Part shown: positions 1-64,000 of the stretch, piece by piece | Layout of the letters: every line of letters begins with the position of its first letter | Numbering within the stretch: position 1 is the stretch's first letter | DNA from: Flavihumibacter profundi | GTDB lineage: Bacteria; Bacteroidota; Bacteroidia; Chitinophagales; Chitinophagaceae | Length of the DNA stretch: 64,000 nucleotides | Reading direction: 5' to 3' | Assembly: GCF_020076305.1 (NCBI RefSeq) | Contig: NZ_JAIQXE010000002.1 | Location: 248,001-312,000 of the forward strand | Made by a program: the position numbers and the translations under genes | Notes under the pieces: generated by a model | Told to the model about the DNA's origin: nothing | Database searches by the model: none | Seen by the model: the letters and a program-made list of their open reading frames with translations, nothing else

Positions 1-862
1 TCCCTTTTGCTACGATAATTTCACCATCCAGTACAAGTCCGTTTGGTAACTGTTCCTGCAACAAGGCATACTCTGGAAATTTTTCTGTCATCAGGTCTTC
101 ACCGCGGCTCCAGACAAAAAATGCATTGTTTCGCTTGATCATTTGTCCGCGTATACCATCCCATTTCCACTCCACCTGCCATTCATTGATGTCGCCCAAC
201 TTATCCACTTCATTTTCTACAGGATAGGCCAGGTAGAAGGGATAGGGCTTGCTGTCGTCGGCGATATTATTTTCGTCGCTGGTTAATGCTTCGAATCCAA
301 TGTTGCCCGGATCCCATTGACCACTGATGCGATGGGCGATTACAGATGGTGCTTTGCCGGTTACTTTCGACAATGCCTGCACGATTAATTGTTGGGATAC
401 ACCAATGCGAAAAGCGCCGCTCAGTAGTTTATTAAAGATAAATCGTTCAGTGGTGGTTTGCAGTTGTGTCCATCCTTGCAACATGAAGGCCTTTCTTTCT
501 TCTTCTGTCGCTTTTTCCAGTCGCCGGAATTGTTCAATATAATAGTGAAGCGGCATTTCAGTGGTAGGCTGTTGCGGCTGGTAATGCGCATCGATCAACA
601 GGGCGATGGTCTCTGACAGGTCGCCCACGGTATGATAGCATTCATCCAAAAGCCAGGAAGGGATCTGGCAAAATTCAGCACACCATTGTTTCAGTAATGT
701 AGCGGAGATGGTCCTTTTTGGTCTTCTTCCGGTAAACAGGGCAATCACCCAAACTTTATCTTTATCGTTTGCCGTTTTGAAATAATCCTGCAATGCCGCC
801 AGCTTCTCGTTGGTTTTGGTAGTAATGTTTAGCACATCAATCAACCTCGCAAACTGTTTCAT
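1..862 (-). CDS. ATP-dependent DNA ligase, partial (C-terminus beyond window)
   Basis: Joins nicked DNA through a lysine-AMP intermediate. The reading frame starts at an ATG at 862 and runs off the left edge, so about 287 residues are visible. The first ~200 residues form the helical DNA-binding part. The adenylation motif EWKWDGIRGQ follows, with the nucleophile Lys near residue 233, and then motif III LDGEII just before the edge. The catalytic C-terminal half and OB fold are missing only because the window ends. The ATG overlaps the TGA of the upstream exonuclease gene (ATGA), so translation is probably coupled. In Bacteroidota and Proteobacteria this ligase sits with an MBL exonuclease, an Lhr-like helicase and a PdeM phosphoesterase; the last two are not in view. 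Confidence 0.93.
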   Translation of the reverse strand, partial: MKQFARLIDVLNITTKTNEKLAALQDYFKTANDKDKVWVIALFTGRRPKRTISATLLKQWCAEFCQIPSWLLDECYHTVGDLSETIALLIDAHYQPQQPTTEMPLHYYIEQFRRLEKATEEERKAFMLQGWTQLQTTTERFIFNKLLSGAFRIGVSQQLIVQALSKVTGKAPSVIAHRISGQWDPGNIGFEALTSDENNIADDSKPYPFYLAYPVENEVDKLGDINEWQVEWKWDGIRGQMIKRNNAFFVWSRGEDLMTEKFPEYALLQEQLPNGLVLDGEIIVAKG

Positions 863-1887
863 GGTTCAGTTGAGTTTGCGTGATCGGTTACCGGTTGCTC
901 ATCATCTTCGGCGCCATACTGGGTTTTTACTTCCCATGCCGCAATACCTTGTTCGTTCAGGTATTTGGAAAGCACGCTTTGGAAGCCATGGGTCACATAC
1001 ACATTTTCGGCCCCTGTTGCTGTAATGCTGGATAGTAATCCTTCCCAGTCGCAATGGTCACTTAAGGCAAATCCAATATCAGCATTTCGCCGGCGTACAT
1101 TTCCCCGCACCTGCATCCAGCCGCTACAGATGCCTAAACGATACGGGTTCAGTTTTTTCATCCAGGGTGTACCATCAGCACTGGGCGGTGCAATGACGAT
1201 CGCATTTTTTAATTCCTGTTTTGTTGTTCCGGAACTGATTCGTTTAACCTGTACAAAGTTATAGCCCATTTCATCCAGCAATTGCTGCATGTTGTAAATG
1301 GCGCCGTGCACATATACCGTGTCGGTAATGTTTTTTACTGCATCCATTAACCGCTGCGCTTTTCCCAAACTGTAGGCGATCAATACCGAGGCTTTGTCGT
1401 CTTGTTGGTTTTGCAGCACCCAATCCTGTATGTTGCCATAAATTTCCTGCTGTGTTTTCCATTTGTAGATGGGCAGGCCAAATGTACTTTCAGTAATAAA
1501 CGTGTTGCACCTGATGGCTTCATATTGCCCGCTGATACCGTCGTCTTCCGTTTTATAATCACCTGTAAATACCCACACCTCACCTTTATATTCAATGCGC
1601 ACCTGCGAAGAGCCGATGATATGGCCGGCCGGATGCAAAGAGATTTTTACCCCGTTTACAAATATGGTTTCATTCCATTCAAGTGTTTGGTAATTGTTTT
1701 GCCCTAAGCGCAATTGCAAAATGGGTTTGGTCAGGGTATGGCATAAATAGTGTTGGTGTCCAGGCCGGGCATGATCGCTGTGGCCATGGGTAATAATGGC
1801 AAACTCAACGGGCTTCCAGGGATCAATATAAAAATTCCCCTGTTTGCAGTAGAGGCCCATATCTGTAAAACTGATCAGTTTGGACAT
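859..1887 (-). CDS. Ligase-associated DNA exonuclease (metallo-beta-lactamase fold)
   Basis: 342 residues. The HxHxDH zinc motif is HGHSDH at residues 34-39, within the strand-loop typical of the beta-lactamase/beta-CASP nuclease superfamily. Further metal ligands are likely the His of HPAGHIIGS and the Asp of FTGDYKTE. The C-terminal half (SDHCDWEG..., VYVTHG) matches the CPSF/SNM1-like class called ligase-associated DNA exonuclease. It lies upstream of and overlaps the DNA ligase gene by 4 nt, which supports a shared role in processing and sealing DNA ends. The activity assignment rests on family and context. A short divergent region of about 230 bp separates it from the next gene. Confidence 0.9.
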   Translation of the reverse strand: MSKLISFTDMGLYCKQGNFYIDPWKPVEFAIITHGHSDHARPGHQHYLCHTLTKPILQLRLGQNNYQTLEWNETIFVNGVKISLHPAGHIIGSSQVRIEYKGEVWVFTGDYKTEDDGISGQYEAIRCNTFITESTFGLPIYKWKTQQEIYGNIQDWVLQNQQDDKASVLIAYSLGKAQRLMDAVKNITDTVYVHGAIYNMQQLLDEMGYNFVQVKRISSGTTKQELKNAIVIAPPSADGTPWMKKLNPYRLGICSGWMQVRGNVRRRNADIGFALSDHCDWEGLLSSITATGAENVYVTHGFQSVLSKYLNEQGIAAWEVKTQYGAEDDEQPVTDHANSTEP

Positions 1888-2038
1888 GCTATTGGTAACA
1901 TCTCTGATGGGCTATTGTTGGGTACCCCGTTTTTCCTGGAGTAAATTAAATGCTAAATCAACATAATTAAAAATTATCGTCAATAGAAGCAAGATCGCCT
2001 TCATAATCGCTTTTGCACTGTTAAAAATACAATAACAC

Positions 2039-2052
2039 GATATTTTAATATC
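2039..2052. promoter_or_regulatory. Perfect inverted repeat in divergent promoter region
   Basis: GATATT-TT-AATATC is a perfect 6+2+6 palindrome between the divergent exonuclease gene (start 1887) and the exported phosphoesterase gene (start 2120). It could be an operator, but AT-rich palindromes of this size occur by chance and no cognate regulator gene adjoins it. Confidence 0.25.
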
Positions 2053-2119
2053 AATTGCGTATTGCTTCCAGCACCTTAGGTTCAGGGAAATAATTTGTAG
2101 ATTGAAAAAAATATCCATA

Positions 2120-4729
2120 ATGAATAAAGGACTTTTATCCTTTTGCATCTCCACTTTAATATTCCTGACAGATTGTTCTGTTTCGCATAAAAGCAGTAGT
2201 AAGGAACAGGAGGAAAAGAATGAATACCTTTTAGAGCATTCGAAGGTTGGTCCGCTTGCAGACAGCAGCTTTTTGGTTGCAACAACACAGGTTATTGATC
2301 CGGCCGGAGAAACAATTACTTTTCCGGGCAGGCCAACAGATATTAGTGTAAACCTTAGCGAAAAAACGCTGGCGATAAAAAACATGGAGAGTATAGATTT
2401 CGTTGATGTTGAACATAAAAAAATTATTCAAACGCTTAAAATTCCCCAGGGGGGCAATACTTTCTCAGGTATAGCATGGAGCGGTGAAGGGAATGACGAA
2501 AAGGTCTGGACCACTGATACGGAGGGTTATTTAAGGAGCGCAAAAATCAATAGCAATGGGCGTTATGATTGGGCTGATCAGTTTTTGCTTCCTGCACTGG
2601 TGAAAAAGGACGCAAATGGTTTGGACCCCGGCGGCTTAACAAAAATTGATAAGAAATCTGTGTACCCTGGCGGATTTGCGATTGATGAAGCAAGCGGACT
2701 TATTTACGTTGCCTTAAACAGGAATAATTCAGTCTGTGTGGTGAATATGAAAACAGGGGCCATCGTCGGCCAGGTTCCCGTTGGCGTAGCGCCTTTCACT
2801 GTATTGCTGCATAAGGATAAGGCATATGTGACTAACCAGGGCGGCAGGATACCTGTGGCTGGTGACAAAACTGCGCTTTCATCAGGCACTTCAATAGTGA
2901 TTGATCCTGGAACAGGCATCGCTTCTACAGGTACGGTTTCTGTTATCGATCTGCATGACCACAAAGTGATCAGTGAGATTAATGTCAGGCTGCATCCCAC
3001 TGCAATGGCGCTGGCTGCGGATGGAAACACACTGTTTGTTGCCAATTCCAACAGTGACCTTATTTCGGTTATTGATACACGCACTTATGGTGTTATTAAA
3101 ACCTTCAGCTGCAAACCCTATAATGACCTTCCTCTCGGAAGTTCACCCACTGCATTAAGCCTTTCGCCTGATGGTAAGAAATTGTATATAGCCAATGGCG
3201 GTAACAATGCGCTGGCTGTTTTTGATACTGGAAAAGATACAGTAACCGGAATGATTCCTGCCGGATGGTATCCCGGTGCTGTGTCACTGAATCGCGCCGG
3301 TACGCAACTGATTGTTGCCAATATAAAAGGTGTAGGCGGAAGAGATTTAGACCCCGGAAAGAAAGGCTATAATTCACATGATCATTTAGGTTCGGTGTCA
3401 TTTATTCCCGTGCCCGATGATAAATTATTGCAGGCGTATACTGAGAAGGCAATCACTAACATGAACCTGCCAAAAATTTACCGGGCATTAAAACAACCGG
3501 CCGGTCAAGCCCGCATGGTTCCCGTACCCACCAGGGCCGGGGAAAAATCTGTTTTTAAACATGTCTTATATATCATCAGGGAAAACAGGACATACGACCA
3601 GGTTTTTGGAGATATCGCTAAAGGGAATGGAGATTCCTCCCTCTGCCTGTTTGGTAAATCGGTCACGCCAAATGCCCACGCACTGGCTAACGAATTTGTT
3701 TTATTGGATAATACATATTGTAACGGGGTGAATAGTGCAGATGGACATCAATGGACTGATGAAGGATTGGCAACGGGATATCTTGAAAGAAGTTATGGCG
3801 GATTTGTGCGCAGCTATCCCTGTTGTGGTGGAGAAGATCCACTGGCTTATGCTTCATCCGGATTTATATGGAATAATGTGCTCCAACATAACCTTACCTT
3901 CAGGAATTACGGAGAAATGGTGCAGGCAAAAATAACACCGGAGAATGCAACCTGGACAGATATCTATAATGACTTCATCAGCAAAACCAACAGCATTAAG
4001 GTAGAAGCTACAGCGGAACTGGCTATGCTGCGGCCATATCTTAGTCCCAACTTCATAGGCTTTCCCCAGGTCGTACCTGATATATACAGGGCAAATGAAT
4101 TTATCAAAGAGTTAAAAGGATATGAACAAAGAGGTGACCTGCCAAACTTCATGATCATGCTTTTACCTAATGATCACACCGCCGCAGCAAATGAAAAATT
4201 TCCAACACCAAGAGCCATGGTGGCCGATAATGACCTGGCCCTGGGCCAGATTGTCGAAGCGGTAAGCAAAAGCAGGTTCTGGAAAGAGACTGCAATTTTT
4301 GTTATTGAAGACGACGCCCAGGCAGGCCTGGATCATGTTGACGGACGACGGACTGTTTCACTTTGCATCAGCCCATATACCCGGCGTAATGCAGTGGTAA
4401 GTACCATGTACAATCATAACAGCATTCTGAGAACTACTGAACTTATTTTTGGTCTTCCGCCAATGAACCAGTTTGACCTGGTAGCCACTCCGTTGATTGA
4501 TTGTTTCACAGATAAACCCAACTTTACACCCTTCACCGCTTTGCCTAACCAAATACCGTTGAATGAAATGAACCCTAAAATAACGCAGCTAAAGGGTAAG
4601 CAAAAGTATTGGGCGAAGGAATCCATGAAAATTCCACTGGGTGATGTTGATTTGGGCGATATGGAAGTATTTAGCCGAGTGTCCTGGTATTCTGTAAAAG
4701 GATATTCATCAACCTATCCAAAGAAGTAA
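2120..4729 (+). CDS. Exported YncE-like beta-propeller / alkaline phosphatase-family phosphoesterase fusion
   Basis: The start is taken at the ATG at 2120, six codons inside the longest frame, because it begins directly with a signal sequence (MNKGLL...FLTDCS). A Cys follows a hydrophobic stretch, so a lipoprotein is possible, although Asp before the Cys is unusual. Residues ~60-440 hold a seven-bladed-propeller-like repeat (VANSNSDLISVIDTRT, IANGGNNALAVFDT). Residues ~480-800 are a phosphoesterase/phospholipase C-like domain of the alkaline phosphatase superfamily, with metal-site motifs ENRTYDQVFGD, LPNDHT and EDDAQAGLDHVDGRR. NCBI-style naming is bifunctional YncE family/alkaline phosphatase family protein. 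Two paralogues lie in the phosphonate locus at 41.8-47 kb. The substrate is not known; a phosphate or phosphonate ester is plausible. Confidence 0.85.
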   Translation: MNKGLLSFCISTLIFLTDCSVSHKSSSKEQEEKNEYLLEHSKVGPLADSSFLVATTQVIDPAGETITFPGRPTDISVNLSEKTLAIKNMESIDFVDVEHKKIIQTLKIPQGGNTFSGIAWSGEGNDEKVWTTDTEGYLRSAKINSNGRYDWADQFLLPALVKKDANGLDPGGLTKIDKKSVYPGGFAIDEASGLIYVALNRNNSVCVVNMKTGAIVGQVPVGVAPFTVLLHKDKAYVTNQGGRIPVAGDKTALSSGTSIVIDPGTGIASTGTVSVIDLHDHKVISEINVRLHPTAMALAADGNTLFVANSNSDLISVIDTRTYGVIKTFSCKPYNDLPLGSSPTALSLSPDGKKLYIANGGNNALAVFDTGKDTVTGMIPAGWYPGAVSLNRAGTQLIVANIKGVGGRDLDPGKKGYNSHDHLGSVSFIPVPDDKLLQAYTEKAITNMNLPKIYRALKQPAGQARMVPVPTRAGEKSVFKHVLYIIRENRTYDQVFGDIAKGNGDSSLCLFGKSVTPNAHALANEFVLLDNTYCNGVNSADGHQWTDEGLATGYLERSYGGFVRSYPCCGGEDPLAYASSGFIWNNVLQHNLTFRNYGEMVQAKITPENATWTDIYNDFISKTNSIKVEATAELAMLRPYLSPNFIGFPQVVPDIYRANEFIKELKGYEQRGDLPNFMIMLLPNDHTAAANEKFPTPRAMVADNDLALGQIVEAVSKSRFWKETAIFVIEDDAQAGLDHVDGRRTVSLCISPYTRRNAVVSTMYNHNSILRTTELIFGLPPMNQFDLVATPLIDCFTDKPNFTPFTALPNQIPLNEMNPKITQLKGKQKYWAKESMKIPLGDVDLGDMEVFSRVSWYSVKGYSSTYPKK

Positions 4730-4968
4730 GATAAACACTTCCAAAAAGCCTGGTATACCGGCATTGTAGCTTTAAGTCCATGCCATTGCGGGAAACTTAT
4801 CCAGGCCTAAATAAATCCTAAAGGCTGTCCGATCGTTGGATATTATATAATACAGGCAATGCATAATACAATTCTGGCAAGTTTTTTCATTCTTAATACT
4901 TGCTCTTATATTTAGCCACTATTATGCAACACACCAGGATTAACGATGCTGCTTTTGTAATAAAGCAA

Positions 4969-7335
4969 ATGATGAAGAGATTGATTTGCCTCTCCGCAAT
5001 AGTCATGCTCTTAAGTGTAAACAATTCGGGAATGGCCCAAAACAGTTACCTGCAAAACCTGCATATTGTAACTAGTGGAGGAACCATTTCTAAAGCAGAA
5101 AAGGCTGCGGCCACAATGCTTTCAGAAGAGATTAAAAAAAGAACCGGCTTGTCATCTGATATTTCAGCCAACTGGCCTGCATCCGGTAATATTATCCTCC
5201 TGCAACAGGCAGCTGTTGCTTCGCACAAAGAAATTGCTATTCAGGACAAACCTGCATTGATTGCCAAACCGGAATCGTATCGCATCATTTCCCAAAATCA
5301 AAATAAGCGGACGGTTATTGTGGTGGAAGGATTTGATGGCAGGGGTGTTTTGTTTGGGGCCGGCCAGTTATTAAGGGATTTTAGCTACAAGTCCGGGGCT
5401 GTTGGTTTACCCGCAAACCTGGCAGTATCCTCAACGCCTTCGAAAGGGATGCGCGGCCACCAATTGGGGTATAGGAATACCGCCAATTCCTATGACAGAT
5501 GGACAAAAGCCCAGTTTGAGCAATACATCCGTGAACTGGTCATATTTGGCACCAACAGTATAGAAAGCATCCCGATTTTTGAAGAGGAAAAGAGTCCCCA
5601 TTTCAAACTTAAGCCCGATGAAATGAATGCCGCCATCAGCGGTATTTGTGATAAATACGACCTTGATTACTGGATCTGGGTGCCGGCTCAATTTGATTTA
5701 CACGATGTTGCCAAAAGAAATCATTACCTCGACAGGATTGTGACGATTTGTAAAATGTCTCCCCGCCTTAACGGAATATTTTTCCCTGGTGGTGATCCCG
5801 GCGATAATTCCCCGGAAACAGTATTGCCACTGTTAAGTGATATGGCAGGCATCCTGAAAAAATACCATCCTGAAGCTAAGGTTTGGCTATCCCTGCAAGG
5901 ATATACGCCTGCACAAAACCAGGCGGTCTATAAATATGTACAGGACCAGAAACCTGTTTGGCTGGGCGGATTGGTTACCGGCCCATCAAGCCCGCCGATT
6001 GAAGAAACAAGGGCCTCCATTCCCGCGTCCTACCAGGTACGCTATTATCCCGATCTAACCCATAACATCCGTTGCGATTGGCAGGTGCCTTATTGGGACC
6101 CCGTATTTAGTTTCACGGAGGGCCGCGAATGTGTTAATCCCCGCCCTGTACACTACACTGCGCTTTATCATTTCCTTGAGCAGTTTATGGATGGGTTTAT
6201 ATCTTATTCAGATGGGGTGCATGATGATGTCAACAAGATCATTTGGACCCGCCTCGCCTGGGATCCCACCTTATCGGAACGTAACATATTGATGGAGTAT
6301 GCTAATTTTTTCTTCAACGCAGCGGTAAAAGAAGAAGCGGCAGAGGGCATTCTTGCCCTCGAATCGAACTGGACTGGTCCTGCAAATTCAAACGGAAGTA
6401 TTCAAACCACCTGGATGGCCTGGAAGCAGATGGAACAAAAGAACCCTGCACTGGCATCCAATTGGAGATGGCAGATGTGCCTGCTGCGTGCTAACTATGA
6501 TGCCTATTCTAGGAAGCGGGGAATATATGAAGCTGGCCTGGAAGAACAGGCAAATGATATATTGCGCCAGGCTGCCCTGATCGGGCCGGGAGAAGCCATG
6601 GCAGGGGCGCAGCGGATACTGGATGAAGCCCGCAAGCCTGTTGATTCAATGCTGAGAAACCGCGTGGTATCACTTTGTGAAGACCTGTTTCAATCCATTG
6701 GGTTGCAGACCAGCGTAAAAAAATACCAGGCTTCTGGTGAAGAACGCGGGGCAGTGCTGGACTTCCTGGACTACCCACTGAATAACGCCTGGTGGCTGGA
6801 AGACAGGTTCGCTGCCATAAAAAAACTTTCCACGACTGAACAGGTGGCTGCATTGGAACAGATCGCCAACTGGGAACACCCCGGACCTGGCAGTTATTAC
6901 GATAATGTTGGTGACGTATCAAAATCTCCGCATGTGCTTAGGGGTGAGCCAATGGCCACTGACCCGTTGATGCGGAAGGCAGATAACCCCAGTTTTGCCT
7001 GGTGGGATAATGGCTTCAGCCGCCAACGCCAATCCTGGATAACCAGCCTGCGCTGGCCAATCGGGATTGAGTATAATGGGCTGGATAGTGTTTCCAGTTA
7101 TATTGTTCGGGTAACCGGTTTTGGTGAATGCCTGCTGAAAATAAACGGGCAGCGTGTTGATCACACTTTGTATGGAAAGGGTTTCGGTGAACCAAAAGAA
7201 TTCCCGGTTCCAAAGGAATTAATTAAGAACGGCAGGATTGCCATAACCTTTGATGAAATCAACGAAGACAATATTAATTGGAGACAACAATCTCGTATAA
7301 ACGAAATATGGTTAATTAAAAAACCCGGCAATTAA
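4969..7335 (+). CDS. Secreted glycoside hydrolase-like protein with GH20/GH67-type N-terminal domain
   Basis: The ATG at 4969 is preferred over upstream in-frame starts because it begins a clear Sec signal peptide (MMKRLICLSAIVMLLS...GMAQ). The next ~130 residues resemble the zincin-like N-terminal domain found before GH20 and GH67 catalytic barrels (SGGTISKAEKAAATML, ILLQQA). A (beta/alpha)8-like region follows from RGHQLGYRNTANSYDRW to YISYSDGVHDD. The last ~110 residues look like a small beta-sandwich (YIVRVTGFGECLLKINGQRV). The likely role is hydrolysis of a glycan, possibly containing amino sugar or uronic acid, outside the cytoplasm. The family is not certain and no catalytic pair could be assigned by eye. 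It ends in an intrinsic terminator. Confidence 0.7.
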   Translation: MMKRLICLSAIVMLLSVNNSGMAQNSYLQNLHIVTSGGTISKAEKAAATMLSEEIKKRTGLSSDISANWPASGNIILLQQAAVASHKEIAIQDKPALIAKPESYRIISQNQNKRTVIVVEGFDGRGVLFGAGQLLRDFSYKSGAVGLPANLAVSSTPSKGMRGHQLGYRNTANSYDRWTKAQFEQYIRELVIFGTNSIESIPIFEEEKSPHFKLKPDEMNAAISGICDKYDLDYWIWVPAQFDLHDVAKRNHYLDRIVTICKMSPRLNGIFFPGGDPGDNSPETVLPLLSDMAGILKKYHPEAKVWLSLQGYTPAQNQAVYKYVQDQKPVWLGGLVTGPSSPPIEETRASIPASYQVRYYPDLTHNIRCDWQVPYWDPVFSFTEGRECVNPRPVHYTALYHFLEQFMDGFISYSDGVHDDVNKIIWTRLAWDPTLSERNILMEYANFFFNAAVKEEAAEGILALESNWTGPANSNGSIQTTWMAWKQMEQKNPALASNWRWQMCLLRANYDAYSRKRGIYEAGLEEQANDILRQAALIGPGEAMAGAQRILDEARKPVDSMLRNRVVSLCEDLFQSIGLQTSVKKYQASGEERGAVLDFLDYPLNNAWWLEDRFAAIKKLSTTEQVAALEQIANWEHPGPGSYYDNVGDVSKSPHVLRGEPMATDPLMRKADNPSFAWWDNGFSRQRQSWITSLRWPIGIEYNGLDSVSSYIVRVTGFGECLLKINGQRVDHTLYGKGFGEPKEFPVPKELIKNGRIAITFDEINEDNINWRQQSRINEIWLIKKPGN

Positions 7336-7349
7336 GCCGGGTTTTTTTT
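7321..7349 (+). terminator. Intrinsic terminator overlapping a stop codon
   Basis: The stem AAACCCGGC / GCCGGGTTT (9 bp, 7321-7329 and 7336-7344) has a loop AATTAA and runs into a tract of eight T at 7342-7349. The stop codon TAA at 7333-7335 lies in the loop, so the last codons of the glycoside hydrolase gene encode the left arm. Confidence 0.9.
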
Positions 7350-7381
7350 GTTGTTTATACCACCAGTTGTTTATACCACCA
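7350..7381. repeat. Perfect 16-bp tandem duplication
   Basis: The unit GTTGTTTATACCACCA occurs at 7350-7365 and again, directly abutting, at 7366-7381. The second copy contains the stop codon (7371-7373, minus strand) and last codons of the HpcH/HpaI aldolase gene. The first copy lies just after the stop. It is a local duplication with no evident function. Confidence 0.9.
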
Positions 7382-8192
7382 TTTGGCTGTTGTCACCGCT
7401 AACCATAATATCACCGGCTGCTGTTTTAATAACCTGCAGGTCATGTTTTAACCGCTGCGAAAAGAGGGCGATATCAATACTGTGAACGACAATATTGGCC
7501 CCTTCCTTCATCCATTTTACCTGGCGTTCGGGTTCGAGGGAGAAATGGATGCCGATATGCAGGCCATGTGCCCTGGTCTTCTTTATAATGGTAGTAACTG
7601 CCGCTTCAAAATCAGGATGGTCATATTGTTCGGCCAGTCCGAGGCTAACCGATAGATCGTGGGGGCCAATAAAGACACCATCGAGACCGGGTACTGAAAG
7701 GATTTCATCCAGTTTCTCCATGGCCGGAACACTTTCAATATTGGCGATGCAGATATTGCCTTTGTTGTAGGTTTCAATATAATTCTTTAAGCTTTCCGGC
7801 ATTTCCTTCGTTCCCTTAATATAGGCGGATAAAAGCTCGCCTTTAAGCGGCCGGTATTTAACAGCACCGACAAGGTCTTCAACCTGCGCAACGGATTCTA
7901 TATACGGCATCACAATCCCCGTGGCACCACCGTCAATCGCCTGGCAGGCCCTGTAGGGATCTGGTGAAGGGATGCGGACAATTGGCACAATTCCATCCGC
8001 TTTAAACATTTGGCAAAGCAGGGTAAGTTCTATCCTGTCTAAAGGGATATGTTCTGTGTCAATAAATACGAAATCGAGTCCCGCACTTTTAACTGCCCGG
8101 GGCCACATCGGGCCTGTAGAAGTAATGCAGGTTCCATATACATTTTTACCGTTTTCAAGTTTTTCCAGTAAGCTGTTTTTTGTTGCGCTCAT
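7371..8192 (-). CDS. HpcH/HpaI family aldolase (2-oxo acid aldolase)
   Basis: 273 residues, normal for the family. It shows the class II pyruvate-dependent aldolase signatures: FVFIDTEHIPLD near residue 40, VRIPSPDPYRACQAIDGGA with the conserved GA(T)GIVMPYIES segment near 95-110, an IESVPAME metal-ligand Glu, and GVFIGPHDLSVSLG with the second ligand Asp. Members cleave 4-hydroxy-2-oxo acids such as 2-keto-3-deoxy-L-rhamnonate or 4-hydroxy-2-oxo-heptanedioate to pyruvate and an aldehyde, using Mg or Mn. It converges on the secreted glycoside hydrolase gene, so a role in sugar-acid breakdown is plausible, but the exact substrate cannot be read from the sequence. Confidence 0.85.
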   Translation of the reverse strand: MSATKNSLLEKLENGKNVYGTCITSTGPMWPRAVKSAGLDFVFIDTEHIPLDRIELTLLCQMFKADGIVPIVRIPSPDPYRACQAIDGGATGIVMPYIESVAQVEDLVGAVKYRPLKGELLSAYIKGTKEMPESLKNYIETYNKGNICIANIESVPAMEKLDEILSVPGLDGVFIGPHDLSVSLGLAEQYDHPDFEAAVTTIIKKTRAHGLHIGIHFSLEPERQVKWMKEGANIVVHSIDIALFSQRLKHDLQVIKTAAGDIMVSGDNSQMVV

Positions 8193-8714
8193 GCCGCTGC
8201 TTTTAATGATGGAATAATTTAACAGTTATTATTAGGGGTTCAATATACCCTGACTTTGCCAGATTTTAACAGTAATTAATTTTTTGGCCGGTTGTTTATA
8301 TGGCTACAATTTGCTTTGCCGGTACGCCGCTTCTCTTATTCCTTTTCCAGGGAAATGGCAAAAATTGTATTTAATGTTTCCCCGACTATGGAAGCAGCCT
8401 GCCGCCAGCAAATCCAATTGATAAATGACGGATGGAATGTCTCTAAAAATTAAGCAGCTTGAAATTAAAGCAACCTGGAATAATGCCGGTGGCATTGCAA
8501 GTGAAGCAATATCTGAAGAGGGTGTTAACTAAACCAATGAATAGGTTATTGGACCCTGCATCCCGCTGATAGGTGATCAACAGTTAAAAAAAGGGTGTAT
8601 TAACTATTGCAGGGAATAATAATAAAACTGATTTTCAATGCATTAAAAAAGGCCATGGATAAATTTGCATTCTTCACCCAGACGAATTACTTTCGTCTTA
8701 ACTTTTAAATTAAG
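8193..8714. other. Intergenic stretch with possible tiny ORFs only
   Basis: About 520 bases without a convincing gene. Two short overlapping plus-strand frames look mildly protein-like: 8355-8453 (32 codons, MAKIVFNVSPTMEAAC...) and 8437-8532 (31 codons, MSLKIKQLEIKATWNN...). The second begins like small DUF5908-type proteins but is much shorter. They may be decayed gene remnants. The rest is AT-rich. An inverted repeat near the right end is listed separately. Confidence 0.4.
8680..8698. promoter_or_regulatory. Inverted repeat upstream of toxin-antitoxin pair
   Basis: AGACGAA-TTACT-TTCGTCT: perfect 7-bp arms around a 5-nt spacer, 16 nt before the toxin start. Type II toxin-antitoxin operons are usually autoregulated at such palindromes by the HTH antitoxin, so this is a candidate operator (inference). 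Confidence 0.5.
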
Positions 8715-9185
8715 TTGCTGCTAGAGATAATATCCTTACCTGATCATCAATATGATAAAGTAGCATTTTATTCTGCTCAAGTTGTTGGCAAGCCGGATTC
8801 GGAATTTGCCGACTTTATGAAACGAATGAAGAAGGACCCCAAAGACTGGAAACAGGTTGGGATATTGAACTGGTGGCTCAGCAGGATAGGAACCCTTTAT
8901 GGTGCCCAGGACCACTTTTTTAAAAGAGAGGGTTATGCAGAAAGGCTTCCGCCCCCAACTTATCGTTTTGTGGAAAGTGATGGGGAGTCGGATTTTGGGC
9001 TCAGGCTATACTGCCTGGTTTTATCTGAACAGGTGGTCATCCTGCTAAATGGAGGTCGGAAAACAGCGCAACGGGTTCAGGACTGCCCTAATTGTTTTCC
9101 GCATTTCAATTTTGCCAATAAATTATCTGATGCCATTTATGAAGCAAGGCAGCAAGAAAATAGTGAGTACAGTACATGTTCCTGA
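8715..9185 (+). CDS. RelE/HigB-like toxin of a type II toxin-antitoxin pair
   Basis: 156 residues. The frame has no ATG near its 5' end. It is taken from TTG at 8715, just after an in-frame stop at 8706. The fold-diagnostic part is the C-terminal half: LRLYCLVLSEQVVILLNGG followed by a lysine/arginine-rich RKTAQRVQDCPN turn. That is the beta-strand pattern of RelE/HigB (Gp49-like) mRNA interferases. The gene overlaps the following HTH antitoxin gene by 47 nt, and toxin-before-antitoxin order is typical of HigBA-type modules. Cleavage of ribosome-associated mRNA is the expected activity, inferred from family and neighbour. Confidence 0.7.
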   Translation: MLLEIISLPDHQYDKVAFYSAQVVGKPDSEFADFMKRMKKDPKDWKQVGILNWWLSRIGTLYGAQDHFFKREGYAERLPPPTYRFVESDGESDFGLRLYCLVLSEQVVILLNGGRKTAQRVQDCPNCFPHFNFANKLSDAIYEARQQENSEYSTCS

Positions 9186-9462
9186 GATCCGGGAATCCAT
9201 CAGGCAACTGCCGGAAGAGGATAAGATATTTGTTGAAAGGTCTTTGGAAATTGCCCATTTTATTGCTGGGGTCCTTGACCGAAAGAATTTGAAACAAAAA
9301 GACCTGGCCCAACTATTGGGAAAGTCTGAAGCAGAAGTGAGCAAATTACTTAGCGGTTTGCATAACTATACACTCCGCTCCCTGGCTAAGATTGAAGCTG
9401 CATTGGGTGAGCCGATCGTATGTACCCCGGTAAAAAACAAAAAACAAAAAGAGGCAGTATAG
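9139..9462 (+). CDS. Xre-family HTH antitoxin
   Basis: The ATG at 9139 (MKQGSKKIVS) is preferred; longer in-frame extensions would run deep into the toxin gene. About 107 residues. The second half is a lambda-repressor-type helix-turn-helix (KQKDLAQLLGKSEAEVSKLLSGLHN, then LRSLAKIEAALGEPI). The first ~45 residues are charged and helical, suited to toxin binding. It overlaps the RelE/HigB-like toxin gene by 47 nt in another frame. It probably neutralises the toxin and represses the operon through the palindrome at 8680-8698. Confidence 0.75.
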   Translation: MKQGSKKIVSTVHVPEIRESIRQLPEEDKIFVERSLEIAHFIAGVLDRKNLKQKDLAQLLGKSEAEVSKLLSGLHNYTLRSLAKIEAALGEPIVCTPVKNKKQKEAV

Positions 9463-9577
9463 AAGAGGGGGAATTTTTCTTAAGCATTGGGATCACATTC
9501 CCCAAAAGTTGGCCCAGATGACACTTCCTGCTGCATCGCGACATAGTTAGTCCATTGCAAATAGGTTGCATTCGTCC

Positions 9578-9805
9578 TTACCAACCTGTTTCTGCTCCGG
9601 GATTTGCTTTTTTCCATCTTTCTAATTCATCAGTCAATGGAGCTTGCCAGAAACCTACATGTTCTCCACAAGCAGGACAATCCATATCGCAAATAGCATG
9701 TTCTTCACTAAAGTCACCATATGATAATTCCGCACCTTTTCCTTTCCATCCGCATTTGAGACAAGTGATATCTTCTTTTCTGAAGGTGAAAAAATTCAAT
9801 GACAT
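9578..9805 (-). CDS. Small zinc-ribbon-like protein
   Basis: About 75 residues from the ATG at 9805; an in-frame ATG at 9832 is also possible. Two Cys pairs, CLKCGW and (after ~23 residues) CPACGEH, form a likely structural zinc site. The C-terminus is FWQAPLTDELERWKKANPG. It is not assigned to a known family with confidence. It stands alone between the toxin-antitoxin pair and a decayed HD-domain gene. Confidence 0.65.
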   Translation of the reverse strand: MSLNFFTFRKEDITCLKCGWKGKGAELSYGDFSEEHAICDMDCPACGEHVGFWQAPLTDELERWKKANPGAETGW

Positions 9806-9856
9806 AGATTTAAGATACAATAATCCACCCATAGCATCAATCTTAAAACTGAATCA

Positions 9857-10102
9857 GTGGATATTCAAAGCATTTACCAGGAAACGATAAAATATGCAAC
9901 AGCAAAACACCTGGAAAAAACCAGGATGTGCCTGGTTCAGACCTGCCATATGTTGTTCATTTGAGCAATGTAACAATGGGGATCATCATAGCGGGTTTCC
10001 ATACCGAAAATTTTGATACTGCTTTTGCCATCCAGGTGGCTTTACTGCACGACACTATTGAAGACACTTCTGCAACCACAGATCGAAGAGTATTGCTGGT
10101 AA
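9857..10102 (+). pseudogene. Frameshifted, truncated HD-domain (RelA/SpoT/MESH1-type hydrolase) fragment
   Basis: Reading from GTG at 9857 gives the N-terminal helix of a ppGpp-hydrolase-type HD domain (IYQETIKYATAKHLEKTRM). At about 9925 the frame breaks. The homologous sequence resumes two bases later as PGSDLPYVVHLSNVTMG and continues to the metal-binding ALLHDTIEDTSATTD at ~10083. The break looks like duplication of a TG dinucleotide (GGATGTGCC for GGATGCC). A second shift near 10085 gives EEYCW and a stop at 10100. The C-terminal half of the domain is missing. It is clearly non-functional as an intact hydrolase. Confidence 0.75.
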
Positions 10103-10122
10103 CATGGCGAAAGAAAAAATTG

Positions 10123-10130
10123 TATATTTG
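10123..10130 (+). promoter_or_regulatory. Candidate Bacteroidota -7 promoter element
   Basis: TATATTTG fits the TAnnTTTG consensus of the main Bacteroidota sigma factor. It lies about 100 nt before the hypothetical gene at 10232. No clear TTTG element is present at the -33 distance. Confidence 0.3.
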
Positions 10131-10231
10131 CAGTGCATTAAGAGTTCATCTTTTATGATGATACCAACCGAGTGGAGGCACCACGGTGGGCATATAATGC
10201 GGACAAACTCAGTCAAAATAAAACCTATAAT

Positions 10232-10693
10232 ATGTCGCATTTACACTTTCCTTTTCAAGAATCAGCCCTGATGCTGATTAACAATGAAAAACAGCACTCA
10301 AAATTGGTGGAGGTGGAAATAGCCCGGTCAAGGATCGAGATCTACCAGGGTTTGCAATACCGGCAGGAACAGGATTTCCAAAAACCCCTGGTGGCAATCT
10401 ATAATGACGAACACGAGGAATACGAAACGCTTAGCCGGTATAATTTTGATGTGGAGTTTATTGCTGTTCGACTAAACTTCCTGGTGCAGCAGGTGAAAAC
10501 GATATCTGCTTATTCCGGGTTAAACGAATCTTACCGGCAAAAATTCAGTTGTTTTTCTTGTGTGGTGATGGCGCCGTCAGGCTTTATCAGGAACTATGGT
10601 ATTCAACCAGACCTTAGTCGAATCATGATCTTTTCCCGCGAGGAGGTGATTTTACAGCCGCGATTTATAACTGATCCTTTTAGAATGAATTGA
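10232..10693 (+). CDS. Hypothetical protein
   Basis: About 153 residues from the ATG at 10232 (MSHLHFPF...); a GTG at 10172 would add 20 residues. Not recognised. The protein is soluble with a mixed alpha/beta composition and no signal peptide or membrane segment. Notable stretches are EVEIARSRIEIYQGLQYRQEQ, IYNDEHEEYETL and a Cys-containing FSCFSCVVMAPSG. The base composition and codon use look coding. It precedes another unrecognised gene in the same orientation, and both lie in a region rich in gene remnants. Confidence 0.5.
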   Translation: MSHLHFPFQESALMLINNEKQHSKLVEVEIARSRIEIYQGLQYRQEQDFQKPLVAIYNDEHEEYETLSRYNFDVEFIAVRLNFLVQQVKTISAYSGLNESYRQKFSCFSCVVMAPSGFIRNYGIQPDLSRIMIFSREEVILQPRFITDPFRMN

Positions 10694-10813
10694 CCAATGT
10701 GTTGGCCATGATTCCACAAATATTATACAAGTAAACTATGCAGGCATACAACATGTTTGCAAATAGATTACAATTCAATCGGCGTAAATTGTAGCTACCG
10801 CTAAACGCTCCCT

Positions 10814-11389
10814 TTGACTATTTACCTCGGCCGAACCAGTGACAATACTACAGTAACCAGGCCCTGTGCCGGACTGCCTGTCTTATTTGTTGTATACAAT
10901 AATGAAAGCCAGTGGCATAAATACCTGGAGGAGTTTACCCAGCATTATGCTTCAGCGCTATTACCCCAGGACCGAGTGCTTCGGGTGATTTCCCGCTATC
11001 GGTTGGAAAATATCCAGGGCACCAATTTTACCCATTGGCTGGAATTGGAACAATACCTTACAGATCTATTCACCAGGAAAGCCAGCCGCCCGGCTTCACA
11101 TTTCCTGATCATCATCGATGAGCTGTTCCAGTTGAAAATAACCCAGCATAAAAAGTCTGCCCGGTTATTTTCTAAACTGCTCATGCAGGGTGCGGATTAC
11201 GGCATCTTTTTAATCATTGGCACTTCCGGCATGTACAAGGGTCTGTTAAGTCAGTTACAGGGATGGCTGGATAACAAGCCTGCCCGTAACGGTGGCACCA
11301 TGCTCAGTTTTGCAGAACTGATCATCAATGATGATGATTTGTATTTCTTCAGGGAGGCAGGTGATATCAATTTTGTTCGTTTTTTTTAA
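10814..11389 (+). CDS. Hypothetical ATPase-like protein (FtsK/HerA-like Walker B), probably truncated
   Basis: 191 residues from a TTG at 10814; no ATG is available before the middle of the frame, and an in-frame stop lies at 10802. The segment LIIIDELFQLK followed ~25 residues later by LLMQGADYGIFLIIGTS resembles the Walker B and following sensor strand of FtsK/HerA-type pumps. No P-loop (GxxxxGKS/T) is visible, so it is either degenerate or only the C-terminal portion. It ends abruptly (FFREAGDINFVRFF) in a run of eight T exactly where a HigA-like frame begins. That suggests the C-terminus was lost at a junction. Confidence 0.45.
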   Translation: MTIYLGRTSDNTTVTRPCAGLPVLFVVYNNESQWHKYLEEFTQHYASALLPQDRVLRVISRYRLENIQGTNFTHWLELEQYLTDLFTRKASRPASHFLIIIDELFQLKITQHKKSARLFSKLLMQGADYGIFLIIGTSGMYKGLLSQLQGWLDNKPARNGGTMLSFAELIINDDDLYFFREAGDINFVRFF

Positions 11390-11615
11390 AGCAGACAATA
11401 TAAGGAAGGCCGTTGATTTAGCTAAACTTTTACAGGTAAGTGAAGGATTGGTTTCCGATATGCTCAACTACAAAAAAGGCCTGTCTAAGGACACTATTCG
11501 GATCCTCTCAGAAAGGTTTAAGCTTAACCAGGAGGCTTTTAACAGGCCTTATGCATTGAAGCTTCCTGGAAAGGCATCGTTGTTGATGGATAATGCCGTT
11601 CCCCCGGTTGGTTAA
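11379..11615 (+). pseudogene. HigA-type HTH antitoxin remnant (5' part missing)
   Basis: The frame KAVDLAKLLQVSEGLVSDML...LSKDTIRILSERFKLNQEAFNRPY is the C-terminal helix-turn-helix of HigA-family antitoxins. Intact members carry about 60-70 further N-terminal residues and an adjoining HigB toxin; neither is present. The sequence upstream in the same frame is the out-of-frame end of the ATPase-like gene, and the two meet at the poly-T run 11380-11387. An artificial start at 11328 exists but gives unrelated residues. It is interpreted as a fused remnant. It could still be expressed as a small HTH protein. Confidence 0.65.
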
Positions 11616-11866
11616 TTCTTTTTCCTGTCCTCCGGATCCCATGGGATTAATTGCACTAATTTTTGCAGCGCGCCGGTATCAAATTTATTCCCGCAACTAC
11701 CACATAAAGCAATTATTATTTCTGCATCTATAACCTGCACTTCATCCTCGTTCCCGGCAATATTGTGCTCAATTTGCTCAATATTCCTCGAGATACAGAC
11801 ATAAGCGCTTCCTTTCGGAATAGGCTTACCGCAACGGTCACACGCTGATACAATTTCATCGTTCAT
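11612..11866 (-). CDS. Small CxxC zinc-binding protein
   Basis: 84 residues starting MNDEIVSACDRCGKPIPKG. A first Cys pair (CDRCG) near residue 9 and a second (CGSCGNKFDTG) near residue 55 probably bind zinc, with an acidic middle part (GNEDEVQVIDAEI). The 3' end overlaps the end of the HigA remnant on the other strand by 4 nt. No family name is assigned. A role in nucleic-acid or protein binding is only a guess from the zinc-ribbon pattern. Confidence 0.6.
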   Translation of the reverse strand: MNDEIVSACDRCGKPIPKGSAYVCISRNIEQIEHNIAGNEDEVQVIDAEIIIALCGSCGNKFDTGALQKLVQLIPWDPEDRKKN

Positions 11867-12038
11867 AATCCAAATGATTTTATTAAATCACGGGTACATG
11901 TTTCCAAGAATACTTCCAGCTTATTCACCGATACCGATTCCCGCAGCCACCCGGACAAGGCTGGCCATTACTGCAATCAATAAGAGTTTGTTCATGTGAA
12001 GTAGTTTAGTCCCCAAATATGAACAGGGCCATTGTAAC

Positions 12039-12233
12039 CTATTTGCAATGGTCTCTGATACCGCCACCAGCTAACCCGCGTATGACCAAAACAGATATGT
12101 TGCTGCCCAATGGCCGCAACTGCAATTCCTGCGCATCCACAAAAGCTACATTGTCCCGATCAGTAATGTTAACTCCATCGGAAAAGCCGATAGCCCCGGC
12201 ACCTGTTATGTATAAATTTTCGAAATTCTTCAT
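12039..12233 (-). CDS. Small hypothetical protein
   Basis: 64 residues, MKNFENLYITGAGAIGFSDG... to GLAGGGIRDHCK. It begins 9 nt after the stop of the DinB-like gene in the same orientation, which favours a real two-gene transcript. Gly-rich at both ends. It is not similar to anything I can name, and a truncated larger gene is possible. Confidence 0.45.
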   Translation of the reverse strand: MKNFENLYITGAGAIGFSDGVNITDRDNVAFVDAQELQLRPLGSNISVLVIRGLAGGGIRDHCK

Positions 12234-12242
12234 TTGCAGTGA

Positions 12243-12674
12243 TTAGGTCAGTATTGCATCGAAGTAACTTTCTCCTGGTATTTTGTTGCCGTGCAGCCCG
12301 TTCAGCATGGCTATTTGACCTATATGTGTGGCTATATCCAAAACAGGACCCTGAAGCAATTTTTTCCACAATTCAAAATCCATTACTGAAGTGTTTATGA
12401 TATATATCAATTCTTCCAGCCCTGACAGCAACCTTTCTTTTTCTCTGGAAAAATCTAACAATTGAGGTGCAGGGCAATTGAAATGACCTTCTTTAATCCT
12501 GCATGCTGTTTTGTTTACCAAATCATATATGTGATTGGTAATTTCATTAGGTGTCCTGGTGTGGGGACCAACTTTATATTCCCCAAAATGTTCCTTTGAA
12601 CAATTGGTAGCTTTGATAAACCGGTACTGTATTGCTTTGACAGCATGTATGAGCATTTGTGTTTCATTATCCAT
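12243..12674 (-). CDS. DinB-like four-helix protein
   Basis: About 143 residues from the ATG at 12674; a TTG two codons earlier is also in frame. The helical pattern is that of the DinB/YfiT-like metalloenzyme fold: N-terminal AVKAIQYRF, TPNEITNHIYDLVNKTACR containing the first conserved His, and a C-terminal THIGQIAMLNGLHGNKIPG carrying the last His of the metal triad. Such proteins bind a divalent metal and often act in thiol-dependent transfer or stress responses. The true substrate is unknown. It lies downstream of the GNAT-cupin gene and may be cotranscribed with it. Confidence 0.65.
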   Translation of the reverse strand: MDNETQMLIHAVKAIQYRFIKATNCSKEHFGEYKVGPHTRTPNEITNHIYDLVNKTACRIKEGHFNCPAPQLLDFSREKERLLSGLEELIYIINTSVMDFELWKKLLQGPVLDIATHIGQIAMLNGLHGNKIPGESYFDAILT

Positions 12675-12701
12675 TTCCAAACAGTTTTTTTGTATATGCG
12701 A

Positions 12702-13577
12702 TTATAGGGTATCGTGATATAAGGGAAAGTTATCGGGACGACCGCCGGCCTTGTTAGAAGTAATGTTTAAGCCCATTATCAAAAATTCTACCTCCCCGTT
12801 TGCCCTGGGGCAATGCTCCACTCCCTTGGGAACAATGAACATATCATCTTTATTCAGTTCGATGTCTTTATTTCTTAATTGAATGGTCAGATGCCCTTTG
12901 TACAGGATAAATAGTTCATCCTGGTCGTCGTGTTTGTGCCAGTTTAATTCACCTAATCCTTTAGCCAGTTTAATTAACTGGCCATTTGCCTGGCCAATGA
13001 TTTTTTGGTTCCAGTAGGTATCGATTTGTGAGAATCCGTTTTGTATGTTGACTTTTTGCAGGTCATGAACTTCAAATTCTAATAAAGCTACATTCAGGTT
13101 GCGGTGCTGCAGTGGCAAATCGGGCGTGCCTGGAGTGGTATAGTTTTCAATGAAGTGGAAACCATAACTTTTATAGTACCCGATAATCTTTTCATTGTCG
13201 GCCCAGGTGTCCATCCTGATATAGGATACCTGCTTTTCCCTGGCATGGCTTATCGCCCATTCTAAAACTGTCTTAAATGCCTTTTCATTCTTATACACCC
13301 TGTTCAGGACTATACGATGCAGGTAAATGGCGTCACCATTTTCTTTCTCCCGCCAGATTAGCGGATCGCTGTAACAAATACTGAAAATGCATGCGATCGT
13401 ATTGTCCTGCACCATCTTAAACAAAAGACCGTTCTGAACATCTTCCTGTATATATTCTTTGTCGTAACTGTCCCAGCCGATATACTGGTTCCTTTTCTGG
13501 AAAAGGATGGCTTCTTCAAATAGCTGGTAGATGACCGGCAAATCATGTACAACAGCATTGGTAATGTCAATTGGCAT
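12702..13577 (-). CDS. GNAT acetyltransferase-cupin fusion protein
   Basis: 291 residues in two domains. Residues ~1-165 form a GNAT N-acetyltransferase: IYLHRIVLNRVYKNEKAF as the acetyl-CoA-binding strand/loop region, then MDTWADNEKIIGYYKSYGFHFIENYT as the classic C-terminal motif. Residues ~170-291 form a small cupin: HKHDDQDELFILYKG with metal ligands His/His/Glu, and FIVPKGVEHCPRA with the last His. Both domains are usually found as separate proteins. The gene begins 11 nt after the stop of the methyltransferase gene, so it belongs to the racemase-methyltransferase-GNAT-cupin operon. The substrate is unknown. Confidence 0.8.
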   Translation of the reverse strand: MPIDITNAVVHDLPVIYQLFEEAILFQKRNQYIGWDSYDKEYIQEDVQNGLLFKMVQDNTIACIFSICYSDPLIWREKENGDAIYLHRIVLNRVYKNEKAFKTVLEWAISHAREKQVSYIRMDTWADNEKIIGYYKSYGFHFIENYTTPGTPDLPLQHRNLNVALLEFEVHDLQKVNIQNGFSQIDTYWNQKIIGQANGQLIKLAKGLGELNWHKHDDQDELFILYKGHLTIQLRNKDIELNKDDMFIVPKGVEHCPRANGEVEFLIMGLNITSNKAGGRPDNFPLYHDTL

Positions 13578-13588
13578 ATCGGTTTTAT

Positions 13589-14341
13589 TTATTGTTTTAT
13601 AGCTACTATCCTTAGCCGCACATAGTCCGCATACCAGCTTCCATTCCTGAAATTGGTTGGTCGTATTTGTTCTTCGACCGTGTTCAGGACAGCGTCAATT
13701 GCGGCGGCAGGCAGGGTTTGCAGGTAAGGCTGGCCAAACATGTGTAGCCAGTTCCTGATACCAGTAGCCCCTTTTAATAGCGTTGACCTGTCAAAATGAG
13801 TGGCAAATACAACCCTGAAGCCCTGCTTTTCAAGTAAGGAACTGTATTCGGACAGGGCTGGGAAATACCAGACTTTTTTAGCAGCCAGCGCAGCATATCC
13901 ATTTCCAACCAATGCTGATTGTAAGGCCCTGATAATATGGGCAACGTTTCCTTTACCTCCAAATTCTGCAACAAAACGCCCGCCTGGTTTAAGGGAATGA
14001 TAAATGCATTGTATTGCTTTTTCGTATTCCAAAACCCAATGCAGCGTTGCATTGGAAAAAACGGCGTCAAATGCTGTTGCATAACCGAGGTCATCGGCAG
14101 ATCCGATTTCAAAGCGGATGGCAGGGTATTTATTTTTAGCAGAGGCAATCATCTCAGGTGAATTGTCTACCCCAATTACGGTCGCCCCTTTGTTGCTGAT
14201 AATTGCCGCCAGGTCACCGGTTCCGCAACCCAGATCCAGGATGTATTCATCTTTTTGTGGCGCTAATAGCGCAATGACATCTTCTCCGTATTTTGAGACG
14301 AAATCATGTTCTTGATCGTATAGGTTAGTGTTCCATTTCAT
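13589..14341 (-). CDS. Class I SAM-dependent methyltransferase (trans-aconitate methyltransferase-like)
   Basis: Start ATG at 14341; a TTG at 14356 is also in frame. About 250 residues. Motif I is ILDLGCGTGDLA, motif II acidic residue IGVDNSPEMI, then FDAVFSNATLHWV and LKPGGRFVAEFGGKGN. That pattern matches the Tam/UbiE-like small-molecule methyltransferases. It transfers a methyl group from S-adenosylmethionine; the acceptor cannot be deduced. Its 5' end overlaps the 3' end of the racemase gene by 17 nt, and the next gene follows after 11 nt, so it is the middle gene of an operon. Confidence 0.85.
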   Translation of the reverse strand: MKWNTNLYDQEHDFVSKYGEDVIALLAPQKDEYILDLGCGTGDLAAIISNKGATVIGVDNSPEMIASAKNKYPAIRFEIGSADDLGYATAFDAVFSNATLHWVLEYEKAIQCIYHSLKPGGRFVAEFGGKGNVAHIIRALQSALVGNGYAALAAKKVWYFPALSEYSSLLEKQGFRVVFATHFDRSTLLKGATGIRNWLHMFGQPYLQTLPAAAIDAVLNTVEEQIRPTNFRNGSWYADYVRLRIVAIKQ

Positions 14342-15035
14342 AGATAGATAATGCAAAATTTACGGCTGCCTGTGCATGGATGGCTGTGGTATTAAAAACC
14401 GGGACAGGAATATCTTCCTGCTGTATCAATAAGGGGATTTCTGTACATCCTAATACTATTGCCTCTGCTCCCCGGGCTATCAATTGATCTGCTATGCTGA
14501 TGTAGGCCGCTTTTGTTTCGTTTACTAATATCCCCTTGCCCAGCTCATGAAGTAATGTTTCTTCTATAAAGTCCCGGTCTGCCTGGTTTTCCGGGATTAT
14601 CGCTTCAATATGATAGTCCGATAATTTCTTTTTATAGAAATCCATTTCCATGGTGTACCTGGTTCCCAATAAACCAACTTTGGACATTCCTTTGGCCTTA
14701 ATGGCATGGGCAGTGGCCACCCTGATATCGATCAGTGGAAGTTCTGTGTGCTCCCTGACCCTGTCCGCTACAATATGTGCTGTATTGGCGCCCAGCAGAA
14801 GGACTTCAGCGCCTGCTTTTTTCAGCTGCGAAGCGGCATTTGCCAAAAGTTCAAAAGTGCCATCCCAGTTATATGCTGCATTACACCTTTGGAACTCGTG
14901 GAAATTGACAGAATAAATGATGCATTCAGCAAACTGTAATCCCTCCATATGTTTGTTAACTTCTTCATTGATAAACCGGTAATAGTCTATGGTGGAACTC
15001 CAGCTGATACCCCCTACAAGTCCGATTATTTTCAT
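14325..15035 (-). CDS. Aspartate/glutamate racemase family protein
   Basis: 236 residues. It starts with the family signature MKIIGLVGGISWSSTIDYYR and ends with the second catalytic motif VLGCTEIPLL. The first catalytic motif, normally (C/T)NTMH, reads GANTAH here, so the first catalytic Cys is replaced by Ala while the second Cys is kept. Some racemases of this superfamily work with one Cys and a Thr, but Ala at this place makes ordinary two-base racemisation doubtful. It may act only on one enantiomer, as a hydrolase or lyase, or bind ligand. It is the first gene of a three-gene operon. Confidence 0.8.
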   Translation of the reverse strand: MKIIGLVGGISWSSTIDYYRFINEEVNKHMEGLQFAECIIYSVNFHEFQRCNAAYNWDGTFELLANAASQLKKAGAEVLLLGANTAHIVADRVREHTELPLIDIRVATAHAIKAKGMSKVGLLGTRYTMEMDFYKKKLSDYHIEAIIPENQADRDFIEETLLHELGKGILVNETKAAYISIADQLIARGAEAIVLGCTEIPLLIQQEDIPVPVFNTTAIHAQAAVNFALSIYEMEH

Positions 15036-15041
15036 CTTGCA

Positions 15042-15294
15042 TTATTTAAGAATACGGAGATAGGTGGTAAATGAGCCCACTTCATCCTTATACTGCTTCG
15101 CCATAACCCTGGATATTTGTGACAGGTGGTTAAGATCATGCACTACCCAGGTGGCCCACAACATCAAACGGACTCCAGGTTCCGGTTCCTTCATGGCTAA
15201 ATAACCATTCATCAGAAATACCATGCAATAAACTATGGAGCACCTTCGGTGTTCTTTCGAGTATTTGCAAAGCGTTCAGGTAATCAAATTTCAT
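15042..15294 (-). pseudogene. DinB-family gene with internal out-of-frame deletion
   Basis: From the ATG at 15294 the frame gives a normal DinB N-terminus (MKFDYLNALQILERTPKVLH... TWSPFDVVGHL) and then stops after GSA. The family's C-terminus (ATWVVHDLNHLSQISRVMAKQYKDEVG...YLRIL) follows at once in another frame, down to 15042. About 70-80 residues of the middle are missing. The junction carries GGCCACCTGG, which can be read both as the end of VVGHL and as the start of ATW, so a microhomology-mediated deletion is likely. An internal start could express only ~60 residues. It is second in the TetR-controlled operon. Confidence 0.8.
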
Positions 15295-15305
15295 GTCTGG
15301 TATTT

Positions 15306-15615
15306 TTAAGTGGTATACTTGATACTTCTTATTCTTTCTTCAAAACTGATTTTTATTGGTAGTGGATTGACCACCTGCTTGAAGAACTGGGTTAATTCTT
15401 CCGAATGTGCAATGCTCCTTTGTGTGGTTAGGTTGTAATGAACCAGTTTTCCCCACATGATAGCCTTCAGCGTTGTTTTATCCTTATTCCACATCAGGGC
15501 TTCAAAAAGCAGCCTCTTCTCTGTGAGCTCAATTAATTGAGTTTCGATGATTACCACTTCCATCAGGAAACCGGATCTTCATTTTACTTTCCAGTACTTT
15601 TTTGAGTGTTGTCAT
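15306..15615 (-). pseudogene. Acyl-CoA thioesterase (4HBT-like) gene with internal out-of-frame deletion
   Basis: The ATG at 15615 starts the usual N-terminus (MTTLKKVLESKMKIRFPD), after which the frame ends within 11 codons. The C-terminal half (EVVIIETQLIELTEKRLLFEALMWNKDK... VNPLPIKISFEERI) follows in another frame from ~15563 to 15306. In intact homologues the missing ~60 residues hold the hotdog helix and the catalytic Asp/Asn region (DCDPFNHLNN), so the product would be inactive. It lies just after a TetR-type operator and before the DinB remnant. Confidence 0.8.
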
Positions 15616-15632
15616 AATGGGCTGTTTAATAT

Positions 15633-15646
15633 ATACCGAACGGTAT
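15633..15646. promoter_or_regulatory. TetR-type operator 1
   Basis: ATACCGAACGGTAT lies within the longer perfect palindrome ATATACCG-AA-CGGTATAT (15631-15648), 18 nt before the thioesterase start. It shares ATACC-N4-GGTAT with the site on the other side of the tetR gene. It is a probable binding site of the adjacent TetR regulator. Confidence 0.75.
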
Positions 15647-15663
15647 ATTATTGGGTAAAAAAA

Positions 15664-16266
15664 TTAGCTTTCGATATCACGAATCAATTTTTCCAGGAAA
15701 TCCATGGCCACTTTTAATTCCGTTGACCTGCCCGTTACTTTGGCCTGCATGATGGCGCCTTCAATGAGCGACATGATGATGATCGCAATTTCAGCAGGGT
15801 TTGTTTTTGGCTTGATTTCTTTCCTTTCTATTCCTCTCTTAACCTGGTTCTCTATTGATTTTTTCCAGAAAGCCAATGCATCGGCGGCTTTTTGGCGCAA
15901 TAATGGATGCGTATCATCTGCTTCTGTCGAGGTATTCAGGATAGGGCATCCGGGCTGCAGGAAAGGAATTTTTAAGAAATCCCGGTATACCTTTGGATAG
16001 GCTAATAGTCTTTCTATCGCGTTTTCCTTTTCCTGTATTTTGCTTTTCATGTAAAGGGTAACCCTGCCAAAATTGTAGTCGAAGGCCGCCAAAGCAACCG
16101 CGTCTTTATTTTCAAAATTTCCATAGATACTTCCTTTCGTTAACCCTGTTACTTCCGTAAGGTCGTTTAGTGAGGTACCGGCAAAGCCCTTTGCATTAAA
16201 AACAGGCGCTGTTTTCTCAATAATAAATTGCCTGGTCCTTTCCGATTTTGATATTGTTTCTTGCAT
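15664..16266 (-). CDS. TetR/AcrR family transcriptional regulator
   Basis: 200 residues. The N-terminal helix-turn-helix is TRQFIIEKTAPVFNAKGFAGTSLNDLTEVTGLTKGSIYGNFENKDA in position ~10-55 (quoted in part: TSLNDLTEVTGLTKGSIYGNF). The C-terminal ligand/dimer domain has the GCPILNTSTEADD segment seen in fatty-acid-type TetR regulators of Bacteroidota. Matching operator palindromes lie before its own start (16292-16305) and between it and the thioesterase gene (15633-15646). It therefore probably represses itself and the thioesterase-DinB operon. The regulator looks intact although both target genes are broken. Confidence 0.88.
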   Translation of the reverse strand: MQETISKSERTRQFIIEKTAPVFNAKGFAGTSLNDLTEVTGLTKGSIYGNFENKDAVALAAFDYNFGRVTLYMKSKIQEKENAIERLLAYPKVYRDFLKIPFLQPGCPILNTSTEADDTHPLLRQKAADALAFWKKSIENQVKRGIERKEIKPKTNPAEIAIIIMSLIEGAIMQAKVTGRSTELKVAMDFLEKLIRDIES

Positions 16267-16291
16267 ATTGAGCTTCGAATATACAAATAAA

Positions 16292-16305
16292 ATACCAATC
16301 GGTAT
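16292..16305. promoter_or_regulatory. TetR-type operator 2 (autoregulatory)
   Basis: ATACC-AATC-GGTAT, 26 nt before the tetR start. It shares both half-sites with the operator at 15633-15646, differing only in the spacer. Binding here would give autorepression. Confidence 0.7.
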
Positions 16306-16492
16306 GATATTATAACAACAAATATTGTGTCATGCCTGTTTTATCTTTTTATCTTATTTATTTTGATCCTGCCTGTGCCTTCCTTTTTTCCTTTTTAATG
16401 TTTAATTGGTTAATTATTTCTTCAGAAATCCTGCGCAATATTAGCCTCGCTGATTGTAGTAAATAAGTGTTTTACCGTAAACCACCGGTAAA

Positions 16493-18076
16493 TCATTGCA
16501 CCCCTGCTTTCAATAAAGCTTTATGTAAGTTTTGTAGGAATTGTTCATCATTGATAAAGGCGCCGGTATATTCCCGGAGTTTGTCTTTCAGGAAGGGAAA
16601 CTGCTGCATTAACTGCTCACCACATTTTTGGGCCTCCGCCATTTGGTCCAGTTCCGCAAGCGATGCTGTTTTTAAGAGCAGCTCCCAGGGCACACCTGGC
16701 ATGTTCATTTTCTCGGCCCAATAGATGGAATCTGCATAATTCTTTTTCTCAAAATGATAGAACCCAAGCCCACCATTGAACCACCATTGGTAATAGGGAT
16801 TTAAATGTATCGATTCATCCAGTAACTTAAATCCCCGGTCATACTCCCCGCAACAGATCAGGCAAAAGCCTATTGCGCCCATGATACCCGCGGCTCCGGG
16901 CTTAATGGTCATCCACGCTTCAATGGCTTTCTTTGCTTCGGTTTTATTATGGAGAAACAGGTTGGCCAGGGCAATGGTCTGGTAGCCATGCTGGCAAAAC
17001 GGGTCTGTCTTGATGGACTTTTTACCATACACTACGGCCAGTTCCAGCTGCTGTTGGGTGAGCTTACTCTGGAACCCTAAAAAGTATCCACCTACAAATA
17101 ATTCCCCCAGCACAGCCCAGCCCAGCGCATATTCAGGGTCTGCTTCCACCGCTTGTTGCATGGCATTTTCTGCTTTGTGGAATATCTCTTCCGAAAGGTT
17201 ATTTACAAAATGGTAATACCAGAAAATCGCTTCGTAAACACTGATATCATGAATGCTTTTCGCCGGCGGGATTTTTGATACATTCCTTAATATAGCGCCA
17301 TAATGCCCCGCTGCCTGGCTTACAACCTGCCAGACGATCTCATCCTGTACTTCCAGTAAATTCAACACGTTACTGTCCCTTTCATAAAAATTGGCCCATA
17401 CCTGCTCCCTTGTCCCGGCCAGGATCAACTGAACGGTTAAGCGTATGTGCGTATCGTCTCTCTGTACACTGCCTGTTAACAGGTATTGGGCATCCAGCAT
17501 GGCGCCCGCTTCTTTAACATCAGTGATCTTGTCAGCAATACTCCTGCAGGAATAATACGCTACTACCGCCAGTTCCGGGTAGCGCGTCAACTCGGTGCTT
17601 AAGCGGTCTCCCAATCCATCTGCAAAATTTCCCGTGGAGGCATCTGCACCAATATTTTTAAAGGGCAGCACGGCAATGGATGTCTTCCTTCCGACTATGA
17701 TCTCCTGCTTCACAGCAGCCTGGTTCCTGGTAATCTCTCCTGCAGGAATAGCCGAGAATGCAGGAACATAGGAACCCCTGGGCATGGAGATGATCAGGGT
17801 GTCTGATTGCCCGGCATTGTTATAATATTCCCGGAGACTGCGCCTTAACCTTCCCGCATGTATGCGTACAATCGGGTCTAACTGCGGGTTGAAGTCCGGC
17901 CTTTTCGACAATACTTTTAATGCAATGGTATATTCCTTTAATGCTGCCTCATTTCCGGCAAGAGTTTCCTCGACAATGAATTTTAAGAACCGCGAAAGTA
18001 TCGTTGAACTCTGGAATGTTTCCGAAGAAAGGATTTGCGAGAGCTGCTCATTCACCATAGCAGGGTTAATTGCCAT
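16493..18076 (-). CDS. TPR regulatory protein with winged-helix-like and TolB-N/FlgO-like domains
   Basis: About 527 residues from the ATG at 18076; a GTG three codons earlier is possible. Residues ~20-110 carry the pattern LKEYTIALKVLSKRPDFNPQ...DPIVRIHAGRLRRSLREYY, a DNA-binding-like N-terminal region seen in proteins annotated as adenylate cyclase-like. Residues ~130-270 (TSIAVLPFKNIG... GLGDRLSTELTRYPEL) match the TolB-N/FlgO-type fold that precedes TPRs. The rest is tetratricopeptide repeats. No membrane segment, cyclase or kinase domain is visible. It is probably a cytoplasmic regulator; its targets are not evident. Confidence 0.65.
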   Translation of the reverse strand: MAINPAMVNEQLSQILSSETFQSSTILSRFLKFIVEETLAGNEAALKEYTIALKVLSKRPDFNPQLDPIVRIHAGRLRRSLREYYNNAGQSDTLIISMPRGSYVPAFSAIPAGEITRNQAAVKQEIIVGRKTSIAVLPFKNIGADASTGNFADGLGDRLSTELTRYPELAVVAYYSCRSIADKITDVKEAGAMLDAQYLLTGSVQRDDTHIRLTVQLILAGTREQVWANFYERDSNVLNLLEVQDEIVWQVVSQAAGHYGAILRNVSKIPPAKSIHDISVYEAIFWYYHFVNNLSEEIFHKAENAMQQAVEADPEYALGWAVLGELFVGGYFLGFQSKLTQQQLELAVVYGKKSIKTDPFCQHGYQTIALANLFLHNKTEAKKAIEAWMTIKPGAAGIMGAIGFCLICCGEYDRGFKLLDESIHLNPYYQWWFNGGLGFYHFEKKNYADSIYWAEKMNMPGVPWELLLKTASLAELDQMAEAQKCGEQLMQQFPFLKDKLREYTGAFINDEQFLQNLHKALLKAGVQ

Positions 18077-18224
18077 TTTGTCCACGTTTAACAGTTTGTT
18101 TTACACCCGTTTTACGGTATTTAACTTGTCTGCGGTTAACCTTCTGGGTATTATTGTGCTCACTTTTTGAATGGCTGTGGCAAGATAAATATTTTTTCAG
18201 GCAGTACACCTAATATAGGTATTT

Positions 18225-18473
18225 ATGGAAAAAGAGCTTGATAACATCCTGGAACGGTTTCCGCAATACAGGGAAAAAATTATCCTCTTATACAACAACA
18301 ATGAGGATTTCAAATCATTATCGGATGATTACCTTCAATGTAAAAACACGCTCTCAAAATTAAGGCAACACCTGATAGTGGCTGATACCCGCATGGAAAA
18401 CGAGTACAAAGCGCTCTGCCTCGACCTTGAACAGGAAATATTACAGTACCTAAACCTCATCTGGAAAATTTAA
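18225..18473 (+). CDS. Small conserved coiled-coil protein upstream of sulfatase
   Basis: 82 residues, MEKELDNILERFPQYREKI... LWKI-like end. It is highly helical and acidic with a coiled-coil pattern, and no signal peptide. The spacing (4 nt before the arylsulfatase frame) indicates cotranscription with the sulfatase gene. It resembles small DUF465-like helical proteins in length and style. Its function is unknown. Confidence 0.65.
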   Translation: MEKELDNILERFPQYREKIILLYNNNEDFKSLSDDYLQCKNTLSKLRQHLIVADTRMENEYKALCLDLEQEILQYLNLIWKI

Positions 18474-18483
18474 GTCAATGGAT

Positions 18484-20205
18484 ATGAGACATATATATTT
18501 TGGTTTCTTCGCCTGTTTTTTGTTAACTGTTTCTTCCTGTAAGAACACTGCAACAAAACAGGAGAATGCCGCAACAACCAGTGGGAAAGACTCCTCCCGG
18601 CCTAATATTTTAATTATCGTGGCCGACGACCTGGGGTATAGTGATATCGCCCCATTTGGTGGTAATATCGAAACGCCTGTTATCAGCCGGCTGGCCAAGG
18701 AGGGAATGCATTTCTCTGGTTTCCATGTCCTGCCTACCTGCTCCCCAACGCGCTCGGCTTTATTAACCGGGAACGATAATCATGTTGCTGGCCTTGGCAT
18801 CATGAGCGAGATGGATTATCCTGCCTTACACCAGTTAAATCTTCCCGGCTACAGGGCCCATCTGAGTGATGAGGTGGTTACGATTCCCGAATTGTTGCAT
18901 AACAACGGCTACCATACCTATATGACGGGAAAATGGCACCTGGGGGAAGGGCCTGGCCAGGATCCGCACGATCGTGGTTTTGAAGAATCTTTTATCCTGG
19001 GTACGGGCGGCGGTAGCCATTGGAACGACCGCAAAGCACTTGCGCCGCCGCAACACATGGAATATACCCGGAACGGCACCGTGGTGGAACCGCCGCTGGA
19101 TTTCTATTCTTCGAAGAATTATACCGATTCCATGATTCATTTTATTGACCAGAACAAATCGGATAAAAAACCATTTTTTGCCTACCTCTCCTATACGGCT
19201 GTCCATGATCCTTTGCATGCCCCCGATGAATATATTGCGAAATACAAGGGCAAATTCGACATCGGCTGGGACTCGCTCTGGACCCTGCGTTTGCATAATT
19301 TACAATCCCTGGGAATCGTCCCCGAAAATTTAAACCGCTTCTCCAAAAACCCTAAGATCCCGCAATGGAAATCGCTCAGCAAGGAACAACAGAAAGCATT
19401 CGCCCGCGATATGGAAGTGTATGCGGCCATGCTGGAATACCTCGACATGAGTATGGGTCGCGTGATTGACTACCTGAAAAAAGAGGGCTTATATGAGAAT
19501 ACCATGGTTGTATTTATGTCTGACAATGGGGCAAACGGTGCAACCGCCGATACTTACCCGGGCAATGCCGATGGAAAATACCTTAGCCAGTTCAACAACA
19601 AGTATGAGAATCGGGGGAAAAGGAATTCTTATGTAGAAATGGGTCCCGGCTGGGCACAGGCATCTTCGGCTCCATTCCGGCTATTTAAAACTTTTGCAAC
19701 TGAAGGTGGTATCAAAGCGCCCCTCATCATAAAAATGCCGGGAAAAATGAACCATGCCGGCGAATGGAATAAAAGCTTTGTCCATGTTACCGATCTGATG
19801 CCCACCATCCTCGAACTTTCAAATACACCATACCCGAATGACCCTGGTAAAAAAATCCACCCGCTGGTCGGGAAATCATTGGTCCCTGTTTTAAAAGGTG
19901 ATTCAGTATCGGTGCACACAAGCGAAGGCATGGGCTGGGAGCTCTTTGAAATGAAAGCCTATATCAAAGGCAGGTGGAAAATATTAAGGCTGCCCCGGCC
20001 ATTTGGTTCCGGCGAATGGCAGCTGTATGACCTGGATACAGACCCGGCGGAAACAACGGATCTCTCGCAACAGCATCCCGACATTAAAGCTGATTTAATA
20101 AAAGCATGGAATGTTTACGCTACGCAAAATAAAGTATACGATCACCATGGCCACTACGACTCTGTGTATAAAGCATCCTATATGCCGGGCAAAGAGAATG
20201 ACTAG
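18484..20205 (+). CDS. Lipoprotein arylsulfatase (sulfatase family S1)
   Basis: The ATG at 18484 (third codon of the longest frame) begins a lipoprotein signal ending VSSC. PNILIIVADDLGYSD supplies the N-terminal metal-binding Asp pair. The maturation motif CSPTRSALLTG has the Cys that is converted to formylglycine, so an anaerobic- or FGE-type maturase must exist elsewhere. MTGKWHLG and MSDNGANG supply further active-site Lys/His and Asp/Asn. 574 residues, normal for the family. It hydrolyses sulfate esters, probably on exogenous polysaccharide or glycolipid, at the cell envelope. It is in an operon with the small upstream gene and the exported protein 9 nt downstream. Confidence 0.9.
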   Translation: MRHIYFGFFACFLLTVSSCKNTATKQENAATTSGKDSSRPNILIIVADDLGYSDIAPFGGNIETPVISRLAKEGMHFSGFHVLPTCSPTRSALLTGNDNHVAGLGIMSEMDYPALHQLNLPGYRAHLSDEVVTIPELLHNNGYHTYMTGKWHLGEGPGQDPHDRGFEESFILGTGGGSHWNDRKALAPPQHMEYTRNGTVVEPPLDFYSSKNYTDSMIHFIDQNKSDKKPFFAYLSYTAVHDPLHAPDEYIAKYKGKFDIGWDSLWTLRLHNLQSLGIVPENLNRFSKNPKIPQWKSLSKEQQKAFARDMEVYAAMLEYLDMSMGRVIDYLKKEGLYENTMVVFMSDNGANGATADTYPGNADGKYLSQFNNKYENRGKRNSYVEMGPGWAQASSAPFRLFKTFATEGGIKAPLIIKMPGKMNHAGEWNKSFVHVTDLMPTILELSNTPYPNDPGKKIHPLVGKSLVPVLKGDSVSVHTSEGMGWELFEMKAYIKGRWKILRLPRPFGSGEWQLYDLDTDPAETTDLSQQHPDIKADLIKAWNVYATQNKVYDHHGHYDSVYKASYMPGKEND

Positions 20206-20214
20206 ATAAACTAT

Positions 20215-22299
20215 ATGAACAAAAAGCAAACCACACCAATTGCAATGAAAATATTTTACAGTTTAGTCCTTACCCTGCTATCCGGCATTTGTATGGCCCA
20301 GGAACAATGGCCCCGGGTTTTAAAGGGTAACGGTGATGGACAAATTACAATCTACCAGCCTCAGTTCGAAAAACTGGACGGTAATATCGCTACCGGCAGG
20401 ACGGCTGTTTCCATCAAACAAAAACCTACTGACGATCCTGTGTTTGGTGCACTCTGGTTTACAGCAGAAATGGAAACCAATCGCGATAACAGGATGGCCC
20501 TGCTTAAAAAAGTAAAGATCAACGATATTAAAATATCAGGACTTGAAGGGGAAAAAATTACCGCAATGAAATCCTACCTGGAGAAAGAAGCGCCGGGCTG
20601 GAATTTGAAAACCTCTATTGACGACATCGCAGCGGCTGCTGAAGAAGAACAAAAATTACTGGCTGCCGATCTTAAAAATGATCCGCCCAGTATTATATAT
20701 GCTACGCAACCGTCAACGCTTGTGCTGATCGATGGTGAGCCTAAGCTGCAGATGGATGACAAGCTGAAGATGAAAAAAGTGTTGAATACCGCCTTTTTAA
20801 TTGTACAATATCCGAAGGACAATTTATTTTATCTCTATGGCGGCAAATTCTGGTATTCAACTACCGCAATAACAGGAACCTGGAAGCAGGTAACCAAATT
20901 GCCCGCCGAATTGCAGCAACTGGATAAACAGGTAAAGGAACAGGAAAAAAAGCAAAATCCATCTGCAGGCACCTCATCTCCGGAAACCGCACCCATGATC
21001 GTGGTGGCAACAACACCAACCGAGTTGATCCAGACAAACGGGGAAGCGAATTTTGCTGTCATCACGGGTGTCAATCTTCTTTATGCATCCAATACAGATG
21101 ACAACATCTTCATGGATATCAATTCCCGTAATTACTTTATCCTGGTATCAGGTCGCTGGTATTCAAGCCCGAGATTAACAGGGCCCTGGACCTATGTTGC
21201 GAGCGACAAGTTGCCCCGTGATTTCGCCCAGATTCCCAAAGGCTCAGAAAAAGATATCGTCCTGGCCAGTGTGGCTGGAACCGATGAAGCCCACGATGCC
21301 GTGATGGATGCGCAGATACCCCAAACGGCAAAAGTGGACCGGAAGACGGCCAAATGCACTGTAAAATATGATGGCGAACCCAAATTTGAACAGATTGAAG
21401 GCACCAGTCTTTATCTCGCTAAAAACACCGCCAGCACGGTTATAAAATCGGGCAGCGATTATTATTGCGTTGAAAACGGTGTCTGGTTTAAAGCTTCAAA
21501 GCCCACGGGTCCCTGGGCCGTTTCTGATGAGCGCCCCAAAGATGTGGACAATATTCCGGCCAGCAGCCAGGCTTATAATACCAAATATGTGTACATCTAC
21601 GAAAGCACGCCGCAATATGTGTATGTAGGCTATACACCGGCCTATATGGGCTGTTATGTGTACGGGCCTGTAGTGGTATATGGAACCGGCTATTATTACA
21701 ATCCATGGTATGGGCCTTATTATTATCCGCGTCCGGTAACTTATGGATTTAGCATGCATTACAATCCCTTTACCGGGTGGAGCATGGGTTTCCATTACAG
21801 CACCGGGTATTTCAGTTTCCATTTCTATACCGGCGGACATTATGGTTACTGGGGCCCGCCCGTTTACCATCCACCTTATCACCCGCACTACCATGGCGGG
21901 ATGTATGGTGGACGCGGCCCGGTGTATATTGGCGGCGATGTAAATATCAATGTTAATAACTCTAATAATATCTACAATAAGCGCAATGGCGTTACGACCA
22001 ATGATATCAAAAGAAACGGAAACGCGCCTGGTAATAAACCGGTAAATAAGGATCTCAGTCAACCTAACAAGCCTCAACAGAATAATCTGGTTTCCGATAA
22101 GAATGGCAACGTTTACCAGCGCGATGAAAAAGGTGGCTGGCAGCAACGAAATAATAACAGCTGGTCACCAGTAGATAATAGTCAAAAAGCAAACCTTGAT
22201 AAACAAATGCAAAGCCGGGAGCGAAGCAGCAACCAGAATAACAATTTCAACAAAACGAACCGGGGCGGAAATATGGGTGGCGGCAGCCGGAAAAAATAA
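20215..22299 (+). CDS. Exported multi-repeat protein with Gly/Tyr/His-rich tail
   Basis: 694 residues; an ATG at 20245 gives the cleanest signal peptide (MKIFYSLVLTLLSGICMAQ). Three related modules of roughly 80-90 residues follow the pattern TxPTxLIxxxGE, NTxxxxF, a Trp/Tyr pair (GKFWYST, GRWYSS, NGVWFKAS) and GxWxxV. From ~residue 470 the sequence becomes rich in Tyr, Gly, Pro and His (YYYNPWYGPYYYPRPV, HPPYHPHYHGGMYGG), then Asn/Gln-rich low complexity. A cell-surface or wall-associated role is likely. Similar proteins are sometimes labelled carbohydrate-binding family V/XII. No catalytic residues are recognised. Confidence 0.7.
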   Translation: MNKKQTTPIAMKIFYSLVLTLLSGICMAQEQWPRVLKGNGDGQITIYQPQFEKLDGNIATGRTAVSIKQKPTDDPVFGALWFTAEMETNRDNRMALLKKVKINDIKISGLEGEKITAMKSYLEKEAPGWNLKTSIDDIAAAAEEEQKLLAADLKNDPPSIIYATQPSTLVLIDGEPKLQMDDKLKMKKVLNTAFLIVQYPKDNLFYLYGGKFWYSTTAITGTWKQVTKLPAELQQLDKQVKEQEKKQNPSAGTSSPETAPMIVVATTPTELIQTNGEANFAVITGVNLLYASNTDDNIFMDINSRNYFILVSGRWYSSPRLTGPWTYVASDKLPRDFAQIPKGSEKDIVLASVAGTDEAHDAVMDAQIPQTAKVDRKTAKCTVKYDGEPKFEQIEGTSLYLAKNTASTVIKSGSDYYCVENGVWFKASKPTGPWAVSDERPKDVDNIPASSQAYNTKYVYIYESTPQYVYVGYTPAYMGCYVYGPVVVYGTGYYYNPWYGPYYYPRPVTYGFSMHYNPFTGWSMGFHYSTGYFSFHFYTGGHYGYWGPPVYHPPYHPHYHGGMYGGRGPVYIGGDVNINVNNSNNIYNKRNGVTTNDIKRNGNAPGNKPVNKDLSQPNKPQQNNLVSDKNGNVYQRDEKGGWQQRNNNSWSPVDNSQKANLDKQMQSRERSSNQNNNFNKTNRGGNMGGGSRKK

Positions 22300-22340
22300 T
22301 GTTAACTGCTGATAACAAAACAAACAACCTGGAAGGTGAT

Positions 22341-23066
22341 ATGATGATATGTAAAAACTGTGGGCATAGTTTCCAGTTGAACTATTGTAATGCTTGTGGC
22401 CAAAGCGCAGGCACGCATCGCATCACATGGAGACTTTTGCTGGAACACCTGCCGCATGCAATATTTCATGTTGACCACGGACTGTTTTTCTCGCTCCTGG
22501 AATTAATAAAAAGACCGGGGCATAGCATCCGGGAGTACCTGGAGGGAAAGCGTAAGGGGCATGTAAATCCATTTACCATGCTGGTATTGACCGGGGGCCT
22601 TTGTTCTTATTTGTATGTTCATTTTAATTTTCGCACGGTACTGGCTTCCGTTAACCTGCATGAGTTGGAGGAGCAGAGCGCCATGGTCGCGCATAAATAT
22701 TTTGCATTGAGGACTATATTCTTCTGCATGTTGTGCAGCATCGGCGATTACCTGGTTTTCCGGGAAAAAAAATACAACCTGCCGGAAATGGTAATTGCCA
22801 ACGTCTATATGTTTTGTGGCGTTTCCATGATTCAGTTGATGTTTATCCCGCTATTGCTAATTGCCAGGAATCTTAACCTGTATGCCTATGCGGTATTTTT
22901 TATCATTCCACCGGTGCTCGCTTACCTGGTTTATACCAGGTTTCAATTCCTGCAGGCATTTCAAAACAAAAAACTGCAGGTAAAAATAATTCTGGCCGTG
23001 GTCCTCTATGCAGTCATCGTTGTATTGATTGGGCAACAAATAGTGCGGCCTTTTTTGGGAAACTGA
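22341..23066 (+). CDS. DUF3667 family membrane protein
   Basis: The start is set at the ATG at 22341 because AAGGTG lies 5 nt upstream. An earlier ATG at 22299 overlaps the previous stop (TAATG). The N-terminus is a zinc ribbon (CKNCGHSF...YCNACGQ), followed by HVDHGLFFSLLELIKRPGHSIREYLEGKRK, the signature of DUF3667, and then about four hydrophobic helices. It is an integral inner-membrane protein of unknown function, common in Bacteroidota. It is the last gene of the sulfatase operon. Confidence 0.85.
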   Translation: MMICKNCGHSFQLNYCNACGQSAGTHRITWRLLLEHLPHAIFHVDHGLFFSLLELIKRPGHSIREYLEGKRKGHVNPFTMLVLTGGLCSYLYVHFNFRTVLASVNLHELEEQSAMVAHKYFALRTIFFCMLCSIGDYLVFREKKYNLPEMVIANVYMFCGVSMIQLMFIPLLLIARNLNLYAYAVFFIIPPVLAYLVYTRFQFLQAFQNKKLQVKIILAVVLYAVIVVLIGQQIVRPFLGN

Positions 23067-23110
23067 TATACATGGTGCAACCCCCTTAAATCCAGCCGGA
23101 ACGGACTGTC

Positions 23111-23833
23111 TTATAAACAGGCTATAATCGCTTTCAATTCATCCTCATCCGGCAAATACACATTGCCGAAATCAAGCACATTTGGATTGGCAAAACTCAT
23201 GGGATTCTTCGTTGCTTTCCGCACCGAACCATGATACTCCTTCGCACCCGATTCTGCTATTAACTGCTTAATATTTGCAGCCGTAATTCCAGCCCCCGGC
23301 ATGATAATGATCCGGTCGCCTGCGGCCTGAACCAGCTTCCCCAGCAAAGCACCGGCTTCCGGCGCGCCGCTTTTTTGCCCTGATGTCAATACCCGCTCAC
23401 AGCCCGCTTCAATGAGGTCTTCCAAAGCCTTGAATGGATCAGGTGTTGCATCAAATGCACGGTTACAGGTCACCCCCATGGGATATGCCCATTCAACAAA
23501 TTGCTTCAGCTTATCTACATCTATTTCCCCATTGATTTTCTGCACACCTATCGAGATGCCATCGCATCCTAAATCTTTGCAAACGGATATATCCGTTTTG
23601 AGAATGGCCAGTTCATCTTCATCATAATAATAGTTCCCGCACCTTGGCCGCAGGATGGGATATAATTTGATGGATATTTTTTCCCTGGTTCTTTTGATAT
23701 GTCCATAGCTTGGGGTGGTTCCGCCTTCTACAGGGTTATCACATAATTCCACCCGGTAAGCTCCGGCTCTTTCTGCTATGATGCAGGATTGTATATTAAA
23801 AGCGCAAACTTCGAAACGTGCTTTGGCAGCCAT
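23111..23833 (-). CDS. cutC: Copper homeostasis protein CutC
   Basis: 240 residues, TIM-barrel protein of the CutC family. Diagnostic segments are FEVCAFNIQSCIIAERAGAYRVELC near the start, EGGTTPSYG, the PILRPRCGNYYYD loop, TCNRAFDATPDP and ILTSGQ-like VLTSGQKSGAPEG (here ...APEAG). The cytoplasmic function is historically linked to copper tolerance, but the biochemical activity of the family remains unsettled. It stands in a convergent position to the DUF3667 gene and is followed upstream by a divergent-type arrangement with the stress-protein gene. Confidence 0.92.
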   Translation of the reverse strand: MAAKARFEVCAFNIQSCIIAERAGAYRVELCDNPVEGGTTPSYGHIKRTREKISIKLYPILRPRCGNYYYDEDELAILKTDISVCKDLGCDGISIGVQKINGEIDVDKLKQFVEWAYPMGVTCNRAFDATPDPFKALEDLIEAGCERVLTSGQKSGAPEAGALLGKLVQAAGDRIIIMPGAGITAANIKQLIAESGAKEYHGSVRKATKNPMSFANPNVLDFGNVYLPDEDELKAIIACL

Positions 23834-23854
23834 GATTTGTTTTACAGTCTTTGG

Positions 23855-24718
23855 TTATTGTCTCCATTCTTCCTGCTGTGAAGGTAAGGCCAGCAAGGGG
23901 ATTTTTGTATGATAACTCATCTGCCTTGTCATGCTTGGATGGAAGAACCTGTCCCAAAGTGTTTTGTGGTAGTTTACCATCACCAGCAGGTCAATTCTGT
24001 TTTCATCAATATACCGCTGCAGTGTTTCGCTGAATTCAAGCCCGAATAGTTGTACAGTGCTGACGCTGCTTTCCGGGTGAAGTTTCTTCAGCGCCTTTTC
24101 ATAGTTAGGCGTTGTATGGGCATGGTCCAGGAAGGTATAGGGACTGTCATCATCTTCATCAGTAAATATGGCTACCTGTACCTTTGCCCCAAATATTCCC
24201 GCCAACTCAAAAATGGGATCAAGTATGGCCTCGTCATGTTCAAAATGATTGGTGGCAAATAGTATATTGGCTGGCTTTTGCCATTGGTATTCCTGCGGTA
24301 TCACTAATATGGGCGTTTCTGCCTTTCCTATTTCGGCGCCGGTTTTGGTACTCCAGAACCTGTTCCGGCTCTCCCCGGCACCCACTGTTCCCATAATGAT
24401 GAGGTCAAATTTATTTTCTTCAGTTGCCTGCAGGATGGCCTTGCCCAGGGCTTCCGTAATCACTTTTATTTTTACCGGCTGTCCAAGTTCTTTTTCTATA
24501 GCCGCTCCCTGGTCATACAACCGCTTACTTATTTCATCCAGCTGCATCTGGTTGAATTCTTTATTAATGCCCATATAGTCGGTATAGACACTGCCCATAA
24601 GCTCAAAGGAATGCAGCAGGGTGATTTCCAGGGGAATCGCTTTGGCCGACTGAACGGCAAAAGCAACCGCATTGTTGGCGCAGGCCGAAAAGTCGGTCGG
24701 GACTAATACCTTTCTCAT
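23855..24718 (-). CDS. Tandem universal stress protein (UspA x2)
   Basis: The start is at the ATG at 24718 (MRKVLVPTDFS), the canonical UspA beginning, rather than eleven codons upstream. About 287 residues comprise two UspA domains. The first has DLIIMGTVGAGESRNRFWSTKT, with the G-2x-G-9x-G(S/T)-like nucleotide loop. The second has the more diverged LLVMVNYHKTLWDRFFHPSMTRQM. It is a cytoplasmic nucleotide-binding stress protein. It is transcribed in the direction of cutC with 21 nt between the genes, so the two may share a transcript. Confidence 0.9.
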   Translation of the reverse strand: MRKVLVPTDFSACANNAVAFAVQSAKAIPLEITLLHSFELMGSVYTDYMGINKEFNQMQLDEISKRLYDQGAAIEKELGQPVKIKVITEALGKAILQATEENKFDLIIMGTVGAGESRNRFWSTKTGAEIGKAETPILVIPQEYQWQKPANILFATNHFEHDEAILDPIFELAGIFGAKVQVAIFTDEDDDSPYTFLDHAHTTPNYEKALKKLHPESSVSTVQLFGLEFSETLQRYIDENRIDLLVMVNYHKTLWDRFFHPSMTRQMSYHTKIPLLALPSQQEEWRQ

Positions 24719-24840
24719 AATGTTTGCCGGGCTATTTTCCGGATATGGCAAATTTGCGTGTTGGAAAGCAAAAGAATAATGATTTAAGTCAATTTATCGG
24801 GTGATTGCTTATCACAAAGACATTTTCTATCTTCATTTAA

Positions 24841-27282
24841 ATGCTGAAGCCAAGACTTGCCTTATCCTGCTTTTTCATTTGGCTGCTTCCATTCATTGCC
24901 ATTGCGCAACCTGCTGTTAATAATAGCCGGGAAATCATCGTGCACGTTACCGACGACCAGCAGCATGCACTGGATTTTGCTACTATCAGCCTGCTGAATT
25001 CAATGGATTCCAGCCTGGTTTCCTCAGTACGCTCCGATTCATCCGGCAACGCAATCCTTAAAAATATTGAGGCCGGCAGTTACCGGATATGTATCACCCG
25101 CGTAAATTTCCAGGCATCCTGCCAGCTGGTTGATCTTTCCCAGCCACAGCCTGGCGCCGGGTATGAATTTTCATTCTCCCTGCAGAAATCCGGCAGCCTG
25201 GAGAATGTTACGGTTACCGGTAAAAAAACTGCTGTTCAATACCAGTCCGACCGCACCGTTATCCAGGTCGATGCCAGCATCAGCAACGCTGGTACCAACG
25301 CCCTGGAGTTCCTGGAAAGGACCCCTGGTGTTACGATCGACAAGGATGGTAATATTAGTTTGAAGGGTCGCAGCCAGGTGCTTGTAATGATCGACAATAA
25401 ACCAAGTTACCTCAGCGGTGCTGAATTATCGGTTATGCTTGCCGGTATGAACAGCAGCCAGGTCGAATCCATTGAACTGATAGATAACCCTTCCGCAAAA
25501 TATGATGCCGCCGGGAATGGTGGTATTATTAATATCAGGTTGAAAAGAAACGGGCAAAAGGGCTTTAATGGAAATGTGAACCTGTCGGTTGGGCAAGGTG
25601 TTTACAGTAAAACCAATAACAGTATCGGGCTGAATTACCGTAACGGGAAATTCAATGTCTTCAGTAATTATGGCCTGAATTCGAATGGTAATTACATCGA
25701 CATGTATGCCCTTCGCACCTATTATATGGATGATGATAAAACCATTCATTCCTTACTGGAGCAGCCCACTTTCCTTAAGATGCGGTCAAACACCCAAACC
25801 CTTCGTGCCGGTGTCGATTATGCGCTCTCCACGAATACCGGACTTGGTATTGTTTTATCGGGAACCTTGCTTAACAGGAACAGCAAGGGGACCGGGCAGG
25901 CCATCTGGATGAATGAAACCGGTGCAAAGGATTCACTGATTGATACCAGGAGCCAGAATTCAACCGATTGGAAAAATGGTTCGGCTAACCTCAACTTCCG
26001 GCATAAATTTTCCCCAAGGCAAGAACTGACCGCCGACCTCGATTGGCTGGGTTACAACATTGAAGGCGACCAGGCTTTCAGGAATGAAAGAACGGGCAAT
26101 ACTTCCTATACTGAATCATTTAAAGGGGAACTGCCTACTGCCATCCGGATCTTTTCTTTTAAGGCAGACCACCAGCTCGACCTGGGCAATAAAATAAAAC
26201 TGGAGACCGGTGTAAAATGGTCGGATACCAAAACCGATAATAAAGCAGCTTATTATGTGGACCAGGGTGCCGGATGGGAAGAAGAACTGTCGCGTACAAA
26301 CAATTTCCTGTATGCGGAAAGTATTGGTGGGGCCTATGCGAGCATTGGGAAAAAATCAGATAATTGGTCGCTGGAAATGGGGCTCAGGTATGAGTTTACT
26401 TCCTACACAGCTGAACAATTCGGGAACAGCCTGCGGAAAGACTCCGCTGTTTCTAATAACTATGGAAGCCTGTTCCCGAACCTTAGGGTAAGCTACAGGA
26501 TCGATGCCGACAATGAATTAAGTTTCACCATTGGTAAGCGCGTTGACCGTCCGCCTTACCAGAAATTAAATCCATTTGTTACCATCATCAACAAGTACAC
26601 CTACATGGCGGGTAACCCGCTGATGAAACCGCAATACACGCACAACGTTGAATTGAGTCACCGCTTCAGGGATATCCTCAGCACCAGCCTCTCCTACAGT
26701 ATAACCAAAGATTATTTTTCACAGGTATTTTACAGGGACAGTATTGGTACTATTTACTACTCCGATGGAAACCTCGGCAAAAGGCAGGTATGGGGCTTGT
26801 CCGTTGGTTTCAATAAAACAGTAATTCCGGACTTAACCACCAACGCACAGCTTGACCTTATCCATAAAAAGATGGCGGGATTTGTATGGAAGGATATGGA
26901 ATCTTCCATTACGCAAATGAATTTTTCACTCACCAACCAATATCGTTTTGCTAAAGCCTGGGTAGCGGAACTTTCAGGTTATTATATCACCCGGAGCCAG
27001 GCCGATATCCAGGAGGTAATACAACCAACAGGACAGGTATCGCTGGGTATCTCCAGGCAGGTATTAAAAAATAAAGGCAGCCTGAAATTATCCTACCGCG
27101 ATATATTCTACACGCAGGATATGGAAGGCTTTACCTTATTTAACCACGCCACTGAATATTTTAAACTGCAGCGTGACAGCAGGGTAGCGACTTTAGCATT
27201 CACTTACAGGTTTGGGAATCCATTCAAACCGGTAAATAAAAAAGGAACTACGGTAGAAGAAATGCAAAGGGTGGGCAATTAA
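24841..27282 (+). CDS. TonB-dependent receptor, outer-membrane beta-barrel family
   Basis: 813 residues with a signal peptide (MLKPRLALSCFFIWLLPFIAIAQ). Residues ~30-110 are a carboxypeptidase-regulatory-like beta-sandwich (IIVHVTDDQQHALDFATISLL). The plug follows, with FLERTPGVTIDKDGNISLKGRSQVLVMIDNKP and SVESIELIDNPSAKYDAAGNGGIINI (slightly different spelling in the sequence). The C-terminal ~570 residues form the barrel, ending in TLAFTYRFGNPFKP. This is the type without a SusD partner. The substrate is unknown. It begins a same-strand run with a GDPD, a secreted enzyme and a histidine phosphatase. Confidence 0.9.
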   Translation: MLKPRLALSCFFIWLLPFIAIAQPAVNNSREIIVHVTDDQQHALDFATISLLNSMDSSLVSSVRSDSSGNAILKNIEAGSYRICITRVNFQASCQLVDLSQPQPGAGYEFSFSLQKSGSLENVTVTGKKTAVQYQSDRTVIQVDASISNAGTNALEFLERTPGVTIDKDGNISLKGRSQVLVMIDNKPSYLSGAELSVMLAGMNSSQVESIELIDNPSAKYDAAGNGGIINIRLKRNGQKGFNGNVNLSVGQGVYSKTNNSIGLNYRNGKFNVFSNYGLNSNGNYIDMYALRTYYMDDDKTIHSLLEQPTFLKMRSNTQTLRAGVDYALSTNTGLGIVLSGTLLNRNSKGTGQAIWMNETGAKDSLIDTRSQNSTDWKNGSANLNFRHKFSPRQELTADLDWLGYNIEGDQAFRNERTGNTSYTESFKGELPTAIRIFSFKADHQLDLGNKIKLETGVKWSDTKTDNKAAYYVDQGAGWEEELSRTNNFLYAESIGGAYASIGKKSDNWSLEMGLRYEFTSYTAEQFGNSLRKDSAVSNNYGSLFPNLRVSYRIDADNELSFTIGKRVDRPPYQKLNPFVTIINKYTYMAGNPLMKPQYTHNVELSHRFRDILSTSLSYSITKDYFSQVFYRDSIGTIYYSDGNLGKRQVWGLSVGFNKTVIPDLTTNAQLDLIHKKMAGFVWKDMESSITQMNFSLTNQYRFAKAWVAELSGYYITRSQADIQEVIQPTGQVSLGISRQVLKNKGSLKLSYRDIFYTQDMEGFTLFNHATEYFKLQRDSRVATLAFTYRFGNPFKPVNKKGTTVEEMQRVGN

Positions 27283-27318
27283 ATAACTTAATAACTTCAG
27301 GCCGAAAAAGTACACGCT

Positions 27319-28188
27319 ATGAAAATGGTTAAGGTTGGTTTATTACTGGTTCTGGTAGTATTTGGTTTTGTAACATTCGCGCAACCTGCACCGGGCAATG
27401 GCGCTAAAAGGAGTTTCGAGGAAAAGCGGACCCAGTTTCTGTCGCCGCAATCTGGCGTCATCATGGTGGCCTCCCATCGTGGCACACATAACGATGATCC
27501 TGAAAACTCATTGGCTGCATTCCGGAAAGCAATTGAAATAGGGGTTGATATCGTTGAGCTCGACATCCGTGCAACCAAAGACGGCGTACTGGTATTGATG
27601 CACGACAGCAAGGTAGACCGCACAACAAATGGTACCGGTCGGGTCGATAGCCTGACATTCGCTGAAATCAGGAAACTGCGTTTAAAGCATAATGGGCAGG
27701 TAACAAATGAACAGGTGCCTACTTTTGAGGAAGCGCTGAAACTGGCAAGGAACAAAATATTGGTGGACCTCGATATCAAGGCAGATGATAAAGTGAAAGA
27801 GATTATCGCGATGGTACAAAAAATGAAAGCGGAACGGACCGTCATCTTTTTTGTCTACGAACCGCAGGAAATAAAAATGGTCAGGGATATCGACAAGGAT
27901 TGCCTTGTTTTGGCCAGGTCTTATAAGGAAGCAGATATTGCACCATTTTTTGATCCCTATAAAGCAAACGCTATCCACATCGATGAAAACCAGCATACTG
28001 ATAAAATAGTGGAAGAAATAAAAGCCATGGGTGGCCGTATTTGGATCAATGCACTGGGCGATGTAGATAAAGCCGTTGCTGGAGGGCATCCGGAAGCTTT
28101 TGAACAGGTGCTGCAGCATGGTGTGAACATCATACAAACTGACTACCCGAAATTACTGATCGACTACCTGGCGAAAAGGTCGAAATAA
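27319..28188 (+). CDS. Secreted glycerophosphodiester phosphodiesterase
   Basis: 289 residues with a signal peptide (MKMVKVGLLLVLVVFGFVTFAQ). The catalytic signature is ASHRGTHNDDPENSLAAF (HR...PENS) followed by VELDIRATKDGVLVLMHD, which supply the two His general acid/base residues and the Glu/Asp metal ligands of the GDPD TIM barrel. WINALG and IIQTDYP complete the barrel. It splits glycerophosphodiesters, or related phosphodiester head groups, into alcohol and glycerol-3-phosphate in the periplasm or outside. It lies 36 nt after the TonB receptor gene and 8 nt before the next, so it is probably in one operon. Confidence 0.92.
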   Translation: MKMVKVGLLLVLVVFGFVTFAQPAPGNGAKRSFEEKRTQFLSPQSGVIMVASHRGTHNDDPENSLAAFRKAIEIGVDIVELDIRATKDGVLVLMHDSKVDRTTNGTGRVDSLTFAEIRKLRLKHNGQVTNEQVPTFEEALKLARNKILVDLDIKADDKVKEIIAMVQKMKAERTVIFFVYEPQEIKMVRDIDKDCLVLARSYKEADIAPFFDPYKANAIHIDENQHTDKIVEEIKAMGGRIWINALGDVDKAVAGGHPEAFEQVLQHGVNIIQTDYPKLLIDYLAKRSK

Positions 28189-28196
28189 AATAACAC

Positions 28197-30473
28197 ATGA
28201 AACTGATCCGCAGGAACAGGGTAATTTTTTTAGTAGGCATAGTAATATTTTCCCTGTCCTGCAAAGCCCAGGGAATTAAAGTCTCCCTACCTGGCCAGCA
28301 GGCTAACCTCATTAAAACATCGTGGCCATCCATTGGATGTTGGTTCTGGACGGCTGCCGAATTTGAACCAGGAGGGTACAGGCGCTTTATTGACCTGTAC
28401 GAAAAATATTCCCCCTTCTCTTTGCTGACCACCAGCCTGCGTTATCCCGGTGAACTCACCGATCCTACCGTGCATGACCAGGTGAAGGCGGGTGCGGCCT
28501 ATGCAAAGCAAAAAGGAATGGGTATTGTCATGGACCTTGACCTGCGGCTGGCAAGGAAGCAATTCCTGGAACGTTATCCGGAAGAACAACAGCAGATTAT
28601 TTTATTAAAGGAATTTCCCCTGGCAAGATCCGGCTCTGTTCAAACGATGGTAAAATCCCCTTCCTTTGAAGACCACTACACTTTTGGCCGCACAGGTTAC
28701 AACTCTTTAAAGAGTGAAGTGGTGGGCATTTATAAGTATAAAAAGAAGAATGGGTTAATCTGCGCCGGGTCAGTCACGGAGATCCGTAACCGCATTAAAG
28801 CTTTCGGGAATAAGGATTCGGTAAATATCATTGTTGATTGTTTGGCCACAGACGAGGGCATGACAGCCTGTGCCCTGGTTGCCGTAACTGTTTACACGCC
28901 CGATGTTTTTGCGCCGCATTTATTATCCTACCAGAGAGAGATACTGAAACAATACCAGGATGCACCGCTTGCCGGGGCCTGTAAAGACGAATGGGGCTTC
29001 CCGGGGCGGTTTGATCCGCTGACCAGTGAATTGTGGTATTCCCGGTATATGGCAGAAGCATATGCGAAGCGACGACCCGGTCATGAACTCTTGCGGGATA
29101 TGGTATTAATGTCTTTTGGTGAAGCGGGCCGCGAAGGGGAAAGGCTGGCTGCCATTAACCATTACATGGAAATGAATTGGCAGCGTAACGGCGAAATTGA
29201 AACGGATTATTACAAGGCTATCAAGGAAATATTCGGGCAACAGGCGGTATCAGCAACACATCCAACATGGTTTCCTTATCCCGGTGACAAAGAAATTTTT
29301 AAGAACGGGCTGAGTTGGTGGTCTGCTAAACGGGACCTCGCGCAAACGGATGAAAGCACCCCATTTTGTGTGCGTACCGCATTAAGCAAAAAATGGAATA
29401 GTCCGCTTTGGTACAATATGTATTATGAAAAATCTATGGAAGAGTACAATAAGGACCTTTGGATTGCTATACTCGGCGGTGGCCGTTTGAATTATCATCC
29501 GCTATGGCCTTCTGAATGGAAAAACCTCACAACATCTCTGCTGGCAGGCAACCTCCTTATGGCCGAAAGGCGGATCAGCCTGCTCAATTATATTTCATCA
29601 GCGCCGGTTGATTGCCCGGTGGCAGTTGTATTCGGTCATCCATCCGCGTTAAACTTTGCTGATAAAAATGGTTTTGCAGATGTTGGCCTGGATATAACCA
29701 ACGCTTTATGGAAGGAAGGCTATTATGCTGACCTTATCCCATCCAGTGAAATTGTTAATGGTGCAATGCAGGTAAATGCAGATGGCAAAATCCAGTATGG
29801 CCCACAGCAATACGAGGCCGTTGTTTTATATAAACCAGGCTGCGACCATAACGAGATTGCAGGTTTCTTTTCTAAAGCCGGAGAACCCGGGAAAACCTTG
29901 CTTTATTCCGTGGGTAACCGAACAATTGATTTTGAAGGCGAGCCAGTGCATGATGCGATTCCTGCGGCAATGCATGTTGCAGAAGATGTCGGGGCTGCAG
30001 CAGCAGAAATCATCAGTGCGCTGAAAGTAAAAGGAATAGCACCACAAACAAGGGGTGAAATGCGGGGCAATTCAGGCTTCCCTGCTTCTGTGATGCCTAA
30101 GCCCAATGGAACAATCCGTTTGCTCGATGGTACAGTCATCCAGGCCTCCGGCGAAAAGGATGTAATGGGAGATCCGATCCACAGCACGATTACAATCCAC
30201 GGTATACAAGTTGATTTTGATGCGCTCGGTATTGCGGCTATCCGGTTAGATAAAGACGGCGATGTGGAAGCGATAGCAGCAGGCGGATTAAAATCGGTCC
30301 GTGCGGGTAAGTTTCACCTTGAATTGGATAAACGGACAGACCTTGCGCTTTTTATGGAAGATGGAAAATGGCGGGGCATTATTCATGGACTTGAAGGGGA
30401 AGTACCAAAGGCATTGAAGAAGATTACTTCGAACTGGCGTATATTGAAGGTGCCGGCGCCCTATAAAGATTAA
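28197..30473 (+). CDS. Secreted hypothetical enzyme, TIM-barrel glycoside hydrolase-like
   Basis: 758 residues with a signal sequence ending FSLSCKAQ, possibly a lipoprotein Cys. Not assigned to a known family with confidence. Residues ~30-430 look like a (beta/alpha)8 hydrolase: WPSIGCWFWTAAEF at the start, VMDLDLRLAR, CKDEWGFPGRFDP (acidic residues in a barrel loop), and WNSPLWYNMYYEK. Residues ~450-600 resemble the glutaminase-like trimerisation domain of GH42-type enzymes (CPVAVVFGHPSALNF... EAVVLYKPG). The C-terminus is beta-rich. It probably acts on a carbohydrate in concert with the adjoining receptor and GDPD. Confidence 0.55.
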   Translation: MKLIRRNRVIFLVGIVIFSLSCKAQGIKVSLPGQQANLIKTSWPSIGCWFWTAAEFEPGGYRRFIDLYEKYSPFSLLTTSLRYPGELTDPTVHDQVKAGAAYAKQKGMGIVMDLDLRLARKQFLERYPEEQQQIILLKEFPLARSGSVQTMVKSPSFEDHYTFGRTGYNSLKSEVVGIYKYKKKNGLICAGSVTEIRNRIKAFGNKDSVNIIVDCLATDEGMTACALVAVTVYTPDVFAPHLLSYQREILKQYQDAPLAGACKDEWGFPGRFDPLTSELWYSRYMAEAYAKRRPGHELLRDMVLMSFGEAGREGERLAAINHYMEMNWQRNGEIETDYYKAIKEIFGQQAVSATHPTWFPYPGDKEIFKNGLSWWSAKRDLAQTDESTPFCVRTALSKKWNSPLWYNMYYEKSMEEYNKDLWIAILGGGRLNYHPLWPSEWKNLTTSLLAGNLLMAERRISLLNYISSAPVDCPVAVVFGHPSALNFADKNGFADVGLDITNALWKEGYYADLIPSSEIVNGAMQVNADGKIQYGPQQYEAVVLYKPGCDHNEIAGFFSKAGEPGKTLLYSVGNRTIDFEGEPVHDAIPAAMHVAEDVGAAAAEIISALKVKGIAPQTRGEMRGNSGFPASVMPKPNGTIRLLDGTVIQASGEKDVMGDPIHSTITIHGIQVDFDALGIAAIRLDKDGDVEAIAAGGLKSVRAGKFHLELDKRTDLALFMEDGKWRGIIHGLEGEVPKALKKITSNWRILKVPAPYKD

Positions 30474-30489
30474 TACTAATGAAAATATT

Positions 30490-31149
30490 ATGAAACCCAA
30501 ACGCATCATACTTATCCGCCACGGCCAATCCGAGGGCAATGTGGAAAAAGCCATGTATAACCGAAAGCCCGATTATGCTCTGCTGCTAACCAACGAAGGG
30601 AAGTCCCAGGCGCGGAAAGCCGGTGAGCAGTTAAAATCCCTGGTAGGGAATGAATCACTCTACTTTTATGTATCCCCGCTATTCCGCACCCGGCAAACTT
30701 TTGCGGAGATAGCCAACGTATTTCCGGAAAACTTTTGCCAGATGCAGGAGGAACCGCGGATCAGGGAACAGGAATGGGGCCACTTGCGAACCCTGGAAGA
30801 ATGTAACGCGGTTGAACGGAGCCGTGATGCTTTCGGGACATTTTATTTCCGCATTCCAGACGGAGAATCAGCCGCCGATGTCTTCGACCGCGTGAGTGAT
30901 TTCTTCAATACCCTTTTCCGCGATTTTGAAAAGCCCGATTTCGCAGAGAATGCAGTAGTGGTTACTCACGGCATGACCATCAGGCTTTTCCTGATGCGCT
31001 GGTTTCATTATACCGTAGAGGAATTTGAGGAACTCGCAAATCCTAAAAATTGCGATATCGTGGTTATGGAAAAACAGGAGAATGGGAAATATGCATTACT
31101 CACGACTATGCGCAAACACCATGTAATGCACCAGTGGCGCCTGGATTAA
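30490..31149 (+). CDS. Histidine phosphatase superfamily protein (phosphoglycerate mutase-like)
   Basis: 219 residues. The catalytic RHG motif is IILIRHGQSEGN at the N-terminus (His 11 is the phospho-acceptor). RIREQEWGHL supplies the acid/base Glu, and VVTHGMTIRLF supplies the second His. There is no signal peptide, so it is cytoplasmic. It removes phosphate from small metabolites or acts as a mutase; the substrate is unknown. It starts 16 nt after the previous gene and is probably the last gene of the run beginning at the TonB receptor. It converges on the RES-Xre module. Confidence 0.9.
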   Translation: MKPKRIILIRHGQSEGNVEKAMYNRKPDYALLLTNEGKSQARKAGEQLKSLVGNESLYFYVSPLFRTRQTFAEIANVFPENFCQMQEEPRIREQEWGHLRTLEECNAVERSRDAFGTFYFRIPDGESAADVFDRVSDFFNTLFRDFEKPDFAENAVVVTHGMTIRLFLMRWFHYTVEEFEELANPKNCDIVVMEKQENGKYALLTTMRKHHVMHQWRLD

Positions 31150-31154
31150 ATTGT

Positions 31155-31616
31155 TCACTTTTTAAACAACCGGCCATCAAACTTAAAGGGCTCGGTGGCA
31201 ATGATCTTTACTTTTTTCACCATAGGGTGTAATGGATTCACCAGCCAGTTGAAATCCCCCGGCACAACCACAGACGGCACTTTCATAACACCATATTTTG
31301 CTTCCAGTAAAAACCGGTCACCTGTTTCTTGCGTGGAATTTGCAGGCGGGATTGCTGTCCATTCGGGCGGCAGGTTTTTGGGATTAATTTCCAGGACGGG
31401 TATTGTGCCCGGTATTTCAAGGGTTACCAGCCAATAATCGGACGGGATTAAATGCAGGGGAATATGCACGGCAACTTCAAGCATGCATAAAGCACGTGAT
31501 TCGCTGGTGTACAGCATGGCATTGCCCTTACTGTTCCACCGGCCGCCGGATTTTTCCGCACCCGCTCCCGAAAGGTCTTTTGCATAGGCTTCCTTTGCCA
31601 GCCGGAATACTATCAT
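31155..31616 (-). CDS. RES-domain toxin (NAD+ phosphorylase family)
   Basis: 153 residues. The RES signature is spread as Arg in VFRLAKEAYAKDLSGAGA, Glu in SRALCMLEVAVH and Ser further on. GGRWNSKGNAMLYTSES is the highly conserved core. RES toxins such as MbcT and Res(Xre) break down NAD+ and arrest growth. The start ATG overlaps the stop of the Xre/MbcA antitoxin gene by 4 nt (ATGA), as usual for Xre-RES pairs where the antitoxin is encoded first. Confidence 0.92.
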   Translation of the reverse strand: MIVFRLAKEAYAKDLSGAGAEKSGGRWNSKGNAMLYTSESRALCMLEVAVHIPLHLIPSDYWLVTLEIPGTIPVLEINPKNLPPEWTAIPPANSTQETGDRFLLEAKYGVMKVPSVVVPGDFNWLVNPLHPMVKKVKIIATEPFKFDGRLFKK

Positions 31617-32044
31617 GCCAGTACACCGTGTTCGATGCGTGTGAGTTCATCTTTGAGAAGGCTGATGCCAAAGCTGGTATCCAAAAGGCTTTTTGGTACA
31701 ATACTACCGAGGGCCAGGTTGGTCGTTTCCAGCCAGCTGTCGAAGTTTTCCTTGTTCCCGAAAACGCCGGTACCATAATTATATAATCGGATGATTTCTA
31801 CAATGCGCTCGGAGCTTGCCGGGTCAAATGTTTTTTTTTCTTTCCTGATGCGCTGGATGGTTCTGTCTGAAAGATGCAGGTATTGCGACCATTCTGATAA
31901 ACTGAAAGGAATGCTATCCAGGAGTGAGTTAAATAAGGTGTAGGACAATCCATTCCTGACAGCGTCTATTAAACGGAAAATGCTTTTATCGTCTGAAAAA
32001 TTATAAGCAATTGCTGGTTCTTCCAGGTTTTTTGTCTTTGCCAT
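31613..32044 (-). CDS. Xre/MbcA/ParS-type antitoxin of RES module
   Basis: 143 residues. The middle holds an Xre-like helix-turn-helix (FSLSEWSQYLHLSDRTIQRIRKEKKTFDP). The C-terminus is the DUF2384/MbcA toxin-binding domain (SERIVEIIRLYNYGTGVFGN, then NLALGSIVPKSLLDTSFGISLLKDEL, quoted in part). It covers the NAD+ site of the RES toxin and represses the operon. A well-spaced GGGAG ribosome-binding site precedes its ATG, and an exact TAnnTTTG promoter element lies 16 nt upstream. Confidence 0.93.
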   Translation of the reverse strand: MAKTKNLEEPAIAYNFSDDKSIFRLIDAVRNGLSYTLFNSLLDSIPFSLSEWSQYLHLSDRTIQRIRKEKKTFDPASSERIVEIIRLYNYGTGVFGNKENFDSWLETTNLALGSIVPKSLLDTSFGISLLKDELTRIEHGVLA

Positions 32045-32059
32045 TTTTCTCCCTTTTTA

Positions 32060-32067
32060 CAAAAATA
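32060..32067 (-). promoter_or_regulatory. -7 promoter element of RES-Xre operon
   Basis: On the minus strand TATTTTTG matches TAnnTTTG exactly, 16 nt before the antitoxin ATG. A GGGAG ribosome-binding site lies between. The -33 element is not obvious, which suits an operon controlled by its own repressor. Confidence 0.6.
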
Positions 32068-32114
32068 GCATTATGTCGTAAAATTATCGTCATTTGTCCG
32101 TTTTTATTATTTCC

Positions 32115-32585
32115 TCACCGCTTCCTGCTGTACAGCCCGACCAACTCCCCGAATGCTAATATATGTCCGGCCATGGCATGTTCCAGTTTGGCTTTGTCTG
32201 CCCTCGCTGGCAGGTCCAGTGTATCGTCAAGTGCGTATACCTTAAAATGATAATGGTGGGTTCCCGGAGGCGGGCAAGGGCCATTGTACCCCTGGTTGCC
32301 GAAATCATTCACGCCTTCGTCGCCGGTTGCCGTGTTTTCTTTGATATGGCTCGATACCGGCATATTCCAGCTCACCCAATGCACCCAGGTTCCGCCGGGT
32401 GCGTCAGGATCATCCACAATTATTGCCAGGTGTTTTGCATTATGTGGAATATCATCTACCTGGAGGGGCGGGTTTACATCAATGCCGTCACAGGTATATT
32501 TTGAAGGGATCATGCCGTTATCGGCGAAAGCCGCACTGCTTATAGCCAGCACTTTGTAATCAACTGCTTTGGTGGACTGTTTCAT
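32115..32585 (-). CDS. YbhB/YbcL family (PEBP / Raf kinase inhibitor-like) protein
   Basis: 156 residues. The phosphatidylethanolamine-binding protein core is present: CDGIDVNPPLQVDDIP, IVDDPDAPGGTWVHWVSWNMP and GYNGPCPPPGTHHYHFKVYALD, with the ligand-pocket Asp/His residues. There is no signal peptide, so it is cytoplasmic. Bacterial members bind small anionic ligands; their role is undefined. It is transcribed alone, and its upstream region contains a strong hairpin identical to one on the far side of the neighbouring gene. Confidence 0.92.
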   Translation of the reverse strand: MKQSTKAVDYKVLAISSAAFADNGMIPSKYTCDGIDVNPPLQVDDIPHNAKHLAIIVDDPDAPGGTWVHWVSWNMPVSSHIKENTATGDEGVNDFGNQGYNGPCPPPGTHHYHFKVYALDDTLDLPARADKAKLEHAMAGHILAFGELVGLYSRKR

Positions 32586-32700
32586 AAACCTGGTTTAAAG
32601 AATGATCGGATACGCTATAAAGTTCGCTACTCACCATTTCGCCCTCAATGACTTGGGTCAGCGCTTTGGATGATCCTCATTGATTTGGCAGTGTGTTAAC

Positions 32701-32731
32701 TTCACCCGCCGGGTAACACCCGGCGGGTGAA
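32701..32731. repeat. 31-nt perfect hairpin, copy 1
   Basis: TTCACCCGCCGGG-TAACA-CCCGGCGGGTGAA: a 13-bp perfect stem with a 5-nt loop. It lies between the divergent PEBP gene and the 96-residue gene. An identical 31-nt copy lies at 33075-33105. There is no T-tract, and a position between divergent starts does not suit a terminator. Confidence 0.95.
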
Positions 32732-32773
32732 GGAATAAAGGCCTACCTTGCAGCCATCTGAACTGATTAAAGT

Positions 32774-33064
32774 ATGAAAGACGAAAAGATCCAGGCAGCA
32801 TTTAAGGTTAAAAAAGCAGTGGCCGAGTATTTTGAAGAGCATCCTGAGTTCTTAAAAGTCAAAGCAATTGACCTGATGGATTTCTTTGTGGAGAAGAAAA
32901 TCTTCGCAAAAGACGAGAAATTGGGGTTGCCTATCAGGAGTTTGCTCAATGAGCTGCAAAAGAAAAACCTGATGGCATTGGTTCCCCAGGCATTCACCGA
33001 GCAAAGGGAAAAAGGCATGGTGTGGTTTTTCAGCAAATCAAACCTCGCCGCAAATAGCCGCTAA
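32774..33064 (+). CDS. Small conserved hypothetical protein flanked by identical hairpins
   Basis: 96 residues, MKDEKIQAAFKVKKAVAEYF... to FFSKSNLAANSR. It is charged and helical, without signal peptide or membrane segment. The layout (AIDLMDFFVEKKIFAKDEK...IRSLLNELQKKNLMALVPQAF) resembles a small winged-helix-like fold, which is a guess only. It sits within a ~405-bp unit bounded by two identical 31-nt palindromes, 42 nt before its start and 10 nt after its stop. Confidence 0.65.
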   Translation: MKDEKIQAAFKVKKAVAEYFEEHPEFLKVKAIDLMDFFVEKKIFAKDEKLGLPIRSLLNELQKKNLMALVPQAFTEQREKGMVWFFSKSNLAANSR

Positions 33065-33074
33065 TCGTATAGTT

Positions 33075-33105
33075 TTCACCCGCCGGGTAACACCCGGCGG
33101 GTGAA
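33075..33105. repeat. 31-nt perfect hairpin, copy 2
   Basis: Identical in all 31 positions to 32701-32731. Here it separates two convergent genes and is followed on the plus strand by GTTTT, so it can act as a terminator for the 96-residue gene. On the minus strand, just after the MFS gene, it is followed by AACTAT, so it is less convincing as a terminator in that direction. Confidence 0.95.
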
Positions 33106-33111
33106 GTTTTA

Positions 33112-34341
33112 CTATTCCTCCACGAAGTCAAGGTTTTTCCCGAAAGTTTCCGCTGTTTTCAAGGCCGCTAAAACGGCAATGGTCATTACGATTACTGCAG
33201 TTAGCCATGCGCCGGTGATGTAGTTGCCCGTGAGGTTACGCAATCCCTTGAAAAGCAATAAACTCAGCGGTACGGCAGCCCGCACCATATTGGGAATTGT
33301 GATCGCTGCGGTTGCGCGCAGGTTGGTACCAAATTGTTCAGCGCTCATTGTGATATATACTACGGAAAGCCCGGTGCCATACCCGAGCCCGGCGCAGATC
33401 CAGTAAAACCGGTCGGTGCTTCCACCATCCTGCAGGAAAAATAATACCATAAAGAAAGCGAGGATGCCGTAAAAAATGAAGAGGGCTTTTTTGCGGCTGC
33501 GCAACCAGTTGCTTAACAAGCCAACGGTAAGGTCACCAAATGCAATGGCCAGGTATTGGTACAAAATTGCCTTGGCGGGATCGATGCCTTCAATCCCGAA
33601 GGCTTTTCCGAACTGGTCTGAAAAAGTGATCAGTACCCCTACGGTAAACCATACCGGGATGCCAATCAGGATGCAGCGCATATAGCGCCCGAACCGTTCG
33701 CGGTTGGTAAAGAACATCAGGAAGTTGCCGCGTTCAACTGAAGTTTTTTTCACCTGGTCGTAGAGCCCGCTTTCACTTACAGATATCCGTAAGACCAGCA
33801 ATGCAAGTCCCATCGCGCCGCCGATATAATAACAGGTGCGCCAGTCAAACTGCTCTTTCATAAAGAAAGCGGTAACTGCGCCAAATACGCCGAATCCCGC
33901 CACCATGGCGGATGCGATGCCACGTTTTTCCTTCGGCAGCAATTCATTCACGAGGGTGATACCGGCACCCAGTTCACCCGCCAGTCCTACTCCCGCGATA
34001 AAGCGCAGCAGCACATACTGCGGAATCGAAGTCACCATCCCGTTTAAAATATTTGCAACCGAATACAAGAGGATGGATCCGAATAATACCGAAAGTCGGC
34101 CTTTTTTATCGCCCAGTATCCCCCAGAGGATACCCCCTGCAAGCATCCCAATCATTTGCACACTGATGATATATTCCCCTTTTGTTAGTACTTCAGTTTC
34201 GGATAACCCGAGTGAAAGCAGGCTGGGCTTGCGGATAATACCAAACAACAGCAGGTCGTATACATCTACAAAAAAGCCCAGGGCGGCAACAATAACCGAT
34301 AAGTGAAATACCGAAACGGGGGCCGGGTGTTTTTGCTTCAT
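33112..34341 (-). CDS. MFS transporter (sugar/aromatic acid:H+ symporter-like)
   Basis: 409 residues with about twelve hydrophobic helices. The MFS signature between helices 2 and 3 is GILWGILGDKKGRLSVL (G-x3-D-x-x-GR-x-x). Helix 4 carries FIAGVGLAGELGAGITLVNELLPKEKRG, typical of the metabolite:H+ symporter subfamily. It is an inner-membrane secondary transporter; the substrate is not evident. It is divergent from the iorAB-like genes, 93 nt apart, so it may import an aromatic or N-heterocyclic substrate of that enzyme. That link is inference from position. Confidence 0.88.
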   Translation of the reverse strand: MKQKHPAPVSVFHLSVIVAALGFFVDVYDLLLFGIIRKPSLLSLGLSETEVLTKGEYIISVQMIGMLAGGILWGILGDKKGRLSVLFGSILLYSVANILNGMVTSIPQYVLLRFIAGVGLAGELGAGITLVNELLPKEKRGIASAMVAGFGVFGAVTAFFMKEQFDWRTCYYIGGAMGLALLVLRISVSESGLYDQVKKTSVERGNFLMFFTNRERFGRYMRCILIGIPVWFTVGVLITFSDQFGKAFGIEGIDPAKAILYQYLAIAFGDLTVGLLSNWLRSRKKALFIFYGILAFFMVLFFLQDGGSTDRFYWICAGLGYGTGLSVVYITMSAEQFGTNLRATAAITIPNMVRAAVPLSLLLFKGLRNLTGNYITGAWLTAVIVMTIAVLAALKTAETFGKNLDFVEE

Positions 34342-34434
34342 CCTTCAAATATAATATGGGTTAAATAACCCGATGGACTAACCCAAAACATTTGTTAAAT
34401 TAGTGGACCTGATTACCCGCTTAAACTATTAGTT

Positions 34435-34908
34435 ATGGCCTCAATTACGCTCAATATTAACAACGCTTCCCATACAATTGATGTAGATCCCCAAATGCCA
34501 TTGTTATGGGCTATCCGTGATTTCGTTGGATTAAAAGGCACCAAGTACGGATGCGGTATGTCACAGTGCGGCGCATGTACTGTTTTGCTGGATGGCAATC
34601 CAATTCGTTCCTGCAGCTATCCCGTATCGGCGGCAGCAGGAAAAAAAATTGCCACTATTGAAGGCTTGTCCGAGAAAACAGACCATCCTGTACAGCAGGC
34701 CTGGATTGAATTGCAGGTACCACAATGCGGGTATTGCCAGTCAGGGCAAATCATGTCGGCCGTGGCCTTGCTGAAAAAAAACCCGTCGCCAACCGATGCG
34801 CAAATTGATGCGGCCATGCAGGGGAACCTTTGCCGCTGCGGCACCTATCCGCGCATCAAAACTGCGATCCATCGCGCAGCAGAAATACAAAAATCACAAA
34901 AAGCCTAA
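34435..34908 (+). CDS. (2Fe-2S) subunit of xanthine oxidase-family molybdenum hydroxylase (IorA-like)
   Basis: 157 residues. The N-terminal plant-type ferredoxin cluster is [17 protein letters not shown] plus SC in IRSCSYPV. The C-terminal helical cluster is [12 protein letters not shown] and [11 protein letters not shown]. This two-domain form equals the alpha subunit of isoquinoline 1-oxidoreductase and related aldehyde dehydrogenases. It passes electrons from the molybdenum site to an acceptor. It lies 10 nt before the large molybdopterin subunit gene. No separate FAD subunit is found, as is usual for this type. Confidence 0.92.
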
Positions 34909-34918
34909 AGACTAAACC

Positions 34919-37090
34919 ATGCATACCAGGCAATCAACCATTAGCCGGCGGAATTTCATTCGCCTTACCGGTATTACCGGAGCCGGATTTATGATCGGGT
35001 TATCAGTGGCGGAAGGGCAGGGTATAGAGGAGGTAGTGAACATGAGCGGCGTCGGGGAGTCCTTTGGTTTAACGCCATTTATAATTATTGAAAAGAGTGG
35101 TGCGATCACCATATTTAATACCAAACCGGAAATCGGCCAGGGAACCTTCCAGTCCATCCCATCGCTGATTGCGGAAGAACTGAACCTCACCCTCGACATG
35201 GTAACCATAAAGCAAACGGGCGGTGAAAAAGAATTCGGCCCCGACCAGTTTGTCGGTGGAAGTTCATCTGTCAGGACAACCTATACAAAATACAGGACCG
35301 TTGGCGCAGCTGCCCGAGAGATGCTGGTTACTGCCGCCGCCAAAATGTGGGAAGTGCCTGTGGCAGAATGTACAGTGGAAAACGGCAAAGTGCATCACCT
35401 GGCCAGCGAGCGGTCGGCGAAATTCAGTGAGCTGGCTGAAGCAGCCTCGAAACTGGAAGTGCCTAAATCCCCCAAACTGAAAGACCCGAAAGATTTTATA
35501 CTGCTGGGAAAATCAATTCCCCGTCCGGACGTGCCGCTGAAATCCAGTGGTAAAGCGGTTTTCGGTATTGACATTGATGTTCCGGGCATGGTATATGCCA
35601 GCGTTGAAAGGTGCCCCGTTTTTGGTGGCAGGCTGGTCAGTTTTGATGATGCTGCAACCAAAAAGGTCAAGGGTGTGCAACAGGTAATATCCTGCGAGCG
35701 CCTTTTTGGCAAGTACCGTACTGAAGGTGTTGCAGTGATTGCCGATAATTACTGGGCAGCCGTGCAGGGCCGCAAAGCGCTGAAAGTAAAATGGGATTTC
35801 CAGGGCAAGGAGAATTTTAACAGTGCCGGCTATGCGCAGCAGTTACGTGAGCTGGCGAAAACCGAAGGTGTAGTAGATAAGAGTATAGGTGATTTTGATA
35901 AGGCATTCGCGGAAGCGCCAAATAAAGTTGAAGCCTTCTACGAAACGCCCGTGGTATCGCATTCCCCGATTGAGCCCATGAACTGTGTGGCGCATTGGAA
36001 AGAAGGCAATAAGGTAGAAATATGGACCTCCACCCAGGTGCCCGGCAGGATTATGGGTAGCTTCCCCAAAGAATTCGGCATAAAGGAAGAAGACCTTAAA
36101 GTCAATGTGCTCTTCAATGGCGGCGGGTTCGGAAGGAGGTTGTATCCTGACTACGTGCATGAAGCTGTATACTTATCCAAAAAAATAAGCAAGCCGGTGA
36201 AGCTGATCTGGAGTCGCGAAGATGACACCCAGCAGGGACCCTTCCGCCCGATGACCTTCTCCGCCATGAAAGGCGCGCTGGGAACTGATGGTAAACTGAC
36301 TGCCTTCCAGCATAAAGTGATCGCACCTTCGCTGAATGCTGCGCGTGATGACAAATACGATAAAACAAAGACCGACGGCACAATGACCGAAGGTATCAGT
36401 GAGCAGGCCTACAGGATCCCGAACATGAAAAACCTTTATGTCTGGGCTGATATCCACATTCCCATATGCGCATGGCGTGCCGTAACCAGCACCACCCTCG
36501 CATTTTCCCATGAATGCTTTATTGACGAACTGGCGGTGAAGGCAAAAAAGGACCCGATGGATTTTCGCATTAATATGCTGGACGCCAAGTCAGATACCAT
36601 GCGTGTGCTCAGGAAACTGAGGGAAGTTTCTAATTGGGACAAACCCCTGCAGAAGGGCTGGGGCCGGGGTGTGGCGCAGTGGGAATTCTTTGCGGGCCTG
36701 GCGGCTAATGTCGTGGAGGTATCCCAAAACGGCGAAGGGGTCAAAATTGAAAAAGTATATTCCGTTATCGACCTGGGAACCGTGGTTAATCCCGATACTG
36801 TTGTCGGACAGGTTCAGGGTGCAGTGGTCATGGCCATTACAGCAGCCATAAAAAACGGCATTACTTTCGAAAACGGCCGCACGGCGCAATCAAATTTCCA
36901 CAATAACCCTGCCCTCAGGATCAATGAAGTGCCGCCTATCGAGGTATTCGTGCTGGCAGAAGGTGGTGATAAAATAAAAGGTGTGGGTGAGCCTGGCTTG
37001 CCACCATTGGCGCCTGCTCTGTGCAATGCGATCTTTGCCGCAACCGGGAAAAGGATCAGGACCCTGCCCTTTAATATCAATAAGATCTAA
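34919..37090 (+). CDS. Molybdopterin-binding subunit of xanthine oxidase-family hydroxylase (IorB-like), TAT-exported
   Basis: 723 residues. The N-terminus has a twin-arginine motif (ISRRNFIRLTGITGAGFMIGL), so the folded cofactor enzyme is exported. It contains the aldehyde oxidase/xanthine dehydrogenase repeats: EIGQGTFQSIPSLIAEEL, GGGFGRRLYPDYV (molybdopterin contact), and near the end GVGEPGLPPLAPALCNAIFAATG with the catalytic Glu of GxGEP. It catalyses hydroxylation of an N-heterocycle or aldehyde at a molybdenum centre, using water. It pairs with the upstream 2Fe-2S gene. The substrate cannot be read from the sequence. Confidence 0.92.
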   Translation: MHTRQSTISRRNFIRLTGITGAGFMIGLSVAEGQGIEEVVNMSGVGESFGLTPFIIIEKSGAITIFNTKPEIGQGTFQSIPSLIAEELNLTLDMVTIKQTGGEKEFGPDQFVGGSSSVRTTYTKYRTVGAAAREMLVTAAAKMWEVPVAECTVENGKVHHLASERSAKFSELAEAASKLEVPKSPKLKDPKDFILLGKSIPRPDVPLKSSGKAVFGIDIDVPGMVYASVERCPVFGGRLVSFDDAATKKVKGVQQVISCERLFGKYRTEGVAVIADNYWAAVQGRKALKVKWDFQGKENFNSAGYAQQLRELAKTEGVVDKSIGDFDKAFAEAPNKVEAFYETPVVSHSPIEPMNCVAHWKEGNKVEIWTSTQVPGRIMGSFPKEFGIKEEDLKVNVLFNGGGFGRRLYPDYVHEAVYLSKKISKPVKLIWSREDDTQQGPFRPMTFSAMKGALGTDGKLTAFQHKVIAPSLNAARDDKYDKTKTDGTMTEGISEQAYRIPNMKNLYVWADIHIPICAWRAVTSTTLAFSHECFIDELAVKAKKDPMDFRINMLDAKSDTMRVLRKLREVSNWDKPLQKGWGRGVAQWEFFAGLAANVVEVSQNGEGVKIEKVYSVIDLGTVVNPDTVVGQVQGAVVMAITAAIKNGITFENGRTAQSNFHNNPALRINEVPPIEVFVLAEGGDKIKGVGEPGLPPLAPALCNAIFAATGKRIRTLPFNINKI

Positions 37091-37095
37091 CTAAT

Positions 37096-37111
37096 CAAAC
37101 TCAATTGTTTG
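37096..37111. promoter_or_regulatory. Inverted repeat before Xre-cupin regulator
   Basis: CAAAC-TCAATT-GTTTG: perfect 5-bp arms with a 6-nt spacer, 12 nt before the ATG of the regulator gene. It is a possible autoregulatory operator, with weak support. Confidence 0.3.
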
Positions 37112-37123
37112 CCATATGCCCCT

Positions 37124-37708
37124 ATGCAGGAAGATATATTAATTAAGATCAGCAATAAAATTAAGGAGAGCCGAAAGGTTAAGAAGATTACCGTCCAGCA
37201 ACTTGCAGACCAGTCAAATGTGAGCAAAGGCCTGATTTCACAGATTGAGAACAACCGTACCGTGCCCTCTTTGCCTGTGCTGATGAATATTATCGGCGCC
37301 CTCCATTTAGACCTTAAAGATTTTTTTAAGGACATCTCCCCGGGGGGTGAAAAGAAAAAGGTTTTTGTCATAAGGGCAAAAGACTACCAGCCATTCCAGA
37401 AAGAAACATCCCGCGGCTTTAACTATAAAAGGATTTTTACCCATTCCCTGAGTGGCGGACCGGTCGATATTATCCTGCTCACCCTCAAATCAGGGGCATC
37501 CCGGAATAAAGTTGTCCATACAGATGCCTACGAATATAAATATGTCATCACCGGAACAGTAGCCTACCTTATAGATGGCCAGGAATATATTTTGGAGGAA
37601 GGTGATTCCCTCTTCTTCGATGGCCGGCTTGGGCATAAACCCTCCAATATCGGGGAATCCGACGCCCAACTGCTGGTGATCTATTATTTTTCAACCCCAA
37701 GGGATTAA
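37124..37708 (+). CDS. Xre-cupin transcriptional regulator, likely regulator of the phosphonate locus
   Basis: The ATG at 37124 is chosen; the frame could extend to a TTG at 37109. About 194 residues. Residues ~1-65 are an Xre helix-turn-helix (TVQQLADQSNVSKGLISQIENNRTVPS). Residues ~115-190 are a cupin sensor (HTDAYEYKYVITGTVAYLIDGQEY, quoted in part; GDSLFFDGRLGHKP with the ligand His). MocR/PuuR-like Xre-cupin proteins sense small metabolites. It lies directly upstream of phnA in the same orientation, after a ~180-bp gap holding a promoter and an inverted repeat. A role in controlling AEP catabolism is inferred from this position. Confidence 0.85.
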   Translation: MQEDILIKISNKIKESRKVKKITVQQLADQSNVSKGLISQIENNRTVPSLPVLMNIIGALHLDLKDFFKDISPGGEKKKVFVIRAKDYQPFQKETSRGFNYKRIFTHSLSGGPVDIILLTLKSGASRNKVVHTDAYEYKYVITGTVAYLIDGQEYILEEGDSLFFDGRLGHKPSNIGESDAQLLVIYYFSTPRD

Positions 37709-37808
37709 TCCTGACCCTTTTAGCAAACCGGAAAGGTTAGTGTAACTTAACTTTTTACCACCGCCAGCAAAATATTCCAGCCCCAAATCCTGTTTTTTGG
37801 TAACAAAA

Positions 37809-37825
37809 GTTTAATGATACTAAAC
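37809..37825. promoter_or_regulatory. Operator-like inverted repeat in phnA promoter
   Basis: GTTTA-ATGATAC-TAAAC: 5-bp perfect arms, 7-nt spacer, placed where the -33 element would lie relative to the -7 element at 37844. It is a candidate site for the Xre-cupin regulator encoded just upstream. Confidence 0.4.
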
Positions 37826-37843
37826 ATGTATAAACTATATCTT

Positions 37844-37851
37844 TACTTTTG
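37844..37851 (+). promoter_or_regulatory. -7 promoter element of phnA-phnY-phnW operon
   Basis: TACTTTTG is an exact match to TAnnTTTG, 35 nt before the phnA ATG. The -33 TTTG is not seen at the usual distance and is replaced by an inverted repeat, which suggests regulated initiation. Confidence 0.6.
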
Positions 37852-37886
37852 TTGCGGTCTCTAATTCCCGGAATCAATATAACACC

Positions 37887-39131
37887 ATGAATATTTCAAC
37901 CCAATCTTTCGAAGCGAACGGTAAAAAATACCAGCCGGCTGCTAAACCTATTGTAGTGATTTGCATTGACGGATCAGCAGATGAGTATCTCGATTCTACT
38001 CTTTTGTACGACAGGATGCCTAACCTGAAAAGGATGGCGCGCCAGGGATATCGTGGTATGGTGCGTGGTGCTTTGCCCTCTTTTACCAATGTCAATAACT
38101 CATCCATTGTTACTGGTGTTGCCCCTGCCGTTCACGGTATCAGCGGTAACTTTTTTTATAACGAGGCCATCGACCAGGAAGTAATGATGAACTCGGCTGA
38201 GTACCTGCGTGCTGAAACAATACTGGCTGCTGCCGCCAACGCGGGAAGGAAACTGGCAGTTGTTACGGCAAAAGAAAAACTCAGGGATATCCTTTCTTTT
38301 AAAATGAAAGGTATCGCTATCTCTGCCGAGAAAGCCAACCAGGCCAAAGTGGAAACCCACGGCATTGACGACGTTGAAAATATTGTCGGTCACCCAACAC
38401 CGAAAATCTATAGCGCAGACGCAAGCTTATTTGTTTTGCGCGCCGGGGTTGCCTTTATTGAAAAAGGCCTTGCAGATTTCCTGTACCTCTCGCTTACAGA
38501 TTATATGCAACACACTTATTCCCCTGAAGCGGAAGAGTCTCTTGCCTTTTATGAAGCGATGGATGTGGAATTTGGCAAGCTCTTCCAACTCGGTGCAATT
38601 GTAGGCGCTACTGCCGATCATGGCATGAACGCTAAAGTTAAAGCTGATGGTTCCCCCAATGTATTATATGTTGAAGATATGCTGGAGCAGCAGTTCGGCG
38701 ATAAAGGCTTCCGGGTTATCTGCCCGATTACAGACCCTTACGTGAAACACCACGGTGCACTGGGTTCTTATGTTGTTGTGCATTTGAATGATAAATCAAT
38801 TATTCCAGATGTGAAAAACTGGTTGTCCTTACAACCAGGTATAACCGAAGTTTACGACCGCGCTACTGCAGTGCATGTGCTGGAACAACCCGCTGACCGT
38901 ATTGGTGACCTGGTTGTATTATCCGGCCGCGATGTTGTAGTTGGCCGCAGGCCGAAGTACCACGACCTTTCTGCCCTGGATGGTACCCTGCGTTCTCATG
39001 GCGGCAGGTACGAAGAAATGGTTCCCATGATCATTTCACATCCTTTAAATAATGCCTATAAAATGAAGGCAGCTGCGGATCCCAGGAATTTCGACATTTT
39101 CGATTTCACCATAAATGGAACGACTTTATGA
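37887..39131 (+). CDS. phnA: Phosphonoacetate hydrolase
   Basis: 414 residues, no signal peptide. It hydrolyses the C-P bond of phosphonoacetate to acetate and phosphate with two zinc ions. All seven residues expected for this alkaline phosphatase superfamily member can be placed: Asp28 in ICIDGSADEY, nucleophile Thr67 in LPSFTNVNNS, Asp205 and His209 in LTDYMQHTY, Asp244 and His245 in TADHGM, and His371 in RSHGGRYEEMVPM. The neighbours phnY and phnW supply its substrate, which settles the assignment against other phosphodiesterases. It is first in an operon; phnY overlaps its end by 4 nt. Confidence 0.95.
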   Translation: MNISTQSFEANGKKYQPAAKPIVVICIDGSADEYLDSTLLYDRMPNLKRMARQGYRGMVRGALPSFTNVNNSSIVTGVAPAVHGISGNFFYNEAIDQEVMMNSAEYLRAETILAAAANAGRKLAVVTAKEKLRDILSFKMKGIAISAEKANQAKVETHGIDDVENIVGHPTPKIYSADASLFVLRAGVAFIEKGLADFLYLSLTDYMQHTYSPEAEESLAFYEAMDVEFGKLFQLGAIVGATADHGMNAKVKADGSPNVLYVEDMLEQQFGDKGFRVICPITDPYVKHHGALGSYVVVHLNDKSIIPDVKNWLSLQPGITEVYDRATAVHVLEQPADRIGDLVVLSGRDVVVGRRPKYHDLSALDGTLRSHGGRYEEMVPMIISHPLNNAYKMKAAADPRNFDIFDFTINGTTL

Positions 39132-40591
39132 GCACCATACTAGCGCCAACAGTAACGCATGGCCGCAGCCAGGAAACCCTGGATATGCACTGCTATGTTG
39201 CAGGGACAAAAATAGTATCTGAGAAAAAACTCGAGGTGCGCAGTCCGTATGACCGTCGTGTGGTAGGCACCGTTCACCTTGCCAATGCATCGCATACCGA
39301 AGCAGCAATCCTCGCCGCGCTGAAAGGCGGAAAGAAACTTACCCGTTACGACCGTTACAGCATCCTGGAAAAAGCCAGGCATTTGCTGGTGGAACGCAAA
39401 GAAGAAATTGCCAAAATCATCAGTGCGGAATCCGGACTGGCGATCAGGGAAGCGATCTATGAAACCGGCCGCGCCCATGATGTGTTGTTGTTTGCAGGTA
39501 TAGAATCCTTAAAAGATGATGGCCAGATTTTTTCCTGTGATATCTCCCCATCAGGTAAAGCCCGAAAAATCTTTACCCTCCGCGAACCCTTATCCCTCGC
39601 GGTTTGCATTACCCCGTTCAACCATCCGCTGAACCAGGTACTGCATAAGATTGCACCTGCCATCGCTGTTGGTACCCCGGTTATTTTAAAGCCATCGGAA
39701 AAGACCCCGCTCACTGCTATCAAGATTGTTGAATTATTATACGAAGCAGGGTTACCGCATTATATGCTCAGTGTGTTACTGGGCCCTACCAATGAAATTG
39801 CCGAACCCCTTGTGAAAGACCCACGCGTGGATATCGTTTCTTTTACGGGTAGCGTTCCCGTGGGTAAGCATATCGCCTCTGCCGCAGGGTACAAAAAAGT
39901 TATCCTGGAACTGGGTGGTAATGACCCTGTCATCATTATGGAAGATGCCGACCTCGACCTCGCGGTTTACCTCGCAGCAGAAGGTTCTTTCCGCAATAGC
40001 GGCCAACGTTGTACTGCGGTTAAAAGGATCCTGGTGCACGAGAAAATCAAGGACGTTTTCATTGAAAAATTTGTTGCCAAAGCAAAGGAATATACCTGTG
40101 GGGATCCTGCTGATCCGGAAACAAGGGTGGGCACAGTCATCGATGAGGCCTCGGCTATTTACCTCGAGAGCGTGGTCAACAAAGCGGTTGCACAGGGTGC
40201 TAAAGTGATATTGGGTGGTAAAAGGACGGGCGCCCTCCTTGAACCTACAGTTATTGTAGATGTTCCCCGGGATGCTGATATGGTAGTGCATGAATCTTTT
40301 GGTCCGCTGGCACCTATAATTAGTTTCAGGGATATAGATGACGCAATTGCCTTAAGCAATAGTACAGCTTATGGTTTATCAAGTGGTATCGTGACTAACA
40401 ACATGGAATATGCGCTGCGCTTTGTGAAGGAACTGAAAGTGGGCACGGTAAACATCAACGAAGTGCCTGGTTACAGGATTGAATCTTCGCCTTTTGGTGG
40501 TATAAAAGATTCGGGCCTGGGTATCAAGGAAGGTGTGATCGAAGCAATGAAATGCTTCACATTTGTGAAGACATTCTCTATGCCCTGGTAA
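39128..40591 (+). CDS. phnY: Phosphonoacetaldehyde dehydrogenase
   Basis: 487 residues, aldehyde dehydrogenase superfamily. The general base Glu is in ILELGGNDPVII (residue ~261) and the nucleophile Cys in RNSGQRCTAVKR (residue ~295). FTGSVPVGKHIA is the NAD(P)-binding loop, and the C-terminal FGGIKDSGLGIKEGV closes the fold. It oxidises phosphonoacetaldehyde to phosphonoacetate with NAD+. General ALDH features do not fix the substrate; the assignment rests on its place between phnA (4-nt overlap) and phnW (32 nt gap). This is the dehydrogenase PhnY, not the 2-oxoglutarate dioxygenase also named PhnY. Confidence 0.93.
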   Translation: MSTILAPTVTHGRSQETLDMHCYVAGTKIVSEKKLEVRSPYDRRVVGTVHLANASHTEAAILAALKGGKKLTRYDRYSILEKARHLLVERKEEIAKIISAESGLAIREAIYETGRAHDVLLFAGIESLKDDGQIFSCDISPSGKARKIFTLREPLSLAVCITPFNHPLNQVLHKIAPAIAVGTPVILKPSEKTPLTAIKIVELLYEAGLPHYMLSVLLGPTNEIAEPLVKDPRVDIVSFTGSVPVGKHIASAAGYKKVILELGGNDPVIIMEDADLDLAVYLAAEGSFRNSGQRCTAVKRILVHEKIKDVFIEKFVAKAKEYTCGDPADPETRVGTVIDEASAIYLESVVNKAVAQGAKVILGGKRTGALLEPTVIVDVPRDADMVVHESFGPLAPIISFRDIDDAIALSNSTAYGLSSGIVTNNMEYALRFVKELKVGTVNINEVPGYRIESSPFGGIKDSGLGIKEGVIEAMKCFTFVKTFSMPW

Positions 40592-40623
40592 TTCGCTAAT
40601 TAATAAAAACAGTTTGCATTAAT

Positions 40624-41727
40624 ATGAAAAAATTATTGTTTACACCCGGCCCGCTCACTACTTCCAGGACAGTTAAAGAGGCTATGCTGGAAGACGTTGG
40701 TTCAAGGGATTATGTATTTGTAAATGCGGTTAAGGAAATCAGGAGTGAACTGTTGAGCCTTGGCCATGTTTCCCGCGAAAAAGGGTATGAAACTGTATTG
40801 GTACAGGGTTCAGGCACTTTTGGAATTGAAAGTGTGATCAGCAGTGCGATTGGCAAAAACGATGTTTTACTGGTCCTTGCAAATGGCGCTTATGGCGAAC
40901 GGATCGTTAAGATGGCCATCATCCACCAACTGCAGCACCAGGTGCTTCGATTTCCTGAAGCTGAAACTGTAACTGCGGCTGCCACTGAAGAATACCTGAA
41001 AAGCCATCCTGAAATTACGCATGTCGCCTGCATCCACAGTGAAACCACAACCGGGGTATTCAACCCGGTTGGCGCTATTGGCGATACCTGTAAGAAATAC
41101 AATAAAATATTTATTGTAGATGCTATGAGCAGCTTTGGCGGGGTTGAAATGGATATAGAAGCCCTGAAAATTGATTACCTGGTTTCTTCCTCTAATAAAT
41201 GTATTGAAGGTGTTCCCGGATTTGCTTTTGCGATCTGCAAAAGATCTGAACTGGAAAAATGCAAGGGCCAGGCAAGGAGCCTTAGCCTCGATTTGTATGA
41301 CCAGTGGGCCGGACTGGAAGCCAATGGCCAGTTCAGGTTTACACCCCCAACACTAAGTATCCTCGCGTTCAGGCAGGCCATGAAAGAATTAGCTGCTGAA
41401 GGTGGTATTCCTGCCCGTGAAAAAAGATACAAGACCAACAAACTGACACTGGATACCGGTATGGCGGAACTTGGTTTCAAACAATACCTGCAGCCTGAAA
41501 TCCAGGGCCATATCATCACTTCTTTTTTATACCCCGAAAGTCCGAAGTTTAATTTCGAAAGGTTTTACCAGAAACTTAATGACCGCGGGTTAATCATTTA
41601 CCCGGGTAAACTGGGCAAGACCGATGCCTTCCGTATTGGTAATATCGGTCAGATTTTTCCAGATGATGTGAAGCGCTTAATCCAGGCTATTAAAGAAGTC
41701 CTCGCCGAAGAAGGTATTGATATGTAG
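40624..41727 (+). CDS. phnW: 2-Aminoethylphosphonate-pyruvate transaminase
   Basis: 367 residues, fold-type I class V aminotransferase. It starts with the PhnW signature KKLLFTPGPLTTSRTVKEAM and SRDYVF. QGSGTFGIESV contacts the pyridoxal phosphate ring, IVDAMSSFGG supplies the Asp, and the Schiff-base Lys is in SSNKCIEGVPG (residue ~192). It converts AEP and pyruvate to phosphonoacetaldehyde and L-alanine. There is no phnX (phosphonatase) nearby; phnY and phnA downstream in the pathway show the three-step PhnW-PhnY-PhnA route. It is the last gene of the operon and is followed by a hairpin. Confidence 0.96.
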   Translation: MKKLLFTPGPLTTSRTVKEAMLEDVGSRDYVFVNAVKEIRSELLSLGHVSREKGYETVLVQGSGTFGIESVISSAIGKNDVLLVLANGAYGERIVKMAIIHQLQHQVLRFPEAETVTAAATEEYLKSHPEITHVACIHSETTTGVFNPVGAIGDTCKKYNKIFIVDAMSSFGGVEMDIEALKIDYLVSSSNKCIEGVPGFAFAICKRSELEKCKGQARSLSLDLYDQWAGLEANGQFRFTPPTLSILAFRQAMKELAAEGGIPAREKRYKTNKLTLDTGMAELGFKQYLQPEIQGHIITSFLYPESPKFNFERFYQKLNDRGLIIYPGKLGKTDAFRIGNIGQIFPDDVKRLIQAIKEVLAEEGIDM

Positions 41728-41758
41728 CCGCCGGAAAACTATATGTTACATGATTATT

Positions 41759-41793
41759 AAGATAGCCTGTTTTAGATTAAGACAGGCTATCTT
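41759..41793 (+). terminator. Hairpin between phnW and the second operon
   Basis: AAGATAGCCTG / CAGGCTATCTT: perfect 11-bp stem with a 13-nt loop, 31 nt after the phnW stop. Only a short T-rich tail (TAT) follows, so it is either a weak terminator or an RNA-stability or attenuation hairpin that separates the cytoplasmic enzymes from the exported ones. Confidence 0.65.
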
Positions 41794-41843
41794 TATGTGG
41801 TCCAAAAATTCCCTTAGTTGTATATAAAAAATCAATCACGACT

Positions 41844-44540
41844 GTGAAAAATTTACGCGTAACCTTCGCATTCTTCTTACTGGCACTTGCTGCCGCCGCC
41901 CAGCAAAAAAAAATGTTATCTGTACCTGGTATTAATCAATACAGTATAATTGATACAAAAGGTACAAGTGTGTTGCCAAGTGGCCGCTGGGTCCGCCCGG
42001 CTGGTAAAACCATTACCATTACCCATGACCCCTTTGGAATGGCAATTTCACCCGATGGCAAAAAAGCAGTTACCCTTCACAATGGTGTTTTTACCATTAT
42101 CAACCTGGCTAACCAAGAGGCAACAAGGGTGCCCAGTTATGATGGGAAAATTGTATCCCCCTTATCACATGGGTCTTACCTGGGTATTGCAATCGGCCCC
42201 GATTCGAAAACACTTTACCTGAGCGGTGGCGATAACGGTGCAGTGATTGTTTACGATATGGAAAAGATGCAACGCACCGATTCCATATCCCTCGACGGCA
42301 CATTTAAGGGAGTAAAATTTGAAGATAGTTTTACCGCAGACCTGCTGTTTAATGAAAAAACAAATGAGTTGCTGGTGCTCGACCGGGCTAATTACAGGAT
42401 GGTGCGTATTGACATGGCCACCCGTAAAATCAGGGCCTCCGTACCTACAGGACGCCTGCCATTTGGCATTGCCATGAGCCCCGACCAGAAATTTGCCTTG
42501 GTGGCGAATGTGGGGGCGTATGCCTATCCGCTGATCAAAGGGACTACACCGGAGAACTATGATTCCATCATGATCCCATGGCATCCATATGGTGACAATA
42601 CAAAGGAATCCCGTGAAGGCACTGTAGTTCAAGGAAGGCAAATACCAGGGCTTGGCAGCCCGAATGCCGCTGAAGCCATGAGTGTTTATGGTATTGACAT
42701 CCAGGCCAACAAAGTATTGTTCAGGCTGAAGACTGGTATGCAGATCGGCCAGATGGTGGAAGATGCTGAAGTTGTCGGCGGTGCCAGTCCGAATTCCATT
42801 GCCATTGGAAAGAAATATGCTTATGTTACCAATGCGACCAATGATAATATTGCCGTGATCGATTATCGGTTGCACAAGATTGTTACCCATATCCCCATAA
42901 AAGTGGATGCTCGCATTGACAAGTACCGCGGTTTACTGCCTTTTGGTATTACGCTGAGCAAGGATGAAAAGACCCTGTATGTTGCTTTACTTGGTTTTAA
43001 TGCAGTTGCTGTTATCGATGCGGAAAAAAGAACTACCAAAGGGTTGATCCCAACAGGATGGGGACCTGCACGTGTGCGCTTGTCAGCTGATGAAAAAGAA
43101 ATTTATGTGATCAGTTGCCGCGGCTATGGCGCAGGGCCAAATGGCGGGAAAAATTTTATTGACCCTGTACAGGGCACCTATATCGGCGATATCCAGCTGG
43201 CAACCTTCCAGCAAATACCAATGCCCGATGCCAAACAACTGGCTGTATATACCCGCCAGTCAAAGGAAAATACTTTCACAGAAAAGGTTGCAGAAAAATC
43301 ATCCAACCCATTACCGCCATTACCCGGCATGTATAAAAGCCCGATTAAACATATTGTATATATAACCAAGGAAAACAGGACCTATGATGAAGTGTTTGGC
43401 CAGCTGTCAATGGCTAAAGGCGATGCTACCCTTGCGCGTTACGGAGTTGGCGTAAATGTCTATGGTAAGACAGATACGGTATTGAATGCCGATATTATGC
43501 CCAACCACCATAAAATTGCCAGGGGCTTTGCTTTCAGCGATAATTTTTATTGCGACAGCGATGCATCCATCCACGGCCACCACTGGATGGTTGGGGTTAT
43601 CCCGAATGAATGGGTAGAGACTAATTCCAGCGTTAGTAAAACCGCAAAAGTATTTTCTTCGGCACCAGGCCGTCGTCACCCTGGAACCAGTGGCAGCATT
43701 GATCCCGAAGATTATGCAGAGATCGGTGGCTTATGGGAAGCGATGGAAAGATCCAAAGTTTCTTTTTACAATTTTGGTGAGGCTAATGAAACCGCCCATA
43801 ACCGGGAAGAATGGTATGATACCGCTACCGGTGGCGGTCATGCTGTAATGGTGCCCATGCAGAAAGCCCTTTGGAGCCGTACCAGCCATAACTATGCGGG
43901 CTTCAACACTGATATTCCCGACCAGTTCAGGATGGAGCAGTTTGAGACCGAGTTTACCAAAATGTGGCTGAAAGGAAAAGACACCATGCCTTCGCTTGTC
44001 ACCATACAGTTACCTGATGACCATGGGGCAGATATCCGTCCGGATGACGGCTACCCTTATGTTCATTCTTTCATGGCAGACAATGACCTGGCACTGGGTC
44101 GTATCCTGCATTTCTTATCGCGCACCCCTTATTGGAAAAGCACCCTGGTTATCGTTACAGAAGATGATCCCCAGGGCGGTGTTGACCATATTGATGCCCA
44201 CCGCAGTGTTTGTTTGATGGCAGGTCCGTATGTGAAGCATGGTTATGTTTCCAACCAGCATGCCAATTTCGGCTCCCTCTTAAAAGTGATCTATAATATC
44301 CTGGGGGTTCATTATGTGAACCAGTATGATGTAACAGCCAGCTTAATGCAGGATTTCTTTACTGACAAACCTGATTTTAGCACTTACGAGCTCGTCTTCC
44401 CCGATAAAAGGGTATTTGATCCTGCAAAAGCCATGTCCAAATACAACAGGGGCATTGATTGGAGAAAAATACAAAAGGGACCTGAAATGGACAACGAAGA
44501 TGAGCTTCGTAAAAATCACTATAAATCAAAAAGCAACTAA
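41844..44540 (+). CDS. Exported YncE-like beta-propeller / phosphoesterase fusion 1 of phosphonate locus
   Basis: 898 residues from a GTG start (no nearby ATG) with a signal peptide (VKNLRVTFAFFLLALAAAAQ). Residues ~60-450 form a beta-propeller with repeats such as TNATNDNIAVIDYRLHKIV and VALLGFNAVAVIDAEK. The catalytic domain (residues ~500-870) has ITKENRTYDEVFGQL, LPDDHGADIRPDDG, ADNDLALGRIL and TEDDPQGGVDHIDAHRSV. These are the metal-binding motifs of the alkaline phosphatase/phospholipase C-like superfamily. HGHHWMVG and HNREEWYD are extra. It probably hydrolyses a phosphate or phosphonate ester outside the cytoplasm. The next gene starts 2 nt after its stop. Confidence 0.85.
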   Translation: MKNLRVTFAFFLLALAAAAQQKKMLSVPGINQYSIIDTKGTSVLPSGRWVRPAGKTITITHDPFGMAISPDGKKAVTLHNGVFTIINLANQEATRVPSYDGKIVSPLSHGSYLGIAIGPDSKTLYLSGGDNGAVIVYDMEKMQRTDSISLDGTFKGVKFEDSFTADLLFNEKTNELLVLDRANYRMVRIDMATRKIRASVPTGRLPFGIAMSPDQKFALVANVGAYAYPLIKGTTPENYDSIMIPWHPYGDNTKESREGTVVQGRQIPGLGSPNAAEAMSVYGIDIQANKVLFRLKTGMQIGQMVEDAEVVGGASPNSIAIGKKYAYVTNATNDNIAVIDYRLHKIVTHIPIKVDARIDKYRGLLPFGITLSKDEKTLYVALLGFNAVAVIDAEKRTTKGLIPTGWGPARVRLSADEKEIYVISCRGYGAGPNGGKNFIDPVQGTYIGDIQLATFQQIPMPDAKQLAVYTRQSKENTFTEKVAEKSSNPLPPLPGMYKSPIKHIVYITKENRTYDEVFGQLSMAKGDATLARYGVGVNVYGKTDTVLNADIMPNHHKIARGFAFSDNFYCDSDASIHGHHWMVGVIPNEWVETNSSVSKTAKVFSSAPGRRHPGTSGSIDPEDYAEIGGLWEAMERSKVSFYNFGEANETAHNREEWYDTATGGGHAVMVPMQKALWSRTSHNYAGFNTDIPDQFRMEQFETEFTKMWLKGKDTMPSLVTIQLPDDHGADIRPDDGYPYVHSFMADNDLALGRILHFLSRTPYWKSTLVIVTEDDPQGGVDHIDAHRSVCLMAGPYVKHGYVSNQHANFGSLLKVIYNILGVHYVNQYDVTASLMQDFFTDKPDFSTYELVFPDKRVFDPAKAMSKYNRGIDWRKIQKGPEMDNEDELRKNHYKSKSN

Positions 44541-44542
44541 TT

Positions 44543-46984
44543 ATGCGGAAATACTTATTGAGCCTCGCAGGCTACCTGCTGATTAATTCCGCAGGTGCCT
44601 TTGCGCAGGTTTCGGCTTCTGCTGCAAAACCCGGCCATGACCGTGTACGATTGCCCAACGGCTGGCACCTTTCTCCTGCAGGCCGATCGCTTCCCCTGGG
44701 TGACCTTCCGCTCAACCTGGTATTAAGCGCCTCCGGAAAATATATGGCGGCAACGAATAACGGACAAAGCGTGCAAAGCATACAACTAATTGATCCCGTG
44801 AATGAACGTTTGCTGGATAAAGTAGTAATCCCGAAAAGCTGGTACGGACTATGTTTCAGCGCTGATGAAAAATCATTGTATGCCAGCGGCGGCAATGATA
44901 ATATTATCTGGCAGTATGCTATCAGCAACAATAAACTGGTAAAGACGGACAGTATCATATTGGGTGAAAAATGGCCGGTAAAAATTTCCCCTGCTGGTAT
45001 TTCGCTGCATCCGAAGAGAAATGAAATGTATGTGGTCACCAAAGAGAATAACCAGTTCTATTGCATTGACCTCAGGACAAAAAAAATCATAAAGTCCATT
45101 ACGTTGGGCGGCGAAGGTTATGCATGCCTGTTATCCCCTGACCAGAAATCAGTTTTTATTTCTGTTTGGGGTGGCGCACAGGTTTGGCAATACAACGTAG
45201 AACTGCAAAGGATTACCCGGAAAATTCCTGTGAGCAAAAACCCGAATGAACTTTTACTTACCAGCAACGGCAAATTCCTTTTTTCTGCGAATGGTGATGA
45301 CAATAGTGTTTCTGTCATCGACGTACAGCAGGGAAGGGTGATTGAAGTGTTGAATACTGCTTTATATCCGGATGCACCAACCGGTTCAGCAAGTAACGGA
45401 CTGGCACTTTCAGCTAATGGAAAGACGCTGTATGTTGCTAACGCCGACAATAACTGTCTCGCAGTTTTTGATGTAACCAAACCCGGCGCCTCACATTCCC
45501 TTGGTTTTATACCAACCGGATGGTATCCGACTAACGTGAAAGTGAAAGGATCAAAAATCTTTGTGAGTAATGGTAAAGGGTTCACTTCTTTTGCCAATCC
45601 ACGCGGACCCAATCCCGCAGTGAAAAAAGAGAAAGTAAAATACCAGGAAGGTGATGAAGAAAATGCATCAGGTGTCCAATACATCGGGGGACTTATGAAA
45701 GGGACCCTTAGTATAATTGATGTCCCTAATGCAACGCAACTTGCTCAATATTCCAGGGCAGTTTACCAAAATACGCCCTATACGAAAAAAGGCGAACTGG
45801 AATCACCGGGTGAAACCGGGAACCCGGTTCCCATGAAAGTTGGCGATCCTTCCCCGATTAAATATGTGTTTTATATTATCAAGGAAAACCGTACTTACGA
45901 CCAGGTGCTGGGTGATATACCAGAAGGTAATGGAGATACCAGCCTGGTTTTGTTCGGCGAGAAAATCACCCCCAACCTTCACAAGCTTGCGAAGGAGTTC
46001 GTATTACTCGATAATTTCTATGTTGATGGTGAAGTAAGTGCCGATGGGCATAACTGGAGCCTCTCTGCTAACGCGAATGACTACCTGGAAAAAAACTGGC
46101 CGACTTCTTATGGTGGCCGCGGCGGCTCTTATGATGCTGAAGGTAACCGCGAAATCGCCAATCCGGGTAAAGGCTTTATCTGGGATTACTGCAAAAGAGC
46201 CGGGGTAACCTATCGCACCTACGGTGAGTTTGCCGATGATTACCAACCCAATATTCCCGTTCTGAAAAATCATTTATGCCCCTATTATACCAGCTGGGAC
46301 CAATCGGTTCGTGATACCACACGCTATAACCAGTGGGCCCGGGAATTTGATTCCATGGTGCTGGTTAATGCCGTACCGCAATTCAATTCATTACGTATCA
46401 TAAATGACCATACCGAAGGACTGTCGCTGGGCAGGCCAACACCATTCGCCCATTGTGCTGATAACGACTGGGCTGTAGGGCTCTTTGTAGAGCATTTGTC
46501 AAAAAGCCCCATATGGAACGAGTCGGTGGTGTTTGTAGTGGAAGATGATGCCCAGAACGGGCCGGACCATGTTGATGCACACAGGAGTACTACGTATGTG
46601 GCAGGGGGTTATGTAAAGCGGCATTTTGTAGACCATACCATGTATTCCACTTCCTCATTGCTCCGCACTATCGAACTTATCCTTGGACTACCACCAATGA
46701 GCCAGTACGATGCGGCTGCAGAGCCAATGTGGCGTTGTTTTGCCCACCAGCCGAATCCATCTGGTTTTGCTTCTGTACTGCCAAAGATTGACATCACCGA
46801 AAAGAATACAGCGACGACCCAAAGTGCCAGGATAAGCGCGGGTTTTGATTTCTCTAAGGAAGACCGGGTTCCGGACTTGTTATTCAGTGAAGTAATCTGG
46901 AAAGCAGTTAAAGGTGAGAACAGTGTAATGCCTGCACCACGCCGCAGTGCTTTCCTGCAGGTTAAAGAAGAAGCAGAAAAATGA
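44543..46984 (+). CDS. Exported YncE-like beta-propeller / phosphoesterase fusion 2 of phosphonate locus
   Basis: 813 residues with a signal peptide (MRKYLLSLAGYLLINSAGAFAQ). The architecture matches the preceding gene and the protein at 2.1 kb: propeller at ~40-350 (FSANGDDNSVSVIDVQ, VANADNNCLAVFDV), then the phosphoesterase with IIKENRTYDQVLGDIPEGNGD, SADGHNWSL, INDHTEGLSLGRPT and VEDDAQNGPDHVDAHRS. By eye its catalytic part is closer to the 2.1-kb protein than to its direct neighbour, so the pair is not a recent tandem copy. Two non-identical enzymes may act on different ester linkages. It overlaps the TonB receptor gene by 4 nt. Confidence 0.85.
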   Translation: MRKYLLSLAGYLLINSAGAFAQVSASAAKPGHDRVRLPNGWHLSPAGRSLPLGDLPLNLVLSASGKYMAATNNGQSVQSIQLIDPVNERLLDKVVIPKSWYGLCFSADEKSLYASGGNDNIIWQYAISNNKLVKTDSIILGEKWPVKISPAGISLHPKRNEMYVVTKENNQFYCIDLRTKKIIKSITLGGEGYACLLSPDQKSVFISVWGGAQVWQYNVELQRITRKIPVSKNPNELLLTSNGKFLFSANGDDNSVSVIDVQQGRVIEVLNTALYPDAPTGSASNGLALSANGKTLYVANADNNCLAVFDVTKPGASHSLGFIPTGWYPTNVKVKGSKIFVSNGKGFTSFANPRGPNPAVKKEKVKYQEGDEENASGVQYIGGLMKGTLSIIDVPNATQLAQYSRAVYQNTPYTKKGELESPGETGNPVPMKVGDPSPIKYVFYIIKENRTYDQVLGDIPEGNGDTSLVLFGEKITPNLHKLAKEFVLLDNFYVDGEVSADGHNWSLSANANDYLEKNWPTSYGGRGGSYDAEGNREIANPGKGFIWDYCKRAGVTYRTYGEFADDYQPNIPVLKNHLCPYYTSWDQSVRDTTRYNQWAREFDSMVLVNAVPQFNSLRIINDHTEGLSLGRPTPFAHCADNDWAVGLFVEHLSKSPIWNESVVFVVEDDAQNGPDHVDAHRSTTYVAGGYVKRHFVDHTMYSTSSLLRTIELILGLPPMSQYDAAAEPMWRCFAHQPNPSGFASVLPKIDITEKNTATTQSARISAGFDFSKEDRVPDLLFSEVIWKAVKGENSVMPAPRRSAFLQVKEEAEK

Positions 46985-49005
46985 GGAAAACAGTTATCCC
47001 TTTTTTATTCGCATTTTCGGCGGTACCGGCTTTCGCACAGCAAGACACTATAGCTTTAGAACTGGAAGAGGTGGTGGTGACATCACTACGGAAAAAACAG
47101 TCCCTGCTGAAAACACCATACCAGGTTGAAAGAGTCTCGGGTCGCTACATCAGTACCTACCAGCCAAGAACTACCCCGGAGGTGCTTGTCGGATTAAATG
47201 GCGTATTTGTCCAAAAGACAAACCATGGCGGGGGGTCGCCTTTCGTACGCGGACTGACCGGCAACCAGTTACTGGTGCTGGTTGATGGGATCAGGCTGAA
47301 TAATTCCACTTTTCGCTATGGGCCCAACCAATACCTGAATACTATTGATGCTTTTAGCGTTGACCACATTGAAGTGGCGAAAGGAACCGGGTCGGTTCAG
47401 TATGGATCAGATGCACTTGGCGGCGTGATACAGGTGTTTACAAAGGAACCTGTTTTTTCGGCTACAGCTCCGCGCTGGAAAGCAAGTGCAACAGGAAAAT
47501 GGATGAGCGGGGGAATGGAACAGACCGGAAGGGCTGAAATGTCCTATAGCGCAGGGAAAATGGCAGCGCAGGTTGGACTGAGCTGCCGCAATTTCGGGGA
47601 TATTATTGGTGGTGATACAACAGGCAAACAAACCCCGACCGCCTACGATGAAATGGCCTGGGACGCCAGGCTGAAATTTGGCCTATCCGAAAATACAACC
47701 CTCACCATTGCACACCAGTTCCTGCAACAAAACCATGTTCCGGTTTATCATAAAGTAGTGCTTGAAAATTATCGCATAAATGAAACCAACCCGCAACAAA
47801 GGTTATTGAATTATGCCAGGCTCAACATCAATGGCAAGCAGTCCTTCGCAAAACAGTTATGCATAACCGCTTCCTGGCAGCAAACCATTGAAGGCCGGGA
47901 AAGCAGCAGGAATAACAGCCCGGTAACCAGGAAGGAATGGGATGAAGTGAATACTGTTGGCTTAACTGCTGACCTGTATAGCGAGCTTGCAAAAAACTGG
48001 ACCGCAAATTCGGGTATTGAATTATATTATGATGGTGTTACCAGTAAAAGGCAGGATATCAATGAAACGACCGGAACTGTAAAAGAATTAAGGGGCCTGT
48101 ATCCAACAGGATCCAAGTATGGTAACTATTCAATCTATACCTTACACCATTTATCCTGGAAACGGTTCTCTGCCGAATTAGGAGGAAGGTTTAACCTGTT
48201 CAACATCAAACTAAATGATACAAGCCTGGGTGTGGTTACCCTTCATCCCAGTACCCTGGTAGGTAATGCTTCGGTTATGTATCACCTTAACGACAGGCAC
48301 AAGGTTTTCGTTTCCTTGAGTAACGGGTTCCGGGCACCCAATATTGATGATATGGGCACACTGGGAATCGTTGATTTCCGCTATGAAGTACCCACAAATG
48401 ACCTTCGCCCAGAAAAATCACTGAATACCGAACTGGGTTACAAATTCATAGCAGGGAAACTGGAGGGAACTGCAAGCGTATTTAATTTGCAGCTTAAAGA
48501 CCTGATCACCAGGGTCAGGGTAGGTACTGATTCCATAAATGGCTACCCAGTTTACCAGAAAGAAAATACCGAGCGGGCGGAAATCAATGGGGTCGAAGCA
48601 TCACTTAAATATTCTCCGTTGTCTTATTTTTGGGTTTCGGCAAATTTTGCCTGGCAGCAGGGTACCAATAAAACAAAAGGTGAGCCTATCCGGCGGATTC
48701 CCCCGGTTTACGGACGCTTGATGGCCGGTTATACCAAAAACAAATGGCACGCAGCCGCTGAATGGCTATTGGCAGGAAAACAGGACCGCCTGGCACAGGG
48801 CGATATGGAGGATAACCGCATTCCAAAAGGCGGCACGCCGGGTTGGAATGTTGTAAACCTTTATGGTGGATACAGCTGGTCATTTGCGGACCTGAACCTT
48901 GGGCTCCAGAATTTGCTGGATGAAGATTATCGTACCCACGGGTCGGGGATTAACGGCGTTGGCCGCAGCCTCTGGATATCCCTTAAAATAAAAATAAACC
49001 AGTAA
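46981..49005 (+). CDS. TonB-dependent receptor of phosphonate locus
   Basis: 674 residues with a signal peptide (MRKTVIPFLFAFSAVPAFAQ). A TonB-box-like stretch (LELEEVVVTSLRKKQS) leads to the plug (VERVSGRYISTYQPRTTPEVL, quoted in part; GSPFVRGLTGNQLLVLVDGIRLNN; GSVQYGSDALGGVIQV). The C-terminal barrel ends in GRSLWISLKIKINQ. It has no N-terminal carboxypeptidase-like domain and no SusD partner, so it resembles BtuB/FecA-type receptors for small ligands. It is translationally coupled to the phosphoesterase gene before it (ATGA) and to the PhnZ-like gene 3 nt after it. Import of a phosphonate-containing compound is inferred. Confidence 0.88.
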   Translation: MRKTVIPFLFAFSAVPAFAQQDTIALELEEVVVTSLRKKQSLLKTPYQVERVSGRYISTYQPRTTPEVLVGLNGVFVQKTNHGGGSPFVRGLTGNQLLVLVDGIRLNNSTFRYGPNQYLNTIDAFSVDHIEVAKGTGSVQYGSDALGGVIQVFTKEPVFSATAPRWKASATGKWMSGGMEQTGRAEMSYSAGKMAAQVGLSCRNFGDIIGGDTTGKQTPTAYDEMAWDARLKFGLSENTTLTIAHQFLQQNHVPVYHKVVLENYRINETNPQQRLLNYARLNINGKQSFAKQLCITASWQQTIEGRESSRNNSPVTRKEWDEVNTVGLTADLYSELAKNWTANSGIELYYDGVTSKRQDINETTGTVKELRGLYPTGSKYGNYSIYTLHHLSWKRFSAELGGRFNLFNIKLNDTSLGVVTLHPSTLVGNASVMYHLNDRHKVFVSLSNGFRAPNIDDMGTLGIVDFRYEVPTNDLRPEKSLNTELGYKFIAGKLEGTASVFNLQLKDLITRVRVGTDSINGYPVYQKENTERAEINGVEASLKYSPLSYFWVSANFAWQQGTNKTKGEPIRRIPPVYGRLMAGYTKNKWHAAAEWLLAGKQDRLAQGDMEDNRIPKGGTPGWNVVNLYGGYSWSFADLNLGLQNLLDEDYRTHGSGINGVGRSLWISLKIKINQ

Positions 49006-49008
49006 ATA

Positions 49009-49602
49009 ATGGCATCCCCGCAAATCATTAGTTACGAGATATTCTCCCTGTTTGAGCAATATGGCGCAGACGAATATGCCGGTGAAAAAGTATCACAACT
49101 GGAACATATGTACCAGGCCGCGGAACTGGCTGCCAGTGAAGGGTATGATGATGAAGTTATCCTGGCTGCCTTCCTGCACGATATTGGTCATTTGCTACCC
49201 ATCGATAATAAGGAAGACACCATGGTTGGCAACGATGGACTGCATTATGGCATGATGGAGCATGAGAAAGTCGGGGCTGGATGGTTGCGTTCATTGGGGC
49301 TTGGCGACAGGATGTGTAAGCTCATTGCCTCCCATGTTAATGCGAAAAGGTACCTGACCTTTAAAGACCCCGGGTACTACGGACAATTGTCAGAAGCAAG
49401 CAAGCGCACCCTCGAATTCCAGGGGGGCAGGATGTCGGAAGTGGAAGCCATGGCCTTTGAGCAAGACCCCTTATTCGAATTGTACATCAGGATGCGGCGC
49501 TGGGATGAAGCAGCCAAGATAGAAGGTATGCCAGTAGCCGGATTGGATGAATTAAAAACTAAACTGAACAATTACCTCGAAAAAAGTTTAGCTGATAATT
49601 AA
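49009..49602 (+). CDS. PhnZ-like HD-domain diiron oxygenase (phosphonate-associated)
   Basis: 197 residues, cytoplasmic. PhnZ oxidatively cleaves (R)-1-hydroxy-2-aminoethylphosphonate to glycine and phosphate using a mixed-valent diiron centre. The expected ligands occur with matching spacing: His33, His57-Asp58 (FLHDIGH), His85 (MMEHEKVG), His109 (ASHVNAKRY) and Asp166 (RRWDEA). The lid pair Tyr23-x-x-Glu26 (EYAGEK) distinguishes PhnZ from ordinary HD phosphohydrolases. It is the last gene of the exported-enzyme operon, 3 nt after the TonB receptor. No 2-oxoglutarate hydroxylase partner is in the window, so the hydroxylated substrate may come from outside or from a distant gene. Confidence 0.88.
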   Translation: MASPQIISYEIFSLFEQYGADEYAGEKVSQLEHMYQAAELAASEGYDDEVILAAFLHDIGHLLPIDNKEDTMVGNDGLHYGMMEHEKVGAGWLRSLGLGDRMCKLIASHVNAKRYLTFKDPGYYGQLSEASKRTLEFQGGRMSEVEAMAFEQDPLFELYIRMRRWDEAAKIEGMPVAGLDELKTKLNNYLEKSLADN

Positions 49603-49630
49603 GTTAGTGTACCCGTAATCAGACCGCTAC

Positions 49631-50788
49631 TCAGGCAAAAATTTTATGGATATTGGCTTCCGCGAGTCCGGCACTAACGGTCATTCCCTTGCCGCCGATG
49701 GCAGTAATTATCCAGGTGTTGGTATCGGCCGTTTCCATAAATATGTCGTGTTCTTTCCGCTGGGCATAGTATCCATTCCATTGCGTAGTGATATTCCAGT
49801 GCGGCAGGTCAAAAATCCGTTGTGCTTCCTGGAGTATGATATCGTTGATAACCTGCTTCACATCGAAACCAAGCCGGTCGGCATTCCTTGCGTCTTCGTA
49901 TTCATGTGAATCACCAATGATCAGGCTACCGTCTGCTGCCTGTTTAAATAGCACATGGATCCCCCATTTTTTACACTGTTCATTGATGGTGGCTGCATTG
50001 AGCTTTTCATAGGATGGGCATTCCTGGAAACTTTCATACCGCCGTATGCTCAACCCGCCAAGCACTGCACCAGGTAAAACAAAATCTGTCATGGGTGAGG
50101 TACGCATCATTTGCAATTTGGTGACCACTATATCGCTTTTTGCAAACAATTCAGGATACAATGAAGTAAAGTCGCGCCCATTGCAGATAAGCACCTTGTC
50201 TGCTGTGAATTCTCTGCCATCGCTGGTTTCCACGAAGCAGCGGTCATTCCGGTAGACTACAGACTTAACAAGGGAATAAGGCCGGTAAATGAGTCCGAGC
50301 TGTTCCTGCATGAATGCAATCAGCCGGTGGATCATACGGTCTGGCTCAACCGTAATTTCTTCCGGGAAAAATAATCCGCCCATGCAATAGGAAGCCCTTA
50401 GACCCGGATACTTTTCCAGGCAGGATTCCTTTCCCGTTATAACAGAAGGGTAACCCATCTTTTTGTTGATTGCGGAAAGTTCTTCCAGCAAGGTCAGTTC
50501 GGTAGCATCTGATGCGATGTACATTGAGCCGTTTTTCCGGACAGACAGGTCAAATTCAGACTGGATGTCCTTATAAATTTCGAGGCTCCGTACTCCGTAA
50601 TCGGACCATTTCCCCTGGTTAAGTCCCGAAGGGATCGCCATACCAAAGTTTCGTACAGTGGCATCTGTAGGCTGGCTGTCCTTTTCCAGTAACAATACTT
50701 TTAATCCTTTCCTGGCAGCATGGTAGGCATGAAAACTCCCTAACACACCTGCGCCGGTAATGATACAATCATAGTGTTTGCTATTCAT
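49631..50788 (-). CDS. FAD-dependent oxidoreductase, phosphonate-associated TIGR03364/PbfD type
   Basis: 385 residues, D-amino acid oxidase-like fold. The dinucleotide-binding motif is CIITGAGVLGSFHAYHAARKG. Family-specific features are DATVRNFGMAIPSG, VTKLQMMRTSPM and LIIGDSHEYED, which match the phosphonate-operon-associated FAD oxidoreductase (TIGR03364, proposed HpnW; related to PbfD, reported to oxidise N-methyl-AEP/AEP to phosphonoacetaldehyde). The C-terminal IITAIGGKGMTVSAGLAE closes the FAD site. It overlaps the DUF5690 permease gene by 4 nt and converges on the PhnZ-like gene. It would feed methylated AEP into PhnY-PhnA. Confidence 0.85.
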   Translation of the reverse strand: MNSKHYDCIITGAGVLGSFHAYHAARKGLKVLLLEKDSQPTDATVRNFGMAIPSGLNQGKWSDYGVRSLEIYKDIQSEFDLSVRKNGSMYIASDATELTLLEELSAINKKMGYPSVITGKESCLEKYPGLRASYCMGGLFFPEEITVEPDRMIHRLIAFMQEQLGLIYRPYSLVKSVVYRNDRCFVETSDGREFTADKVLICNGRDFTSLYPELFAKSDIVVTKLQMMRTSPMTDFVLPGAVLGGLSIRRYESFQECPSYEKLNAATINEQCKKWGIHVLFKQAADGSLIIGDSHEYEDARNADRLGFDVKQVINDIILQEAQRIFDLPHWNITTQWNGYYAQRKEHDIFMETADTNTWIITAIGGKGMTVSAGLAEANIHKIFA

Positions 50789-52080
50789 AAACCTATCTGG
50801 ATGGTTTGTACTTGTTGGTATTTCCTTTTAAAATAAATCCAGCTGAACCCTACCGCACCCAATCCGATCACCGCGAAAATTCCGCTGACATAAATGAAAT
50901 ATGGTAGCCAGTCGGTATGGAAATTAAGTAATTCCTTATTCAGGATAAGCACGCAGCTGCCCAGGTAACCGATGGAATCCATGAGGTAAAAGAAGAACCC
51001 GATATTGCCGTTCACCTTATAGGCAGCAATAAACCGCTCTAAAAAAAGGCACTGGAGGGTATTGTAGCTGACATATAAGCCGATGGTATAGGTGACCAGC
51101 AAGGCAATGGCATCGCCGGTTTTCAGGTAGAGGCATATAGCACAGATTCCTATGGCTAAAAACCCGCCACTAATAACCAGGTGGTGCCTTTTAATACTTT
51201 TAAAATGGCTGGATAGTCCTGATACCGTGAGCAGCAAGACAAATACGATCATCGCGGCGAGGGTTTCCATCCTGGTAAAGATTGCCGGAGAGGCGTCAGG
51301 CCTTATTTTTCGGATTATTTCAACGGCATAGTTGTCTTTTATATCGCGCAATATGGTCAGCAAAAGGTTGATGAGGATAATAGCCACCAGTCCGGGCAGG
51401 AATTTTTTTACCAGGGCCTTCCTTCCCAGGGCATCAAGGGCTTCCCGCTTTCCTCTTTGGGTAGTTTCTTCCGGGCTTGGTGGCGGGATGCGACCCAGGG
51501 AATATACCGACAGGAAAAGAAGGGGCAGGAATAGGCATCCGGCCACAAAGGGCATATAAATTTCCGGGATACCCCAGGATTCAATGCAGGTACGCCCAAT
51601 ACTCTTAGCAACTCCCGAACTGAAAATGAAATTGATGCTCAGGATGAGGGCGATAAAATCGGTATACCTGCGGCCTTCTATAAAGCTGAAAACCAGTCCC
51701 CATATAAGTCCCAGGCACATGCCATTAGTATAAAGGAAGACCAGGTTCCAGGGCTTCGGAACCAGTGCCAGTAAAAGCAGGCTAAGGTGGGCGCCCCCGA
51801 TTAGGGTTAAGATATACCGCCCCCTTTTTGCGGGATTGAGCTCTGCAATGAATTTGATCCCTATAAACTTAGCTGTCATATAGCCCAGGACCTGCGCGAT
51901 GACCAGGGCCGATTTGAAGGAAATCCCAAGGGTGGTTATGCCATCAAATGTAGTGGCACTAATGGTTTTGCGAAAACCATACATGCAGAAATAGGTCGAA
52001 AATGAGGCAAAAGAGGCCAGGGCAATATTGGATAGCTGCGTCCGGCTGACTTTCCCGGTAAGTGTTGACAAACTAATCAT
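50785..52080 (-). CDS. DUF5690/MFS-like permease, candidate phosphonate transporter
   Basis: 431 residues with about twelve hydrophobic helices, MFS-like (FCMYGFRKTISATTF in helix 1 is the typical DUF5690 beginning; GLIWGLVFSFIEGRRYTD lies near helix 4-5). A charged cytoplasmic loop (PPSPEETTQRGKREALDAL) divides two halves. It is an inner-membrane transporter of unknown substrate. It is translationally coupled to the PbfD-like gene (ATGA overlap) and faces the phosphonate operons, and no PhnSTUV/PhnCDE ABC system is present. It is therefore the best candidate for moving AEP or N-methyl-AEP into the cytoplasm (inference). Confidence 0.8.
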   Translation of the reverse strand: MISLSTLTGKVSRTQLSNIALASFASFSTYFCMYGFRKTISATTFDGITTLGISFKSALVIAQVLGYMTAKFIGIKFIAELNPAKRGRYILTLIGGAHLSLLLLALVPKPWNLVFLYTNGMCLGLIWGLVFSFIEGRRYTDFIALILSINFIFSSGVAKSIGRTCIESWGIPEIYMPFVAGCLFLPLLFLSVYSLGRIPPPSPEETTQRGKREALDALGRKALVKKFLPGLVAIILINLLLTILRDIKDNYAVEIIRKIRPDASPAIFTRMETLAAMIVFVLLLTVSGLSSHFKSIKRHHLVISGGFLAIGICAICLYLKTGDAIALLVTYTIGLYVSYNTLQCLFLERFIAAYKVNGNIGFFFYLMDSIGYLGSCVLILNKELLNFHTDWLPYFIYVSGIFAVIGLGAVGFSWIYFKRKYQQVQTIQIGL

Positions 52081-52548
52081 GTGGGGGGCAAGATAAGAAT
52101 TGTATATAAAGCCAGGTCTGCCGGCGAATTATCAAATTAAGAAAACCCTGCAAAAGCCCGCCCGTTATCATTTTTTAAAATATTATCCCGCCTGTGGCGG
52201 GTTTCACGGGGATTGTCGGCCCGGATTGCGCTGTTAACAAGCATTTGACAATTGTTAATTTATTATGAATTTTATCTATCCACAGGTGTGAAAAACAAAA
52301 ATCCTTTTGTCTTCAGTTTCCCGATATTTTCGTTCCCGTTCATCAGGATATTTTGTTTCGGTACTGGATGAAGGGCAACTGTACGTAATGTCTTATTACA
52401 AATCAGGAACCTGCCGGAGCGATCTGTTTTTTGGACCCCCCCGATTAAGATACAGCCGTAGATGTTTTTCTGTATTTATACCATAAGTACAGGATGGATT
52501 ATCGACTGTTCTAATGGCTATTAATGGATAAAAAAATTCAAAGTCGCT
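52081..52548. other. Divergent intergenic region between DUF5690 permease and nrdB
   Basis: About 470 bases without a gene. It holds a CCCGCC-TGT-GGCGGG hairpin at 52187-52201 followed by TTT, and CTATCCACA at 52275-52283, one base off a DnaA box. I see no NrdR-box pair and no recognisable riboswitch. The promoters of nrdB and of the permease gene must lie here. Confidence 0.5.
52187..52204. terminator. GC-rich hairpin with short T-tract
   Basis: CCCGCC-TGT-GGCGGG followed by TTT. Lying between divergent genes it would be in a leader or block antisense read-through rather than end a gene. The T-tract is weak. Confidence 0.35.
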
Positions 52549-53520
52549 ATGCAGACCGAAAATGAAGTGTTACTGAGGGAAAATAAGGATCGATTTGTGA
52601 TTCTTCCAATTAAATATCCCCGTGTATGGGAAATGTATAAAAAACACGAGGCCAGCTTCTGGACGGCAGAGGAAATCGACCTTTCTGCTGACCTGGGAGA
52701 TTGGGCAGGAATGAATGATGGAGAACGTCATTTTGTTTCGCACATCCTGGCCTTTTTTGCTGCAAGCGATGGCATAGTGAATGAAAACCTGGCAGTGAAC
52801 TTCATGAGTGAAGTACAGCTGCCGGAAGCCCGCTGTTTTTATGGCTTCCAGATCATGATGGAGAATATCCATTCTGAAACATATGCCTTGCTGATCGACA
52901 CCTATATAAAGGACCCAGTAGAGAAGGACAGGTTGTTTCATGCTATCGATACCGTACCGGCTGTGAAGAGGAAGGCAGAATGGGCTTTGCGCTGGATCGA
53001 GAACGGCACATTCGCAGAACGCCTGGTGGCTTTTGCTGCTGTGGAAGGTATCTTCTTCAGCGGAAGTTTCTGTTCAATATTCTGGCTGAAGAAAAGGGGC
53101 CTCATGCCTGGACTTACTTTCAGTAATGAACTGATCAGCCGTGATGAAGGACTGCATTGTGAATTTGCCTGCCTGCTGTATAAAATGCTTTCGCAGCAAT
53201 TAACGCAGGAGCAGGTATTTGCGATCATCAGCGATGCGGTTGCCATTGAAAAAGAATTTATCACTGAGGCATTACCGGTGGACCTTATTGGTATGAATGC
53301 CCGCCTGATGCAACAATATATTGAGTTTGTGGCTGACCGATGGTTATCTGAACTGGGCTATGACAAAATGTTCAACGCCACCAATCCATTTGATTTTATG
53401 GAAATGATTTCCCTGCAGGGTAAGACCAATTTCTTTGAGAAAAGGGTGGGTGATTACCAGAAATCAGGCGTGATGACCGGCGCAGCAGGACAATCCTTTT
53501 CCCTGGATGAAGATTTTTAA
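52549..53520 (+). CDS. nrdB: Ribonucleoside-diphosphate reductase small subunit
   Basis: 323 residues, class I R2 protein. Diiron ligands visible are Asp74 ([10 protein letters not shown]), Glu105 and His108 (MMENIHSE) and, in the second half, the Glu of AVEGIFFSG and RDEGLHCEF with its His. The radical Tyr is Tyr112 (ETYALL), so this is a tyrosyl-radical type rather than a class Ic enzyme. It generates the radical for reduction of ribonucleotides by NrdA. The C-terminal FSLDEDF tail docks on the large subunit. It lies 32 nt before nrdA in one operon. Confidence 0.96.
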
Positions 53521-53552
53521 ACTTACTACACTTACTATATAAACACTAACCT

Positions 53553-55904
53553 ATGTTCGTCATCAAAAGAAACGGGCTGAAAGAGTCCGTTAAGTTTGAC
53601 AAAATTACTGCCCGGATCCAGAAGCTATCCTATGGCCTCAGCCCGATTGTCGATGTTATTGACCTGGCTATGAAAACCATTGAGGGTATTTATGATGGGG
53701 TGAGCACCACTGAACTGGATAACCTTGCAGCAGAAATAGCTGCATCCCTAACAACCCGCCATCCTGATTATGCGCTGCTGGCTTCAAGGATTGCTGTAAG
53801 CAACCTGCATAAGAATACGATAAAATCGTTTTCCCAAACCATGCGTAAACTGCACCAGTATATTGACCCTGTTACCGGCAAATCACTGCCACTGCTGGCT
53901 GATGATGTGATGCAGATTATTGAGGAGAATGCTGAATTACTGGACAGCACCATTATCTACGACCGTGATTTCGGGTTCGATTATTTCGGTTTCAAAACAC
54001 TTGAGAAATCTTACCTGTTGAAATTGAATGGCAATATAGCAGAACGTCCGCAGCACCTATACATGCGCGTTGCCATCGGCATCCATAAGAACGACCTGGA
54101 ACAGGCGATCAAAACCTACCACCTGATGAGTGAGCGCTGGTTTACGCATGCAACACCAACCTTGTTCAATGCAGGAACGCCAAAGCCGCAATTGTCGAGC
54201 TGCTTCCTGCTGACCATGAAAGAAGACAGTATCGATGGTATTTATGATACACTGAAACAAACTGCAAAGATCTCACAAAGCGCAGGCGGTATTGGCCTGG
54301 CTATCCACGATATCCGCGCAACCGGAAGTTATATCGGCGGAACCAATGGCACCAGCAACGGTATCATCCCCATGCTGCGCGTTTTCAACGACACAGCCCG
54401 CTATGTAGACCAGGGCGGTGGTAAACGTAAAGGAGCATTTGCAGTATACCTTGAACCATGGCATGCCGATGTGTTTTCGTTCCTCGACCTGCGGAAGAAC
54501 CACGGTAAGGAAGAACTGCGTGCAAGGGATTTGTTTTATGCCCTGTGGATCCCCGACCTGTTTATGCAAAGGGTAGAGGAGAATGGTGACTGGACCCTGT
54601 TTTGCCCGAATGAGGCACCAGGATTAGCAGATTGTTTCGGTGCTGCTTTTGTGAATTTGTATGAGCAATATGAGAAAGAAGGCCGCGGAAGAAAAACGAT
54701 CAAGGCACAGGAATTGTGGTTTGCCATTCTTGATGCGCAGATAGAAACCGGAACACCATACCTGTTGTATAAAGATGCTGCCAACAGCAAATCAAACCAG
54801 CAGAACCTGGGTACTATTAAGAGTTCCAACCTTTGTACAGAGATCATCGAATATACCGATGCCAATGAAGTAGCAGTTTGTAACCTCGCTTCCCTGGCCC
54901 TTCCAAGGTTTGTGAAAGATGGAAAATTCGATTTCGAGAAACTGTATGAAGTAACCTACCAGGTAGCAGTCAACCTTAACAAAGTGATTGATGTAAACTA
55001 CTATCCTGTTGTTGAGGCAGAACGTTCTAACCTTCGCCACCGCCCGATTGGATTGGGTGTACAGGGACTGGCTGATGTATTCATATTGCTGCGTTTGCCA
55101 TTTGAATCTGAACTGGCAGGCATGCTGAACAAAAATATTTTCGAGACCATTTATTTTGCCGCGATGACCGCGAGCAAGGACCTGGCTAAGAAAGAAGGTG
55201 CTTACGAAACCTTCCCCGGATCACCTTTATCGATGGGAATGTTCCAGTTTGATTTATGGGGAGTGAATGTTTCCGGCAGGCATGACTGGGATTCACTGAG
55301 AAAAGAAGTAATGCAGCATGGTGTACGTAACTCCCTGTTGGTGGCGCCAATGCCAACCGCTTCAACTTCACAGATCCTTGGAAATAACGAATGTTTTGAG
55401 CCGTATACATCGAATATTTATACCCGCCGGGTATTAAGCGGGGAGTTTGTAATAGTAAACAAACACCTGTTGAAAGACCTGGTAGCGCTTGGACTATGGA
55501 ATAATGATATGAAGAACAAGATCATCACTGCGAATGGATCTGTTCAGAATATCCCTGAAATTCCGGAAGAGCTTCGTGAATTGTATAAAACAGTATGGGA
55601 AATCCGCCAGCGTACACTAATTGATATGGCAGCAGATCGCGGCGCATTTATTTGCCAGTCACAATCCCTCAACCTGTTCGTTAGTAACCCAACTGCCTCC
55701 AAGCTCACCTCCATGCATTTTTACGCCTGGAAAAAAGGATTGAAAACCGGCATGTATTACCTGCGCACGCAGGCAGCAACCCAGGCCGTTCAGTTTACGG
55801 TAGAAAAGCAAGCAGCAGACCCGCTGTCAACACCAGTTGACCCGGAACCTGCAGAAGGTGCAGTGTGCACCATGCAGGACGGTTGTATCAGTTGTGGATC
55901 ATAG
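53553..55904 (+). CDS. nrdA: Ribonucleoside-diphosphate reductase large subunit
   Basis: 783 residues. Residues ~1-95 are an ATP-cone ([17 protein letters not shown]), the overall activity switch. The R1 barrel follows: [16 protein letters not shown] with an active-site Cys, [12 protein letters not shown] with the central catalytic Cys and Asn/Glu loop, and [18 protein letters not shown]. The C-terminal redox tail ends in CISCGS, which delivers electrons from thioredoxin or glutaredoxin. It reduces NDPs to dNDPs. An intrinsic terminator follows 22 nt after the stop. Confidence 0.96.
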
Positions 55905-55926
55905 AGAATAACCCATAACCAATACG

Positions 55927-55957
55927 AGGCGATTACCGGAAGGTAGTCGCCTTTTTT
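55927..55957 (+). terminator. Intrinsic terminator of nrdBA
   Basis: AGGCGATTACC / GGTAGTCGCCT: 11-bp stem with one G-U pair, GGAA tetraloop and a run of six T (55952-55957). It abuts the 3' end of the convergent RibD-C reductase gene and probably serves mainly the nrd operon. Confidence 0.9.
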
Positions 55958-56654
55958 ATAACTGCGCTTTCCCTTTAAAAACCAGGTACCTGATCCATAA
56001 AAAATCGCCATAAATTTTCTTCACTGATTTCAGTTTAAAGTGGGTTGCCCTGCGTTTTCCATATCCCTCTTCCACTTCAAATACTGAAGGTGCACCAATG
56101 GTGCCATCCGCTACCGGTGCCAGTACAAGGCTGAATTCATCAATGAGCCCTGCCTTCAGGAAAGATCCGTTAACATGCCCGCCACCATCGATCCGGAGGC
56201 GCTTTATCCCAAATAGTTTGTTCAATTTTTTCAGTACCAGTTTGAGGTCAAGTTCTTCCTTGCCGCCAAAAATGTAAGACACATTTTTACTTCGCAGGTG
56301 TTGTAGGTAAGAACCTGTTACTTTCTCGGTAAGCACTTCGATCACCTGTTCAGTGGACACCATATTCGAATCCCAATAGCATTTACCGGTAGGATCAATT
56401 ACTATTGCAAAAGTTTTTGACCTTTGTTCCGCAACAAAATCTTCTTTAGGGATATTGATCCTGCCCTTATTGGCGGGAAAGGTCTTTTTGCTGGAAAATT
56501 CCTGCATGGTTTTCCGGCCGACGAGCCAGGCATCGGCCTTGATCTTTGAAGCGGGTTCCTCAAAATATTTATGGTGGTCTTTGAATCCCCAGATATCCTG
56601 TTTGATACGCCCGTCAACGGACCCCAGCATGTGGCAAATTACATATGGTTTCAT
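55956..56654 (-). CDS. RibD C-terminal-like (dihydrofolate reductase-fold) reductase
   Basis: 232 residues. The RibD-C/DHFR-like fold is shown by CHMLGSVDGRIKQD at the N-terminus, DAWLVGRKTMQEF (NADPH-site loop), YIFGGKEELDLKLVLKKLN, and LRIDGGGHVNGSFLKAGLIDEFSLVLAPV, which is the diagnostic GGG...L..LvDE.. segment. Such stand-alone proteins reduce pyrimidine, pterin or other carbonyl/imine substrates with NADPH. Riboflavin synthesis itself would need the deaminase domain, absent here. It is transcribed in the same direction as the helicase gene upstream, 25 nt away. Confidence 0.88.
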   Translation of the reverse strand: MKPYVICHMLGSVDGRIKQDIWGFKDHHKYFEEPASKIKADAWLVGRKTMQEFSSKKTFPANKGRINIPKEDFVAEQRSKTFAIVIDPTGKCYWDSNMVSTEQVIEVLTEKVTGSYLQHLRSKNVSYIFGGKEELDLKLVLKKLNKLFGIKRLRIDGGGHVNGSFLKAGLIDEFSLVLAPVADGTIGAPSVFEVEEGYGKRRATHFKLKSVKKIYGDFLWIRYLVFKGKAQL

Positions 56655-56679
56655 ATCGCGTAGTTATAAGGTTAATGGC

Positions 56680-58002
56680 CTATTTCGCCACTTCAATTTT
56701 CACGCGCTTGTTTTTGATCTTTTTGTCCTTGATCAATTGCAGGGTGTGGCTCACTTTTGATTTGCGGACTGCAACGAAAGAAATAAAGTCCTTTACTTCA
56801 ATAAGGCCAATGTCCTCTTTTTTAAGTTCGCCTTTCTGTGAAAGGAAACCAACGATATCTACTTTATTGATTTTATCTTTTTTGCCAGCGGATAAAAACA
56901 GGGTACTCCATTTTGGCTTTTCAGGGATCTCTACCTGTTCGGGGATTTCAATCTCGACCGTGTTACCGCTTATATATTCAGGCAATTCTTCACCGGGAGC
57001 CAGGATGAGGATAGCAGTACCACTGGCCTCCATACGGGCAGTCCTGCCATTCCTGTGTGTGAATACTTCCTCGGACGAGGGCAGGTGATAATGGATAATG
57101 TACCTGATATTCGGTATATCCAATCCGCGCGAAGCAAGGTCGGTAGTTACCAGGACATTTGACGTGCCATTCCTGAATTTACAGATGGCACTATCCCGCT
57201 CTGGTTGCTCAAGGGCGCCATGGTAAAACACATTCACAATGCCTTTGTCTTTCAGGTAATCGCTGGTTCTCTGGACAGCATCGCGGAAATTCAAAAAGAC
57301 GATTGCAGACCGGTTACCCAGGTGGCAGATCAGGCGAAACAGGGTTTCGAGTTTATCGACATCCGGACTTTTCACATATTGGATGGCCAGGGCCTCGGAG
57401 GCTTCACCAGTCAGGAAGTTAAGCGTTACGGCCTCTTTCATCTTGATGAATTTGGGCATTTCGGGCGATTCTGTAGCCGAAACCAAAATCCTTTTTTTAA
57501 TAGATGGAAGTGACCCAACCACAAAAGACATTTCCTCTTCAAACCCGAATTCGAGTGATTTATCAAACTCATCCAAAACCAGAGTTTCAATCCCGGCCAA
57601 CTGGATATTTCCCCGGCGGATATGGTCTGAGAGCCTGCCGGGTGTGCCTATAATCAGTGCCGGCGCTTCCAGTAAATTATTTTCTTCCGTTTCTCGTAAA
57701 TGGCCTCCATAACAACAGGTTACCTTAAAGCCGGTTGCCATGGTCCGGAATACCTGTTCGATCTGCAGTGCAAGTTCCCGTGATGGCACAATTATTATAG
57801 CCTGGGTCGTTTTTTTCGCGGGATCCAGCAGGTCAAGGACAGGCAGCAAAAAAGCCAGGGTTTTGCCGGAACCGGTGGCGGACAAAAGAATGATATTATC
57901 GTGTTCTTTATTGGCAGCTATGGATGCTTCCTGCATGGCATTCAGAGCATCAATTTTGAAGGCCGAAAGTATCTTTGGGAGGGAATAAGTCGCTTTGTTC
58001 AT
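56680..58002 (-). CDS. DEAD-box RNA helicase, DbpA-like
   Basis: The ATG at 58002 (MNKATYSLPKIL) is chosen; 20 further upstream codons are in frame but overlap the promoter region. About 440 residues. Motif I is SATGSGKT, Ia PSRELALQ, Ib GTPGRL, motif II LDEFD (instead of DEAD), motif III SATES, V ASRGLDIP and VI HRNGRTARM. The last ~75 residues (KVDIVGFLSQKGELKKEDIG...NKRVKIEVAK) form a DbpA-type RNA-binding domain, suggesting action on ribosomal RNA. DEFD and HRNGRTAR are conservative variants seen in related Bacteroidota proteins. It is divergent from the gene at 58070. Confidence 0.9.
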   Translation of the reverse strand: MNKATYSLPKILSAFKIDALNAMQEASIAANKEHDNIILLSATGSGKTLAFLLPVLDLLDPAKKTTQAIIIVPSRELALQIEQVFRTMATGFKVTCCYGGHLRETEENNLLEAPALIIGTPGRLSDHIRRGNIQLAGIETLVLDEFDKSLEFGFEEEMSFVVGSLPSIKKRILVSATESPEMPKFIKMKEAVTLNFLTGEASEALAIQYVKSPDVDKLETLFRLICHLGNRSAIVFLNFRDAVQRTSDYLKDKGIVNVFYHGALEQPERDSAICKFRNGTSNVLVTTDLASRGLDIPNIRYIIHYHLPSSEEVFTHRNGRTARMEASGTAILILAPGEELPEYISGNTVEIEIPEQVEIPEKPKWSTLFLSAGKKDKINKVDIVGFLSQKGELKKEDIGLIEVKDFISFVAVRKSKVSHTLQLIKDKKIKNKRVKIEVAK

Positions 58003-58069
58003 TGCGGCAAAAGTACTGGACTTTATTTGGATTGGCGCCTTATCTTCACGCCTCCCTAACACCGTGAAA

Positions 58070-58558
58070 ATGAAAGCAGCAACAGTTTATGACATCAAGG
58101 AAGCCCTTCAGGCACTTCCGCCTGCACAGGTTGCAGAACTCTGCCTGCGCCTGGTGAAGTTTAAAAAGGAGAATAAGGAACTGGTGACTTACCTGCTTTT
58201 TGAATCGCATAACCTGAACAGTTACCTTGGCGAAATCAAAGCCGAAATGGAGGTTGAATTTGCAGGGATCAATACTTCCCAGGTTTATTTTGCTAAAAAG
58301 AGCCTTCGCCGCATACTGCGCAATACCAACAAACAGGTCCGCTATATTGGCTCAAAAGCTGCTGAAGTGGAATTGCTGCTGGCCTATTGTCAGAACCTGA
58401 AGGAATCGGGACTGGCCGGTAAGAAAGCGCCGGTGATTGACAAGTTATACCAGTCCCAGCTAACCAAAATCAAAAAACTCATCGGTTCCCTGCACGAAGA
58501 CCTGCAATACGACTATCGCCGGTTACTCGACAAACTGGGTCAACCGGGAACTAATTAA
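58070..58558 (+). CDS. Conserved hypothetical helical protein
   Basis: The ATG at 58070 (MKAATVYDIKEALQALPPAQ) is taken; longer frames run into the helicase promoter. About 162 residues, almost wholly helical and basic (RRILRNTNKQVRYIGSKAAE, LTKIKKLIGSLHEDLQYDYRRLLDKLG). No signal peptide or membrane helix. No family is recognised. Its divergent position relative to a DbpA-like helicase could point to an RNA-linked role, but that is weak. The next gene follows after 25 nt. Confidence 0.7.
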   Translation: MKAATVYDIKEALQALPPAQVAELCLRLVKFKKENKELVTYLLFESHNLNSYLGEIKAEMEVEFAGINTSQVYFAKKSLRRILRNTNKQVRYIGSKAAEVELLLAYCQNLKESGLAGKKAPVIDKLYQSQLTKIKKLIGSLHEDLQYDYRRLLDKLGQPGTN

Positions 58559-58583
58559 AGTATCTTTACGGTAAGCAAACAAC

Positions 58584-58970
58584 ATGAAGGATTACAAGAA
58601 ATATTACATCATACCAGCACCGCCAGAGGATGTCTATAAAGCGCTGACCAACCCGGCGACGCTGCAATTATGGACGGGTGAGCCAGCTGTAATGTCGGAA
58701 ATACCGGGCTCTGAATTCAGTTTGTGGGAAGACAGTATCGTTGGGTTGAATATTGAATTTGATCCCGGTAAGAAAATTGTACAGCAATGGTATTTTGGGG
58801 GAGACGAAGAAGAGCTTTCAATTGTTACAATCAAACTTCATCCGCATGCACAGGGCACTTCAGTGGAATTAAGGCATACAAATATCCCTGACGAAGCCTA
58901 TGACGACATCGTTGAAGGCTGGAATGACGTGTATTTTGCTTCCCTGCTCGAATTCTACGGCGACGAATAA
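58584..58970 (+). CDS. SRPBCC/AHSA1-like domain protein
   Basis: 128 residues. The START/Bet v1-like helix-grip fold is indicated by KKYYIIPAPPEDVYKALTNPATLQLWTGEPA, quoted in part (PPEDVYKALTNPATLQLWTG), FEFDPGKKIVQQWYFGG-like strands, and a long C-terminal helix (YDDIVEGWNDVYFASLLEFYG). It resembles AHSA1 family proteins, which bind hydrophobic ligands or assist chaperones. Probably cotranscribed with the preceding gene. Confidence 0.85.
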   Translation: MKDYKKYYIIPAPPEDVYKALTNPATLQLWTGEPAVMSEIPGSEFSLWEDSIVGLNIEFDPGKKIVQQWYFGGDEEELSIVTIKLHPHAQGTSVELRHTNIPDEAYDDIVEGWNDVYFASLLEFYGDE

Positions 58971-59147
58971 CTACAGGCAATCCCGGTCTTTTGCTTTAAT
59001 ATACGATTTAGGTGCTGGCGGCATTATCCAGTTGGCAAATGGATTAATCGGTAGTACCTTGGCCAGTTTTGGCGCGGTAGACTTCTTGCCGACATTTAAT
59101 TTCCTGTGTGGCAGGTGAAGTTTTTTTTCTGTGGAGATATTAGACAT
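58971..59147 (-). CDS. Possible small basic protein
   Basis: 58 residues from the ATG at 59147 (MSNISTEKKLHLPHRKLNVG... to KAKDRDCL). Lys/Pro-rich with repeated PK/AP turns. Its stop abuts the stop of the SRPBCC gene on the other strand. It may be a genuine small basic protein, but no homologue is recalled and the frame could be fortuitous. Confidence 0.4.
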   Translation of the reverse strand: MSNISTEKKLHLPHRKLNVGKKSTAPKLAKVLPINPFANWIMPPAPKSYIKAKDRDCL

Positions 59148-59297
59148 AGCAAAAGGTTGAGGTAATAATTTGCCCAAATACCGGGCCGGATCAATGTTGC
59201 AACTTCTCCTTTTATGGTAGTAAAAGGACTGCATTTTGCCAGGAGAAATGAATTATCATGCTCACTTTGAACACCTTGTAAAATTTATTGGCACTTG

Positions 59298-60194
59298 TTA
59301 CCGGTGATCGCTGTATATCAGTGTTGGAACGGCTTTCAGAAGATTTAGCATTTCATTTTGACTTAGGGGCTCTAATCCAGTTGCTTCAACAGCTTCTGTC
59401 AACTGCTGAAGGGTTCTTATGCCAATTATGGCAGCAGTAATGCCTGGCTGTTGGAGGGCGAACTGGATGGCTAATCCAGCTGCGGTTCGCTTTTGGCCGG
59501 CCAGGTTTTTAATTGCTGCTGCTCCTTGGGCTACAACTGCTGCTGAATGTGCCAGGTAATTATGAGGTGGCTTGCCAGCGAGCAACCCGCCAGCCACCGT
59601 TCCCCTGGCCAATACGCCGATATTATGTTCCTGCAGTAAAGGAAGGCAGGTTTCTTCCGGCCGCCTGTCCAGGAGGCTGTATTGCATCATTACGCTGGTA
59701 ATATTTGACCGCCGGACATATTCCCGGATAACATTGGGCCTGATTGATGAAATGCCATAATAACGGATATTACCTTCCTGCTGCAGTTGTTCAAATGCCG
59801 CAATGGTCTCATCAATAGGGTCTTCAATAGTCCCGCCATGTAATTGGTAGAGATCGATATAATCCGTTTGTAATCGTTTGAGGCTTTTTTCAGCAGCTGA
59901 AAGGATATACGGCTTCCGTGGATTCCAATCCCATCCGCTGCCATCAGGCCGCCATTGGTTTCCTGCCTTTGTGGCAAGTATTACCTGCTGCCTTTTGGTT
60001 TTTAATGATTTACCCACTGCTAATTCATTCAGCCCCTTTTCATAGAGGTCGGCAGTATCAAAAAAATTAATACCCCGTTCTATGGCAGCATGCAAAAGTT
60101 GCTGCACATCTTGCTGGCCAGGTTGGAGCGACATGCAGCCAAACCCGACCCTGCTGACCTGGAGGGAGGATTTTCCCAGTTGCTGGTATTGCAT
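59298..60194 (-). CDS. Aldo/keto reductase
   Basis: 298 residues, (beta/alpha)8 oxidoreductase. The catalytic tetrad is visible: Asp46 and Tyr51 (FFDTADLYEKG), Lys76 (LATKAG) and His119 (LYQLHGG). The N-terminus YQQLGKSSLQVSRVGFGCM and the C-terminal NADPH-site segment AIIGIRTLQQLTEAVEA are typical. It reduces aldehydes or ketones with NADPH in the cytoplasm; the physiological substrate is unknown. Transcribed after the DUF6526 gene, 17 nt apart. Confidence 0.92.
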   Translation of the reverse strand: MQYQQLGKSSLQVSRVGFGCMSLQPGQQDVQQLLHAAIERGINFFDTADLYEKGLNELAVGKSLKTKRQQVILATKAGNQWRPDGSGWDWNPRKPYILSAAEKSLKRLQTDYIDLYQLHGGTIEDPIDETIAAFEQLQQEGNIRYYGISSIRPNVIREYVRRSNITSVMMQYSLLDRRPEETCLPLLQEHNIGVLARGTVAGGLLAGKPPHNYLAHSAAVVAQGAAAIKNLAGQKRTAAGLAIQFALQQPGITAAIIGIRTLQQLTEAVEATGLEPLSQNEMLNLLKAVPTLIYSDHR

Positions 60195-60211
60195 AATTTA
60201 ATTTGCCGTAC

Positions 60212-60649
60212 TTATACACGCATATGATCGGGTACCCAATTCCTGATCATTTTTTTGATTGCTACGGGCGAAAGGTTTTCCTGGATAGCTTGTTGTATGA
60301 GCTCTTGTAATTCTTCATCGCTTGCAAAACGAAGTGCGGCCAGTTGCTTAAAGGTTAGCTGCGTTTCAAGTGGCTGAAGGCTTTGGCCTGTAAGCATGAA
60401 ATATCGTAGCCTCATTTCCGAACGGATAATCCTGTCCTGGTTTCCCAGTGAATAATGCTGCCTTAGCATAAAAGATAGCCAGCCCACCAGGAAAAATAAA
60501 ATTGCAATAGCGATCCACTCACGGGAATGCTCAGGGTATTTTGAAATACCCATCCCGCTGAAAATTCCACCTGCCAGGATAATTGGGTAAAAAACAAAGT
60601 GGTGGGCCCCGTAATACTTTGCGTGGTTCTGAAAATTTTGATCTTGCAT
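60212..60649 (-). CDS. DUF6526-like small membrane protein
   Basis: 145 residues. Two hydrophobic helices in the first half (FVFYPIILAGGIFSGMGI and WIAIAILFFLVGWLSFM), then a cytoplasmic helical part (LRYFMLTGQSLQPLETQLTFKQLAALRFASDEEL, quoted in part as LTFKQLAALRFASDEEL). It matches the DUF6526 integral membrane family of Bacteroidota. Function unknown. Same direction as the aldo/keto reductase gene, probably one transcript. Confidence 0.75.
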   Translation of the reverse strand: MQDQNFQNHAKYYGAHHFVFYPIILAGGIFSGMGISKYPEHSREWIAIAILFFLVGWLSFMLRQHYSLGNQDRIIRSEMRLRYFMLTGQSLQPLETQLTFKQLAALRFASDEELQELIQQAIQENLSPVAIKKMIRNWVPDHMRV

Positions 60650-60771
60650 ATGCTGGTTAATTGCAGGTAATTTACTATATTGTTAGAGTTTTCTGGTAAT
60701 CCCGCCTCCTGAATACTTGCTTAAGGTAAGATTTGTTGCAAAAATGTTTTTACTTCTAAACAACGAATCAT

Positions 60772-61068
60772 ATGCAGGAGATCGTCATCAGCCTGGTTGC
60801 AGGAATTCTTGGTGGAAATGCATTTGCTGCCACGTTTAAAAAATATAGCTTCGGTCCTTTATGGAATTCATTTATTGGCCTTTTAGGTGGTGCGGTTGGC
60901 CATAAGGTATTGCAGCTTATCCATATTAGTTTTGAAAATTCATCAAGCATAACCGTATCAATATTGTCATCTGCAGTAAGTGGTGTTTTAATCGCTGCAA
61001 TTGTTGGAACAGTAAAAAAAACGGTGGCAAAAAATACAGCAGTAGTACGGAGAAGTTCCCTTAAATAA
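60772..61068 (+). CDS. Small hydrophobic membrane protein
   Basis: 98 residues, three hydrophobic, Gly-rich segments (IVISLVAGILGGNAFAATF, FIGLLGGAVGHKVLQLI, ILSSAVSGVLIAAIVGTV) and a basic C-terminus. It resembles the Gly-zipper style of GlsB/YeaQ/YmgE-type stress membrane proteins without a firm match. It is a single gene with an intrinsic terminator 20 nt after its stop. Confidence 0.7.
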   Translation: MQEIVISLVAGILGGNAFAATFKKYSFGPLWNSFIGLLGGAVGHKVLQLIHISFENSSSITVSILSSAVSGVLIAAIVGTVKKTVAKNTAVVRRSSLK

Positions 61069-61087
61069 TTCTGGTTGTAGCACACTG

Positions 61088-61119
61088 GGGGATCAGTAAT
61101 TTTTACTGGTCCCCTTTTT
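61088..61119 (+). terminator. Intrinsic terminator
   Basis: GGGGATCAGTAA / TTACTGGTCCCC: 12-bp stem with one wobble pair, TTT loop and five T. It ends the small membrane protein gene and overlaps the last codons of the convergent potassium channel gene. Confidence 0.88.
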
Positions 61120-62089
61120 GTCTTTCCTCAAATTCAGGTAATACATATGGCTCATAATCATCCAGTTTATCAATGTGCAGAATTGTGCTGGTATTATTTT
61201 CATTGGGATGGAACATTGGCAGGAAACGACCCCCGTAAATAAAGTCCTCGTAACTATAGCTGGTTCTTGAGATCACCGTATTGGCAAAACTTTCATCAAA
61301 CCCCTGGACAAATACCAGTAATTCTGCCATTGCATTTTGCAGGTCTTCTTTTTTAAAACCATAAAAAGGGCTTTCGTCATTAATAACATGAACGAGTGTC
61401 CAGCTGGCTGTCAATGTTGTTGCTTTGGCAATATCCAGGGGCACATTAAAAAAACCGTTTTTAGTCTGGCCGTCTTCAACAACCCGCATGGCAAGTGTCA
61501 CTTTCACTTCAACATTTACCAGGTAATTTTTGGTATATGGAACCATCCTGAACATAAGCGCAGTGCCGTTCCTGAATGGGGCGAAAAGGGCATTTTTGCT
61601 ATACCGGATAAAAGCCCTGGGTCTTGCAAAGCGGCCATAGATCAGGCCGGTAATTACAGCAAATGTCATCAGACCGGTGAGTGCTTCCATGGATGCCGCG
61701 AAGCTGGCAGCAATACCAATCGGGTTTATCCGCCCATAGCCCACTGTTGTAAAAGTCTGGGCACTGAAGAAAAAAGTTTCCCCGAATTTTTCGGCCCGGC
61801 TATTGGCAACCATGCCCCCCAGGTGCTCGGTGCCGATCCATAAATATATTCCCGCGAACAGGAGGTTAATAGCCAGGAAGAAGGTTACCACAGCCAGGAG
61901 GAATTTCCATTGCGGCATGGTTAGCAGTGCATGATAAACATTAAGGCGCTGGGAAATTTTCATTCCCCTCACTTCCACATTAGGGCTGCCGTCCCGGTTG
62001 ATGAAACGGCCACCACTTAGTGCTGTATTGGTCGCCAGCCCAGTTTCATTATTTACCTGTGCTTTCCTGTTGAGTTTTCGAATTGCCAT
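61103..62089 (-). CDS. Inward rectifier potassium channel (KirBac type)
   Basis: 328 residues. TM1 at ~61-84, pore helix and selectivity filter TVGYG at 115-119 (FSAQTFTTVGYGRINP), and TM2 at ~127-152 with LTGLMTFAVITGLIYGRFARPRAFIRYS, quoted in part (MTFAVITGLIYGRFARPR), leading to the immunoglobulin-like IRK cytoplasmic domain (AMLFRMVPYTKNYLVNVEV-like strands). It forms a tetrameric inner-membrane K+ channel. Residues after ~170 match Kir C-terminal domains well. It is a single gene, convergent with the small membrane protein. Confidence 0.93.
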   Translation of the reverse strand: MAIRKLNRKAQVNNETGLATNTALSGGRFINRDGSPNVEVRGMKISQRLNVYHALLTMPQWKFLLAVVTFFLAINLLFAGIYLWIGTEHLGGMVANSRAEKFGETFFFSAQTFTTVGYGRINPIGIAASFAASMEALTGLMTFAVITGLIYGRFARPRAFIRYSKNALFAPFRNGTALMFRMVPYTKNYLVNVEVKVTLAMRVVEDGQTKNGFFNVPLDIAKATTLTASWTLVHVINDESPFYGFKKEDLQNAMAELLVFVQGFDESFANTVISRTSYSYEDFIYGGRFLPMFHPNENNTSTILHIDKLDDYEPYVLPEFEERQKGDQ

Positions 62090-62115
62090 ATTTTAAAGAT
62101 AATAAACCATTCCCC

Positions 62116-64000
62116 TTACTGTTTGCGGTTTACGGTAATTCTGCCTGCGCCATTGTAAGAATGATATTCCGGATTATACATCGCATCGGCACTCGCCGGC
62201 CCCATTTGAAATACGCCGGGCGATACCGACCTTACTGCATAGTAATATACCTGGCGATTTTTCTTGGCATCAACAAACAGGTGGATCCTGTCGTCCCTTA
62301 CGTCAATGGCTGTTGGTGTGGCTGCATCCTTTATCCAGTCCATGCCCGGTATATCTTTTGTTCGTGGGTTCTCTATTTCAAAGCCAGCCGGAATCAGGTC
62401 AGTCAGCACTATATTCTCCACTGTGCCTGAATATGATTTCTCCAGAGATAATTGTACAATAACCAGGTCATTCTGGCTAAAATTATTGCCCGTTATGGTT
62501 TTTCCGTTCCTGTCATAAAACTTCCTGCGGATCTTCAGGTAATTGTCTTCCTCTTTATAGGCCCCGCTGCTGCTGATCCCTTCCGATTGCCACCAATAAT
62601 ATACAGCGCCATTTCCTTTAGTTGTAATGGTGATGCCGGTCCCGCCCAATTCTTTCTGCGTAAGCTTAATGGCATTATTTGCCAGTTTCCCGACAGTTTT
62701 CCCATTTACCTGGATATCTGCCGTTACTGTAGTTTTGGCTGCAAGTGCGGCCATTTTCCCTATGGCAAGGAATCCAAATGCGCTCTCCTGTGTGCTGTAC
62801 CAGCTGCGCTGCTTTAATTTCGTAATTACATGTTTTGCCATAACCGGCACCTGTGCATTGGCAGGGTCCACTTCTAATAAGGCATTGAGGGCAATGGCTT
62901 CATCACGTATGTCTGAATAAAAACTTCCTCCTGTTTGCGCTACCGATTCTTCCCCGCTAAAAGATGTGGGCAGCATTTCCCTGAATTTTGTTTTGTCTCC
63001 CGTAATGGCATATGCGGCCGATAATAAATATTTGCTATCCAGACTTAGAATGGCTGGCCTTGCCTTATAATAATTCATTACCGGTATATTTGGCCTGCCT
63101 GCCTGTGACAGCACATATAATGTATACGCCACTTCTTTTGGTGCAATTTTCGTCTGTTGGTCGCGGTTATAATAATAAGCGATGGTGGTTTTATTATTGA
63201 GTTGGTTGTTGATATAGCCCAATATGGTTTCCAGCAAACTGCTTTCTACATCGTAACCGGCTTTTTTTGCTTCCAGCAGGAAATGTGCTGCATAGATGGT
63301 CGACCACCAGTTTTCTGTCCCCGCATCATCCCAAAGCGTAATAGCGCCGCTGTATAACTGCCGCATTTTTATTTTTCGGATGGCTTCCATTACATTGGTC
63401 GCTGCGCTGTTTACAGACCCTTTTCCTTTTTGCATTAGTTCTGCCATATCGCCAAAATACAATTGGGGGAATGCCGCCGAAATTGTTTGCTCAGTGCAGC
63501 CATACGGGTATTTCACCAGCGAATTCAACTGGTCTGCTAGTTCTAGCGCCGGGGAGCGGCTTACCAATAACTGGTAACTACAGCTTCCAGGCAGGAAATC
63601 GTTTTCGTTAATCCGAAGTAGCTGCGAATTATTTGCACCTATTATTCCGCTTCCACTCATTTTTTGCAGCGTTGATGCGGGCCTTACCGTGATTTCTGTT
63701 TCCTCTGTAAATTTTTGCGCCCCACCCTGTACATCAACCGTAATTTTTCCCGCACCAATGGTCCTTTTTGCCATGACAGTAAAAGTCACCTGGGCTTCAC
63801 TATTAGCAGGCATGGCAATTGTTTGCTCTGATTTGCCGGTTACCTCAAGCGGACCCGCAACTTTAAAGGATGCATTGGCAGACATTGAGTTTGCTGTTGT
63901 ATTTGAAATAGTAACGGGCACGGTTATACTGTCGCCCGGACTCAAAAACCTCGGCAATGAAGTGCTCAGCACTATGGGGTCTGCCACTTTCATTGCTTTT
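62116..64000 (-). CDS. Alpha-2-macroglobulin family protein, partial (N-terminus beyond window)
   Basis: The frame is open to the right edge; 628 codons are visible. It is the C-terminal part of a bacterial alpha-2-macroglobulin (MG domains, then thioester domain and C-terminal macroglobulin domain). The thioester motif CTEQ is present (PYGCTEQT, about residue 166 after the first in-frame Met), so this is the thioester-active type (YfhM-like). The helical toroid around ENWWSTIYAAHFLLEAKKAGY and the tail ending AGRITVNRKQ are typical. It traps proteases in the periplasm, usually with a penicillin-binding protein 1C partner that would lie downstream; that gene is not seen here. Confidence 0.92.
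   Translation of the reverse strand, partial: KAMKVADPIVLSTSLPRFLSPGDSITVPVTISNTTANSMSANASFKVAGPLEVTGKSEQTIAMPANSEAQVTFTVMAKRTIGAGKITVDVQGGAQKFTEETEITVRPASTLQKMSGSGIIGANNSQLLRINENDFLPGSCSYQLLVSRSPALELADQLNSLVKYPYGCTEQTISAAFPQLYFGDMAELMQKGKGSVNSAATNVMEAIRKIKMRQLYSGAITLWDDAGTENWWSTIYAAHFLLEAKKAGYDVESSLLETILGYINNQLNNKTTIAYYYNRDQQTKIAPKEVAYTLYVLSQAGRPNIPVMNYYKARPAILSLDSKYLLSAAYAITGDKTKFREMLPTSFSGEESVAQTGGSFYSDIRDEAIALNALLEVDPANAQVPVMAKHVITKLKQRSWYSTQESAFGFLAIGKMAALAAKTTVTADIQVNGKTVGKLANNAIKLTQKELGGTGITITTKGNGAVYYWWQSEGISSSGAYKEEDNYLKIRRKFYDRNGKTITGNNFSQNDLVIVQLSLEKSYSGTVENIVLTDLIPAGFEIENPRTKDIPGMDWIKDAATPTAIDVRDDRIHLFVDAKKNRQVYYYAVRSVSPGVFQMGPASADAMYNPEYHSYNGAGRITVNRKQ

Follow-up and report, generated by a model that had tools for sequence, protein, structure and literature searches.

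A candidate locus for aminophosphonate use, with envelope genes of its own, in Flavihumibacter profundi

Head groups made of 2-aminoethylphosphonate (AEP), or of its methylated or hydroxylated forms, are common on the lipids and glycans of protists and invertebrates, and to our knowledge the described bacterial phosphonate pathways start from free phosphonate. How the bound form could be reached is the question raised by a locus of Flavihumibacter profundi, situated in a 64,000-nucleotide stretch of contig NZ_JAIQXE010000002.1 (the window), in which genes of phosphonate catabolism stand beside genes for exported and outer-membrane proteins. On balance, we lean towards reading it as a locus for aminophosphonate use that brings its own envelope apparatus.

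ORF calling placed all ten genes at the positions given in a first-pass annotation of the window. On the forward strand, an XRE-cupin transcription regulator (HTH_3 and Cupin_2 domains; from a TTG at 37109 or an ATG at 37124 to 37708) is followed by the genes for PhnA, phosphonoacetate hydrolase (37887–39131), PhnY, phosphonoacetaldehyde dehydrogenase (39128–40591, overlapping phnA by 4 nt), and PhnW, 2-aminoethylphosphonate-pyruvate transaminase (40624–41727). Next on this strand come PP1 (41844–44540) and, after a 2-nt gap, PP2 (44543–46984), each combining a beta-propeller with a PF04185 phosphoesterase domain; a TonB-dependent outer-membrane receptor that is not of the SusC type (TBDR, 46981–49005, 4-nt overlap with PP2); and, after a 3-nt gap, a PhnZ-like diiron HD oxygenase (49009–49602). 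The reverse strand carries a PbfD-type FAD oxidase (49631–50788) and, overlapping it by 4 nt, DUF5690, an inner-membrane MFS protein (50785–52080). The interval between phnW and PP1 holds a terminator-like RNA hairpin on the forward strand (41759–41793) with a short U-run behind it; the fold of 41745–41830 has an energy of -25 kcal/mol and a z of -5.0, and 0 of 200 shuffles folded as low. Since the hairpin splits phnW from the exported operon, phnAYW and PP1-phnZ are probably on separate transcripts. Sigma-70 and terminator scans of the locus gave results at shuffle level, and a Bacteroidota promoter pattern gave 0 matches against 3.4 expected, which is uninformative. The terminator scan misses the phnW/PP1 hairpin, probably through its T-run rule.

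The first-pass annotation described a complete PhnW-PhnY-PhnA route in one cluster, and the three proteins all score above curated cut-offs: PhnA with TIGR02335 (498 bits, cut-off 408; PDB 1ei6, E 3e-112), PhnY with TIGR03250 (670 bits, cut-off 636), and PhnW with TIGR02326 (481 bits, cut-off 401) and also with NF010006 (493 bits). By eye, the N-terminus of PhnA is without a signal-like sequence. PbfD reaches 392 bits with TIGR03364 (cut-off 285.1) in the appropriate phosphonate gene context, and is expected from this membership to turn N-methyl-AEP into phosphonoacetaldehyde, an activity proven for other enzymes of the family (PMC10590968). The PhnZ-like protein reaches 203.8 bits with TIGR03276, just short of the cut-off of 214.6, as does a relative from another locus (L042, 212.3). 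Despite this score, its designation as a PhnZ-like oxygenase holds: it aligns to PhnZ (4mlm) with E 2e-36, and Y23, E26, H33, H57, D58, H85, H109 and D166, which we take to be the iron and substrate residues of PhnZ, are invariant in 29 aligned sequences including that of the window.

The reactions of PhnW, PhnY, PhnA, PhnZ and PbfD are known for their families. In the cytoplasm, PhnW would thus form phosphonoacetaldehyde from AEP, and PbfD the same compound from N-methyl-AEP; PhnY and PhnA would convert it to acetate and phosphate, and PhnZ would release glycine and phosphate from pre-hydroxylated AEP. A hydroxylase partner for PhnZ was sought in 30 PhnZ genomes, the window's included, and none of them has a PF05721 or PF02668 place closer than 10 kb to PhnZ; PF05721 genes occur elsewhere in 28 of the 30, and at a locus outside this set (L090) a TauD-type gene adjoins PhnZ. 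A PhnX-like gene was not recognised in the window's locus, and the best match in the genome reached 41 bits where the cut-off asks for 219, a weak test given that a clear PhnX-like relative (L040) scores only 163. PhnJ had no match in the genome. Phosphonate biosynthesis was set aside, as PhnA is a hydrolase and PEP mutase has no match in the genome, in a search that gave sub-cut-off matches only, in 6 of 14 control genomes. Horizontal transfer of phnAYW was also considered and dropped; PhnA and PhnY are 80–84% identical in two relatives (L062 and L064), yet the housekeeping RNR R2 is itself 86% identical in G064, so that transfer is not called for.

PP1, PP2 and TBDR possess signal-like N-termini, as judged by eye. 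The PF04185 scores of PP1 (40 bits) and PP2 (47 bits; cut-off 23) are weak. Both proteins carry beta-propeller repeats and have the motifs ENRTYD, NDH and EDD...DHVDAHR in common. The predicted structure of PP2 (pLDDT 67) is too poor to place the catalytic domain, and beta-propellers took up the hit lists of both fold searches. Characterised here by domain family and motifs, PP1 and PP2 are candidate phosphonate-ester hydrolases which, once exported into the periplasm or onto the cell surface, would cut phosphonolipid head groups or AEP-decorated glycans and release free AEP, N-methyl-AEP or 1-hydroxy-AEP. TBDR contains PF00593 and PF07715; its nearest named subfamily is heme/hemoglobin (TIGR01785, 224 against a cut-off of 317), and the SusC family is absent from its NCBIfam matches listed. 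Its putative cargo across the outer membrane would be the ester or the freed compound. SusD was not found among the ten scanned genes of the window, and the SusC plus SusD combination of a polysaccharide utilisation locus (PUL) or phosphate utilisation system (PUS) is therefore lacking in its locus.

PP1-type genes (60–75% identity to PP1) occur in 12 of 147 family genomes, the window's own included; in 7 of the 12 they lie away from recognised phosphonate genes, and two loci (L186 and L191) have PP1, PP2 and TBDR without PhnZ. The exported module may therefore serve ordinary phosphate esters, and PP1, PP2 and TBDR would then form a general organic-phosphorus module that handles phosphodiesters under phosphate starvation, adjoining the phosphonate genes since both supply phosphorus. 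The hairpin ahead of PP1, a PhoB/PhoR-like two-component pair near 7 of 35 family loci, and further phosphorus-ester genes within the window fit this explanation, as do congener loci that manage without phosphoesterases. However, phnZ closes the very operon that PP1 opens, the association of hydrolase, SusCD and PhnZ recurs across several families, and a PhnD-type binding protein, the importer of that type, had no match in the genome; we regard a general module as possible but rather unlikely.

Conservation of the neighbourhood in other genomes had been set beforehand as a check on the proposal of a phosphonate locus, which withstood it. In one relative (L047), the genes run in one direction in the order SusD-PP1-NPP-PP2-TBDR-PhnZ-PhnX-like-DUF5690-PbfD, and the receptor, beside PP2 and PhnZ, is 57% identical to that of the window. 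Across the family genomes, 10 places with a propeller-phosphoesterase gene fall inside 10 kb of PhnZ where 0.24 are expected, some of these places being pieces of one gene; without the window's own genome the count is 8 against 0.22 (P 1e-10). Among the best 80 of at least 571 DUF5690 relatives, SusC plus SusD is present in 35 of 45 loci with a phosphonate gene versus 5 of 35 without (Fisher p 2e-8), and a phosphoesterase in 30 of 45 versus 3 of 35 (p 8e-8); the 35 of the 80 lack a recognised phosphonate gene in the stretch examined. A chance neighbourhood of unrelated genes, for which it may be said that such genomes often have SusC/SusD pairs (in G000 a SusD-like_2 model matches at 13 places, certain of which belong to a single gene), is already contradicted by these counts and deserves almost no credence. 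A tree of 47 phosphonate and 27 other rows, with 7 uncounted, required 3 changes, where shuffling gave 22 on average, a result that near-copies help. Long branches leave the place of the window's clade in the tree unsure.

The usual Bacteroidota PhnZ locus is PUL-like and comprises an XRE-cupin regulator, SusC, SusD, an exported-type phosphoesterase, PhnZ, a PhnX-like protein, DUF5690 and PbfD. The family PhnZ loci derive from 38 strong genomes minus the window's own, G025 and G095, with genes called by a longest-ORF rule under which PhnZ was lost in L051 and L058; L051, which has SusC, SusD and NPP, was left out of the 34 that could be scored. Of these 34, 29 have SusC and SusD, 33 DUF5690, 31 PbfD and 31 an exported-type phosphoesterase, the profiles for SusC, SusD and others being built from the family loci themselves and "exported-type" being assigned by family, with N-termini inspected for 14 relatives and for five proteins of the window. 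The L083 protein, as called, shows no plain signal. Several of the relatives' loci are contig ends. A phylum scan found PhnZ in 17 of 395 genomes, and SusC plus SusD in the PhnZ locus of 15 of them, including all 11 further loci; the window's genome belongs to the remaining two. The same site is recognisable in L039, L076 and L079, where the flanks are common (XDH-like 74%, RNR R2 90%) and SusC-SusD replaces PhnAYW-PP1-PP2-TBDR. At this site the window carries a variant form of a SusC/SusD-type locus that is itself widespread. The first-pass view of a dedicated aminophosphonate catabolic locus beside envelope genes, comparable to a PUL, is thus upheld, with the addition that relatives usually have a true SusC/SusD pair in the outer-membrane slot.

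The hydrolase slot varies from locus to locus and is filled by PF01663 NPP, propeller-PF04185, phospholipase C, GDPD, metallophosphatase or PhoD proteins; for phospholipase C, GDPD and similar types, one or two scanned proteins served as the BLAST reference by which the remaining loci were assigned. The NPP protein of one relative had 0 matches in a search of the PDB. A recognised phosphoesterase is lacking in 3 of 34 family loci, 3 of 11 further loci and 15 of 45 named phosphonate loci (the last from the best 80 of at least 571 DUF5690 relatives), counts that take in L039 and L076–L079, five loci of congeners or Flavihumibacter in which SusC-SusD is present. Four Chitinophaga loci among the same best 80 pair SusC-SusD with DUF5690 and have no catabolic gene. 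Both observations would suit free aminophosphonates as the substrate, with TBDR or SusCD capturing AEP, either free or bound to metal, and the exported phosphoesterases incidental. Yet the recurrence of several phosphoesterase families in the hydrolase slot speaks against this, and small phosphonates in free form should, as far as we know, not require a TonB system; we consider it improbable. Returning to harvest from esters, similar pairings may serve several Bacteroidota families in drawing phosphonate from lipids or glycans, beyond free molecules.

DUF5690 matches PF18943 with 423 bits (cut-off 25), and its AlphaFold2 model (pLDDT 93.5) has an MFS fold. The top fold match in the PDB is human G6PT, a member of the organophosphate:phosphate antiporter (OPA) family (9w1r; Z 34.3, rmsd 3.1, 365 residues), closely followed by the non-OPA transporters NorA (Z 32.6) and D-galactonate symporter (32.5); many non-OPA MFS chains stand between G6PT and GlpT (1pw4; Z 28.5, rmsd 4.6, 402 residues). 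The profile had 0 matches among PDB sequences. Alignment with GlpT by hhalign gave E 0.0017 but a probability of 15%, and another MFS protein of the window gave E 0.29; at that probability of 15%, R37, K71 and R245 are paired with GlpT R45, K80 and R269, presumably its anion-binding Arg/Lys residues. We propose that DUF5690 is an importer that would carry free aminophosphonate across the inner membrane. The name was not found in the literature searched, in which subscription journals are incompletely covered.

A precedent for this role is AepP, a GlpT-like MFS permease for AEP described in passages of PMC8316502. The first-pass statement that known clusters use ABC or PhnE-type importers accordingly does not hold if taken to mean these alone, also because PusCD clusters are known: passages of PMC8115612 mention them with phosphonate-degrading enzymes in Flavobacterium. 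In the passages of PMC8316502, PhnW-PhnY-PhnA clusters with AepXVW, AepSTU or AepP have the same cytoplasmic pathway as the window; TonB and outer membrane occur 0 times in its main text. According to PMC12366243, phnY-phnA pairs occur in Bacteroidetes too. In the PbfD-containing AEP clusters (TIGR03364) of PMC10590968, PbfD stands beside phnX or phnWX; Bacteroid and TonB each appear 0 times in the main text of that paper. The Flavobacterium PUS/PusCD of PMC8115612 resembles this type of locus in its SusCD-like importers and phosphoesterases for organic phosphorus, with the difference that a small TBDR replaces SusCD in the window; its main text is without words beginning with Phn, and its passages seen here are without DUF5690 or conserved gene order.

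With somewhat more doubt than belief, we extend the argument to Bacteroidota at large: these may hold widespread phosphonate utilisation loci with an interchangeable exported esterase that would release aminophosphonates from phosphonolipids or phosphonoglycans, import by SusCD or a small TonB receptor, and DUF5690 as an aminophosphonate permease family hitherto without an assignment, the window being a case in which close relatives have exchanged the outer-membrane module at a single site. If true, a conserved unit of esterase, importer, permease and catabolism would supply the missing first step of phosphonate use, give DUF5690 a function, and provide marker genes for environmental phosphonate-ester turnover. 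Like a PUL, the loci of relatives unite a local regulator, SusC/SusD, an exported hydrolase and catabolism; unlike in a PUL, phosphoesterases and C-P bond enzymes replace carbohydrate enzymes, and the window's locus is without SusC/SusD. The XRE-cupin regulator family recurs in 15 of 35 family PhnZ loci and in 31 of 80 DUF5690 loci (the best 80 of at least 571 relatives).

The ten genes ascribed to the locus (37.1-52.1 kb) in the first-pass annotation are borne out by ORF coordinates and family models. PhnA, PhnY, PhnW and PbfD pass the curated NCBIfam cut-offs; the PhnZ-like protein scores slightly below that of TIGR03276, matches the solved PhnZ structure at E 2e-36, and the active-site columns that were checked are invariant across 29 aligned sequences. 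PP1 and PP2 each begin with a signal-like sequence and combine a beta-propeller with a PF04185 phosphoesterase domain, and the small TonB-dependent receptor (TBDR) has both plug and barrel domains. Because a hairpin (z -5.0) is situated between phnW and PP1, phnAYW and PP1-PP2-TBDR-phnZ are probably transcribed separately. The locus is also present in one other genome of the genus (G008), and the nearest named records belong to Flavihumibacter. In the genome of the window, no match was obtained with models of PhnD-type binding protein (matching 12/14 control genomes), PhnJ (1/14) or PEP mutase (6/14, none over cut-off), and no PhnX-like protein exceeded the cut-off (13/14 controls matched, none over it).

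PbfD enzymes convert N-methyl-AEP (AEP, 2-aminoethylphosphonate) to phosphonoacetaldehyde (PMC10590968). Potential substrates of a locus with PhnW, PhnY, PhnA, PhnZ and PbfD are AEP, N-methyl-AEP and 1-hydroxy-AEP. Since no hydroxylase partner was found close to PhnZ in the 30 genomes searched, 1-hydroxy-AEP would have to come ready-made from outside or be the product of an unlinked enzyme; four PF05721 matches occur elsewhere in the genome, away from the locus.

At E 1e-3, 44 of the 147 family genomes have PhnZ-like genes, 38 of them with strong matches. Sampling of 35 PhnZ neighbourhoods, each of up to 20 kb, revealed the usual order of XRE-cupin, SusC, SusD, NPP-type phosphodiesterase (PF01663), PhnZ, PhnX-like HAD, DUF5690 and PbfD. 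Among the 34 loci scored as containing a phosphonate gene, SusC and SusD occur together in 29, DUF5690 in 33, PbfD in 31, PhnX-like in 25 and an exported-type phosphoesterase in 31. SusC-SusD-PhnZ directly adjoins PhnA-PhnY-PhnW and DUF5690 in two loci (L062, L064). A phylum scan identified PhnZ in 17 of 395 genomes, six already examined (own, G008, G029, G035, G070, G087) and 11 new; both SusC and SusD are present in all 11 new neighbourhoods and in 15/17 overall, and neither in the window or L072. A PhnZ-like gene at L069:9707-10282 has none of the usual partners.

In three congener or Flavihumibacter loci (L039, L076, L079), the site is flanked as in the window by XDH-like genes (74% identity) and ribonucleotide reductase (~90%), and contains regulator, SusC, SusD, PhnZ, PbfD and DUF5690, with no recognised phosphoesterase. 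The interval from regulator to PhnZ in the window is occupied by PhnA-PhnY-PhnW-PP1-PP2-TBDR. A molybdopterin oxidase pair (34435-37090) lies directly upstream of the XRE-cupin regulator, likewise in these three loci, and a link with the locus is possible. PP2 and the TBDR are paired again in L047, L186 and L191, and L193 has both genes. The first-pass check for conservation of the neighbourhood in any other genome does not refute the model: L047 has the row SusD, PP1, NPP, PP2, TBDR, PhnZ, PhnX-like, DUF5690, PbfD. PP1-type genes stand apart from recognised phosphonate genes in 7/12 family genomes (two with PP2 and TBDR), which counts against an aminophosphonate utilisation locus with its own envelope apparatus. 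A Ferruginibacter row (L114:3-11311) closely resembles the window locus, with propeller-phosphoesterase, 727-aa TonB receptor, PhnA, PhnY, PhnW, FAD oxidase and two DUF5690 genes in succession.

DUF5690 was also used as an independent anchor, the set being 80 named loci, the best 80 of at least 571 relatives, from Chitinophagaceae, Sphingobacteriaceae, Flavobacteriaceae, Fulvivirgaceae and others. Within these best 80, SusC with SusD accompanies 35/45 loci with a phosphonate gene and 5/35 without, exported-type phosphoesterase 30/45 and 3/35, respectively, and the DUF5690 tree requires 3 changes of phosphonate label against a shuffled mean of 22. Of the five loci that have SusC-SusD but no phosphonate gene, four come from Chitinophaga and combine SusC-SusD with DUF5690, no catabolic gene being recognised in them. 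PhnX-like and DUF5690 genes also occur in L128, a record under the title Stenotrophomonas sp. SY1, perhaps through transfer or contamination.

The predicted structure of DUF5690 (pLDDT 93.5) has the MFS fold. Both methods rank human G6PT, an organophosphate antiporter, first, with NorA and a D-galactonate symporter less than 2 Z units behind. Aligned as a profile with E. coli GlpT, UhpT and UhpC, DUF5690 scores weakly (E 0.0017, probability 15%); this alignment places invariant R37, K71 and R245 opposite GlpT R45, K80 and R269. AepP, shown by genetics to be necessary for growth when AEP is the nitrogen source, resembles GlpT and retains the phosphate-binding residues (PMC8316502). On the basis of the fold with G6PT as best match and the AepP precedent, we propose that DUF5690 may act as an inner-membrane aminophosphonate permease. 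In Pedobacter cryoconitis (L090:7057-11290), PhnZ and DUF5690 are preceded by a pair of neighbouring ORFs that start alike, of which the scanned member is a TauD/GBBH-type dioxygenase; the arrangement is like the TmpA/TmpB pathway, with DUF5690 as candidate transporter.

The exported-hydrolase slot varies by genus among NPP, propeller-PF04185, PF01663 with PA14, GDPD, metallophosphatase, PhoD and phospholipase C, the last in nine named loci (best 80 of at least 571 DUF5690 relatives). The phospholipase of L110 begins with a Tat-like sequence and aligns to solved phospholipases C at E 4e-138. An alkaline-phosphatase-type fold is common to NPP and PF04185 proteins; GDPD and metallophosphatases lack it. 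Replacement by enzymes of like activity is the best argument that selection acts on ester cleavage, but it is no evidence that the ester is a phosphonate. A recognised phosphoesterase is absent from 3/34 family, 3/11 further and 15/45 named phosphonate loci (named, best 80 of at least 571).

The outline of this kind of locus is already known. PusCD, the SusCD-like importers of Flavobacterium phosphate utilisation systems, were introduced in PMC8115612, where one sentence places phosphonate-degrading enzymes among the cluster genes; the passages of PMC8812569 that take up the idea do not include phosphonate genes. Among the literature matches listed, neither a description of the SusCD-esterase-PhnZ-PbfD-DUF5690 unit nor the name DUF5690 was found. 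As far as the literature searches reach, what is new is the unit as defined here, the role proposed for DUF5690 and the swap of the module.

The window holds a third propeller-PF04185 phosphoesterase (2102-4729), followed by an 811-aa ORF (4900-7335) without Pfam match, and a fourth copy is located on contig C3 (L074). A sulfatase, with a 694-aa ORF without Pfam match after it, occupies 18478-22299. A second phosphoester-type cluster (24841-31149) comprises a TonB receptor with OMP_b-brl_3, GDPD, a 758-aa ORF matching nothing in Pfam or NCBIfam, and histidine phosphatase; a RES/Xre (ParT/ParS) toxin-antitoxin pair (31155-32044) separates the two phosphorus clusters.
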